Shown piece after piece: positions 1-64,000 of a stretch of 64,000 bases of DNA (within the stretch, counting starts at the first letter, position 1; the number at the start of each line of letters is the position of its first letter). This DNA is from Kappaphycus alvarezii. Lineage: Eukaryota; Rhodophyta; Florideophyceae; Gigartinales; Solieriaceae. A program made the position numbers and the translations under genes. The notes under the pieces were generated by a model, which worked only from the letters and a program-made list of their open reading frames with translations, was not told the origin of the DNA and did no database searches. The stretch is taken from the NCBI GenBank assembly GCA_002205965.3, contig NADL03000679.1, positions 806,001 through 870,000 of the forward strand, written 5' to 3'.

Positions 1-740
1 AGTCAATGATTGGTCGTTAATGTTTAATACATCTTTGCTTACAATTTTCATCTTTAATTTATAGCTGCTATACAAGTATTAGATGGGTTCGAGAAATTGC
101 ATGTCTCGAAAAAAATTTATGCATAACTTGCAGAGGAACTCATTGACAGTTTATTTGGTTCCATTGGCCTCCGTAGACCTGAAACTAACTTTCCAGAGCA
201 TTCTATTCCCTCATTGCTCTGCGTCACTGGAATCTACTTGTAGCCCACAGTGAAAAGGCCCAATAAAGCCAACGGGCCCCAACGAAAGCAGCATTTCAAA
301 GCGGATGCAAAATTTACAAATCTGGCAAGAAGTCCAAATTTATCTGCTCTGAGTCCGTAAAACTGAACAAAGAGCTCTGGATATGCCATCCAGAGACAAA
401 ACGGAACTGCTTTTAAAATCACTTACGCGATGTTCACTTCTGCCATAATTAGATGATCATTTAAATAACTCTATAGTGATTTTTACTTGTCTAAGCTAAC
501 ATTCTTTGTAGGCTGACTGAGTAAAAATGAAAAGGTGGAGTCATTGACTAAAGCCGTACATTTATTATTCGCGTCGTTCGTCTTGCGAAATTGGCATAAG
601 TACCTAAAGCGCTATTCCCCTTTATGAGTTATCAGTGAATGAACCCCTCTGGTAATGTTAAAGTGAGTTCGTTAAGGAAAACTGAGGTAGCGGCGTTCGC
701 AGAAATTTCTACCTTCCTGAAGGAATTTTTTGCCCCTCTA
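1..740. other. AT-rich stretch, no gene seen
   Basis: No reading frame here resembles a known family. A 62-codon minus-strand frame at about 234-422 is the longest and shows no recognisable motif. I see no terminal repeats or RNA gene before the tRNA-like fossil that follows. Confidence 0.4.
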
Positions 741-811
741 TGAAGCGCGGTGAGTCGAACTCACGATTTATTTTTCCATTCTTCACTTGAGGCCCACTAA
801 GCCACAGCGGT
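741..811 (-). pseudogene. tRNA-like fossil (A box and B box)
   Basis: Read on the minus strand, 804-794 gives TGGCTTAGTGG, a good RNA polymerase III A box, and 762-751 gives GAGTTCGACTCA, a B-box or T-arm sequence, at about the spacing of a tRNA gene. The T-arm stem GTGAG/CTCAC encloses only five bases instead of seven, the two acceptor strands pair poorly, and no clean anticodon stem can be drawn. It is best read as a decayed tRNA copy or the tRNA-derived head of a SINE, and is unlikely to be a working tRNA. Confidence 0.35.
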
Positions 812-1469
812 TGTTTTGATTGAGGATGAAACTACTTCTTTATAGGCCCTGTATAGTGCGCACTTGTCTACAAACAATAAAGCGCCATTCTTCTTCTTCG
901 TTTAGAGTTAGGGTATGTTAGTCTTCAGAGATTCAGCATACTAATGTATGATTTTAATTAAAATAATCTAGGTATTTTCGAAAAATTATTTGTACTCATA
1001 TGAGTACATTAGTTTTTTCATATGAGTAAATTTTCTTGTCCCTTGGACATCATTTAAGTGTACGTATACATGTAGTTTGATTTTTGATTTTAAGAGCGTA
1101 TAAACTACGTCTATGACTGTATTTAACGTTAATCATCTAAATAATGAACAAGAATTTTGGATATAGATTACATCTATTAAGATCATTTAACATTATTTAT
1201 GCATTAACACCAAATATGACTGATTCACTAATACTTTGTATCACTTTTTTACGCATATTTCAAAATAATGGCGCGAAAATTCCATATTTCTTTGCCAAAT
1301 GACCAGAACTTTAAAGATTGTCTTCGCCGTTGAAGTACGAGCGGTGCTTCGCAATTATACCTTCTAGTTAACTTCTTAGCTGCGACTCCTCCCATCGCTT
1401 GTTTAAATTGAAACTTATATCAGTTATAATCATCGCTTTCTGGGCGTACTAAAGTCAATTTCTATCTAC
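812..1469. other. AT-rich stretch, nothing recognised
   Basis: Low-complexity AT-rich DNA with two nearby copies of the hexamer CATATGAGT (around 998 and 1019). No coding frame with family resemblance is visible. Confidence 0.4.
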
Positions 1470-2390
1470 TTGAGGGTCAACTCCTGTATCGGCAAAGAGA
1501 ACCGGGAAGAAGTTATTACCTGTATTTTTAAGGAGTCCACTTAAGCCAGAATATCCTTCTTTCCACGCTTCCTTATTAATGCGATCAGCCTTGAAGACAT
1601 CCCAGATCCTTCTTCAAACATCAATAATTTTTGAAATGGAAAGGGAACCAGCGGGCTGGCTCAATTCGGTATTATTCTTCTGCAAATTGTGCAATTCAGT
1701 ATTAATACGCGACAACAAGTATAAAACTTGACCTCTTTCATTACATCCAGTTCAATTGTCAACAAAAAGCACGCGCTACTTCCCATCGACCCTGCCCTTA
1801 ATTTCTCGGGCTCATTGTGCCATTTGGCAAATTTTACAATTTCCATCCAACCTTTTGGCTCGGATTTGTAGCGGACTCTTGGTACGGTATCCGGAACATT
1901 TCGGGTAGGATAAGAGGAGTTCTTGTTCATGAAGACGACCATTGGGACCTTAACCTTGGCTTTTCTGCAATCCGTGATCCTCAATATCACCGTGATACCT
2001 TCATTTCCAACGAGTTAGTCGGCGTAATTGACAATATCATTCCTACGAAATCCAATAATCCCTCCATTATCCATATTAGACACGAAGTGTGTTTCATCTG
2101 CATACTTGATAAGTTCATCATCGAGTCACCCAAAGTCCTTCCCGCATTTCATTTCGTCCAAGTTTTGAGGTATAGAGCCCTCAAAAAAACAGTTGCTTCT
2201 CCGAGCTGACTGATATCTTTCCTGTTCGAGCCCGAGTTCAAAAGTTGCTGGCTTGTAAAAAGGATTGAGTCCATCTATACGTGAGTTTATCCCGAATAGA
2301 TTCGCCATTCCAGACGGTCCCTTTCTTTTAAGCCTTGATTTCATCCGCGCTCTCCGAATGGGCTTGCGCCATATTTAGTAGAACAGAAGG
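1470..2390 (-). pseudogene. pogo/Tigger-like DDE transposase remnant
   Basis: On the minus strand, successive frames read like the DDE_1 transposases common in oomycete and algal genomes. In order from the N-terminal side they hold a YADETHFVSNMDNG-like block (about 2125-2070) carrying the first catalytic Asp, a PMVVFMNKNSSYP-RNVPDTVPRV-Y block (about 1950-1860), a PKGWMEIVKFAKWHNEP block (about 1855-1800), and a C-terminal block with NNTELSQPAGSLSISKI and IWDVFKADRINKEAW (about 1690-1540). The usual VDNCSGH block is eroded. Several frame changes and stops separate these blocks, so this is a dead copy. No terminal inverted repeats were found around it, so the true ends of the element are unknown. 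It differs from the Tigger element at 28-30 kb. Confidence 0.6.
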
Positions 2391-5030
2391 TGAAAGTTTA
2401 ACACCCAGTTTCTTCACCCTTTCAAACCCTGTCAATATATCCATGTAAACCTGTGAAACCCAGATAGATTTATTCCTTCCGCGGCCCCTTCGCTACGTTC
2501 TCGATCATTCAGACCACCAATTTCCTTCGAAAAGCTATAATTGTGACAAAATGAGCTTGGCTAAGACGACTTTTGGCCTCGGTTGCATTTTAGGATTGAA
2601 TAAAGACCACAGACGGGCCGGACCTTGGAGTATTGGAAGGCGAAGCTGCACTCTCCCGATCATCATTCGCTCTTGCTGAGGCCGTCTCAATAGGACACTC
2701 AGACGAAATTGCAGTGAAGAGATTAAGGGAAGTCCTAGAGGTAAGATACGGTGGGCATGCAATATGTCCGATTTTCGTAACGGATTACAAAAACGGCCTG
2801 ATTACAAAATACTTTCGCAATACTGCATTTTCTTCAAGAACATGTCACTATGCGAGGTCAATTTGTACATATTTTTCGTACATTATTTGCTCTTTAAAGA
2901 ATAAATAATATTAATTCCAACTTTGATTGCTTTTTTCCATGCTTTTCATTTGTGAACCATGAATTATTTGCTTGCAACCTCTGTATCACAATAAATAGTC
3001 TTCTAAATCATTTTGGGCTCTTCAAATGCTTTAATTATATCCCTGACTGTTATATAATCACTTTTGAAAGGCCTTTGCAGCTCTCAATACTGTGCGGTAG
3101 ATGTGCAAAAATTGGCGGTAGATTCTGTCAGTAGTAAAAGAGGAAATTATAGACTTCTCGTTGAATCATGCCTGCCACTGCTGGGCGTGGCATTCTATCC
3201 CAGGGTTGAGGGCATTTTACCTCCTCTTTTCAATTCTTCTGTAGATTCTGGAATATTATTCTCAATCGTCATTGTGAAAATAAAATGACAGGACAAATGC
3301 AACATGTAATTTGTGCACCTTAAGACATAGGGCAGATTATAGGAACTAAATAAATGTGTTCTAAAATCTAATTCTTGGTAAAAGTTGGAATCTTTCCATC
3401 ATCTTCAAATTTAGAGAGAAATTTCATATCTCTTGGACATTAGAGAAGTGTTCTATGAATCTAATGAATTTCTTCTATGGAGAAAGAAACTATTCTGGAC
3501 TCTGCTCTTGAGAAATAAAAGCACTGTTGTTTTAATTAACCTTCCCATCCCCATTGCCGACGCATTTTAGACTTCAATGTTTAGTTGGGGGGAATAGATC
3601 AGCGCAACAGACGGAGATGAAGGAACTAGCGAGGTAGCTTCACTTAAGCTTGGACGCGAGGCAGTCCGAAATTGCGAGTATAATAGCGTGGATATTGATA
3701 ATATCGTGAAACTTTATTAGTCTGTGAGGACGGGATCGCAGATAGAATAGTGTAACAGTCGCATATGTATTGGGTTGAAATAGGATCTTAATGCAACCAA
3801 ATGTGTAGGAATGGATACGTAACGGTTTTGAGAGAAAATATTTGAGCTCCGGAAACGCAGCTTTATTGAAGAATACGGACGGTCTAGAGAAGATAGGAAG
3901 TTTATGGCATACTATATGAGGGAGAAAATGCCTGCTGTCAGTGTCAGAAGCACTATAAGAATCAGCTGAGAATAAAATGGAGAATAATTCCTTGATAATT
4001 TAGTAATATCAGGGGTAGGAACCTTTCCAAAATATGTGGCAGTCGGCGTGAGGTTCGACTCCAGGGAGCGATGACATGTAATAAATAGTGTTTGAATCCA
4101 TACGGTGAGACTTTTATATATCTAGTCTGGTTAGCTATTTTTGGGCCTAGAGCATCATACACAAGAAGGCCCGCTGAATCAGCAGAAATTTATGTGAATT
4201 CGCGGGTTAAAAGATGGAGTTATCAAGCTAAATGATATGTAGAGAGGTCCAGAGGGGGCGAAAAGCAGTATTAGTAGTTCTCTAGTATAGTAAAGTGTAT
4301 AAAACGAAGGACTACGATAAAGTAGTGGACATATGTGCTAATTTTTTCAAAATATTGTAAAACAAGCAGGTCAGGGCATGTTCATTGTAGTGAAATGTGC
4401 GTAAGTGCCAAGAAGGAGAAATTTTGCATGGATATTGAATCTTCGGGAAAATTCCATGCGGCCACTTATTGCGAGAAAGTTTTGTGATAACCACAAATAG
4501 GGGGCCTTGATTGCAACGGACAATTTTGTACTATTGACTGAAAAAATATATATGCTCCGGTTAAAAGTTATGATTTTATTGCCATATAGGGTGGGCTGTG
4601 GATTAAATCTAACTGGTTGGTGAACTCTTTGGATCCGACTGGCGGGACTGAGCGGAATGGCGATATCACCCTACTGTAGCTTGAAGGAAAGCTGTAGCAG
4701 GGGTGGTTTCCATGTAAAAAGTAAGTTGAGGCTAACTTTACGATAGATATGGAAAACTCTAATTTTTCTCTATTTAAACTGAAAAGAACTGGAATGATTG
4801 ATTTTTGCTCGAATATTTCTTGCTCTTCATGCTTGAAAGCTTCATCAAAAGCTTCATCTATATCGTAAAAAACACTTCGGACCAATTGTTCAGAAAATTA
4901 ATTGATACTAGCTGCGATCTCAATTTATATATACCGCGCCGTAATGCATTAACTATTTCTCCTAATTTTCACGCTACTTCACCGTACACTTTTTTGAAAC
5001 ATTTCAATATTTTGTTGCCCTACACATCCC
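2391..5030. other. relic DNA without recognisable genes
   Basis: Several 60-105-codon frames occur on both strands, but none matches a family I recognise or overlaps a neighbour sensibly. A B-box-like GGTTCGACTCC near 4052 lacks a partner A box. The stretch may include further remains of the transposase at 1.5-2.4 kb. Confidence 0.35.
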
Positions 5031-5039
5031 TAGTTTGGA

Positions 5040-5080
5040 GGCGGGTGTTCACTGCGGTCGGACGCAGTGAACACCCCGCC
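5040..5080. repeat. 17-bp inverted repeat (hairpin)
   Basis: GGCGGGTGTTCACTGCG at 5040-5056 is matched by its reverse complement, with one extra C, at 5063-5080, leaving a 6-base loop. It lies at the left edge of the retroelement module copy, where the related copy at 22.2 kb has different sequence, so it probably arose at the break point of that copy. Confidence 0.8.
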
Positions 5081-5475
5081 TTCTCTCCCAGTGGCGTATG
5101 ACGTCACCATATCTTCGCCATTCCAGGCGAGCTATATGTCAATGGGAGCTCGAGAAGCGCGGGCCGTCGCCAATGTAGCAGAAAAGGGGAAGAAGAGGGA
5201 CTTAGCGGCGAAAACGGCAGCGATTTCTGGTGAGGCACTGCCGGGACGTTCGAGGCTAGGATAGAATTTTGTGCTACTAGCCTTTGACTCCTTGAGATCA
5301 CCTTCCGAGACAACGTCCAAGGTCATCGAGCAGTACGCGGAAGCCGTCGCGACTCGTAGTGGATGTTCTAAGGGAGGATTGAAGACCCGGATCAATCAGA
5401 AGCTAAGTTATGCAATATGATCGACGAGCGCAGCGTACATAATGTGTCGTGCCGCGCAATGTGCATAGTTCGACC
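5081..5475 (+). mobile_element. retroelement C-terminal module, fossil copy 1
   Basis: The translation contains AYDVTISSPFQASYMSMGAR, then an Ala/Lys-rich helix, and ends with a QKLSYAI-type block followed by a cysteine-containing end and HPIQ. The same order of blocks recurs at 22.2-22.6 kb on the plus strand and at 39.0-39.5 kb on the minus strand. The DVT-SP signature after a positions-before RPAD block is typical of a C-terminal, possibly nuclease-like, domain that follows reverse transcriptase in a widespread group of eukaryotic retroelements. This is a broken, truncated fossil. Family placement is my inference from motif memory. Confidence 0.5.
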
Positions 5476-8400
5476 ACCCTATTCAAACCTAATTTATTGA
5501 GGTTTTTTTTCAGTTACTTTAGGGATCTTCAATGACTTCGCATGTTGCACCCAAGTAGATCATTGTTAAAATTTATCACATCCCTAGTTAAAGAATTACC
5601 CATTTCTGCTTCTTATTCATATATATTTTGCGTAGCAGTACCGAATAAGTACTATTCACCCCCCTTTTACACTTCTGGACATCATTGAATATGAAAAATT
5701 GGAGCTTTTGATATTCTTCATTCAAAAAGGATAATATAATTCTTATTTAAGTGCACTTTTTCCCTCAAAAAAGACTTACCGAACATAAAAGCCCTCATCT
5801 GCCTGATATTCCCCACCTAGGTTATTTTTAAAGGTTTGTGGAAACCATAAACGGAAATTCACATTCAATATTCTTAATTCCTATCTGTTTAGAGATTTAA
5901 CCCATCAAACCTTCTGAATCCTCGGGATGAATCTTTTTCATTCACTAAATGCAAGATTAATATACACTAATTTACTTAATCCAAGCTAAAAATAGGTCAA
6001 TCCAAGGCCATAGACAGACCTACGTCAATAAGGACTAAATGTTGGCTCAGTATATCCAGAACGGTTATAAAAAATTTTTCTATATTCACAAATAAAATTC
6101 CAGACTTCTACCCATATCTCAAAGCAGGATAAAAAATTACAAATGTTATTATACTCCAAAGTTCTTGATAACCTCTCTTTCAGGCTTCTTGATGACCTCT
6201 TTTTTAAAAAATTAAATAATAGCCGTATGTTCATAATGTATACTGTTAGATTTTAGATAATTTTAGAGGATTTCGGTTTTCACTTATATTCATAGTAGTC
6301 TCAGCTTCCCCGTAGAAACTGGAGTACACTGCAAAATATGGACTTTATCTCAGAATTAAACCAGTTTAGTCAATAGCAAATATCGCTGACTATGGAGCAT
6401 TCCAACGAAATTTCACACTATTGCAACATTTTCTTATGAAAGATCCTTATTGTTGCAGAAACCTGCCCAAACTGATAATAGATCTAAATTATCGTAAACG
6501 TTCTTAATATAAATGGGAAATTTATTTTTGAGGCTCTCAAATATTAAAGGTTGCGCCAATGTTTATCGTATATCTTTTAGAAAATGTTCGCATAGCAAAT
6601 CAACAATTTCAATAAATCTCTTGGGGTACTTTCTAACATCACAAAACGCCCTAATCTGCTTGTTTTTTATTTTTTGGATCCCTGAAAAGCATTTTTAGAA
6701 ACTTTACTAGCCATAACATTCTCCAAGAGAGCAGCTTCACGGGTAGTTTAACTCCTAACATCTCCTTGGCCAGGTGCAAAAACATAAAACAGTTTCAAGT
6801 TTTTAAAGTGATCCATTTTTCCAGAATAGGTAGTCCATGTCAGCTATAGATTTCGTTTTCAGTATTTTGCTTCCATGTCCATTCGTAGCAGACTTTTAAC
6901 TTTTTACTTCTGGTTTGGATTTGTACATACTGCTTTTTTAAATTTATTTACAAACTTTAAGGCATAACCCTTATCCCAATTTATATTTTACGAAAATTTT
7001 TTAAATTTTAAAAACTGATAAGAATGTTGCTGCTCAAATTAATTTAAAACGCTATCAGCAACTCTGAAGCTCATTTTATTTATTGCACAGACACTCTTGA
7101 CCTCATAATTTGACCTTAATAGTCACAGCGAATGGAGCGGACATGTAAAGGTCGGAAGCTGGGCATTTCATTTTTGGTATTACCACTATATTGTATATCT
7201 TTCACGAGAAGTATTCTTTCTCTTTTTTTGTATATATTTGTACATATATCCTCAAATAATTGATCAGTTTTTATAAGTTTTGCAAAGATGTCCTCAAAGA
7301 AGTGATCAATTCATATTTGCTCCAAATAATACGGATAAAACTATAACTTTCACAGAAAGTCTTATTCCACCTGGAAAACTCGACACTGCTGCTATGAATC
7401 CGTTTGGTACTAATTTTTCAGTAAAACTATTTTCAGTGGCCTCCGCAGATAAAATTACAGCAGTATATGAACTTTAATCTTAATCTTCTGTAGAATATCA
7501 TTTTTCGCAATCCGAGAGGGCATAAAATTTTTCAATTCCCTAATTGGAGATTTATCGGGATAAGTATTTTAATTAGAATATTGATGAAAATTAAAACTCC
7601 ATCAACCCACTTTTTTATTTGAGATTCCTATCAATAACTTGCTACAGCGGTTCTTAATATATAACTTTCCTGATTTTATAGAATTGTTACGTTCTAATAT
7701 TCAATCAAAATTTATTCCATAAAGATTTCTTTTCTTGTGTTTTCCGAGGAAAACTATAAAAGCAATTGATCTATCTTCAATAGCAATGGTCAACATCAGT
7801 ATATCTACGTGTCTCATATTCTTTAAATTATTTAAAGAAACCCTTGATATAGCTGTGTATTTGGTGTCACCAGTGTTTTATTCATCCATTATTTTCACTA
7901 TTTTCTCATTGCAAAAAATCTTTAAGAGAGACAACCAAACTGAATAATTACCATCCATTACCACTATTTGAATCTGGGAAAGTGTAACTTACCAGTATAG
8001 TCGAGGCATTTAAAAAAGGTTTGGCGCTTTCTTTGAAAAAAATCTGTATGCTTTATAATTTATATATTGACTGTGGAATTACTCATTTTCAGAAGTCAAC
8101 CATTTTCATGCTTCACTTATTTTAGCTATTAGAATACCCGAAACGAATAATCTGACATCAATATTATTATTTCTTTCCCATATGATTTTATTCAGGGGCA
8201 GATGAGATTTAAAAACCCGAAAGCTCGATTTTTAGTCGCTCTTCTTCTTCTGATTTTTTGAACTTGCAATTTTTTGAAATAGAGTGGAAATGAAATTTTT
8301 ATTGGAGATATTCGTTTAAAAAGTGGTCAAGGGGTTCGGAAATAGTTGAACATCCTCGCTCTTTCTGGAATCCATCTATTTTTATTTTTAGCTTTTTATT

Positions 8401-9086
8401 TACCTTATTTTAAATATCATTTTCTGAAAATTCACCAAACAGTAGTCATTTTTTTCTTTAAATCGAGAGGAGCTTGTTGCTGTATCAAAATCTGACTCTA
8501 AATATATATCCGTGCCCTTATACTATCTCTCAAATCTTTATTGCATGTCAAAAAGTATATTTTACATTTCAGGAAGTCATTTTTTACAGAACTTTGACCA
8601 CAATGCCTACAAGAATATAGTATACTAGATTAAATTGAGGGCTTTGTACTTATAGTGGTCATACTTTGGTTTTGTCCCCAATTGCCTCCCTGGCTTTTTC
8701 GTGCGTAATATGTTATTTGTAAGCCTCTCAGTCACGTGGCGTATTTCGCCGGAGGTGATAGCAGAGGAGTGCTGTGTGTTGCCTGCTTGCAACAGTTTCT
8801 TGTAGACGCCACGAGACCTTTTACATATTACTACTACAAGATTTGCGGAGACGCACAGACAATAGTTGACCTGTCACGTAATGTTCTTGACAGGTAATCT
8901 CCCCCTAAAGCTACCAAAAGGAGAAATCGACCATTGACGTAATTACAAAGGGAATAGCACATGATCCTTATGCACATAGGTGGAGTCATTCCACATAAGG
9001 TGTCATTACGTGTTGGAATCATCCGAAAATGAAACGGAGTCCATTCTCCGTTACAATTCAAAAAATTCTTTTTAGCCATACTCGCA
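5476..9086. other. AT-rich relic DNA
   Basis: Very AT-rich between about 5.5 and 8.6 kb with only short accidental frames. From 8.65 to 9.08 kb the base composition rises and includes GC-richer patches, such as the stretch around 8735-8820, which may be the flank or older remains of another repeat. No gene, RNA or clear terminal repeat was found. Confidence 0.4.
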
Positions 9087-9432
9087 CGACAACCCGATCG
9101 CACCTTTTTGGGCTCCGTTCTACTCTATGGATATGTTCGATGTGCCCAACTCCAAAAAAGAGCTGGCTTAATACATTACGATAGTTCACGATACTATTAG
9201 GGCTCTTACAAGCAGTATTAGCCACCGTGGAAGCAATAGTCTCTGCAACAGCTGAGATCAGGAATACAGACCAAGTACACTTGCCACAGTATTGCATAGT
9301 AGCATAGTCCTGGCTCTTGGTGTCGTACTTAAGCAGCAAATCATGCTCTACTAGCTTGGATGTAAAAGAAACAAGTAAGGACCAAAGACAACAATACCGA
9401 CCTACTCAACTCGACCCCGGATAGCTTGCAAT
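9087..9432 (+). repeat. Ty1/copia-like fossil, left LTR
   Basis: This 346-bp sequence recurs in direct orientation at 12445-12786. Comparison by eye over a 120-bp stretch in the middle shows roughly 8 percent difference, so the insertion is old. The borders are approximate because the ends are eroded. Minus-strand open frames across both copies are antisense to the LTR and are not genes. Confidence 0.65.
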
Positions 9433-12400
9433 CGAAGGCATTCACCTTGAGCGACCGTTTCTTGCAACACTTATCAGTCTCGCAACTTCGGCGCACATGT
9501 CAACAAGCATCATTTAGGAATAATTGGAACATGTTCCTGACTCAGATCGTTTCGGGTATAGTTTGCCTGCTGGATCAAATATCAAGGACAAGAAGGATTT
9601 CTCTAAGTACTACTTGGACCTCTATCATTCTAAATACTGGAGCGCTCCGACACTTTCGGAGTATTCTGAGAAAAATTTCGCTTGTTTTCTGTGAGCGATT
9701 TCGGTCCTCTATATGGAGAACCCCGTCTAGATTTGCCGGAACTTCTCCACAAAATTGCCCTGGAAAAAATACCCTGGCCGGAAAGTGATCCGAACCGCCT
9801 ACGCTTTTCTGCCAACCAGCTCTCCACTTCTGTCTCCTCTTCAATTGCCAAAGCATAGAAATTTTACAAGCCTGAAGAAGTTGAGGCAGCCACGATCGAA
9901 AATAATCCGAAATATTTACCATCTGTTGCCATCTAGAGCCCAAACTTACATGGAAATGATCAACCTTATCCTCCCTCTAGAAGAGGAATTCTTACTAACC
10001 CCTTCAAGGCGTGTATTAGCTACTCAAACAGTTTCAGTGATGAAAAATTGATAGCCTTGATCGAAAATTCGCAATCTTTATTGAGAGATGCGAACAGTCT
10101 GTATTTACAGAGAACGAAAAACGAAAATCATTTTCAATCATACTATGCGGTGCAGTCATCCAGTTCTTATTCAATCACTTCAAATAAAGGGTTTTGACTT
10201 TGGGGAATCTGTTAGGAGCAGTCCGAGAGAGATTACAGACTGCCGAACGGATTTTCGCTTTGATACGTAAGTGGGAATAATTATCGCTACAGGAAAGGAT
10301 GGCACGCAGCATTGGGAAGAAAGCATCGGAATGCCTTGCTTTTCTAGTGAATCTTCTCTAGAGCATCCAGATTTCGCTTCCCTCCCGTACCACAGTGATA
10401 TCATCATAATAATAAAGCAGGTGAATGCAGCAAAAGATGTGGACGCATGAAAATTGGCATATCAGAAGCCATCTGACACACTGCAGGGGATTATTGAAGA
10501 TCTGCATGCATTGGTGGCAAATGTGAACTTGGAAACATCTAAACCTACCTTTCGTATTTTCGACAGACAATAAAACCTGGGTAATGAACACCGCAGCGCA
10601 AGCAGAGTTCGACGGAACAGGGCAGGCTTAATGTGCAAACGGATGCGGTTTTTGGTCATTAAACCATGTGAAATCCTAAAATTGGGCCGCTTTGAAGCGG
10701 AAAAAATCAATTCAACAATTTGTTCTGAATGTTGCAGAAAGAACGGTGCGGTGAGCGATAATGATTGGTATATAAAGAAGAGCTTGAGGATGTCGTGGCA
10801 CACACGTTTGATCCAAAACCAGGCGAAGATGTTCAGGAAGCTGCAGAGCAGTCCACGCGTGCCTTTATGTCAAGTTTACTAGAAAATAACGGTATAAAAG
10901 CTTGGAGAGTCTGCGACGTCATATGCATTCGCATGGACCATAAAAAAGCCGCATAAATATCACAGGGAGGTGCTTCATGGAGTTATGATTGACTCGAGAG
11001 CATCACGGATCAAAAACTCAGGCAGAGAGCAGTACCTGGCGTACCGCAGAAATGTCGGACAAAACCCCATTATTTATACCGGAAGCTCTGACATTGGCAG
11101 CACCAATTCGAAAGGTTTCGTTCGAATTTACTTTCCTATCGCGAAATTATTAAGTCTTTTAATATCTATTACGTTGGGACCGACGTATTTATCTTGCTTT
11201 GGATTGATGATATGGAAAAAGTGGGTCTTTACTACAAAAACACTAACATGTGGGCTGGAATATCCTCTATTGAAACAGTATGCTACTGTTAGAACGCATT
11301 TTGGCCACTTTCTTGCACAGCAAAGCCAGATATTGCAGTGCTTTTCGACAGAAGCAGAGTTACGACGACTCCATCGTCGTGCCGGGTACCCCAGTGCTTA
11401 AAAGCTCCACAACTTGCTCAAGCGGACAGATATCAGCAAATCAGACATCGGCATTTTACTTGCTTCTGTGCCAGATTGAATGGTTGTACATTCAGTAAGA
11501 AGCATAGCGTCTATGTCTTGGCATCCAACGCGGTTTCTTCCAGAGCATCTGAGGAAGCGCGACCGGGAGAGTTGAATTAATCTATGCCGGTATAGGCTGT
11601 ATGTGACTCTCTCTCAGGGGCGTATCTCCGAACCGGAAGGTATTTCTCTTCCCTCTTTAAAGGTCCTGTGAGGTTCTGGATGGCTCTGAAGCGCGGAAAG
11701 AACCCCATTAGAGCTGGAGTACCGCTTCATGTGTCCTAGTGTTGTAGACTTTCCTCGCATTCCGGTGTTTGGTAATGAGATGATCTTCTTCGCAGAAGAT
11801 ACCGAACCAGAACGCATATTTCCCGTGAATTTTCTCTTGAAGTATGCTGAGGAAATAGTCCTGGTTAATTTCACACTGCAGTTAGGACCCCGGCTTGGGC
11901 TCAGCTTGGTCATCTCCAGAGGAGAACTCCAGTTTCTGAATGATGCGCAAATTCTGTTTATGGTTCGAATTATCTCGCATATCACTGTTGACTACTTGCT
12001 CAGATCTTTCGTACAGTTTTTCGGTTGCAACCCAAGCTCCGGACCTTGACAAAAGCTCTCTCTAGTTCCAAACCCCCCACATCCGGAAATTCTTGGATGA
12101 CCCATATCAAGGGTTACAGTTTGTAGCTCTGGAATAACTGTCTATCCGAATTTTCGTATTTATTAATGCAGTTAGCAAAGAACACTGATTTTTCGACTTA
12201 TTAATAGATAGCACAGAATTTTTCTGAATTCCAAGCAAGCAGAATCCTGCAGACAGGTTTATGAAAGAACATCCAACTGAAGCTCTAAACAAACTGCTTA
12301 GAGAAAAAAACCCTGTCTGTTATCCCGAGCGCTTGGTTCAAGTATTCTAATTCAACTCCAAACTGGCCTTAGAAGTGACTTGTCGTTCAATTTCGCAAAA

Positions 12401-12444
12401 CAGACCAGTTTTGATACAGTACTCGGTCTGACATCATCTAAAAA
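9433..12444 (+). mobile_element. Ty1/copia-like element, internal region (fossil)
   Basis: A 3.0-kb interior lies between two direct LTRs, short for a copia element. Plus-strand fragments suggest a gag-like part (about 9.4-10.9 kb), then a protease to pre-integrase part: an IDSRAS block with QYLAYRR downstream (from about 10.98 kb) and a TEAELRRLHRRAGYPSA block (about 11.35-11.40 kb), which resembles the pre-integrase zinc-finger region of Ty1/copia polyproteins. No reverse transcriptase core was recognised, so the 3' part looks largely lost. The copy is heavily broken, with many interruptions, and cannot be active. Confidence 0.6.
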
Positions 12445-12786
12445 CGACCGGATCGCACCGTTTTGGGCTCCGCTCTACTCTATCGATATGATCGATACGC
12501 CCAACTCGAAAGAAGAGCTGTCTTAATACATTACGATAGTTCATGATAATATTAGGGCTCTTACCAGCAGTATTAGCCACCTTGGAGGCAATAGTCGCTG
12601 GAACAGCTGTGATCAGCAATACAGACCAAGTATACTTGCCACAGTATTGCATAGTAGAAAAGTCCTGGCTCTTGGTGTCGTACTTAAGCAGCAACTCATG
12701 CTCTACTAGTTTGGATGTAAAAGTACCAAGTTAGAACCAAGACAACAATACCGACCTACTCAACTCGAACCAGGGAACCTTGCAAT
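12445..12786 (+). repeat. Ty1/copia-like fossil, right LTR
   Basis: Direct repeat partner of 9087-9432. Homology ends at the shared TTGCAATC. The sequence beyond it (TGTTGTACCGACAACA, itself an inverted repeat) is not shared with the left side. Confidence 0.65.
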
Positions 12787-13340
12787 CTGTTGTACCGACA
12801 ACAGTGCGTACAATATTCGGCCACAAATTTCGCTTCTGGAAGCCATGTACAGTATTGTATATAACCTCAAATTTAAATCGCGCGACCTATATACAGTACT
12901 TTTCATGGCTCGTGGCCACATATAACATCACTCTAAAACACAGTGCGATAAGCACAAAAACCGGCCGAAAAGTACTGCAGAGGCTACATTGTATCTGTGT
13001 TCTAGGTTTTTATTACAATCTAGCGAATTTTGATATTTCTGATTTGTCTATATAAAGAAGGGTGGGGAGTAGTTGGTGCCAGACCCCGAACACGAGCAAC
13101 ACCCGAAATCATTTGAACACCTCGAGCAACCCAACACCACAACACCACCATCACGTTGCCTTTTCCTGTGTGGTTTCCTAAAACCAGTGGTGTCCCTTGT
13201 CTCTTTGGACTTACGGTGTGCATGCCGAAGTTCAACGGGGCAATATCCATTATACTGCAGGTGTGTCTTGTCTCTTTGGACTTTCAGTGCTCAACTCGAA
13301 GTTCAAGTGGGCAATACCCTCAAAGACTGCTAAACTCTAA
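12787..13340. other. non-coding leader-like region with TATA-like box
   Basis: Holds a TATATAAAG box at 13049-13057, followed about 20 bp later by TGGTGCCAGACCCC, and then the imperfect direct repeat described separately. The arrangement looks like a promoter and 5' leader for the zinc-finger-like frame that begins at about 13.34 kb, but nothing proves transcription. Confidence 0.35.
13189..13319. repeat. imperfect tandem repeat, two units of about 71 bp
   Basis: The unit beginning GGTGTCCCTTGTCTCTTTGG at 13189 recurs at 13260 as GGTGTGTCTTGTCTCTTTGG. Both units continue through a CGAAGTTCAA block to GGGCAATA, with several substitutions between copies. Confidence 0.75.
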
Positions 13341-13994
13341 ACCTTTCCGGTACTCAAAGGGAATTCTTGGAGGGATAAGGAAGCCGCTACTGACTTAGGA
13401 GGTTCATCGAAGGTACAGGGAGCTCCGTCAACTGAGGAAAGGGAAAGGCTTGTCAATGACCCCACCGAAGAAGGGAGCATTACGGATTACTCTACTATCC
13501 CGGCCTATCGGAGGCACCTGCTCATCGACGACGAAGACGAGCAAGGGTCCGAAGAATCGGAACGGGCCTCTATCCGCCCCAGTTATTCTTCACAGGCCTC
13601 TAGTCACTCAAAACTGGCCCCCTGTTCTCCACAGCCCGCCTCTCGTCCTTCTCACCACAAAACCGCCCTTGGATCTTCTTCGGCTACTCTTTCCCGGGTC
13701 CAAGCCCGGATTGACCTCTTTTGTACTACCGCGTTCAAAGTTGCGACAGATCAGGAGAGAAGTGAAAGGAACAAGAAAGAGAAGAAGCCTAAATTCCATT
13801 GTCGCACCTGCGAGGCTGTTGGGAAGCACCAGAGGGCTGCACAGAGGTTAAGGGAGAGCAAGAATCCCCCGCAGTGTACCTAGTGCGATATCACTTTCGT
13901 CCAGGAGATCGACCTAGGGACCCACCGGCGCAGTAACAAGCATCGTAAGAGACTTTCCTTTTTCATGGAGAGGGGACGTAGAATATTTTATTGA
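13341..13994 (+). pseudogene. C2H2 zinc-finger-like coding remnant
   Basis: One plus-strand frame stays open from 13341 to a TGA at 13992-13994 apart from a single in-frame stop. It encodes an acidic, Ser-rich region (DDEDEQGSEESER), a Lys/Arg-rich stretch, then CRTC, and finally a C-x2-C-x12-H-x5-H unit ending THRRSNKHRKR, which fits a C2H2 zinc finger. The interruption falls within the second Cys pair. No ATG opens the frame near its start, so an upstream exon or part is missing. The 13.45-kb plus-strand frame that starts with Met is out of register and is not the real one. It may be the N-terminal protein of the retroelement family seen in 14-16 kb, or a dead host gene. I cannot decide between these. 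Confidence 0.45.
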
Positions 13995-14004
13995 TTTTCT
14001 ATTG

Positions 14005-14745
14005 CTAAGAACAAAAAGAGAAGGAAAACCAAAAAAGAGATATATAAAAAGAAAGGAAAGAAAGGAAAAAGGAAAAAATTAAATTAGGAGCCCTCAAATA
14101 GAGGTGCGAGAATAAGAAGAAACCAGAACCCCGTCTAGTGCCTAACAAAAACCAGTGCTCACACAATCGGAGGAGTTCACCTTGAGCGACCGTTTCTCGT
14201 AACACTTGTTTCTCACGGGGTTCAGCGGGGGATGCGGGAGGATGTACAAAGATGTCTCCGGGCCGAAGTTCGGAACCACGGATGAGGTCAGAAACTTCGA
14301 GCTGGGTGTCCAAACCAGCGGTGCGGAAGAGGTGATAGGCCAGGGCGTTTCCAATGGAGTCATGCCGGTGTCGACGTCCAAACTCAGAGAGGCAGATGTC
14401 GGCAGCGTGATCACCGTAGACATCCAGCCGTTGCTGGCAGTGGTGACAGTTCAGCGGCATCGAGTCTGTGTAGACTGGGAGACCGAGGTGACGGCGTAAC
14501 ATTATGCTCCAATGGGCGGCGGAAACTTTTGTGGCAGCCGTTGGGTGCGCTTGAAGGAAAGCAGCGGCACCACTGTGGCGAAAAGCGAGGCCTAGCACTA
14601 GATACACTGCTTTTATGGATATTTGTTTAAAAACTTTGACTGGGAGCGCAGTAGACCCATCCTTTTGAGCCTTGAAGTTTTCATTGATGCTGGGAAACGC
14701 ATGTACGACTGTCGCGCGCGAAGGATTAAGTAGTTGGTCATTCAA
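14005..14745 (-). mobile_element. retroelement C-terminal module, fossil copy 2
   Basis: A 246-codon minus-strand frame contains, in order, RHSGAAAFLQAHP, LRRHLGLPVYTDS, a CHHC...YGDHAADIC zinc-binding-like block, RRHRHDSIGN, AGLDTQLE and ELRPGDIFVHPP. This order (Cys pair, GDHA-C, RH..N, AGL..E, RPxD) is the C-terminal domain that I know from a large group of eukaryotic reverse-transcriptase proteins, in animals, algae and oomycetes. The reverse transcriptase itself is not present next to it. The N-terminal and C-terminal extremes of the frame look unrelated to the module. It is a fossil fragment, oriented head-to-head with the copy at 15.3-16.3 kb. Confidence 0.55.
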
Positions 14746-15283
14746 AAGATTGGCAACAGAAGCTTATGAGCCTTAACTGGTCTTTGAGGATGAACAATGA
14801 CATGACAGTTACAGTAAGGTCCAAACTATATATTTAATGTAGTGCGGACTATCAGGCAATGCGCTAAAACTTGACCCAGTCAACCTGCGTGTGAAGAAGG
14901 CAATATCGAAAACCACTAAACCGTCGCACTTGATGTGGCAGTCAGGACAATGGAGCCATATCGAAAGGTTTAAGCCCAAGAACCTCTCACCCAAGGACAC
15001 GCAGCAGCGCCATTAACGTCAAATGCTTCCTGCCTGATAGCTGGTCTCAATCTCGTCCTCTAGGGAGATCATGGTGCGTTGCTGAACTCTTAGTTTGTAA
15101 GACGAACAATTTGCCTCTCGTCGGGAAATAGCACTACTTTCCAAACACTCAACTACCTAAACTCTCTCCACTTAAAACTTGGTATCTGATAATGATGATA
15201 CGTATGAGTAGCAATCCTGGCTAATTTCGGTTCCTACGGAATAAGAATGAAGAGTGTCATCGTAGTCAACACCTCATCCACTG
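14746..15283. other. spacer between two divergent retroelement fossils
   Basis: No reading frame of note. The sequence is moderately GC-rich. It may contain eroded reverse transcriptase sequence from either neighbour but I could not recognise it. Confidence 0.35.
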
Positions 15284-16330
15284 TTGATACCCATTGCGCC
15301 AGGTACCATATTCGCAGGATCTGTGTCTCAGCCTGCCTCCTCAACCATACCTGTAAGCTCACTGACCCCTAGCACGCATCCTCTGCTGCCGATGATTTTG
15401 AGGCGCTGCACAGGTCCTCGTAGGCGGCACAATGCGGGATTGCTCTCTCCAACCCCTGGGAATCAAGTCAGCTAGGCCTCTCATCTCGGTAGCCATGGCT
15501 TTTCCCTTATCAGCCACCTCCATGGTGCCGCTGCTGCCAGCATCATAGACGCCGCACCGGCCGTGAGCGGTCTGCCGTGTATACCATGCTGCGCGCCTCT
15601 GCTTTCCTCGGCCGCCGGGTCCGCAGCGACCGGGTCTTTTCCACTTGGCCAAGAAAGCAGCCCCTCCAGTTATTCTACCTCCGAGTCCCTGGCCCCCCTT
15701 CCTCCGCCGAATTTCTTGCCCTTGACCGCACAGAGCTCGCTGCAACACACGCCTACATCCAAACACAACTAAATTAGGTACAACAAGAGGCTGGGGCGAA
15801 TTCTCTCTGTCAGGACGATTAAACGGCGATATACCCCAGCCCAGATCATACGGCTGATGATATCCGGCAGCGAATACGCGTCCTCGCCTACCTCCACAGC
15901 CATGCTGCCGCATTGCTCCTAATCCCGCCCAGTTGTTGAGCCAACTGGACCATGATGCTTTCTTGACTCCTAGGACTCCTTATCAACACTGACTTCCTAC
16001 CGCTCACCTGCACAAATGCCGGCATTGTGATCAAAGCATGGATCCCGTCGGTTATCACGCGGCTGACCTCTGCCCTTGGTTCAGTCACACCCACCGTCGG
16101 GACTCGCTCCGCAATGCTCAACCCACCCACTTCTTTCGCTCCGCGGGACTCGACTGCGATTTTTAAGGTGCCTCTCCTCGTCCCTAGCAAGGTGCTTCGC
16201 CCGGCCGACATCCTCGTGCCACCCCCTCCAGCTCCAAGTGTCAACCAGACCAGCGCCATCACCTGTAATCTCAAGAGTGCTGGTATTCATATAGTCATGT
16301 CAAATAGCGCCCTTTCCTACTACAATATTG
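15284..16330 (+). mobile_element. retroelement C-terminal module, fossil copy 3
   Basis: Plus-strand frames between about 15.9 and 16.25 kb repeat the block order of copy 2: a LLGL-I-TDFLPLTC block, a C..C...GYHAADLC block, HRRDSLRNA, RSAGLDCDF and LRPADILVPPP. The upstream 15.3-15.8 kb is GC-rich and Ala/Pro-rich in translation and may be the rear of the reverse transcriptase part. The copy is interrupted in several places. Long minus-strand frames over 15.36-15.91 and 15.89-16.27 kb are antisense shadows. Confidence 0.5.
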
Positions 16331-16940
16331 CAATGATGCTCCTCGTCCTTTAACGCTCAGAATAAAATGTTACGCGGGTGACCGAAAGAGATACTGCAAA
16401 AACCCGACGCATACCGGGGTAATTAGCACGATATTATGACACAAAGCTACATCGAAACAAGTCTTTAGCCCTTAGCTACTCACAAGTCACTGTCTTTTTA
16501 TTGAAGTGTAGATTTACAAGGCGATCCTCACAACAGGTCCTGCGTGATGGCCAGCCGTAATGATAATTGTGCAAGCCCATCGTCGAATCACCATGGTAAA
16601 GGCGTACCTCACAGAACTCACTACATTACATAGGGAGGATTCGGCTCCCAATCTTCCGTCCTTTTGGTCATATACGGAGCTTGGGTAGGCAACGGCAACC
16701 AAGGACGCGCAAAAATCGTGCGTACGCTCTCTTCACGCGTTTCACCAAAGCTCGCCACTTCGCCGCGTCCCTCTATTACATTTTTCCAAGCAGGACGGCT
16801 CAAAAGTTCTAAATGCTGCAGTGCCTGCTGCAGCATGATTGCTGAAGACAAGTTTCACTATCTGCAAGCTCAAGGCAACAAGGCTTAATGCGCTGTGAAA
16901 GTCTCCCTGGGTACGCACGCGGAATTCCCGCACTGAGTAC
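16331..16940. other. helicase 3' flank
   Basis: Follows the helicase stop codon on the minus strand and probably holds its 3' untranslated region. No independent gene was recognised. A GTAAGTA splice-donor-like sequence overlaps the helicase stop, so part of this region could be a terminal intron and exon. Confidence 0.4.
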
Positions 16941-19467
<2,527 letters not shown>

Positions 19468-20518
19468 GCTAATTAGTGCGCAAAAACTTGTAACTGGCAA
19501 GTAGCTTGAAGCTTGTCGCGTAAATGGCACGCAGAGACACAAAGTAGATTTGCGGGAGATGTAACGAAAGATAATTCGCGGGGTGTGTAGAACGCTGACA
19601 AGACCAACGCCGTTGTTCGAGGGTTTGGCAAAGGAGAGAGTGAAAAGATGACGACACGGGCCGATTTGGTCGACGAGTGCAGCGGGTGGATCAAAGTGCT
19701 GGGTGGGGGCGCGTATCGCCGGCGGTAGGGTTTCAGACAGCTTTTTGAACAAAAAAAAAAGAAAGATGGGCGGGCAAAAGGAAATATTGGGTGGCCCGAC
19801 ATGACAGAATGGGCCCGTCAGCGAAGGTAGCTGCCCCGATACATGGCCCTGTGAAAGTTGTTGACATGGACGGTTAGAGGTTTCTGGAATATGGAGGCCA
19901 CTAATGGATATCCATCACCCGTTTTGCAGATTGCGCCATTTGCATTACCAATTGGAATGGAACACGTAAGGCATTATTTTTGGATAGGGGAATAAAGTAA
20001 TGACACTTGGCAAAGGACATGCGGTGCTGAAACAAGTGGAGGTTTTGCGGCGGAGTGGTGTTCTGTACTCGGCAAGGCAGTACTGTACTATTATTATCAT
20101 TTTCAAATGCAAAATACAATTGTTCAACCCGGGGAACGCAGGCGTAGCATTTTTTGGTGGGTCATTGGTTCTGCTTTGCCCCGAACGGGTACTATCGGGC
20201 CCTCCGTGGAAAGAGATGGTGCAAGGCGGTTTTTCTTGGCGCCAACAGTTTGTGTTTGAATGACCGGATAGATTGCATTGCTGATAAAATACTGTAAGAA
20301 TAAACGACAATTACAGTACAACGGCCAAATGACAGTATACACGTGCACACTACTACTCATTTTATGAATATCCTGGCCATGGAGGCGGCCTTCTTTCAAT
20401 TTAGCAGTTTTCGTAACCCCATGCATCGCAAGTCAAAATAATCCCGCTTCATTGGACTACTGTATTCAATATCTCTAAGAACGGCGTTCGGCGCATCTTG
20501 TACAGTACAGTATGTATA
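19468..20518. other. helicase 5' flank and intergenic spacer
   Basis: Presumed promoter and 5' untranslated region of the helicase (minus strand) nearest to 19468. Further right the spacer holds several exact TACTGTA/TACAGTA heptamers (about 20090, 20289, 20313, 20459 and 20501-20512). No gene was found. Minus-strand frames extending upstream of the helicase Met are open by chance. Confidence 0.45.
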
Positions 20519-20520
20519 TA

Positions 20521-20551
20521 CACTGCTGACTGATGCCATACGACACCCCCC
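20521..20551 (+). repeat. left terminal inverted repeat of the Tc1 element (outer)
   Basis: Matches the reverse complement of 22042-22072 over 31 bp with one difference (G or C at position 5). Confidence 0.92.
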
Positions 20552-20701
20552 GTTTCGCTGATATTTGCTACTTCGAAACAGTAAATTAAAAAACCGTTTC
20601 AACCAATGAAAAGCTTGCATAAAATAACGTTAGGAAGATGCCCTTTAAACGGTAATATACACGTGGCATCGGTGTAGTCCTTTAAAAACAGAAACGGTGG
20701 G

Positions 20702-20720
20702 TGACTGATGCCATACGACA
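20702..20720 (+). repeat. inner direct repeat, left end of the Tc1 element
   Basis: TGACTGATGCCATACGACA is an exact repeat of the core of the outer left terminal repeat (20527-20545), 175 bp further in. It probably is a second transposase-binding site. Confidence 0.9.
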
Positions 20721-20835
20721 TGTGCTCTTATACTTAAACTAACTTGCTTTTAGAGCGTTTCAACACTCTCCATTGACATCCTCCCAAGCCGCCCTGAGCC
20801 CCAGAGTAAACATCTATCAAGTCCGTCTATTAAGG

Positions 20836-21837
20836 ATGCCTAAGGGGACGCAATTGAGCTTAGAAGAGCGCGCCCAAATTTCAGGCTTGAAAGAAGCTGG
20901 TCTATCAATCCAGGCTATTGCTAGGCAGCTTGGTCGATCGCGAGCCGTGGTATCCTCATTTCTCAAGGGCCCAGCAACCTATGGCACCAGAAACGCCCGA
21001 GCGAATCGGAAGAAAATGACTGCAAGGGATGAACGGAGATTGCTTAGGGCAGCAAGTAACTCCACTAAGAGCTCAAGAACATTAAGAAATGAACTCAACC
21101 TCCCCATTTCCGCAAGCCGGACAAGGGCATACCTCAATGGTTCAGGGTTTCTACGTCATAAAAAAATTAAAAGGCAGCCTCCACTTCAACAGAGGCACCG
21201 GGATGCCCGTATTAAATTTGCAAGGAGTCATTCAGACAAGAGCGCGAATTAGTGGGGCAAGGTTGTTTGGAGCGATAAAAAAAGATTCAACTGCGATGGG
21301 CCGGACGGAATTCAGTGCTATTGGCACGATTTGAGGCGCGAGGAATTGGTTTTATCTAAACGGCAACATGGGGGGAATGGAGTTATGGTTTGGGCAGCTT
21401 TTTGCGCACATGGAAGGACAAAGTTAGTGAAGGTGACTGTTCGATTAAATGGAGGGGAATACGTGAAGATTTTAGAGAAGGAGTTACTTGACTGGGCCGA
21501 TGAAGAGTTGCTAATTGGATGGATATTTCAGCAGGATAATGCCCCTGCCCATGCGTCCAAAGTAGCTGAGAAGTGGTTTAAAGATCAAGGAATATCCGTT
21601 CTAGAGTGGCCAGCTCGTTCTCCAGATTTAAACCCTATGGAGAATCGTTGGGGCATACTGGCCAGGGCCGTTTATGCCAATTCAAGGCAATTTTCTACTG
21701 TGCAGGAACTCATGGATTGTATCACTGAATGTTGGGACAATATTGACCCTAATATTGTCCAACGGCTGGTGAATTCAATGCACAATCGCTGCATTGAAGT
21801 CATTGCTAGGCAGGGTGGAATGACAGATTACTAGTTT
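20836..21837 (+). pseudogene. Tc1-family transposase (DD34E), one in-frame stop
   Basis: This frame encodes a 333-residue Tc1 transposase, the usual length for the family, if one TAG is ignored. I chose ATG 20836 (MPKGTQLSLEERAQ) because Tc1 proteins begin close to the first helix-turn-helix; an in-frame ATG also exists at 20773. Residues 8-45 form the first helix-turn-helix (EERAQISGLKEAG...AIARQLGRSRAVV), followed by a second DNA-binding part. The catalytic Asp sits in VVWSDKKRF, the second in FQQDNAPAHAS, and the Glu in SPDLNPMENRWG, with exactly 34 residues between the last two. The single TAG at 21250-21252 (codon 139), just before WGKVVWSDKKRF, is probably a CAG-to-TAG change. No frameshift is present, so the gene was lost recently or the copy moves with help from another. 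Confidence 0.9.
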
Positions 21838-21872
21838 TGTTTACAGTTCTTGTCATAGCCAATAAGGCGTAG

Positions 21873-21896
21873 GGTGTCGTATGGCATCAGTCACCC
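21873..21896 (-). repeat. inner direct repeat, right end of the Tc1 element
   Basis: The minus strand reads GGGTGACTGATGCCATACGACACC, matching the core of the outer right terminal repeat about 173 bp further in. Confidence 0.9.
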
Positions 21897-22041
21897 CCAT
21901 TTTTAGAGATGATGCACTATTTCTTGCCAAGTTATCTGAATTTCCATGTTTGTACGTTTTTTATATAAAAATGCCGTACAAATCGATTGACACCATTATT
22001 TTTAAACAAAACTGAAGAGAAACATCATAAACTGAGAAAAT

Positions 22042-22072
22042 GGGGGGTGTCGTATGGCATCAGTCAGGAGTG
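22042..22072 (-). repeat. right terminal inverted repeat of the Tc1 element (outer)
   Basis: Reverse complement of 20521-20551 with one mismatch, followed by the TA target duplication. Confidence 0.92.
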
Positions 22073-22149
22073 TACTGTACATATGCGGTACAGTGTGCGC
22101 TTCCTTACAATTTCGTGACAGCCTACGCTACTGAAAGATCAACTCGAGG

Positions 22150-22645
22150 GAGAGGAGAGTGGACGCATCAAACATTAACGCGCGACCTGCGGATATTCCG
22201 GTCCACCCGCAGTCTGATGCATCAAACACCCCGCCCCTCTCCCAGTGGCCTATGACATCACCGTATCCTCGCCATTCCAGGAGAACTACATGTCAATGGG
22301 AGCACGGAAAGCGCGAGCCGTTGCCAATGCAGCAGAAAAGCGGAAGAAGAGGGACCTAGCCACGAAAGTGGCTGCCATTCCTGGCGAAGTCCTGCCGGCA
22401 CGATCGAGGTTTTGATGGAATTTTCTGCCGCTGGCTTCTGACTTGCTAGGTTCACCTTGCGAGACATCATCCAAGGTCATTGAGAAATACGCCGCAGCTG
22501 TCGCGTCTTGCAGCGGATGTTTTACTGGGGGAGTGAAGACTCGCTTTTATCAGAAACTTGGCTACGCTATATGGTCCACATGTGCGGCGGCTGTAATATG
22601 TCGTGCCCCGCAACACGCAGAATTTAGCCACCCGATTCAAGCTTT
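22150..22645 (+). mobile_element. retroelement C-terminal module, fossil copy 4
   Basis: Plus-strand translation gives ARPADIPVHP, then VAYDVT-SPFQENYMSMGAR and an Ala/Lys-rich helix, an EKYAAAVASCSGCF block, QKLGYAIWSTCAAAVICR and finally HPIQA. It aligns block for block with copies 1 and 5, and its right end (HPIQ or HPV followed by non-matching DNA) agrees with theirs, so the 3' boundary of the element is near 22640. It is a broken fossil without reverse transcriptase. Confidence 0.55.
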
Positions 22646-24045
22646 GTTTTGTAGTGACTTCACAGTGTTGCACATACATATCACAGTGATAAAAAATGAC
22701 GAAACAGCCTTCCATGCAACGTGCCTTTTGGTAACAACGTGTCCATCTTGGACGCTTGTTCTCGCTTTCACAACAGATCTACGACGCCTCTGGCACTGAA
22801 GAAAAAGCTTCCTACATAGGAGCCCCTTTTTCTTCCCTTCAAGTCCCCTACTTTGTAATGTCTACCAATTATGGCCACAAAGTTTAAATCACCGGATCAT
22901 TCTCCCACATTACGCCTCCAAAAAATGGAACATACCAACCAAAGGCCTTTGTCCAAATGGTGCAGCCTGATACATGCAAGTTTTCGCAACCCGCAAAGCC
23001 TGCAGCACATTAGCGATGGAGCATTACTGCATACAGCGCCACATACTGCACAATAATCAGGTCCATTAATGTTGAGACTTTGGAATGCTCGTCAGTTCCG
23101 ATGCCATGTCACAACCTCCCTGGCCTTCGACCTGCCCCACACCAACGCCATCTACGTAATCACCGCAAAATCAACCTGCGGCGCCAATTGCCAAGTCTGA
23201 TGATTCGCCAATCTTGGCCCAAGATGGAGATCCTACTTTTCCGGAAACAAACTGAAAGCTGTTCAGGCGACCCGCAATTTTTTAACAATACTTGTCCCAT
23301 TCCGCTTGGTTGTACTGTACAGTATAGCCAATCAGACCTCACACCGCTGCCCTGACACTTCGGTCAGCTCCTTGCCAGGAGTCCAATAAATGCTCAACAC
23401 ACCTATGCAGGGTCTCAGCCTTGCTCGCTCAAGGCGGTTCTTTCAAATACTCTGCTCTCTGACTGTTGCAGACATTCCTGTGTCCTGCTTTGCGCGGCAT
23501 GCGATGTAAAGCTGTACCGGTAGGACAACGCATGCGTATTTGATCCAATGGATCGAGCACACTCAGTGCAAATTAGAGTACTGTAGACCGTGCCACTTTC
23601 GCACATGTTGCCTTTTTATACTCCACCGACTTGTCTTTGGCCACGTCAAACAGAGGGAATTGCCGAGGCGAGAACGTCTTGAGACGAACCACGATGGCAC
23701 TTATCAATGGTTCGTAGTCAAGCCTTCCAACCATCCTAAATTTTTCCAAAAGCCACTTATGATTGGCGGCTTATTAATTGCATCTTGAGCGATGCACGAA
23801 TCAACAAGCATGTGTGACCTTATGGGGTACGGAACACAACTACCCAAATGTCCTAATACATGGGTTCTGTTGAACTGCGGTTTCTATTGTATGGTACGCA
23901 ACATGGAACTGGGACGGCTAGTGAAGTATCACCAAGTAGGTCGAGGATATTTGGCAACCACTCTGTTCTTTTTGCTGTCGAATCTTGAGAGAACTTTACC
24001 CACGTTGCGGCAGTCTGGTGGTTTGGAGCCTGCCGCTGCACTCTT
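22646..24045. other. intergenic region upstream of the dehydrogenase
   Basis: Base composition is near that of the gene islands but no frame on either strand resembles a known protein. TACTGTA and TACAGTA heptamers occur at about 23313-23324 and 23579. The right part is presumably the promoter of the dehydrogenase gene. Confidence 0.4.
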
Positions 24046-24069
24046 TCGCGTTATCGCGTTGTCGCGTTT
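24046..24069 (+). promoter_or_regulatory. three tandem TCGCGTTN octamers
   Basis: TCGCGTTA, TCGCGTTG and TCGCGTTT follow each other without a gap, ending 54 bp before the preferred dehydrogenase start at 24124. Phased CGCG-containing octamers so close to a start codon look like a transcription-factor array (E2F or MBF sites share a CGCG core), though no factor can be named from sequence. Confidence 0.4.
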
Positions 24070-24096
24070 CATTCCTTAAATGCATCAACGGCCACC

Positions 24097-25143
24097 TTGC
24101 TACCCGTTACAGACATCCAAATCATGAGGGTTATGGTCTTCAGTTCCCGATTCTACGAGCGTGATTTTCTCTCCGCGCATCCGCGCATCCTCGACACATC
24201 ACCTACAAGGCTGCACTTTGAGTACACCGCTGTCCGCCTCGATTCATCCACCGCCCAACTAGCCACCGGGTACGATGCAGTCTGCGCCTTTGTAAATGAC
24301 AACATTGATGAGCAGACGATTACTATACTGAAAGCCGGTGGCACGCGATGTATTCTGCTTCGATGTGCTGGATTCAATCAGGTTGACGTGAATGCTGCTT
24401 CAAAGCATGGGCTGGTTGTGCTTCGTGTACCGGCTTATTCACCGTTTGCTGTGGCGGAGTTTGCAGTGGCGTTATTGTTGACCGTGGGTCGGAAGACGCA
24501 CAAGGCATACAATCGGACGAGAGAAAGTAACTTTGCGTTACGTGGCTTGATGGGATTTGATGTGCATGGCAAGACTGTGGGGATTTGTGGGACGGGGAAA
24601 ATAGGACGATTATTTGCCAAGATTATCTTGTCGTTTGGAACCCGTGTCATTGCGTATGATATTCGTCAGAGTGAAGAGGCAAAGAAGATGGGGGTCGAGT
24701 ACGTGAGTTTGGATCAGTTGTGGGAATTGTCAGACATTATTAGCATGCATTGTCCTTTGTTGTCAGCAACGAAACACATGGTGAATGAGGAAGCTATAAA
24801 AAAGATGAAGAAGGGAGTGATTTTGATAAATACGTCAAGAGGAGAATTGGTAGATATGGACGCTTTGATCTGTGGGTTAAAGAATAAGACGATTGGGGCA
24901 TGCGCGATGGACGTGGTTGAAGGGGAAGAAGGGTTGTTCTTTGATGATCACTCTGGCGAAATTTTGGAAGATGAGCGCATCTCGATGTTGGTTTCTTTCC
25001 CGAACGTGGTTTTGACCCCACACATTGCATTCTGTACTGATACCGCGATGAAGAATATTTGGACGACCACAGTGGCCAATATATTAGAGTTTGCTAACAT
25101 GAACGAGAACAGCACATTCAAGAACCAAGTCATGCCGAGTTAA
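24097..25143 (+). CDS. D-lactate dehydrogenase-like NAD-dependent 2-hydroxyacid dehydrogenase
   Basis: It is predicted to interconvert pyruvate and D-lactate (or a related 2-keto acid and D-2-hydroxyacid) with NADH, most likely in the cytosol, since no clear targeting peptide is visible. The 348 codons form one uninterrupted exon. The catalytic N-terminal part has LRCAGFNQVD (88-97) and VPAYSPFAVAEFAV (111-124). The Rossmann domain has GTGKIG (165-170) and Asp188 at the end of the second strand, which favours NAD over NADP. Arg248 in NTSRGE, Glu277 and His309 in LTPHIAF match the catalytic triad with the exact spacing of bacterial D-LDH (29 and 32 residues). EEGLFFDDHS is the LdhA-type insertion. 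The family begins right at the first strand (MRVMVFSSRFYERDF), so ATG 24124 is the likelier start, giving 339 residues. It resembles bacterial LdhA more than animal L-LDH, which could reflect ancient transfer. Confidence 0.9.
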   Translation: MLPVTDIQIMRVMVFSSRFYERDFLSAHPRILDTSPTRLHFEYTAVRLDSSTAQLATGYDAVCAFVNDNIDEQTITILKAGGTRCILLRCAGFNQVDVNAASKHGLVVLRVPAYSPFAVAEFAVALLLTVGRKTHKAYNRTRESNFALRGLMGFDVHGKTVGICGTGKIGRLFAKIILSFGTRVIAYDIRQSEEAKKMGVEYVSLDQLWELSDIISMHCPLLSATKHMVNEEAIKKMKKGVILINTSRGELVDMDALICGLKNKTIGACAMDVVEGEEGLFFDDHSGEILEDERISMLVSFPNVVLTPHIAFCTDTAMKNIWTTTVANILEFANMNENSTFKNQVMPS

Positions 25144-25600
25144 GCGCAAGCTGACGCTGTAAATTAACCCTGTGTAATAGAGAGAGAAAAATGGGCCTCA
25201 AGTTGGTGAGAGACGAGAATCATGCCGATAAAACCATCGCAGTCATACGGTATCATGACTACATAGACTCTGAGTCTTGCCTCTGCCGAGTGGTCCTACT
25301 AATGTAGCTGTGTTTGGTTGCTGGGTCTCCTTCTACTTGCTGGTTGATTTCAGTGATATCTGTGCCTACGGCAACATTTCTGGTATATGAACACTGCCGT
25401 ACAAAATGGAGTACATATCAGCCACATAGTGTACCTGATAGAGTAAAGGGGAAAATGGGGGGTTAATTTACTGGGGTAGATATGTGGGTTGGTACCCAGT
25501 ATATTTGTACCGGAGCGTAGATACCGTATAATGGCCAAGCCAATTGTGAAACCGTACAATGCGTCGAAAACTGTAGGTGGCACTCCAATCTACCAGAAGG
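25144..25600. other. dehydrogenase 3' flank
   Basis: Probably includes the 3' untranslated region. No further gene was found. A short frame from 25489 leads into the coding repeat described next. Confidence 0.4.
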
Positions 25601-25702
25601 TGGAAGGGAGGCCAGCCAGCAAACAAGCGGCATTGGAGGTTACTGTCAATGCGGAGTGCCGCTGTAAAAGAATGCCTCTAACCTTCGAAAACCGTAAATA
25701 AA
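25600..25702 (+). repeat. coding repeat 'GRPAxKQAALEVT', copy 1
   Basis: Plus-strand translation gives KVEGRPASKQAALEVTVN then AECRCKRMPLTFENRK and a stop. Related sequence recurs at about 26.96, 27.24, 55.15, 55.79 and 57.19 kb, all on the plus strand. The protein family is unknown to me. The conserved core, with a basic tail and TFENR, suggests a once-functional protein domain carried by a dispersed repeat. Confidence 0.5.
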
Positions 25703-25987
25703 CCTTCCTATTTTCCCTTTTTACTCTCTACATAACCCAAAATTCGAACTTGTGTAGAGTCATTTTTACCTGTTGAGTGCCGAAGGGAGGCTCAATTCTC
25801 AAGCAAGTACTCCATTCTATTATGCGCAAATTTTCTCGAGAGACGGCATGACTATTTGATAAAAAGGTCTCAGCTATTCGCACCATACTAAAAGAACTCT
25901 GATAGTCCTACTAAAGTAAAAAAATACAAATGATACAAGAACAAATTTACCGGAAAATATCCGCTGTGTCTTCCGGGAAATGAAAAA

Positions 25988-26660
25988 ACATTGGACTCCG
26001 GTAGTAATTTAAGGAAGGGGATCACCGTTAGCCGCGCCTGTATTACTTTCCAGTGGTCCCAATTCAACCGAGCCATACGTAAGGGAAAGTTTCTCAACGA
26101 CTTTGCGAGGGGGCAGCTTGTCGCCATGGGAAGGGAGCAGATCCCAGATAGAGCGATTGTAAAGGCTCTAGGATGTAATACAGAAACAATTCAAAAACTC
26201 TCTGATGAAATCCAAGAATCAACACAGGACAGAAACACCCAAATATGCGTGAAGAGCAAAGAGTCCGAACGCTTATTTCGCTTGGTTTCGACGGAAAAAG
26301 CAAGCCGCTCAACGACCAATGCAGTTAATTCCTCTGTATTTTCGCTACCGCAGCGTGAAAACGGACCCAGCTATGGCCTTTACGCAAAAAAGAGGAGAAC
26401 AGAGGGTTCGCTGTTTCATTTCGAAAGATAGCATATTTTATGTTTTTGACCAGAACCATTTAATATCAACGCACCAGATGTATTGCAGATGTACTAGCAT
26501 GGTTTTAGGAAAGAGCTGCACCTTTTACAGACTCGTCAAAATGGTTGAGAGGTGGGTTATGGTTTCGGAAGCGATAGGTTTCTGTGTTACGCCCCCGTTG
26601 GAGTTCATTGATGGGAATTAGGGCTCTAATATGTACCACGCAACTTTCTCTTTTGGATTG
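25988..26660 (+). pseudogene. decayed second Tc1-type transposase
   Basis: The first part (from about 26090) reads FLNDFARGQLVAMGREQIPD then RAIVKALGCNTETIQ, a Tc1-like helix-turn-helix. The last part (about 26540-26620) reads VERWVMVSEAIGF-TPPLEFIDGN, which corresponds to the G-G-SVMVWG....PL-FIDGN block of Tc1 catalytic domains. The two parts lie in different frames, so at least one frameshift separates them, and the C-terminal DNAPxH and E blocks are missing. No matching terminal repeats were seen. It is clearly a different family from the element at 20.5-22.1 kb and much older. Confidence 0.55.
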
Positions 26661-26824
26661 CTACCTTGAGCGACCGAAAGGTTCGGTGAAATGACGATCT
26701 CGAACTTTCAAGAAGAAGTTGTGAGCGTTCATAAGTCACATGAAACCTGATTTTTTGTGTTGCAGCACAGTTTTGGAGTTGTGAAGTCGCTAACAAGAAC
26801 TTTATAAAGGATATTTATCAAAAG

Positions 26825-27290
26825 GGGAAAGGTTTGGGTGTTTTACTCTTGGAAAATACATCCGATCTATCCCATGGTCTTCCAGACACCACAATCGACT
26901 CAAAAAGGGTATACCGACACAGAAATGGGTAAGAAACTACCCTCCCTAAAAAGATACCCTCAGGCCAGCCATCAAGCAGGCCGCATTGGACATGACGGCT
27001 GCTTTATCAAAACGCCTTGATGTTGGCTGCTCTTCCCATTTTACGAGTGTTAAGCGCTAAAAATCTGTGGCAGATTTAAAGACTTGAATGTAGGGCTCAT
27101 GGGGAAGGAAGGGAAAATTTTCGGGTTATTTTAATGTTTGCAAGATGTGGTCAGTTGTATCCCCGGCGCCAGAAGTGCTTTGCGCTGGAAAAGTCGTCAC
27201 TGAGTAGCACTAAATATCTTTCCCTAAAGGGCCGGCTCAATGAAAGCTAGCAGACATGCCGTGTTAGACATAACGGTCACAGCAGCGTGG
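26825..27290 (+). repeat. coding repeat cluster, copies 2 and 3
   Basis: At 26825-26885 the translation KGLGVLLLENTSDLSHGL matches KGLGVLLLEDISDLSHGF at 55525-55590. About 80 bp further, RPAIKQAALDMTAALSKRLD (about 26965-27020) matches the core of copy 1. A third, more eroded core lies at about 27240-27290. Order and orientation are shared with the 55-57 kb cluster. Confidence 0.45.
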
Positions 27291-28100
27291 CTTTGAGTTA
27301 GCACTGATCGAACCTTCCCATAAGTCTCCATCGCTTGAACGGTCTCGTTCCACGCGATATCTGTTAGCACCACATAAGCGTCTGGATGGCAGCTTACGAG
27401 GGTGGATATTGGGATAAGAAGAAGACTTACTCCAGCGGCAGACGCGATCAAAGTTTTGTACTTTCTGTGCTTGGCGGATATTGGTGCACTGAGGGTGGTG
27501 AGTGGATTCAAAGTACGCGCTATCCTATTAGGAGCGAGGGGTTTGACGAACTTTACATCGAAGAAATCTGTTCTTCAACTGCCTCCCATTGCCTGAATGT
27601 CTGGAATTGTGCGGTGGAGACCCTGTCGCTGCTCAAGGGGAGCGATTTGTACAAATTCAATTCTAAAGCTGTATAAAGTTTAAATGCGCGCGGTTTGGGG
27701 GTTATTAACACGAAATATGAGTCTAAAACGCACTGAGTTTGATATAAATGTGTAATATTACTCTATCGCAACCAGGCCGATCGAGGTTTCTCAGCACTTA
27801 CACGAGCCGAACTGCGGAAAAGGGAATAATATGCGCTACCTTGTTGTGCCGAGGGTATGGACGCCCTACCTATCGCCATTGACATTTACGGACAAATTGG
27901 GTCAACCAGACTCCAGGCGCTTCATGGCGTTAGTAGCTTCACAGCCGACCGAATTCCGGAAGACTAGTTTCTCGGCATTTGTCCTCCAGTACATCGCAGT
28001 CATGCTGATTCACCGAAAAAAGCGAAAGTACCCCACCACCTGACCTCCAGACGGGCTCTTGCCTGATCCTCCACTAGAATCCATGAAATGAAAGGTACAT
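27291..28100. other. spacer before the Tigger element, no gene seen
   Basis: Short frames only on both strands, none with family resemblance. Confidence 0.35.
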
Positions 28101-28102
28101 TA

Positions 28103-28126
28103 CAGTCTTTCCGCGTTAAAATCATA
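28103..28126 (+). repeat. Tigger terminal inverted repeat, left
   Basis: Perfect 24-bp reverse complement of 30318-30341. Confidence 0.95.
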
Positions 28127-28408
28127 TCGATGGTGGACTTATCCCGTATGCGCCGTAGGCGGGAAATGTGCTTATGCGGGAACCAACCATTGGCGGCTTC
28201 TCCCAACACCACGACCCAAAAGACAGATTTACTGGGGTGTACTATTGACTAATTATTTAAAGAAAGACTGGATACGCGTGTGCTTTCGAGACTCCCTCTA
28301 TCGCTTTCGCAACTCATTCTGAATAACCTTCAAGTGCTTCATCATATCCTTGTCTTCAAGGAAAACATATTCGGCAACCAACTTAACGACTGATATAGAC
28401 TTTTCCTG

Positions 28409-29989
28409 TTACTTCAGAGAAGGCAGAAAATAATTGTCATCCTCACAACTCTGAGTAGTGTCCATTGATTGACCCCCCTCAAACCCATCATACACTCCCT
28501 CAACAATTTGGGAGACAATAGCCGTTTCGGATACAACCTCAAATACATCATCCTCTTCAGACGGATTAAAAGACTTCGATATGGCCATTGGGTTGTTCTC
28601 AGGCACCATGGCGGCAATAGCAGATTCAATGGAGCCAGTATCACAATTGTAAACAAACCGCTTACATCTGTTGCATCCACCGAGCTTGCACTCAACAGTC
28701 CTGTGTGCTTCCAACAATTTTCTATTGTTTATGCGGGGTGGCTATTCCATATAGTCCTCAACCACCTCATTGCGGTCAATTGGTCCAGTTTGTACATATT
28801 TTTAGGCTCGATGTCGATTAAATCCAATACCCGTTCCATTTTCAACTTACGAAATCCCACCTTCACAGCTGCAATAATTCCAGCATCACAAGGCTGTAGT
28901 TTAGAAGTGGTATTCGGCGGTAAAAATACAACATGAACAAAAGTCAGCTGGGGCAGTGTGCCAATCGTCCCATGTGCGGAGCAGTTGTCAACAAGTAACA
29001 AAACACTTCGTTTCACATTGCACTCAATAAATTTGTTGAAGCGCTGAAGCCACCCAAAAAAACAAGTCCGCAGTCATCCGTGCCTTTTTGTTGAAATGGT
29101 AGTCAAATCCCAACTCCTCCCCAGATTTCTTGTTGAAACATCACGGTCGTTTTGAATATCCGATAATCATAATCGGGTACTTCATGGAGCCATCTGCGTT
29201 GCACCAAGCAAGGCAAGTCATTCTGGTCTTTTTCTTCTTCTGCCCAGGCAGCTGCTTTCCAAATATCGACTTGTCGGGAGGCATGTTGTAAAACAAGCCG
29301 AATTAATCTGCGTTCCAAATATCAGAAGTTTCATAGCGCGAGAGCAATTCCCTTAACGATTTCATTCCAGCACCAACCGCAGCATCATCCGCATCCCCCG
29401 CCTCCCATACAGTACGGCAGCACTTTAGATTCCATCTTGCTTGGAATGTCGACAGCCATCCAGTTCCATATTTAAAGTGATTTTGTTTCTCCGCAGGTAA
29501 AGTAGTGTTTGCTAAGTCCTGAGGCTTTTGCCCCTTTGTTCGAATCATCCTTCCAGAGATACAAATACGCCTACTGTACTGGTCGCAAACCCATCCAAAT
29601 AGTGCTTTCTCAAGCACATGGTTAGCCCCTGTTCGATCTCGTTTATGCACCCCGACCCTTTTTGTCACCCGTTTGTTTGAAAAGGCTTTCAATACTCTGG
29701 AGATCGTAGACTGGTTCGGGGTTTTAGTCATCGAAAATTGTTTCTGTGCCCATGTTGCTAGCGATTTTTGGTCTGTGCTCTCTCCATCGACAGCGCGACG
29801 AATGTATTCTTCGTAGATATGATGGCGTTGCTGTTCAGATAGCATAATGGAAGATTGGTGGGAGTTAGGTAAAGGGGTGGACTTGGTGGTGTCGTGTGGG
29901 GGGATGCCAATTCGTATTTTGTTGGGATCTCGCACAGTGATACACGCAATGTGTTTATCACTGTATTTCTCTCCAACTGCTGTTAACAA
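28409..29989 (-). pseudogene. Tigger/pogo transposase (CENP-B-like HTH plus DDE_1), inactive
   Basis: The preferred start is ATG 29845 (MLSEQQRHHIYEEYIRRAV), although the frame is open from 29989. The N-terminal half has the helix-turn-helix (SLATWAQKQF...TISRVLKAF) and a CENP-B-type second domain (FGWVCDQYSRR...GWLSTFQARWN). The catalytic part has WNAD-FGLFYNMPPD, KKKKTRMTCLAWCNADGS, LLLVDNCSAHG and LPPNTTSKLQPCDAG, with 33 residues between the last two Asp. TIENCWKHTGL follows, then an acidic tail. In-frame stops at 29303-29305 (a Glu position in relatives), 29141-29143 (KRP-CFN, likely Arg) and 28729-28731 (HPA-TIENCW, likely Gln), one extra base in an A7 run at 29056-29062, and a further frame change near 28.69 kb make it inactive. 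Confidence 0.85.
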
Positions 29990-30317
29990 CTGCGCTGTAG
30001 TTTACCTTTCTTTGAACGGCCAAGGCGTGCAGATACGGTAGGGTGGTGAAGCCGCACAGGATTTACCGTTTTGTTTCACCTTTTGTAACGGGAAGTAGGG
30101 GTGCTGCAGTGCATCCACATGAAGGGGGGGTACTGTAATATGCATCCACATGCATGGCATGGCTCGCATATTTTAATAAAAAATAATGTTGTGCCTTTGT
30201 TGATATGCGTTGATATGCGGGAATTGATGCATGTTTCATATATAGCCCAATTTCGCCAATTTGAGTGTTGGTGAATCGATTCTGCATGCGCGGTATGCGG
30301 GAAATGAGTTTAAGGGG

Positions 30318-30341
30318 TATGATTTTAACGCGGAAAGACTG
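30318..30341 (-). repeat. Tigger terminal inverted repeat, right
   Basis: Perfect 24-bp reverse complement of 28103-28126, next to the TA target duplication. Confidence 0.95.
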
Positions 30342-30343
30342 TA

Positions 30344-33300
30344 TCCTAAAAAATAAGAGGGCAGAGCCGAAGCTCTAGCAATGAGCCCATATGTCACTAA
30401 AAGATTTGAGATCCGATTGTTCGGGTGATCCCAAAACACCGAATGGATTCGCTTAAACTCTCTGGGAAGCAGCAGGTGTTTGCACAGAGTAGAGGGGGAT
30501 GGGGATGATTGGAAATCAATTGAGGAGCTGGATATATACATTATTGTCATTTGGTGTGGTATGGAGATTAAAAACAAACTCATCGTACACATGTGCAACG
30601 GTTGTGTTCGCGATATTGATGTTGTGGGCTGGAAAGAAGCTTCTACATGGGTAGCATATATATTCAACCGAGGGCATCGGATTTGGAGCGACTAAATGGC
30701 CATTGTGGAGCCGATTTGAAGTGCTAAGGGGGCTAAAATATCAGTTCAAGTCACTCGACGTCGACTCAACTGCGAAACTAATGTCGTGACTGCGTCAATC
30801 AGGGAGCTTCAGCTCAAATATAACCCTCGCTACCATCTTCGGAGATGATAAAGTTGTTATCTACGAGAGCTGTCTGAAAAAAATTATTCGAAAGTTCGCT
30901 TCGGGTCAAGACAAGATTATTTACCAAGGGATATCCTGTTGGTATGAATGAGATGGTTCCTAAAACTGATTTAAAGGTGGAAAATCAGATCATTTTAGGA
31001 GATATGGTAGTTTTGCTGATGCTGTGTGTAACTGAGTTCGAAAGAATGGACCAAGGTAGTGGATATGGTTGTAAAAGGTAGGATTGGGAGAGGTTTGAAT
31101 GATTGGAGAAAGTTTTATCGGCTGAGGCCAACAAATTCAACCTAGAGGATTAGCTAAGTGGAGATAGTAGTGGAATTGGGTACTCGGAGAGGAAATGCGC
31201 GCCAGACATTGGGTCTTTGCCGAAGAAATCTGAGAATTATTATAGCAGTGCGTCTGTCGATGCTTTTCGTGTTGAGTTGTTCCTTGGACCCCGGGGTATA
31301 GCATGTATTCTGATTTATCATGAATTTAAGAGATAGTTATCAGGAAAGGGCGATAGTCTATCGATTATGGAATAATTTTTGAACAACTTTGAGCATAAGG
31401 TGCTGAGTAGGGAAGATCAGTTACATCAATGTAAGAAATAAGATGGATTGGCGAAATGTACGGCATACTTGATTTAATTGGATAAAATGAAGTGTTAGAT
31501 GGCACGTATTGATCAAGACGTGTGGCTTATTTTAGGGAAGAACCTAAACGTATTTAGTGCCGTTTTGTGGAATCTATTGTATAAAAAGGAATTTGATTCT
31601 GAGTTGTAGGCATCGTGTGTGTCACTGGTAGGAAATAGAGCACTATCATCATGGTCGTGGGAGTAATATTTATGAATTCGAGGTTTATAAGTACCTTGCT
31701 AACGTTCTTTAGAATGAAAGGGATTTTGTAACGAATTGTGGGTGTTTACAAGGATCTATCGTGAGGTACATGCGATATCTACTTCACCCTGCACTGAATG
31801 GAATGCAATACTAACTGCACCAAGAATTATCATAAAAATTTCGGATTCGCAGCCTGTTACTGCGGATTTATTGATAAACCTCATAGCAGATACGCCGGAG
31901 AATGTCGCTGAAAGGAGCGGGAATGTACTGGATGGATTTTTTTGTATGAACCGAGAGAAGTGGAGAGTATGCTTGATTCAAGGATAGATAAAGAGGAGAG
32001 CGGGATTGATCAGAAGGGGAGGACTTAGAAAATGGGAGGCTATAGGATCAGGACGACTAGAAAATGGAATATTGTGCTAAAAACCTGATCTCAATGCCAA
32101 GATGCACAAAAATGTGTGATATGCGGTGATGTTATTTGTAGCTGCCAACAAATAACAAAATTTAAGGGCACCGATTGTAAAATTTATAAAACTGGACATA
32201 ACTTAATCTTCTGGTGAAAGTACAGTGTGCAAATATTTTCAGCGAAATTGACTCATTTTTACCACAAAGCATAAAAAGTGCTACTTGGTTACACGAAATA
32301 ACTAAAGAGAAGGTAACGTAAATAACAACTAGAAGGTAAGTTTTGCACTGTCATTTGAGTAATTTTGCACCGCTGAGCTCGAAAATATCCATGCAAGGCG
32401 GGCACATGCTTTGAACTAGAGACTGTAGTAGCTGAAGGTCAATTTCTTCCCTCTCCTGGACAATGAAGGCCTACAGCTCTTCAAAGTTTCCTGGACAATG
32501 AAGGCCTACAGCTCTTCAAAGTTATTGTACTGCTCGGGATTGTTAGAAAATGCTAGTAATCACTGGATATTGTTAATTATACTACAAGTTAGGGCTTCCT
32601 GGCAGACAGTCCATTAATGTCTTGTGAGGAAAGTCTCTCTATCGTGACGAATGCTTTGTGAATTGTAGGGGCGTTATCCTGAGAATTACGACAATTTGGG
32701 TGATGATCTGCTGCAAATGGAAAAACTAGTCCCATGGAGTTTAATTTGTACAAGAAAGCGTAGTGGTTGCCATTAACAAATGTAATAGTCCATTTTCAGA
32801 AATATTGGAATAAATGATAACAGAATCTCACCTCATTTCATTAAAAAAAGAAAATTTCTATCTTCTCTTTGATTATAGCAATAGTGGTTTTAGATTTTCA
32901 AACCAACCCAGGATAACTTTTTCATCTGAAAGCACAAAAAGGCCCTAGTCTACTATATCAAAGCATGCGCTCTACATGGCCCACTGCACATGGATTATTT
33001 ATGGGTATCGGTAAGGAGAAAGTGTTTACAGGCTTTCTCTATTCCAGATTCTGTGCCGAGAAAAGAACACGTTGCGTTAGTCCCACAGTCATCCTCAAAT
33101 TAAGTTCCATTTGAATAACAATATCGCATTCTTCTCCCATCGAGGCCTCTTAGATAATGTTTCGCTTGTTTTGTGGCAAACTTTTCGACTTTATTCCCCT
33201 TAGTTATGTTTAGTACCATAAGGGATCTTATGAAAAGGTTAGAAATACTCTTCTTGATATTTTAAAGTGCCCAGCAGTTGCAGGTAGTAATTCTTTTATT

Positions 33301-36300
33301 CACCTTTAAAGGATTTTTCTCTTTTTCGAGGTCCCTATTTTCTTTTGCAGCGGCTTTTATGTTTATTGAATAGGTACTTAGGGCAGTTTCAGTGAAATTG
33401 CAGCCAGTATTATTGGTATAAATAGAAGTCCAGTCTAAAATTTTTTGCTGAAAAGGGACCTGAAATGTAGTTATTTCTGGTTCGTGGAGAGCCATAAAAG
33501 TATCTCTGTGAGCCAAATAAAACGAATTGTCGTGGAATCCTACATTTATTTTATTTCTCAGAAAACAACGTATGCTGACATGTTTTTGAAGCAACGGGAG
33601 CTGTCTAAATCTGGTATGAATTGTACTATAATATATTTTTCTCGCGAACTTATAGAAAGGTGGCGGCGTACTGCAGTTTGCAGACTGAACTCATATGGAC
33701 TGGCTGCTTCGTTTGAGACGTTTTTAAAATGCCAGAGGTACAATTTAGTGCGCCTATTCATGTCATGCGTGAACATTTTACTATGTATCTTCAACAGAAA
33801 TACTCATGAGACCAGAAAAATGTGATCAGAGGACCTAAACACTGAAAGGGTGTAAATTACAACTCGTTTAATCATCAATATTGCTGCACGACTATAATGG
33901 ACATATTATTGTTCGATCCTGGAGTTGTATTATATGGCTTACACTGTAATAAACCTACTTTATTATTATCTATTTCAGTCGAACTGAGTTAGCGGACGTG
34001 CCTTTGCACAAGGATTCGGAAATATTTCGAAATGCTGGCCCTCCTACTCTTTCCACACAATCCTAAAGAATGTGAAACAAGGGTTTAAATTAAGACGTTT
34101 ATTAAAATCAATATCATTTTTGAACTTCTATAGAGCAATATATAATCATCTAGGTGGAGTCAAGAGTGCCGAATTTGTCTAGAATATTCACACGGTTCAC
34201 GAACGAATGCGAAGAAATAAATGAAAAAGTTAAGACGAAATTTTACGAGTACCCGAAAGAAAACATGACACAGAACTCTTTTAAAGTATTTAATAGGAAT
34301 AAAATACAACTGGATGCAATTATAGCAAGAGTAGAGTGCAGCTGGAACCAAATATATTTCACCACAGCCAGCGGAAGTCTTAAAGCGACCAAATGACTGG
34401 TACTGGCCTAACTTGAAAAGACAAATCTGATCCCGGCTTGAAAAAACGAAATGTCTCTTCAGCGGGTCTTGGAATCAATTAATTGTTCAATTAGAACAGT
34501 GTGGAGTTACTTGGATTCGAATGTGTTCGGTAAAAGACAGAAAATATTGAAGAAGTGCAAAAAGGCCGAAGCTTACCATTTTCACGGCCTTTTAATGGCT
34601 TAAATAGACTAAGGGATAAAATGGAACTGAGAATGAAAAAGTTATACTTTTTGTCTGCTGGGTCGAGAAATTACTCTCATGCTCGGAAAAATTAAAATGT
34701 CAACACAGTAAAGAAGCTCCTTTTATGGATCAGCGCTCATAGTTGAGGGCTACCTTTTACTAAACTTTAATTTAAACAGGACATTTTCAGGGGAAAGAAT
34801 AAAACTAGCGATGAGAATATGTACAAAGTTTATCATTTTGTGGTTTTGATAGCAATTTCCATGATATTTATCGAGATAAAGGGATAATATGAGGCATCTA
34901 GATGTAATAGTCGCTGATGTTTTGTGGTAATATATACCAGAATCTCCAGGTTATGTGCACAAAATGGAAGTATGGTCTCTGCGATATATTTCAAGATTTA
35001 TGGAGAATAATAAGTACCTTGGAAGGAATTGAATATAATAAACTATTATGTTTATTAGCACAATAGTGATTTTGTACACGAATTAGAGTATAATTTGGAG
35101 CAGAATGAGGTCAATGACATTGCTTCTTTCCTTGTACAGACCGAAATATAAACCTGAATATCAAATAAAGTCTCTGTTACTTACTATTCGGTTGTTTTGA
35201 TCATGGTTAAAAGCATTTTAACATATTAAACGAGCTTCGAACTGCTATCAATGATGGCTGGGATGGAGCGGGTCCAAAAGTATTTTAAAATTGTACAGTG
35301 ATACTTAAGGGCCTTAAATAACGGAAATTGAGTGAAACGGACTACCATAAAGAAATAAATGGAGTTAAATGTACATTATTATTATTGTAAAGAAAACATT
35401 TTGAGACATTGTGCTTCGTTCATTTAGTACTTAATTTACAATTAATACTGAGAAACGATAGAAAGGATAGCCGTGCTCCTAATTTTTGCTTGAAGAAAAA
35501 TCTCTTCAGATGGTTACCATATTCATGTAATTAACTTGTTAGACAAGTTTTCGATGTAATTTTAATGATAGTGCATTTTTCGATAATGTAACTATAAGAC
35601 GTTTGCGCACTATACATCCTAAGTTCAAACCCGTATTGAGCGCCGTTGCCGAAGCAAAATTATCATCTTTTGATATTCTAAGTAAAATGGATGCTCATCT
35701 TCGCATAATGCCAGCTAAAATCACTTATTTCTCTTACGGATGTGCATTGGACGGGCTTTGTACTACGGACTGGACATGTATAAAATTAAAGCTTATTTGA
35801 CCTGCAGCTTATAATTTTCACCTCGCAATTCCATTCTAGAGACAAATCACCTAAGATATTTCCGTACTAATATCTTTCATGACCTATGAGTACGGAAAAT
35901 GAATATCTGTAACAAAAAGCTGTTTCGTGCAAAGAAAAATTCTTTATTAAACTGAGAGAGGAAAATAAAACCAGTAAGAGGCCTATATTAATTGTGAAAC
36001 AGTAATGAAGCAACTAATGATTTAATAAAGCAGTATCGAGTCATTATTTCGCGCCGGGAATGCTTTGAATTATAACAAGATAGTTCTTAGTATTACGGTT
36101 GAAGCCTGCTCTGAAAAGTCAAACTCAACATAAAGTCTTATCTGAGCAATTATAGCAGCATTTGCTCATTCTTCCTAGTGATACTCCGTACGACGCCAAA
36201 TTACTGTCCAATTTTGCCCAATTTTGGGATTTTGTTCGCTGCAGAGTTCCATTTCAGGAACAGTGATACAAATTTATGCTCTAAGTTATTTATTACAAAC

Positions 36301-37193
36301 GTGGCGAATGAAAATGTAGCAAAGAGGTTGAAAATTTGTTTCATGCATGGTAAAAATCCATTATTACATAGATAACGTGACTTGGTAACGTTCAAATGGT
36401 TAAGATGGATGTGAGGTAGAATACAATGCTAAAAATAGGTCTGATTTAGTATGAATTGTAGCACTAGGAGGCAATTGTCAGCATAAAATTTGACCTGGAT
36501 CATTGTACTGAACCAATGATTATAGTTAGGGCAATATACATGATATTTATAGGTACAGATAGATTACTGAATATAAATTGATAAAGTTGGTCCAATTTTA
36601 GCTTATAACCCTATGAATGCAGCTATTGTAAATGAAAGATTAGAGAATAATAACGATTTCAAGCATGAAAACAAAATGTTAACATTAGAGATATTATGAA
36701 ACATGATTTTTTTCACTTATCCGATAACATCAGTTCATCAAAAGTCTGGGAAAGATTTGAAAAAAGCAAGGGAAACATTGATCATGCTACATATGCAAGT
36801 ATGAAAGCCACTGAGTACATTTCATCCAATTCTACCCGTCATGGAACTACATGCGAAAGAAATCTTTTTCGAAACGAGCAGCATTGCGCCGACTACAAAG
36901 TAGTCGAGGTCTAATCTATCTCCCAATGCGCTTAGTTCGGAAGGTTCTGTGCCTCACTGAGTAGCCCTATCTGTCGATCGAAGATGCAAAGACATAGAGC
37001 GGTTATGCGCTCGATACAGTCTTGTTAGGGCAATATAATTTAAACAGACCGTGTAGGGCGACCACGTCGCGCTATCCGACTTTCGCTTGAGAAGAAGCGA
37101 GACTCCGCAAATTGCATTTTTAACGGCGTGGCACAGTAAATCTTCGAAACAAAGCAGTTATAGTTGCTAGCGTAGTCCTCTATAAGCTAGCGA
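30344..37193. other. AT-rich relic DNA
   Basis: Nearly 7 kb with only short accidental frames. Between 30.8 and 31.9 kb several plus-strand snatches read like an old coding region, but no motif can be named. The only distinct structure is a perfect 35-bp tandem duplication at 32454-32523. From 36.95 to 37.15 kb the sequence turns GC-richer and may be an unrecognised repeat edge. Confidence 0.4.
32454..32523. repeat. perfect tandem duplication, 2 x 35 bp
   Basis: The unit starting TCCTGGACAATGAAGGCCTA and ending CAAAGTT occurs at 32454-32488 and again at 32489-32523 without a difference, so it is recent or an assembly duplication. Confidence 0.9.
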
Positions 37194-37712
37194 AAACATG
37201 TATATAGTATCAAATTGAACCTGTATTTGGTAAGCAAGCAAGTAAGATGAGCTAAATATTCTGAGAGATATTAGAATGCTTTGTACAAGCTCTCGGGCGC
37301 TTAGAAGCACATTTCAAATTGGGAAGCCACAGAAACACTTAAAAGATTATGCAAAGGCCCCAAAAGCACAGATTCATAGCGGAACAAGCTCATTTTAGAA
37401 AATATTTAAATATGATTTGTAAACTGGATTTTTGTAGGATTGCAACTTTGGATTAAAAAAATCATTTTTAAAAATATTAGCTAGAATTAGAACATAGTTA
37501 TTATTTGAAACTCGGCAAAAGTTTGCACATCAAATATGAATACGAATAGTATTATTAAATTCTACATTAAAGTGCATAATTTACTTGATTACTACAGTGC
37601 AGAAATACGTTAGATTGATCAACTCAGAGATGTTTACTTTCGAATTGAGTCACTTCAGTCCGTATTATTCCCTCAAGGGAACCTATGGCATATATTGGTG
37701 ATAATGTTTAGG
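37194..37712 (+). repeat. permuted inverted repeat, left copy (A-B order)
   Basis: Segment A (37194-37357, from AAACATGTATATAG to GCAAAGG) is followed by segment B (37358-37712, from CCCAAAAGCACAG to AATGTTTAGG). Both segments recur in inverted orientation at 44999-45519 but in the opposite order. By eye, they differ at only a few percent of positions. No coding frame is present. Confidence 0.85.
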
Positions 37713-38980
37713 TTTACCGCATCGTTACCTCCAAATCTCGCACAATTGTCATATTTTCACAACTGAAACACTTTTTCGAAAGAGAAAAATCCACATAACC
37801 AATAATACCCATTTCAGTATTTTGCTTTGCTGATCTTTCTTTACGGTCGCTCTAACAAGGCCTCGTGCCCTAAGCCTCCATCCTTCTGGAATATAAATCA
37901 CATGCTGCAAATAAGCCCACATTCGTCGCCCTACAATCCTAGATTCTTGTGAAATATCGTGGGCATCCCATCTTAACTCTTCCCTTCCTTTCTATCATAA
38001 CATCGATCTTACCGGAATTTCCTACCTACTCTCTCACCGTGTTTCATCGACATTATTGAACAACCTAATACCAGAATGCTACCCTTTTAGGCGGTAAAGC
38101 GAATTTAATAACTATAATCGGTAATCTTAACATAGTTAATGACCATATCATAAATTACTGTAACTTCTCATCAGATATTCAAATATGACTGTGATGCGGC
38201 TTCTGCTGCATTTTTCGTTTCAAAATGCGCTATATAATTCAGGAATAGCGTAAATGAACGACCAACCACGCTTTAGTAGGTAGAATGGCTTGATTTGTTC
38301 TAATATATGCAAAAAATGTTCAGTTTTTTCCATTGCTACCGTACATGAATGAGCCGCGGATTTGCTCACGCAAAATACGGTGAAGAAATACAGGAAATAT
38401 TCCTTAGAGCTCTAGTTGTGAGTAGAGATTGTCCTTTACTAAGGAGTAATGGAAACGCAAGAAATTAGGGCCAGGACGAAGGCAGTAACAGGGCAACACG
38501 AGCTCTTCAACCCTGACTATTAGGGACTATTAGGGCACTGTAGTGTACCAATGGAACCATAAGGCGTACTTAAATAATAAAATACACTACAGGTCTTCTT
38601 TATATTTCTAATAAAATATTTACAGTACTATGTTACTTTGGCAGATAATTGGTTGCCTAAAATGGACCTTTATTTGCAATGAGGATAAAACTTTTATTAT
38701 GTTTTTTTCATTTACGAGAGGAATTCCTAGTAAAAATTTTATGATGGATAAGAGATAAATTGGTGGACCTTACCCCATTACAATTACAGAACGCCAAATA
38801 TGTAACTAACCCGCAGTATAGATTCATATCCATATAATAAGGTAATATTTCGTCTCGAAAAAGTCTATTGTACAACAAAAGCTTCCTTTGTTCATTCATC
38901 CCGCGCCATGTAAAACAAATAATTTAAACTGGTTGCCATTTTCTCAGATATGTACTAAAGGGTCTGAGCTTACAGTTAAG
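37713..38980. other. AT-rich stretch, nothing recognised
   Basis: No frame, RNA or repeat beyond short low-complexity runs such as the GACTATTAGG doublet near 38515. Confidence 0.35.
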
Positions 38981-38984
38981 AACT

Positions 38985-39465
38985 AACAGGGTGGTCAATG
39001 TCAGCCGCGTGCGATGTTGTGCGACAGATTATGGTCAAAGAAGCAGCGTAACAGATGACGGCGCTGAGGCGCTGGTAGGTGCTGTGAGGAATAACCTCCG
39101 TGGAGCTATGATGGATGCGAGCGAATAGCCGAAAAAATCGTTGCGAAATCGACATTCTCGGCAGAAAGGGCACCGAGAGAATCGAAATAGAGGAGTTAAA
39201 ACTCGAAAGAAAGGCCGTTCCGGGGTCCATCCGGGAGATTGAGTGGCCGATGTGCTAGCTGGCGGTCTAGGTCTTGAATCTTGTCCCCGTGCTGAGTTCA
39301 CTGCGCCAACTGCTATCCGAGCGACCTTCAACGCCAGTGAACGACAGGAAAAGCGATACAGTGGTGATTTCCGAGGCAGAGAGCGGGGTTGCGGCGGCAT
39401 ATAGTTAGCGGGGGGAGGTACTAAGATGTCCGCGGGACGGAACTCAGTCCCCAAGATATGGAGCG
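38985..39465 (-). mobile_element. retroelement C-terminal module, fossil copy 5
   Basis: Minus-strand translation begins GTEFRPADILVPPPA and, after eroded sequence, ends with QRLSAVICYAASLTIICR then DIDHPV. The end block aligns with QKLGYAIWSTCAAAVICR and HPIQ of copy 4. The copy is a broken fossil; its 3' end on the minus strand lies near 38985. Confidence 0.55.
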
Positions 39466-40150
39466 GTGCCTCAAGCTCTCAGTTGTGTCCAGCGAAGTTA
39501 GTAACGTTCTCGACTAGGGTATTACAAATGGAGTTGTAACTTACAAGAATATTAGGCTTACAACTGGAACATTCGAAATGTTTGAAGTTCCGCAAAATTT
39601 ACGCATGGCGATGCTCATATGGAGAGCTTCACGCTCCATAATGGCTTTAATGGTTTATATGGTGTCAGGAAAATAGGCAGTGGGCACCCGGAAATAGTTC
39701 TACTTTGTTCCAGTGGTTCTTATTGGATCTTGGCATCGACTTAACGGAGAATTGATGGACAATTGCGGGAATTTTTTCAGACTTTTTTCTTTTGCTATGT
39801 CCCCTCTTCTTTATCTCAATTTTACATTGGAAGGAGCTACATTGGAAGGAGCTATTTATATCATCTTTTAGTTTCAGAGAAGCATTTTTTTTGTGCTGTA
39901 GTTAGCTTTATACGTTACGCTCTTGCCACAGCCCGAGTAATGCAAAATAGTTCACAATCGTTTCTACATGTGCAGTATTAGACTTTCATGCAGTACCGCA
40001 CGTCATGTCGAAAGAGTTCCCAAAAGGGATTTTCTATTCACCCGTAAAACAAATCGTACCATAACGGTGGCGAATAGTAAAATACACGAGTTTATTGGTT
40101 CCATTTGAAATTAATCGACTTCTCTCTAGAATCTTATGGTACAGTTAGAA
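39466..40150. other. spacer with a 15-bp tandem doublet
   Basis: Contains TACATTGGAAGGAGC twice in tandem at 39823-39852. No gene was recognised. Confidence 0.4.
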
Positions 40151-43100
40151 TAAACGGTGGCATAAATTACACCATTTGACACCATCATCGAGATGCCTAC
40201 CTTTAAATCACTTAGGACTCTTATGGACTTCGACATAGAATTAGTATTAGTCCGCAGAGGTGACAGAGAGGTTTTTGTGTCATTTGAAGAAGGGAAGGAA
40301 CTATGGGACTCCTATTGAATACTTTGCTTCGGACTCAGTCCTATTCACCGGTACTTAATATTAATGGGATTAAATATAAGTGGCAGTTGTTGGTGAAGGA
40401 TGTCCGATAGACAAACAAGCTAATGAATATTTTGAGCAGATTTGAACTACTGATAAAGGTAGAGAAGAGCGAACGGGAGAGCTCAGAGCACTTTTGGCGC
40501 ACATCCCCGAAAAGGCACAAACAGACATCGCCTTAAAGGATGCTGGAGTGGTTGCGTCGTGCATGGACGAGCTACATCCTGCCTCTTTTCATAACACTCA
40601 CGGGGTTGAACTAAAGATCACAATTCAATTTGCCACCGTATCCGTCGGATGGCTCGAAAACACGACGGAGTAGTCCGGAATGAAATAGGTTACATGCCCA
40701 AGGCGGTAATAATAACACCAGCAGCATATTGATGGTCACTCTGGGTGGTATTTTCTCAAAATACCAGCGGTAAGCCTCATTTAGCGTAGATTAATGAACC
40801 CGCAACAGATAGATGATGGCTGAAAGGTGGCCGCTACCTCGGATAGAGGAGATATTTGATGAGTTGAGAGGGGGGTCAGTATTTGAAAATCTCGACTTTT
40901 GATACCTATTAGCAAGCTCGTACAGGCGGGGCTTGTAAGGAGATGACAACCTTCGTGTGCTGCCACGGAACTTTTAAGTTTGAAGTAATGCCATTTGGGC
41001 TAATGAACGCCCCATCGACTTTCCAGAGGATGATGGACAAATTTTTATGCGATATCCCGTTCACTCATGTATACTTGGATGATGTGGCAGTCTTTCCATG
41101 CGACTTTGCCGAACATTTAGAAAATCAGAAGAATTGCGGGCCATTGAATCTTCGGACTTGAATTTGAAAGTGGAAAAGCGCAACTTCTCAGTGCCTTCGT
41201 TAAAATGAGTTTGAAAGTGAAAAGGACAGCTTCTCAGTTCCTTCGTTAAACTTTTTTGGCAACAAGGCAGCTTTTAATGGTGTCAGAATTGACGAAAAGC
41301 CAAAACAGGCTTTCCAGATGGCACCTGCCCCGAGATTTACAACGAAGCTACGTATTTTCATGGATTTGGCAGGACAGTGTCGACGTTTCGACCAAGAGTC
41401 TACAGATATATGAGCCTTCGTACACGCTGAAATCTCGGGAAAAAATATTTTTGAGTGGTCAGAATGAAGGACGTATGTGTTCGAATAATTTAAGGAAAAA
41501 CTTACATTACCAGCTGTTCTTTCCTACCTCGAAATTACGGTCCCATTTTCCGTTGACCAGGACCCGTCGAAAGTCGCATCCGGAGCCGTTCTAAGACAAA
41601 AATGGAATATCTTAAGGTACATCAGATCGAATATGCGAGTCTAACCATGCTCAATCAGAAAAAAGTTATAGAACAAGCGAGGGAGAGGCTCTGGACATAG
41701 TTTTTTCGTTGCGCAATATTCGTGTTTACTTACTCTGGTTAGAACCCTTCCAGCCAATTACGTATATTCAAGCCCTCCGCAATGCCTTCAAAAAAGGAAG
41801 TCCGAGTAAGATTAGCGCACTTGCTCCAATATATAGGGGAGTAAGGTTTCAAAGTTTAACACAGAGCAAGGAAATGCCCCAGCAGACTACTTAACCTGTT
41901 CCGCACTCCCATAGACACCAAAATCTACATCATATGAAGGAATAATGACCGTGATTACAGAGCTCATGTAAATGGGTTGGATTTGGAATCCATCTTACGG
42001 AAAAAGTAAGGAATTTAAATTACTTTTAGATTTTGGATAGTGACAAGTACCTTAAACTTTAAATAAAAACGAGTGCGAAGAACTTTATTAAATGGACAGA
42101 ACAGCTGTCCTGCCATACAGCGAAATTATTTCGAGCTATTTCACAGATTTAATCTCACGTTAGGATACTTCGCATGTTCTAAGATGATATGAGTCACTGG
42201 GACGTTCGCACTACGATAAAGTTTCTCACGGATCGATATTGGTGGCCTATAGTTTACCTTGAAATCCATGAATTTTGGAAAATCCGCCGCGGATGGCAGG
42301 AGTCATAACATTTGCCTCCCTACAAAAAAACGCTTTAAGTGCCCCTGAAAAGTTTGTTCGAGAATTACCCTATCGACTTCGCAGGTCCTTTTCCCGCGAA
42401 AACATGATCGGGAAGCAGGTGTATTCTAATGGCTGCAGACCACTTATTTGGATGGCCTTTTGTCGTGCAACGGAGTTAAATACGGATCTAGTGGTGATGG
42501 AGTTCGTTAAGAAAGAGACAGTGTTGATTTATGGACCTTCTGTAAAAATGGTCTCGGATAACACCACTTGCCTCATGTCAGGAATCCTGGTGTATTTCAT
42601 AAAAAGTAACGGTATATCTTGGAGTAAAGTGCTGGCCTACGAACTAGTATAAAATGATAGGGCAGAACGGATGGTACGGACTCTGGCATCCGCAGTGCAG
42701 AAGATGGACGTGGAACACTGGGATTCATAGGAAGCCGTTTCTCCATGGTCCTTACACGGTTACAGGCGCCAGAAACCTCGAATGGCTTCTTCTCTTTCGA
42801 GTTAATGTTTGGATTACCACCACATCTTGTCAATACAGACGCTGCATAAAAGCAAATGAATGGCACTCAAGACCACGGAGCTAATATACTGCTGGCTTGT
42901 TGTCTGTGGAGAACGAATCGTGTAATGGAGCACCTAAGACGCCAGGAACGATTGGAGGTTGAGGAAAGCGTCAAGCTTCGGGTAGGAGACTGGATTTTTG
43001 TCGCATGTGGACAGTCTTTAAGTTCAAATTTCAGGTGGCCTGGACCAACTTCGAAATATTATGGCCCATGCCGCATAATCAAACAAAACATTGTCTTTAT

Positions 43101-43200
43101 GAATTCGTATATCTCCATGGACGCCAAACAAGGCTTCCGATCCATTTTAGCAGGTTAAAAATTTAGACAAGGATGCCGGGTCACCTTTCTAGAAGGATCT
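40151..43200 (+). mobile_element. Ty3/gypsy-like element, decayed fossil
   Basis: Plus-strand fragments fall in the order expected of a Ty3/gypsy polyprotein: a possible gag-end at 40.4-40.6 kb, a reverse transcriptase piece with EVMPFGLMNAPSTFQRMMDK and a YLDD box at about 40.98-41.10 kb, an integrase piece around 42.37-42.48 kb and a piece from about 42.85 to 43.16 kb with LRVGDWIFVA and WPGP, typical of the integrase C-terminus. Many interruptions show an old insertion. No LTR pair was identified. It lies between the two arms of the permuted inverted repeat. Confidence 0.6.
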
Positions 43201-44998
43201 TTTTGATGGTTGAGTTCGAAACAAAAAAATTCCCCGACGAATATATGAGGGCCTTTTTTCAGAGCGCACTTGGATTTTTCTCTTCGTGCATTCATTTGAA
43301 GCCTTCATGCTTCTAGCTTTATTTTTTATTTCTGTTTTTGCTTAGTATTTTCATCCCCTCCTTTCCCCCTTTTTAATTCTAACCCACTCCCTAGCCCCGA
43401 TGCTGTTTCTTCACAAATGGAACCAGTCTGAGGGGTTTTTTGCCGGTGAAATGCTGATTAAAATAATTTTTTGGGCAAAAATGATGTCACATTCCTTGCA
43501 CCAAGGGGTTTAGCGGGCTTAAGTTCTCCTCCCTGTCGCTATTTTATGCCATCTTTATTGGTAGTAGATTTATTTTTGGTGTTATCCTAGGATTTACTTC
43601 TGCAAGACCTTGTACTAATGCGACTCGCGCATTTTCCGCCGATTTCTCGCCTTCCTCTTCTTTTTTTGAGGATATCTTAAATGCCTTCGTACAGACTCGG
43701 TCTATTTTCGTTTGTTCTCTTTGATGTGGTTGCTGATGACTCGCCGAGAGCGGTATTGCAGTGAGGGTGGAGGGTTTGGAAAGATGGAGCTGGTGATTGC
43801 ATCCTTCAAACCGTACTTAACCGTAAAGTTAGGAGAACTGTTGACACAGATGTCAACAGCGGGATAGAAAGACCAGGTGACTCAGAAGTCAGACAAAAAA
43901 AGAGATGGCCGAAGTATTCCTCAGATAATGAACAGAATGCGTTATTTGTCGAGGATATCAGGTAAAAGCGGTTTCTAGACGCATAAGATAGAAAAGGAGA
44001 GGAATACATTGGAGCGCAATAATACATATCTGCAGCGAAAATAAGCATAATCCTCTTCTAAGTTATAAAATCTTCGCAAATTCAAAGACGAGATCCGAAT
44101 GAAATTTTTAGTTGAGGAGCGCAAGTATGTGATATATTTTTTGATGGCTCTAACAAGTGAGGTTAAGTAAGCCTAGTTTTTCTATCTCTTTCCACCCCAA
44201 CCTGATCGAAGGAAACGATCTGCTTTTATTCGAGATGCGTCCGGGGTAGTGCGGCTGTTGCAGAGTATTCCACGACGCTACGTCGCAATAAGATTAAAAA
44301 CATATGACCGATAAAAAGATATACTGAGAGTGAAATGTAGAGGAAACGTATACAATATTCACTTTTTCGACAACCATTTTGCAAATAATTTATTGCAAAC
44401 GTTCTTATTCATTCACTTTCACGGTCCTACAGTGAAAGTATAGTATATGGTATTCTCGACTCAATATCCTAGGCATACTTTGAAGTTTCACGGAAGTTCC
44501 GCAGACAAGTAGAGTAGCGCAAATATTCCCTTTCTTACCATGAAAATGAGTTTAACGTCTTTCGGGGACCATATCATTGTATTGCCCATGTAACTCCATT
44601 CCACTGCTTCTCTAAGCGCTTTCGTGCCCGACTGAAATTCCATCTGTTCGGATGGTGGCATATAAAGTGAAAAAGCTGAAACCCTGGCTGCAAGACTTAC
44701 GCGGCAGCACCATACAGGTAATACTGTATTGCATCTGTAATGCTTCTTTCACTCCGCAATTTTTCCACTCTATTTTGGCGAATTAATGTTATATCATGAC
44801 GCCGCCCAGTTTCAGGTTCATACAAATAAAAAATGAGGGCATTAGCGCGCTTATTGATGAAAAAGGCAACTTATACGCATTTATCCAGAATAAAAGCTTG
44901 ATTTCAAGCTACTTCTTCCTTTGGCCCTGCATATCTGGATCTTTGAGTAATGTATGACCCCAAGAATTTCTCAAGAGAGACTCTATTATCTGGAATAG
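43201..44998. other. relic DNA, pyrimidine-rich then AT-rich
   Basis: A pyrimidine-rich stretch at about 43.26-43.43 kb follows the gypsy fossil and could be the remains of its 3' end. No gene is visible. Confidence 0.35.
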
Positions 44999-45519
44999 CC
45001 TTTGCATAATATTTTGAGTGTTTCTGCGGCTTCCCAATTTGAAATGTGCTTCTAAGCGCCCGAGAGCTTGTACAAAGCATTCTAATATCTCTCAGAATAT
45101 TTAGCTCATATTACTTGCTTGCTTACCAAATACAGGTTCAATTTGATACTATATACATGTTTACGCCTAAACATTATCACCAATATATGCCATAGGTTCC
45201 CTTGAGGGAATAATACGGACTGAAGGGACTCAATTCGAAAGTAAACATCTCTGAGTTGATCAAACTAACGTATTTCTGCACTGTAGTAATCAAGTAAATT
45301 ATGCACTTTAATGTAGAATTTAATAATACTATTCGTATTCATATTTGATGTGCAAACTTTTGCCGAGTTTCAAATAATAACTATGTTCTAATTCTAGCTA
45401 ATATTTTTAAAAATGATTTTTTTAATCCAAAGTTGCAATCCTACAAAAATCCAATTTACAAATCATATTTAAATATTTTCTAAAATGAGCTTGTTCCGCT
45501 AGGAATCTGTGCTTTTGGG
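44999..45519 (-). repeat. permuted inverted repeat, right copy (B-A order on the minus strand)
   Basis: Read on the minus strand it begins with B (45519-45165) and continues with A (45163-44999), so relative to 37194-37712 it is both inverted and circularly permuted. The junction reads AATGTTTAGG-CG-TAAACATG. Confidence 0.85.
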
Positions 45520-48500
45520 CTTCAATTACGTTGATAACTTCATTTCATAAACTATCAACGTTTACATAAACCAAGGTGATTTCCTATACTTTTTTTGGAT
45601 ATTCTTCCCCGGAAATTGCATAACAGTAAATATGTTTCACTAAATTCATTTTGTCAAAAATTTTCACTAATATAATCAAGTTATTTGAATTCGATTCCTT
45701 CTTTGTTCCGGTAGACATTTTCGTTTACATTATCGCTGGAAAAATCTCTTTCGTAAGTTAAATATTCATTGAACTGTTGAGTTGTGATTTTAGGATGAAG
45801 TAATGCCTATTCCAGCTGATCTATTCTCCTCAGGAACAAAATTTTTAATAGCTATAAACTCTACTAGTATTACGTGAATTTTTCAGATGGTCTTCTCATA
45901 GTAATTTTTTCTTCAAGCTGAAATATTCCATTTTTTGGAGCACGTTGAATTCCTAAAGTTTTTTCTGTGCTTTTTATAGACTTTTAAGAGCTTTTAAAAG
46001 TTCTTTGATTTTTCACCTGCACCCAGCAATGATTGCAATTGTATAAGCCGTCAGTTTATTCTTAACGATGATTATTTTTGACTATTTAAGGCCTATAATT
46101 CATTCTATCAAAATGAGACCTGGAAAGATCTAATTTTTCGTCTCTATTTTGAGAGATTAATTTGTATGGCTCTCTTGGAGTTCTATCATTTAATGAAATT
46201 TTGCTTCGAGATAAAATATTTGAAAATTTTTTCCGCCAAAATCTACTAATTAAATTATTAAAGAAAATTATATTTTCGTATTGAGAAGGTAGTATAATAC
46301 TGTAAAGATAATAATCCTTTTTTCATCGAACTATTTCATCAGACCGTGAGCTTTTTACCTATTGACCTTTACTACTGTGGTTTTCGCTTTCTGTTTACTA
46401 CAGTGCAAAATAGATGGAAAGGTTAATTACATTTTTTTTGTTTCTTCACAGATTATAAGGCAGCCTCAACCATATTGCTGATTTGATAATTTTACTGCTT
46501 ATCTATATAGCGGGAGTTGGCTTCAGTGTAGTGATTTGACGATAATCTGTAAATCCGGCATTAAGACATTAAGTTACTCTTGAGAATATTTTAGTTCCTA
46601 TCTCCACGGTGACATATTCTGTGAACTAGAGAGACAAGATTTTGGCCCAAAACATTCTATTTTCAGTTTACCATGGGCAGGTTTCTAAGCTCATTAAACC
46701 GTCATCGGACCATTTCATATCTCAAAATCATAAATTGTGTAAATTATGAGCTTGATACATAAATTGCTCCTGGGCCAATCCTTTTTAACACAGTTGATTT
46801 GAGATAACAATTTGTTAATTTTCAACTCATTTTTGCAGTTCGTGTTGCGAAGAAAAAGAACATTGGACTCTTTAGAGATCATAAAGGCCCTATGTTTACA
46901 ACCGTTACTGATATTTATCCCTCTCTCAGTGACGAAATATCTGAAGTTCTACGAAGGAGAAAAGAAGGATATGCACAGGACCAAACCATCAATCTGCGAT
47001 AGAATTGTATTTGTATAAGAACAAAAATAATTTATGTTATTCTGTACAGTAGTAAACTCCGGACACTAATTACATTTTGGGCTGATAAAAGTCTTCTGAA
47101 AAGTTTCTCTGTAAACATGTAATTACACTGCATTAGTGCTGAATAGTTTCTACTTCACAGAACTCAAACAAAATCATCCACTTCTAGATACTAGAAGGAT
47201 AAATTGTTGTAAATTGAACCTAAAATGGAAGGTAATTCGGTGGAAATTTTTTGCTCGGACTCCAAGCAACGAAAGGATTTTGATGAGTTTTGTATTAATC
47301 CAGCTTTTTTTCTGTTTAATATATGCAAGGACAGCACAGGGCAAGAAATAAGCTTTCATTTAAAAGATGGCGCTAAAATTTGTCCCCATATAAGTAAAAT
47401 GGCCTGGTAGACGTTGAAAGCAGCTCATATGGCTCTATATTTTACGTGAAACTTAAAATAGAAGAGTAATGATCCGTAAAAAAGGGCCAAATGTGAAACT
47501 AAAGTTCGAATTTGCTTCAAGTAGTGGTATCTACTTGAAAAATGAAAGCAAAAAAAGTTTGGCCAGTACTCTCCCGACGCACAAAATTTCTTATTTCCTT
47601 AAATTTCTCTGACCATAACTAGCTCGAAACGTACGCTACAAACATAATTTTTCCAAAGATTTCCCAATATTTCTACAGGCTAGTACATTCTAATCATTTT
47701 TACCAATAAAAAAGGTACTTTAAGGACTCTTAACACTCGAAAATTACTATATTTATTTTATCCAAATACATCATTTGAATTATCATGGATAGAGAAACTA
47801 AAAAACTAAAATTCATAAATAAATATTATAAACATTCATATTTTATGATTTCATGGATGTCAATAAGCACTTTTTTATGCATACCCTTTTCGAAATCTTG
47901 TAATTCTCTCTTCTCGTGCTAAATTTGTTTTCCGGAAATTATTTTTTCATTAACTTTAAAAGCTCCAAAAGTGAAGGAAATGAAAATGATATTCACAGAC
48001 AGTAATGATTTTTAAGAACAAAAATAAACAAATTTGATATTTGAGAACATTCAGGACAGTACAACACCTACACGATGTTGTAATCATATTACGGACTTTA
48101 TCGAATAAAAAAATTTATAATTACATTGGTGTGGTGATTACGAAACGGTGGACTATTTAGAGCTGAAAAGCCTCATAACGGCTCAGATGAGAACGGGACG
48201 ATTTTTAGGATGAAACATGCATCGAAGAACTTACCTGGGAAAATGGTCCTGCAGATAAGGAAAATGTTCTTTGCTGTGCTACGTATTTCAATATCAGAAT
48301 GAACGATGATGATCCGAAATTTATAGTTTTGTGTGCACAAAACAGAGCGCGATTAGAAAAATTCCACTTTTACGAATAAGGAGAGAAGAATGCCATCAAG
48401 AATAAAAGGAGACCAGCTAATAAAGATCCGTGGTAATAGATAGAGCTGTATTGCAAAGTTTTAAGTGTAATGGAGATGTATTAGAAACAAACTAGATTCA

Positions 48501-51500
48501 TTGAGGTTCGTAATATGTTTGTGTTAAGGGTCTGCTGGCGGTGCGAGAAGCTTATTTGAGCTGATAAGGCTAACTTCAGTTTGTTCTATGGAATAAAGGT
48601 GTATGATTCATTTTAAAGAGTGAAAAGGACTTGCAGGGATAAAAATATGACGCAATAAGGTAATTTGACCGGCAGCCACGTTCTGGCACCTAGAAGATAA
48701 AAAGAATGGTAAAGATGAGAATTATTGTCTTGAACAGGATTTTAACCTCTCAGGGATGAGGCAAAAAATAAATGAATATCTGCAAGTCTGTTTAAACATC
48801 TAACTATTTCGATAGAGAAATGTTGTATTAGTACCCGTAAAACGTAAATTTTAACGTCCTAGGTGATAAAAATGGTTACGGAAAAATCGCATTATTAACT
48901 AAAATCATCTTACCAATATTGCCGAGCTAAGAAGTGAGAACTTGCACAGTATTTTGATGTTAACATATCCCTTGATATGAAAGTAATGGATTTATGCGTG
49001 AATATTTTACGACATGGGGGACATACTCTGAAAAATATATCTTGATAGGAATAATAATCAAAAAAATGCTAGGGCTACTAGATTTATCCATATGTAGAAA
49101 ATCCGGGGATAAAGGAAGAAATTAGTCTATCATTTTATGGTGCAGGATGTACTTTAGATGTCCAACATAGCTACGAAGATGGTAAATATGAAAATTTTTT
49201 GTTACTGCGAAAACAGTGGAGATTTTCTGTGAGACAGGTAAAACATGTATAGCCTATGTTGCTCATTGTGATGGCGTTATAAACAGACCTCACTGAAATT
49301 TTTTTGAGAGAAACGGCTATAATATAAAGGATCATATATTTCCAACTGTTTTGGCCCATATAATGGGGACCAAATGTCTAAAAACGTCGTCTGAAGTTTT
49401 TCCGCTTTCAAGGCAGTACTTGGTCTTGATATTTCTGACCTTCCTAAAATTTTGGATCAAGAAAAATCAATCAACAATCCTTACAGAAGAGCAATACAAG
49501 AAGCTCAAATTTTCCTAGAACCCCTCTATATACAAATGAATCTCTCCCAAACTTGGTATAGGAAAAAGATCATTAGCTCCATATGACAGTGCACCATAAA
49601 CTCTCAGTATCGCAGAGGTTGCATCAACTGAAGTAGAATGCAGAAGCAGAATATTATCACACTAAAAAAATTTACGTCGGCGAGTTTAGTAATTAATAGC
49701 TCGGCAATTAACATTCTGTATTGTAGGACACAGTTGCTACATCACAAGGTGAATAAATTGAATAGCTTCTTCGTTACGCAATCTTAATAGGTCCTTAGCG
49801 TCCCATAAGATGCTAACGCGTTTATTTCTTTCATAAGTCAAGATATTTATGCGCCGAAAAACGGTAGCAACTTACCTCAGAGCTTCTCGACCCACGAATA
49901 TTCAGAAGATCTTGGAAAATATCATCGAAAGATATCTTTTTTATCATATTAAAGTGAAATGATTAGATTTTTCTGTGTAAATGGAGTCAAAAGTACGCAA
50001 TTCTATATATTTCATGGTTCTGCGGTACACTCTATTGATCAAAAACGGCGTACACCTCTGACGTGTGCCTCTTATAGTCCAAACGAATATTGGTCTCCTT
50101 TAACCAATATAATTCTGTTTTAGGATAAAACAGATTTTCCAGTTTGCATCCCTTTATAGGTAGGGAAACTCTGTCAGAGATATCGAAAATTAAGAGAACG
50201 TAAGAGAACGTTACATTTGATTCCCTGCCCGCATACGCCAGAATATATCTGACGAAAACTAAAAATCGCCTCGTTGTTTCTGGGAAAATGTTCAGATGCC
50301 GAAATCCTATAGCTCCCGCGTGGCTTCGTACAATAAATGCTACGAAGATTAAGTCCCATTTATATGAAAATTTTCTTGCTAAAAATGGCAGGTGGAACCA
50401 CAATTGTGCTATGTGAGGTAGAGAAGATAACAAAGGCAGAAGTTATCCTTTTTATCAGGTGTTTTGTATCAATGAAAGTACTAAAGATATATTTTAATTC
50501 ATCTCAGGTACCGCGAATAGCCTATCTTCGGTAGCCTTAAGTTATCATTTGAGTCACTTAGATTAGGGAAATTTTCTGTAAGAAGTTAGGAATAGGGGTG
50601 ACCATTGTATCATACTTGGCGCGACATTCACGGAACAAGTAGAAAACAGAAACCAAGAGGTCAATTTATACCATACCAGTAGAGAAGGTAATATTAAAGC
50701 GTATCAAAGGAGAATGGTAGAGCATAAAAAAACGTAGAGGTTTCAATAGTGAATCCAAGAGCTGTAGATTAAATTTTCCGTAGATCAGTAGAGCACAGAT
50801 CTCTAGAGCAGATAATAGAAAGCAGAAGAACCTGGGGAAGCGAGAGTATATTTTTGCGGTTTTTTGTATCTAGCGGAAAGAGTGCATCTTCAAGGCACAA
50901 ATCCGGTTTATATGGACAAAAGAAGCGCAAAAGGAGAAAAAACTAGAATTATGAGACACTTTGGCCGGAAACATAGATTTTTGATACTGCAATCATATGT
51001 TATCCAATTTTATCATACAATATTTTCGAAAGATAATACTGTACACTGTGTTAGTCTCGCCAAAAGATCGCATCTCAAGTCAAACTTTAGTTCCAAAACA
51101 CGTTCATCTCAAATGTTGAGGCACACGATTCCCGTCTATGGGATAAAAAGTACATTGAGACTAGGACAAAATGTATAGAAGGCAATAAAAAAACTAGCCA
51201 CGCGTTGAAAATAAGATGCCAGTCATGGTATAATACTATTTTCGAGTTTCTGGGATGCGAAATAGGATGTTCTGGGAGAATCTCGTCTTGATGGCATGTT
51301 TTGCAGGAAACAAATCCTACCAAACCCCGGGAAGCATGATTTATACCCCGTAAATTGGTTAATTTTGATCGAAATTAGAGCTCAGATAAAAATTTATTCA
51401 AAATTAATCTTACAAGGTACTTCCAGCATCGAACAAGCTTTTTAAGTTTGATATTCATCTACTTGCTTTCAGAGTCTTCAAATTTGTGAGTTATACTCTA

Positions 51501-51660
51501 TTTATATGTTCAAGGAAGTTTCTTTAAGTATCTAGAACCTAAAATGATGACATTCAGCTTTCGTTTGATTATACTTCATTCAGACCTCAGAAAACCCCTG
51601 AATATTTTCACGTTGACCATTCAAGTCTTAAGTACTGTACTTGAGATTGTTTCCATTTAC
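45520..51660. other. AT-rich relic DNA
   Basis: Over 6 kb with no convincing gene. At about 48.23-48.38 kb the plus strand reads NVLCCATYFNIRMNDDDP and at 49.59-49.67 kb EVASTEVECRSRIL, which look like old protein-coding sequence of one unidentified mobile element. Short frames elsewhere have no resemblance to known families. Confidence 0.35.
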
Positions 51661-52140
51661 TACCAATGGATGGGCGTCACATTAATGCCAAACGTTCCAG
51701 ACATTCCTCCCTATTCGCAGATAATAAACACTCCGAAACCATCCAGGGGCTGCGTTTCCCCCACCCTACCCCTTCCCAGCTCATTATGCCGCTCCCTGAT
51801 TTTTCCCTCCTGCCCTCTCCTTATTATATTGAGGAGGCCGCCATCTGCGCTGCACGAGGAATCTCTCGAGACTCAACTACCGGGGCGGACCACATTCCAT
51901 CCCGCTGCTTTCATCTATTGTTCAAGACCAAGATTACTCCAGGTACAAGTGTTACTGGCCTCTTTTTTCACCCAACTCGTCAATCGAATCTCCCATGACC
52001 ATCTCCCGACGAACTATTCCCCCTACTCGCTGCCGCTACACTTCCCCCATATAGCTCTCGAAAGATCTGTCCATAGCTTCCGGGACTTTTCTCCATCACA
52101 TGGTTACAAAGACTCTCCTCCCTTACGCCTTTGATGACAT
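51661..52140 (+). mobile_element. reverse-transcriptase N-terminal fossil
   Basis: Plus-strand frames read AARGISRDSTTGADHIPSR, then a leucine-rich helix, and TQLVNRISHDHLPTNYSPYS. This order (SAxGxDHxP, helix, L-N-I--G-LP) is that of the N-terminal fingers of reverse transcriptases in the retroelement group whose C-terminal module is scattered elsewhere in the window. The catalytic YxDD region was not recognised. GC content is much higher than the surroundings through 52.56 kb. Broken fossil; family link is inferred. Confidence 0.4.
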
Positions 52141-54674
52141 AGGGGACCTCCTAGCCCTCTAAAACACAGGGAAAACTGGATCAGAGCCGGGATGAATGCA
52201 GTTGTGCAGAACACGCGGAATCTCCGCCACCGCAAATTCCACGCCTGAGAGTTCAGGGTTTCTCCACAGTGCATCCCTCTGTTGAAGGCTTTCCCGCTGC
52301 CATGATTATCGATTCGGCCCCTGCTCGAGCCTACCGCTCGATACTGATCCCTTCCCATATCCAGGCTGTTCTACCACCCCTGTTCCGCTGCTCCTGGTTC
52401 CTTCGTTTTACAAGGCGATTCACCGATGCGATTTTTTCGCAGAACAGTCCCCCGCTACCCGTCATTCTCTGACCTCAGTCCCTACGCCCAAGCTCCCTGT
52501 TTGCTTCACCCTTTGAGACCTTCTCGACTCTCCTGCTACCTCTTCCCGACCCAGCTTACATACGGGGCACCAGACGGAACGAATACCAGGCACAATTGTT
52601 TACTTTTATTTAATATTGAGTTATTCCTTAACGTCACGCTTTATAAAAGCATTTCTAGTGCATCTCAGACAATCTATTTAGTCTGTTAACAACTCCCTGA
52701 AATTTTTTTTCCAGCTGTACTTCGAGCTGAGCTCATAATTCTTGTGCAATATTCTATCTTCCGTTTTGGGAGTAAATTTTTTTTCGTATAAAGATACAGT
52801 GCTCTTCTCACAGAGGTGAAAAAATTCCATTGCGGTAGTCTTGCCCCTTGAGAAAAACGTACGGTTCGATACGTTATGACATTAAACAATAAACGACCGA
52901 TTCCTTTCCTCAACAGCTCATTCCACCAAAGATCTACGAAGCGAAGCCACGCTGTCCGATGGAACCCACCACCACAGTATGTTTTTCACAAAACGCGCGC
53001 ATCTTGGCATCCGCAAAACTCTACTGTCGGTTCCCCTCGCTAACAGTGCCGATAAGTAAACTCTCAAAAAATTTTGTGGTACCATCTTACTAGATGCGGA
53101 GTAAAATGGCTTTGTGTTCTTTCTGTGTTTTTCTTTTCTTCTCTTCTCTTGTAGAACAACATTAAGTGAATTTTCGGGAACTATTTTATAATTATTGATC
53201 ACAACTTGAAACGCTAAATGACCTGTTAAGTTTTTGGAAGGTTTGGAAAGATCCTCTCCGGTAGCATGGTTAATTCCATTGGAAAATGGGGAAAGAACTC
53301 ATTTTTCACAGGATAGTACCCCTATGGAAGCCAGAGAAGCTTTTCAGATTGTAGAGGAGAACAGAAAGCTAGCATGGTAGCGTCGAACATCTACAGACCT
53401 TTTTTACCCCGTTCTATGTCCAAATTTTTTGGCACTAGTACTGCACCGGTTCCCAAGCGAGAAATTTTCCAACGAGGGCATCAAACTCTTAATAGTCCAG
53501 ATAGGGTCACTCCATCTTATGGAGAACGTTCTCAAGGAGAAAACCAGCATCTGCAAACACATGTTGTAACCGATTGACGATATCGGAGATGCACATATTC
53601 TGTTCCATCTTCACCGGATTTATGTTTCGGCATGTGAGCTTCACCACATTTTGCTCTCGGCGGATTCATCTTTATCGCATGGTGAAGCTGACTTTGTCAA
53701 GAAAAGCAGTTGCCGTTGTACTGGTGTTTGATGAATTGAAGTTGGAGTTGTACTCGAGCTCCACTTATGTTTCAATAAACGGTGGAGTATAGTACAATAC
53801 GCACTACAATACGTTGTAATTTGCATGCTGTATGTGGTCTACTGAACGTAGGACTGATATTCACTTGACAAAATACACGCACTGAGCGTCGAAATCTTTG
53901 TACGCCGGAGTTTTGAATCGCTTTATGCGGTATGTACAGTGACTTGGAGTCCAGGATAGTAGCATTTCACCAACTACACACACACGCTTGTTGCTTCGCA
54001 AATTTCTCTGTGTTCCTTATAGTTCCGTGCTTTAATAATTTACAGCTATTTTTTATCGTAGTTGATAGAAATGCTCCGTTATTCGTTATCCAACGCAGCA
54101 TGCCTGCTATCTGGCATTGAGACGGCTTTTTAGAGAAAATTAAGAGGAACTGCTGGTCACCCTCTAGGAGGTACCCCTGTTCACCCTCTAGGATATTAAG
54201 GGCCAGAATCGACCAATTCTTTCAAATATGAAAGCAACCTGTTAGGGATAAATCTCCAGAAGATGATATTCTCGGAGCCAACTATCCAAAGACGGAGGCG
54301 TTGCAAGCGACAACAGTGTTAACGACGTATTTTTAAGGTAATGAGAAGAGATGAATAAGGACGGGGATAAGGGGCTACAACAGGGTACAGAACGGGCGGG
54401 CTTTACTACCATTGTTCAGAGATTAGTTTTGAAGGAATTTGTTTGTGGCGAGAGTTGACTTTCAAGTTCTAGTTTTACTTGGGTCTGCACTTGAATTTCT
54501 CTCCAAACTTGCTTGCCTTCCTGTGTAAGAAGCAGTTAACTCAACGTATATAGGCTTTTTGGCCAACATTAAAGTCTCAAAGAAAATACTAAGAACCATA
54601 AAGTGCATTAAATTAAATCGTGTGGACAAAATAGATACTATCAAAATAAATATCTATATTTCCTCCTCATAGTC
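52141..54674. other. relic DNA, no gene recognised
   Basis: 52.14-52.56 kb remains GC-rich and Pro/Ser-rich in translation and is probably more of the retroelement fossil. On the minus strand 53.2-52.69 kb reads as two overlapping frames with plausible protein composition but no motif. The rest is relic DNA. Confidence 0.35.
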
Positions 54675-54830
54675 TTAGTCCTCGGGAAGAGAGCGAAACA
54701 ATTCCTCTCGAATATCCATACCCTCAGTGCAGTCCCTACAAATTAACTTCGAAACAGTGACATCGGACTCACTCCCGAACGCGCTCCCGGTCCATCCTTC
54801 TACAATAATTCTCGTAGCTAGTTGACCCAT
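54675..54830 (-). CDS. small unidentified frame, 51 codons
   Basis: ATG 54830 opens MGQLATRIIVEGWTGSAFGS, continues through SKLICRDCTEGMDIREEL and ends with an acidic PED before TAA; the next codons (DYEEEI) keep the acidic character. Composition is protein-like and better than the neighbouring frames. It may be the end of a dead transposase or a small gene. No homologue is known to me. Confidence 0.2.
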   Translation of the reverse strand: MGQLATRIIVEGWTGSAFGSESDVTVSKLICRDCTEGMDIREELFRSLPED

Positions 54831-55139
54831 TGGCTGTCAGGGTGTCAGGGCGATGAGGGGACGGTAGATTCTGGGTGCCTTGGCAATGGTGAGGGACGAG
54901 CGGGGGCTGATCATGTTGAGTGCAAAGGGCGGTGAAACGATTGGGTGGTTAATGGCAGGAAGTGTTGCTTCAACAATATTGATATCAAACTTTAGACAGG
55001 GCGATGTCTTCGGAAAGTTTCACGGCCTTGACCTAAGGGGAAAATTGGTTTGGTTTACTGCGAGTAATAGAACGGTTGGGAGTCCTCTGTATTTGTAATC
55101 AAACCATTGGCGGGACCTACATTGCAAGTGCTTGAGCGT

Positions 55140-57235
55140 GTGTACCAGCTAGAAAGTAGCTGGTAGACCGGTTGACAAGCAGGCTGCGTTAGAAGTGACC
55201 ATCAACGCCGCGTGTCGTTGGAGGAGAATTGTCCTAAGTAAATAATGCTATGCAATGTTTCGGCTTTGAATTTGCATGCACTCCGGGCAATAATAAAAAA
55301 TATGCTTGATAGAATATCGGAACTGAATTTGGAGGACAAGACGGATCCACACATAGAACCTCTGGTCTCAGATTATGTACAGTAAGTGGTTACCCTACTT
55401 ACAGTAGTCCTAGTCTGCGATTGCTCTTAGCAGGAAAATTAAGTATACCAACCCATTCAAGTAAACCCCACATTCCCCCTCTAGGAAATTCCGGGCTTCA
55501 ACCGATCATATCCTTCAAATACAGGAAAAAGGTTTGGGTGTTTTACTCTTGGAAGATATATCCGATCTATCCCATGGTTTCATGCTTCAAATACTAAGGC
55601 ACCCCACATTCTCCAGTTATTCATAATGTGTTACAACCCTGAGGGACAGAGGGAGGTCATTTACTGTTACGGAGATGGTGGTTAAAAGCTGCAGATTTGC
55701 TGTCAAAGCTATGTGAAGTTCATTACTGTAGAAAGCTAACACGATCGACAATCTATACCGTACTAGAATATTGATTTGTATCTAGCAGGCAGGCAAGCAG
55801 ACAAACTGTGTTGGAGGTTACTGCCAACTCCAAGTGTCGCCGCAGAGGAATTCCTCGAACCTTCGAAAACCGTTCCATACATCCTGAATCATGGTTTGAA
55901 CACAAATTCGTGGGACTCCCAATCTTTGCACCAATCGCAGTAATAAACAAGGCCACTTTCCAGTACGTAGGTATGTACGTTCCGGAGAACCTTCGTTCTA
56001 TGGGTATATCAGTTGCTACGCAAAGTAGGCCTCGTCTCCGCTATTGTTGTCATTAGGAAAAATTGAGTGAACCACGCACTTAGCCAACCTCCCCTTAACC
56101 CTAATGCATTTGTTCACATTTTTTTCAGGATCCAATTTGCCTCAATATACAGTATTTCCCATCAGTTTCTTACTGAAGGGCTACTGTCTGCTGAGAGAAG
56201 GGAGAGGCGAGTGCCAATCCCGATATCTGTTCTGGGAGGATAGCATCCGGAGGCATACGCGTTCGTCGCGGAATTGGCAGCAAATGTGGCCACGAGGGCA
56301 ATGGAGAGCTTCTCGAGAGCCAAAATGGTCCTCACGCATAGACATGTAGCGCAAGCTGTACTGTCTAATGCGGTATACCTCCTCGCCTGCCTTGACCCGT
56401 CGAGGTAGTCACAGGGTCACGGAGGTGCAGACCAGTTTCTGTTTTCTCCCTTCCTTCTCTCCAAACTCCGTTAAAATCTCCTGCCAGAAGTGTCAGACGA
56501 CGAAGTAAACTACCCCATCATTCCCCCGGTTTCTGACGTGACCCGTCTCCTGCTGTCGCTATGAGTAGTGAAAAAATTCGGGAAATTGTCCGCATACTGT
56601 ATGTACTATCCTAAACCCTTTCGACAATACAGATCTATCACCATGATCTTCGACACTTTCAGTTATATAGTCATCAACTTTTACTTTTTTCACAACGTGT
56701 AGCCCCAAACAATGACTATGTCACCATGAGTTTTTGAAAGTGACCCTTTTGTTTAAAGGAGAAGCATGTGAGGCAACAAGAGGCAAGATAACAATGACAC
56801 GATTGCATAGGAAGCAAAATCGGACTTTTAACCTTGATATCGATCCTAGATCTAATTGAATTCAGTACAGCAGTACTACCCGAAGAATGAACATACTAGG
56901 CGAAAGATTTGAAACTCTTTCGAGCCGCCCGACCTTTGTCGTCGCTATTCCATGCACGCGGCCGTAACGTCGATAACATCTTTCGCCTGTATGAAGCACA
57001 CCTATTTTTTTACCTTAACAGCTCGAATTAAGGGAATTAAGGAAGGCAGATGTCAGTATTGGTAGGGGAAAAGTTTAGGTGATTCACTGTTGGAATGAAT
57101 GAGCTTCATTTCACCCTGGTAGTTGGTTCCTCTCCGCCCGTTCCCCAGAGTTCTTCAGTATACCGTTTGAATACTGACGCAAGTCACGCTTAAAGGCACG
57201 CTGCATTAGACGCCACAGCTGCCGCAGCATACTCT
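55140..57235 (+). repeat. coding repeat cluster, copies 4-6
   Basis: Cores of the GRPAxKQAALEVT repeat occur at about 55150-55240 (GRPVDKQAALEVTINAACRW), 55785-55870 (LEVTANSKCRRRGIPRTFEN) and 57190-57240 (AALDATAAAAYSDKKM). The second continues as WFEHKFVGLPIFAPIAVINK and YVPENLRSMG, suggesting a longer protein domain. The KGLGVLLLEDISDLSHG block (55525-55590) is shared with the 26.8-kb cluster. The repeat's identity is unknown. Confidence 0.45.
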
Positions 57236-57355
57236 GACAAAAAGATGGTCTGTACCTTCCCGAAAGTTTTCATTGCTCCTAAGGCAAAGTTCTTTCCAAT
57301 ATCCCTCACCATCCCATGTGCTATAGGTGCCAGCTACCTGCCAAGTGATCTCAAT

Positions 57356-58324
57356 CTACCTTTCTTGTACACTAAGTGTGAATACCATGTCACTGATATC
57401 GACGAAACTTCCGTTCTGTATCACCTCGTTAAGCTTAGTATTCGGAACAACAACTCGGCCTGCACCAACTGCGACTGCTGTTGGGATGGCAAATTCCTCC
57501 GAAATGATCCTCTTTTTGAATCGAAGAGAAACAACTCTTCGTCGCATGGTCACTCTCCACACCGAAATCTGGCTAATCGCATTTTGCGCTACGTACAGCT
57601 CTGGGCCAACTGCCGTCTGCACAAGATCAAGACCGTCCGCAAACGGCACGATCCCGTCCCCGACTAACCGCTGGACTCGATTTTCATTTCGCAGGTCTAC
57701 GAAAAACAGAGCACCACGCGCCGTATGAGATATGAGCAGCCCACCTCGATAGGCCACTATACCGTTAGCTGTTGACGCTCCAAAACCAAACAACAGCCTT
57801 GGAAGCTCAATGGTACTCACTTGGCAGTCTGGCAGTGCGTGGAGACTCAACTGGTAGATAAACCCTAGACTCGAGTCTGTAAAGTATGCGAATCCATCCG
57901 ACTCTGAGATAGATACATCGTTTACTAGCCGGCCCTCGGGTACGGGACAGGTAGCGACGATGTTTCCAGTGTGAATCTCGTAGACATTAAGAGACGGTAC
58001 TGTTTGACCAGGACCAGTGCCTTTCAGTGCCTCACCGAACGGCCCAAATGGTCCGCCACCAGCGGCGAACAGGAGTGTAGACGTGGCTCGGATGCCGACA
58101 GTGGTGCGGTTAGGGCCAGGGCGTGCGGCAGTCGTGACTAAATTTGTGTTAATATCGACCAGGAAAATGTCGCCATTGATGAGATCTGCGGCAAAGAAGT
58201 TGGACCCGCGTGCGTGGACGACACTCTCGACGAGAACGCCGCGGGGAAGAGTAATTAGTTTGGAGAGGACTAGGGATTGGAGGTAGGTGAAACAGAGGAG
58301 AAAAACAAAAAAAAGCCGCTTCAT
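57356..58324 (-). CDS. secreted SMP-30/gluconolactonase-like beta-propeller protein
   Basis: A single exon of 322 codons. It opens with a clear signal peptide (MKRLFFVFLLCFTYLQSLVLS), so the product should enter the secretory pathway. The rest consists of repeated strands with ADLINGDIFLVDI, NDVSISESDGFAYFTDSSLG, TANGIVAYRGGLLISH and FADGLDLV blocks, the pattern of a six-bladed SMP-30/gluconolactonase/LRE-like propeller. Glu33, Asn187 in TANGI and Asp230 in ADGLDL are candidates for the metal-binding residues of this fold. Sequons NRT (72-74) and NGS (304-306) could be glycosylated. Similar secreted proteins are frequent in fungi and their substrates are mostly unknown, so lactonase activity is only a possibility. 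It has no visible operon-like partner. The start is the only Met before the signal peptide. Confidence 0.8.
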   Translation of the reverse strand: MKRLFFVFLLCFTYLQSLVLSKLITLPRGVLVESVVHARGSNFFAADLINGDIFLVDINTNLVTTAARPGPNRTTVGIRATSTLLFAAGGGPFGPFGEALKGTGPGQTVPSLNVYEIHTGNIVATCPVPEGRLVNDVSISESDGFAYFTDSSLGFIYQLSLHALPDCQVSTIELPRLLFGFGASTANGIVAYRGGLLISHTARGALFFVDLRNENRVQRLVGDGIVPFADGLDLVQTAVGPELYVAQNAISQISVWRVTMRRRVVSLRFKKRIISEEFAIPTAVAVGAGRVVVPNTKLNEVIQNGSFVDISDMVFTLSVQER

Positions 58325-59300
58325 TGCAAGCAGCGAGTTTGTGCGAGATAACCGGACAGATAGATGTGCGATTCAGGGGGCCTCCGATGACTGCACAGCT
58401 GTACACTGAGAGGATTGCCTTTAATACAGGCTCTGCACCCTCGATACCGTCGAGCTCAGTTTGTAAAGCCTACGAATCTATTCTGTCGCCGGGATTATCA
58501 TGGCCGTGGCACAACGGGATTAGCAGAGAAACTGAAGGAAGCATGCCTGCTGGAGCATGCAGTCATGCAGCGTCATCTTATCTCTTTCATATTCTATTGC
58601 AAAATAAGAACTAGGCATGCCTAGCATTTGCATTCGCTGACCTTTAGTGTTTAGTGGGCCAGGGACTGATCAGTGGTGAACCTGAATATGGAGGCACTGC
58701 TACTGTTGGATCCAAATAAAGGGCTAGGAACTCGTAGGCGAAATTTGTGCCTCGACTGTTAGATGATATCTCTGATGTCATCGCTTACTAAGCAACGAGT
58801 CCCTGTTCCGCCAGACCTGTAACTGCGACCGTTGTGACACACATATCTAGAATTTAGAAGACGTCTTGGAGAGAGTCTTCAAATGAGAGATTAACCTGAC
58901 AGGGTCAGACATTACTGATTGGTTTAATCAAGAAAAGCTAGATGAGCGACTTTTTTTCTAACATGTTTTTACTCATCTGTCACTTCGAGCTACGTAGGTT
59001 GAGGTAGTTAACGATACTGCAAACTTATACAAAATCATGAGAGGATGAATTACAAAGCCGCAACATTTGCTAGGACATACTTCTACCACCAGTTGAATGT
59101 CTACACGCAAATTGAGAAAATTATTAATTTTCTCAAGAAGTCTATCCTGTAGTGTTGGCATGTCTGAATTATTTATTGGGCTTATCACAAGCCAATAGTC
59201 AGTATGCGGCGTCATCAATAAATTGCAACGAATTTAGTTTACTCAAGGGTTTTGAGTAAGCCGTTATTTGCTAGTCCTGTAACCGACTTAGGGTTCTTAC
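58325..59300. other. intergenic region upstream of the propeller gene
   Basis: Presumed promoter and 5' leader for the minus-strand gene in its left part. The rest carries no recognised feature up to the LTR. Confidence 0.4.
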
Positions 59301-59565
59301 TGTAATGTACACCCTTCGACCAAGCTAGCTTACAGGACAGGCTGCGACGAGAACTTTTATGACTTTGGGCAATCGCCGTCGTCACCCCGACGGTGCGGGG
59401 CACGCCGACGGGACCAACTCCCGAGTACCCAAATCGCTACTTAAACTGATGAGGCTAACTGTAGAGCATGGGATAGAAGGGAGGAAACACGGGCGGAACG
59501 ACGAACGCTAGTGTAACGAAACGAACAACAGGGTTTTGGTAAACGACCACGCTTCCCCTGTTACA
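59301..59565 (+). repeat. Ty3/gypsy element, 5' LTR
   Basis: Begins TGTAATGTAC and ends CCTGTTACA, giving TGTAA...TTACA inverted ends over 265 bp. The five bases CTTAC before it may be the target duplication. The partner LTR lies outside the window, so this is inferred from structure. Confidence 0.6.
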
Positions 59566-59567
59566 CT

Positions 59568-59580
59568 TGGTAGCATCGCG
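59568..59580 (+). other. primer-binding-site-like sequence
   Basis: TGGTAGCATCGCG directly follows the LTR. TGGTAGCA would pair with the 3' end of initiator tRNA-Met, a primer commonly used by Ty3/gypsy elements; the match does not extend further. Confidence 0.45.
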
Positions 59581-62500
59581 TTGCGATCCAGTGGTTCACA
59601 GCTGAAAGCGACGCACGAGTTGTATGCCTCCAACTCGAATTCCTCCACCACCGACACGTGTTCAAGGACCGCGCCGGGCAAAGGAAAGATCTAAGTTTGG
59701 TCTTTACGACAAGCCATGAGTGCGAACATCACCGCGCAAGGTGCGCAAGGTGCAGGTGACTCCGGCACGCGACCCATAGAAGGTAGTGCAACAAACGAGG
59801 AGGTTATTCAGTCATTACGGTCAGAGATCCAGATGATGCGTCAGACGATGGCTGCACAAGATGCACGCATAGAGAATTTGCTTACGCTAGTCGAGCAAGG
59901 CACAGTCAATCAAGGCTCTTCCGGAAACGCTGGAGAGGGCTCGTGCGATCTTCGCTCGATCAAGGCACCGCAGTTGTGTAGCTATGCAGGCAATCATGAT
60001 GAGCGCACGTCTACTAAGGTGAAGTCATTCATTTACAATGTGAGAAAGGTCGGACGTCTAAGTGGTTTCCGTGACCAGAAAATGGTAGAACTGGCTGATT
60101 GCTATTTACAGGATCGCGCTGCTGTCTGGATGATGGGATTGGAGCGCAATAATCAGAAGCCGAGAACAGTAGATGAGCTTCAAACAGCTATGCTTCGCGA
60201 GTTTGTCCCCCAAAATGAGCGCGCCCGTGCAAAGGCGAGACTTATGAAGATCAAGCAGTCATCGACAATGGACAGCTATATATCTTCTTTCCGTGATCTC
60301 GTAGAGTTATGCGAGACTCCTCTCTCGGAAGCGTATCTTTTCTTTTTCAATGGACTCACCGATCGTTTTAAAGAAGAGTTTTGTAAGAAGTATCCCACAG
60401 GTGAACCGAATGATCTACAGGAAGTGTACGATCATGCCCGTGTTTTGGATTTGGCGAAGCAGTGGTCCTCAGGGAACATGGATACCCGCCCCAAGGACCG
60501 TCGCCCCGATATTAAAGGTGTAAAGAAGGATATCAATCTTAAGAAGGCTCGTGGAGAGAAGACAATGATGCCTGAGAAGGATCCTAAGGATCCTATCTGG
60601 GGTCCGTCGGATTCCAAACAATATCTTTCCGTGATCTCGTAGAGTTATGCGAGACTCCTCTCTCGGAAGCGTATCTTTTCTTTTTCAATGGACTCACCGA
60701 TCGTTTTAAAGAAGAGTTTTGTAAGAAGTATCCCACAGGTGAACCGAATGATCTACAGGAAGTGTACGATCATGCCCGTGTTTTGGATTTGGCGAAGCAG
60801 TGGTCCTCAGGGAACATGGATACCCGCCCCAAGGACCGTCGCCCCGATATTAAAGGTGTAAAGAAGGATATCAATCTTAAGAAGGCTCGTGGAGAGAAGA
60901 CAATGATGCCTGAGAAGGATCCTAAGGATCCTATCTGGGGTCCGTCGGATTCCAAACAGCGCAACCATTACCGCAAGCATAACCGTTGCTTTGAGTGTGG
61001 TGCGGCGTGGGAACCAGGACACAGATGTTCAATCGAAGAAAGCAACCAGAATGGGTTGCAGGTGGCAGGCCGTGGGGACAACCCAAAAGGCCAACGCCGT
61101 CGTTAGAGGCGGCCCATGTTAATCTAAACGGGGATGTACCCCTTCGTCTGTCCGCAATTGGGACAGAAACAGCAGGCAACAATGAAATGTATTATGATTG
61201 TGTTGTCGGATGTGTACAGTCTGTTGGTCATCTCGACCCAGGGGCCACAGACAATTTTATAACCTCCGAGCTGGCTCAGCGAGCTTGTCTTGAAGTACGT
61301 GATTTTGTCACGAAGGTGGAGCTAGGAGACGGCTCCGAAACGAAGACTACAGGGATCACGAATGGTATCATTGGCCTAGACGGTTGCTTAAGCGAGCAAA
61401 CTCTGTATGTAATCGAGCTGCCCGAGCACACGCCGTTAGTGCTAGGCCGATCATGGTTAAGAGAGCATAATCCTATCGTGGATTGGAGTAACTGCTCTCT
61501 CAAAGTCGTTCTGCCAGGTGGATCTACGAAATTGATACGACCTCGGCAAGTACCGCGCCATAGAAGCATATCCCTGAAGACAATTTCCATCAAACGGATG
61601 AGAAAGATGCTGCGAAAGGGCAACGTTGAGCTTTTTGCGGTGAAGGTAATGCCTGCGGAGGGAAAGTCCAAGGTGGCGCCTGAGTTGGCATCGTTAGTCG
61701 GGGAGTACGGCGAAATTTTCCGAGATGAGTTGCCAGATGAACTACCACCGCAAAGAGGCGTTAATTTTGAGATCAATCTGAAAAGTGATTCAGCACCTCC
61801 TGTGCGACCGGTTATCAGGCTATCAACAGATGAGCTAGCAGAGCTCAAACGGCAGTTGAAGGAGTTGGTCAACAAAGGATTTTTGCGCCCGTCAATATCG
61901 CCGTATGGCGCACCAGTGTTTTTTGTGCGTAAGAAGTCAGGCGATCTTAGAATGGTATGTGATTTCCGCGCTCTCAACAAGATCACTATCCCAGATGTGA
62001 CACCTCTGCCACTCATATCCGAGGCCTTAGACCACGTGAGTGGGGCTACTGTATTTTCCAAAGTGGATCTTCTTGGTGCATACCACCAAATGCGTATTCG
62101 TGACGAGGACATCCCGAAGACCGCGATTCGAACACGATTCGGGTCTTATGAATGGACTGTACTGTGTTTCGGACTTACTAACGCGCCAGCCAGCTTCACA
62201 CGTTTGCTGACGACGCTTCTACGAGACCTAAATGGCGAATGTTTGGTCATATTCCTTGATGATATACTTGTGTATAGTCGCAATATGGAGGAACATAAGA
62301 AACATTTGCGCTCGTTGTTTGATATCTTGCGCAGAGAACAACTGTTTGCAAAGCCAGCAAAATGCGAGTTTGGGAGCTCCAGTATCGAGTTCCTAGGGCA
62401 CGTAGTCAGTGCAAACGGGATTGAGATGCAAGCTAATCTGAAGGATGCAATCCTAGACTGGCCAAGGCCAACGACGATTCGTCACGTCCAGCAGTTCATT

Positions 62501-64000
62501 GGGCTCGCGAATTATTACCGCAAGTTCATCAGAGGGTACGCTAATATCCTTCGGCCCGTGTCAGACATTTTAAGGTCGAAAACATTCGAGTGGGGTGAAG
62601 AGCAGGAGAACTCATTTGATGCGTTGAAGAAAGCTCTCACTACGGCGCCAGTGCTGGCACACCCCTCTTCTGAAAAAGAATTTATTGTTTCTACGGATGC
62701 ATCTCAATTTGCCGTCGGAGCAACTCTGGAACAAGACGGTAGACCAGTGGCTTACCTTTCTCATCGGCTAACAGACGCTGAAAGTCGATGGTGCGTAGGT
62801 GACCAGGAACTACTTGCTTTTATGATTGCCTTACGAGACTGGGAGGTTTACCTGAAGGGGAGAAAATTCACGTTCAGGACTGACCACGAACCCATCCGCT
62901 ATTTGCAGTCAAAGGCCAAGTTGTCAGGTCGCCAAGCCCGCTGGCTCGACACGCTACAGTCGTTTACATATGATACGTTACATGTCCCGGGGAAAGTGAA
63001 TACTGTGCCAGATGCCCTGAGCCGACGCCCGGATCATGACATTCGTTTGCATTCCATTGCGCTAGGTGGAGCCTTGGATGAAATTAGGAACGCCTACCCC
63101 ACGATGCTTTGGCAAAAGAGCTGATTGAGTTCTTTAAAGACGAAACGCCGCCAAGCACACCACAGGGCAAACAACAAGCACAGAACTTTAAGTTTGAGAA
63201 TGGAACTTTGCTATGGATAGCAAACGATCAGTCCAGAGTCTATATTCCGAACTATGGTGCCCTCCGGACAAATACTATCAAGGCATTCCACGAACCTTCG
63301 CATTTTCATGCAGATAAGACGTATTCTGCAATGACGAGGCAAGTATATTGGCGTGGGATGTATGATGCCGTGCGTAGCTACTGTTCGCGATGCCATGACT
63401 GTCAGGTGAATAAGGTTAAGAACAGTCTCCCTGGAGGTAGCTTGCAGCCTCACGACATCCCCGAGAGCTGCTGGCACACTGTGTCTATGGATTTCTTGAC
63501 GGAACTACCTATGGATGAAGATGCATTTGATTCTGTGTTTGTTGTCGTAGATAAACTCTCAAAAAGAGCAATCTTCATCCCCACCACGAAAGCAATTGAT
63601 GCTCCCGGTGCAGCTCAGCTTTTGCAGCAGTATTTGTTTGCAAAGCACGGAGTACCACGTAAATTCATCTGCGATCGGGATCCGAAATTCAGATCTAAGT
63701 TCTGGGAAGGTTTGACACGTATTTTTGAAGTCGACCTAAACATGTCTACTGCTGACCACCCAGAGACAGATGGCCAGTCAGAAGTTACGATTAAGACATT
63801 ATCTGGAATGCTACGAGCTAGCATTCAGCGATCACCGAATCAGTGGAGTCGTATGCTCCCAGTTTTAGAATTCGAGTATAACTGTTCTCGAAGCGAGAGC
63901 ACAGGCCTCTCCCCCTTTGAAGTAGACATCGGCCGAGTACCGTTGAGTGTGAAGACCAGAAGCTATTCTATTGAAGAAGTCCCGAGCCAGTCAGCGAGAG

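Follow-up and report, generated by a model that had tools for sequence, protein, structure and literature searches.

Among the closest described counterparts of the locus reported here are the human circular-DNA-mediated segmental duplications (cSDPs) of Chicote et al. (2020), of which 24 cluster pairs were reported and 16 were further characterised (PMC7450558). Five of their closing points were resolved, with 0-2 nt shared or 1 nt inserted (PMC7450558). In wine yeast, circularly permuted insertions of region B are found at several sites; four junctions share 2-3 nt, and Galeote et al. (2011) ascribed the insertions to nonhomologous end joining of a DNA circle (PMC3053389). The permuted signature has also been sought in the non-repetitive regions of 306 Magnaporthe oryzae genomes, where the account of that search gives no case and records the recovery of the yeast one (PMC9694575). 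Mammalian germ cells commonly contain small circles of ~180 and ~360 bp (PMC10581685).

Here we describe two copies of a half-kilobase unit in a 64-kb stretch of DNA from Kappaphycus alvarezii, hereafter called the window. By self-comparison of the window, the left copy (37190-37712) consists of a part A of 169 nt followed by a part B of 354 nt, and the right copy (44998-45519), read on the minus strand, consists of B followed by A. The parts and junctions are listed below by position in the window, a slash marking a junction.

37190-37358, plus strand: left copy, part A, 169 nt, 97% identical without gaps to 45166-44998 of the minus strand; stricter start at 37194
37359-37712, plus strand: left copy, part B, 354 nt, 99% identical without gaps to 45519-45166 of the minus strand
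45166-45519, minus strand: right copy, part B, from the self-comparison
44998-45166, minus strand: right copy, part A, from the self-comparison; base 45166 is common to A and B
37356-37361, plus strand: A/B junction GGC/CCC, closed in the left copy; the opening point of the right copy, with no loss or gain
45157-45174, minus strand: B/A junction ATGTTTA-GGCG-TAAACAT, closed in the right copy, with a 7-bp stem and a 4-nt loop, in which the opening of the left copy falls
37713-44997, no strand: segment between the copies, outside the unit, 7.3 kb

The inverted pair formed by part B (37359-37712 and 45166-45519) differs by 4 substitutions (BLAST E 3e-178) and that formed by part A (37190-37358 and 44998-45166) by 5 (E 3e-76), so that the copies differ at 9 of the 523 aligned positions and by no indel. 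The overall divergence is 1.7%, with 3.0% in A and 1.1% in B, a difference that is not significant (Fisher p 0.16). The initial annotation had described near-identical repeats of ~0.52 kb, inverted, circularly permuted and diverged by a few percent; both inverted pairs are indeed found at these places, without gaps, and its positions agree with ours within a few bases. Its start at 37194 halts at the part-A mismatch at 37193, the fourth base of the left copy, and a GCG carries the copy on to 37190.

On the plus strand the parts run A B ... A' B'; the right copy therefore reads B-A on the minus strand, which makes it both inverted and circularly permuted with respect to the left copy. The two copies lie 7.3 kb apart in opposite orientations. 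A foldback element, or any inverted repeat in mirror order, was rejected, since the order is A B ... A' B' and not A B ... B' A'. An ordinary direct or inverted pair altered by one inversion was also set aside, by the reasoning that the inversion would split A from B or preserve the order.

The junctions were then compared with the borders. The left copy holds the A/B junction in its interior as AAAGGC/CCCAAAAG, also written AAAGGC/CCCAAAAGC, and the right copy, on the minus strand, starts with CCCAAAAGC and ends with AAAGGC; the right copy is thus the unit opened at A/B, no base having been lost or added. The right copy holds the B/A junction as GTTTAGGCGTAAACATG, also written TTTAGG-CG-TAAACATG, and the left copy starts with GCG(A)AAACATG and ends with GTTTAGG, so that it is the unit opened at B/A with one G at both ends. 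On a stricter reading, where the GCG before the mismatch at 37193 stands there by chance, 3 nt of the unit are missing from the left copy. The borders of each copy mirror the inner junction of the other, bluntly at GGC/CCC and with one shared base at TTTAG-G-CG; both copies fit a closed unit of 522 bp, and each amounts to one whole unit (the left one being 3 nt short on the stricter reading), a point that the initial annotation had not made. Both junctions read as the initial annotation had written them, and its reasoning that the two together require a tandem array or a circle is sound. A chance pairing of two independent repeats A and B, the outcome that would have undone its reading, is rejected because the junctions agree with the borders to the base.

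A tandem array contains both junctions, and the copies could be two random pieces of one, captured in different register. Such pieces would need two coincidences of about 3/522 each: with piece lengths taken as uniform modulo the unit, the probability that both copies close within 1 nt is ~3.3e-5, and within 3 nt ~1.8e-4. We regard such a capture of random pieces as extremely improbable. If a circle was closed at one point and opened at another, whole-unit length and mirrored borders follow automatically. Between the array and the circle, which had been left side by side, the circle is therefore favoured, because both copies end after exactly one unit, as random captures from an array would not.

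The four flanks were searched for homology, for target duplications and for more of the unit. All 12 flank-against-flank comparisons scored within their shuffles (60 each), with no shared sequence detected; hence there is no visible homology able to drive insertion. Seven of the eight comparisons of the unit with the flanks, on either strand, stayed within 100 shuffles each. The eighth, the left upstream flank against the reverse strand of the unit, scored 31 where the shuffle maximum was 28; as its alignment is 23 nt long and A/T-rich, this flank was rejected as further unit sequence. The target duplications that had been suggested for inspection were not found at a length of at least 4 nt: among direct repeats of 4-9 nt in the ~30 nt around the borders there are only 4-mers, none sitting at a border. 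By eye, no duplication of 2-3 nt is seen at these borders either.

Nor does the window hold a third copy or a tandem array of the unit at E values up to 1e-4. Tandem Repeats Finder was also run, with a longest period of 500, for which reason the 522-bp unit is invisible to it. A diverged third copy near 46395 was considered and dropped, since the similarity covers 22 nt and scores 32, where the best of 100 shuffles reaches 35, and is thus at chance level. Searches of viral_contigs with two patterns from the unit and two from its junctions, of genome_contigs with one unit pattern and of phage and plasmid collections gave no match; the searched collections are viral or prokaryotic by description, and their silence on a eukaryotic sequence carries little weight.

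These searches bear on a reading in which the unit is a dispersed repeat or satellite monomer, and in which unit-length circles, formed by homologous recombination from arrays elsewhere, inserted twice, separately and with different openings. It too yields one unit per copy in different phases, it would explain the 1.7% divergence as variation from monomer to monomer, and circles with reintegration have been proposed for the TCAST satellite of Tribolium (PMC3411249). Within the window, neither a satellite monomer nor a circle that reinserts repeatedly, the two sources offered by the initial annotation, finds support from an array or a third copy, and for two rare insertions to fall only 7.3 kb from each other would take a coincidence, or else an abundant repeat. 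We consider this reading rather unlikely, yet one to be taken seriously.

An assembly or amplification artefact would be conceivable in a window that also contains an exact 338-bp tandem duplication (60286-60958), where assembly trouble could arise. Fold-back chimaeras are expected to show the order A B ... B' A' and identical arms. Since there are 9 substitutions between the copies, their four flanks are unrelated and their order is permuted, misassembly is unlikely, and we hold an artefact of either kind to be very improbable.

Taking into consideration that (i) the parts lie in A-B order in one copy and in B-A order in the other, on the same relative strand, (ii) the two ends of either copy meet within the other, with scars of a few nt, and (iii) the flanks are without homology, we favour, at evenly balanced confidence, a duplication through a circle from one donor locus. 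One of the two loci would have given rise, by copying or excision, to a 522-bp segment that closed on itself as a small circle, its ends overlapping by 1 nt if the left copy is the donor or meeting bluntly if the right one is. The circle would then have been broken at a different point, and end joining would have inserted the resulting linear piece, in the opposite orientation, into a break at a distance of 7.3 kb. The donor copy would have been kept or regained, for instance if the circle derived from the sister chromatid or the homologue. The order, orientation, whole-unit length, borders and divergence of the copies, together with the lack of a target duplication of at least 4 nt and of detectable homology between the flanks, are read directly from the DNA; the circle, end joining as the route of insertion and a single event are what we infer from them. 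The G+C content is 0.32 in the unit, 0.30 in the 500 nt past the right copy and 0.39-0.42 in the other three flanks, and this closeness to the right-copy flank is a weak hint that the right locus was the donor.

The same arrangement could be written without a circle if replication had switched templates (MMBIR/FoSTeS), copying B, jumping back to the start of A, copying A and leaving. Such switching, discussed in PMC7450558, is expected to leave local inverted duplications with little microhomology, and the distance of 7.3 kb is short. One of the four borders (45519) is also close to a hairpin, a 9-bp stem at 45528-45561 that starts 8 nt past it; no other border has a stem of at least 8 bp within 40 nt, and 6.2% of the window is as close to one. 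Copying would, however, have had to stop exactly one base before its start, a coincidence of ~1 in 500 that the circle explains, and we judge template switching to be improbable.

The B/A junction shows a further feature. In the stem scan, the joined B and A ends in the right copy form the hairpin ATGTTTA-GGCG-TAAACAT, with the opening of the left copy in its loop. Inverted ends as good as those of the left opening occur in 5 of the 522 phases of the circle, three of which are adjacent positions at the same place, and the right-copy opening is unremarkable in this respect (385/522 phases as good). An opening in the hairpin loop has a probability of ~2% by chance over the two openings, with a score chosen post hoc; it is not predicted by purely random opening and so counts against the circle reading. 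Stems of at least 6 bp in the circle gave 5 listings, where the shuffle mean is 1.8. The motif GTTTA-N(0-6)-TAAAC occurs twice in the window, at 45159-45172 within the junction and at 45560-45571, where 0.63 are expected and 9 of 100 shuffles reach at least 2; the second lies 40 nt past the right copy and overlaps the 45528-45561 stem by 2 nt. These hairpin signals, none of them strong, could reflect DNA breaking at hairpins or, alternatively, a small element with inverted ends.

In the latter case the left copy, bounded by short terminal inverted repeats (C-G/C-T-AAACAT), would be the element itself, excised as a circle with its ends abutted, opened at another point and captured by end joining to give the right copy. 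hAT transposons are known to form circles in which few or no bases separate the ends (PMC2803484), and the left opening is among the best five phases; the right copy has no terminal inverted repeats. Against this, the ends are imperfect and only 7-9 bp long, three of the five best phases are neighbours, the circle is somewhat richer in short stems than its shuffles, no direct repeat of at least 4 nt flanks the left copy and none of 2-3 nt is visible there, and among the open frames listed none of at least 60 aa lies wholly inside the unit. Reinsertion of Hermes circles, moreover, takes place at their ends and creates an 8-bp duplication; in flies, only circles with at least 80 nt between the ends reinserted (PMC2803484). 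An inverted-end element thus has, in our estimation, a low probability. Slimmer still is the chance of a half-kilobase mobile circle with no fixed pair of ends and with the hairpin loop ATGTTTA-GGCG-TAAACAT as one preferred opening, which would be a small parasite spreading by end-joining capture instead of by a transposase acting on fixed termini.

Other identities were tried for the unit. The left copy can be read as a Spy transposon, AAAA/CAT...ATG/TTTA, and Spy transposons insert without target duplication and with a preference for AAATTT (PMC4482050); this reading was dropped because the same bases, except for the mismatch at 37193, lie inside the right copy and are therefore part of the unit. 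The RNA fold of the unit is not unusually stable (z -0.42, 32 of 100 shuffles as stable). Rfam, searched with a ribozyme-bearing retrozyme in mind (a hammerhead, for example), gave nothing at gathering score in the window, and around both copies only matches far below it, with E of 1 or more; a known structured RNA family was rejected as the identity of the unit on these grounds.

The surroundings were examined with a Pfam scan and with tblastn. Of ten open frames scanned, six fall into Pfam families, including a DEAD-box helicase, a 2-hydroxyacid dehydrogenase, a Tc3-like transposase, a retrotransposon gag and a reverse transcriptase; the other four, including the frame at 14005-14763, matched none. 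Frames of this kind make a eukaryotic origin of the window most likely. With three open frames of the window as tblastn queries against 36000-47000, a decayed retrotransposon pol was found between the copies (40886-41635, plus strand, E 1e-13, 25% identity to the pol frame at 60995-63124), so that remains of a retrotransposon lie within the 7.3 kb; we take this remnant to be Ty3/gypsy-like. A fragment at 39365-39538, on the minus strand and also between the copies, is related to the frame at 14005-14763 (E 4e-7), and the gag frame had no match in 36000-47000. A retroelement protein piece searched in viral_contigs gave one stretch that fitted a pattern, and none was confirmed.

If the circle reading is true, the locus preserves, readable to the base, the clean scar left when a DNA circle of less than a kilobase re-entered a chromosome, and genome scans for permuted repeat pairs would gauge the frequency of such reintegration by small circles. 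Permuted insertions as described in human and wine yeast concern units of at least 17 kb (PMC7450558; PMC3053389), while the circular DNA of mammalian germ cells is dominated by small circles (PMC10581685). If the unit instead belongs to a dispersed family, the pair becomes a test case for satellite spread.

The much larger size of the human and yeast cases (22-3918 kb; 17 kb) and the report of none in the non-repetitive regions of the M. oryzae genomes (PMC9694575) both count against a circle here. With dispersed TCAST elements of Tribolium castaneum the unit would share a satellite-like presence away from arrays; TCAST is, however, an abundant satellite (PMC3411249), and the window holds no array. 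Episomal hAT elements have ends that abut in a circle, which is comparable with the ATGTTTAGG/CGTAAACAT junction, whereas those elements reintegrate by their ends with an 8-bp target duplication (PMC2803484) and the second copy here is opened internally, with no such duplication found at its borders.

There remain the two systems with which we began. In wine yeast region B, as here, circularly permuted copies of one unit are joined with little or no shared sequence; region B, however, is 17 kb long, carries a working replication origin and reaches up to four copies per strain (PMC3053389), and here a 522-bp unit is known in two copies. As in the human cSDPs, the order changes from A-B to B-A, the ends of one copy are joined inside the other, there are two copies, the closing points bear scars of a few nt and the breakpoints are without homology (PMC7450558). 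The human pairs include gains or losses of up to 27 bp, and their donors and derivatives were distinguished through relatives (PMC7450558). They are 22 kb to 3.9 Mb long and lie 0.09-58 Mb apart or on different chromosomes (PMC7450558), in contrast to a unit of 0.52 kb inverted over a distance of 7.3 kb. The pair described here would thus be an event of a known kind in a very small form, 522 bp.

A short way outside the right copy of the inverted, circularly permuted 522-bp unit, positions 45528-45571 hold a 9-bp hairpin together with the motif GTTTACATAAAC. Apart from the hairpin at the B/A junction of the right copy, this is the sole further occurrence of GTTTA-N(0-6)-TAAAC in the window.

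Two direct repeat pairs were also observed: one of 345 bp (9089-9433 and 12444-12787; 90% identity, spacing 3.4 kb) and one of 433 bp (5054-5486 and 22209-22640; 76% identity, spacing 17 kb), and the start of the 5054-5486 copy is contained in an imperfect palindrome at 5039-5081. Mutually related protein pieces, spread over both strands, were found at 14005-14763, 15883-16239 and 39365-39538; the longest, 14005-14763, has no Pfam match, and our guess is that a retroelement was their source.

The following elements were also identified:

20743-21834, transposase of Tc3-like type, matching helix-turn-helix and DDE_3 families
59695-60642, retrotransposon gag
60286-60958, tandem duplication (period 338 bp, copies identical) within the retrotransposon gag frame
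60995-63124, retrotransposon pol frame

The gag frame is disrupted by the duplication, which is either a very recent event or an assembly fault. The Tc3-like transposase is split by a stop into two adjoining open stretches that share one reading frame.
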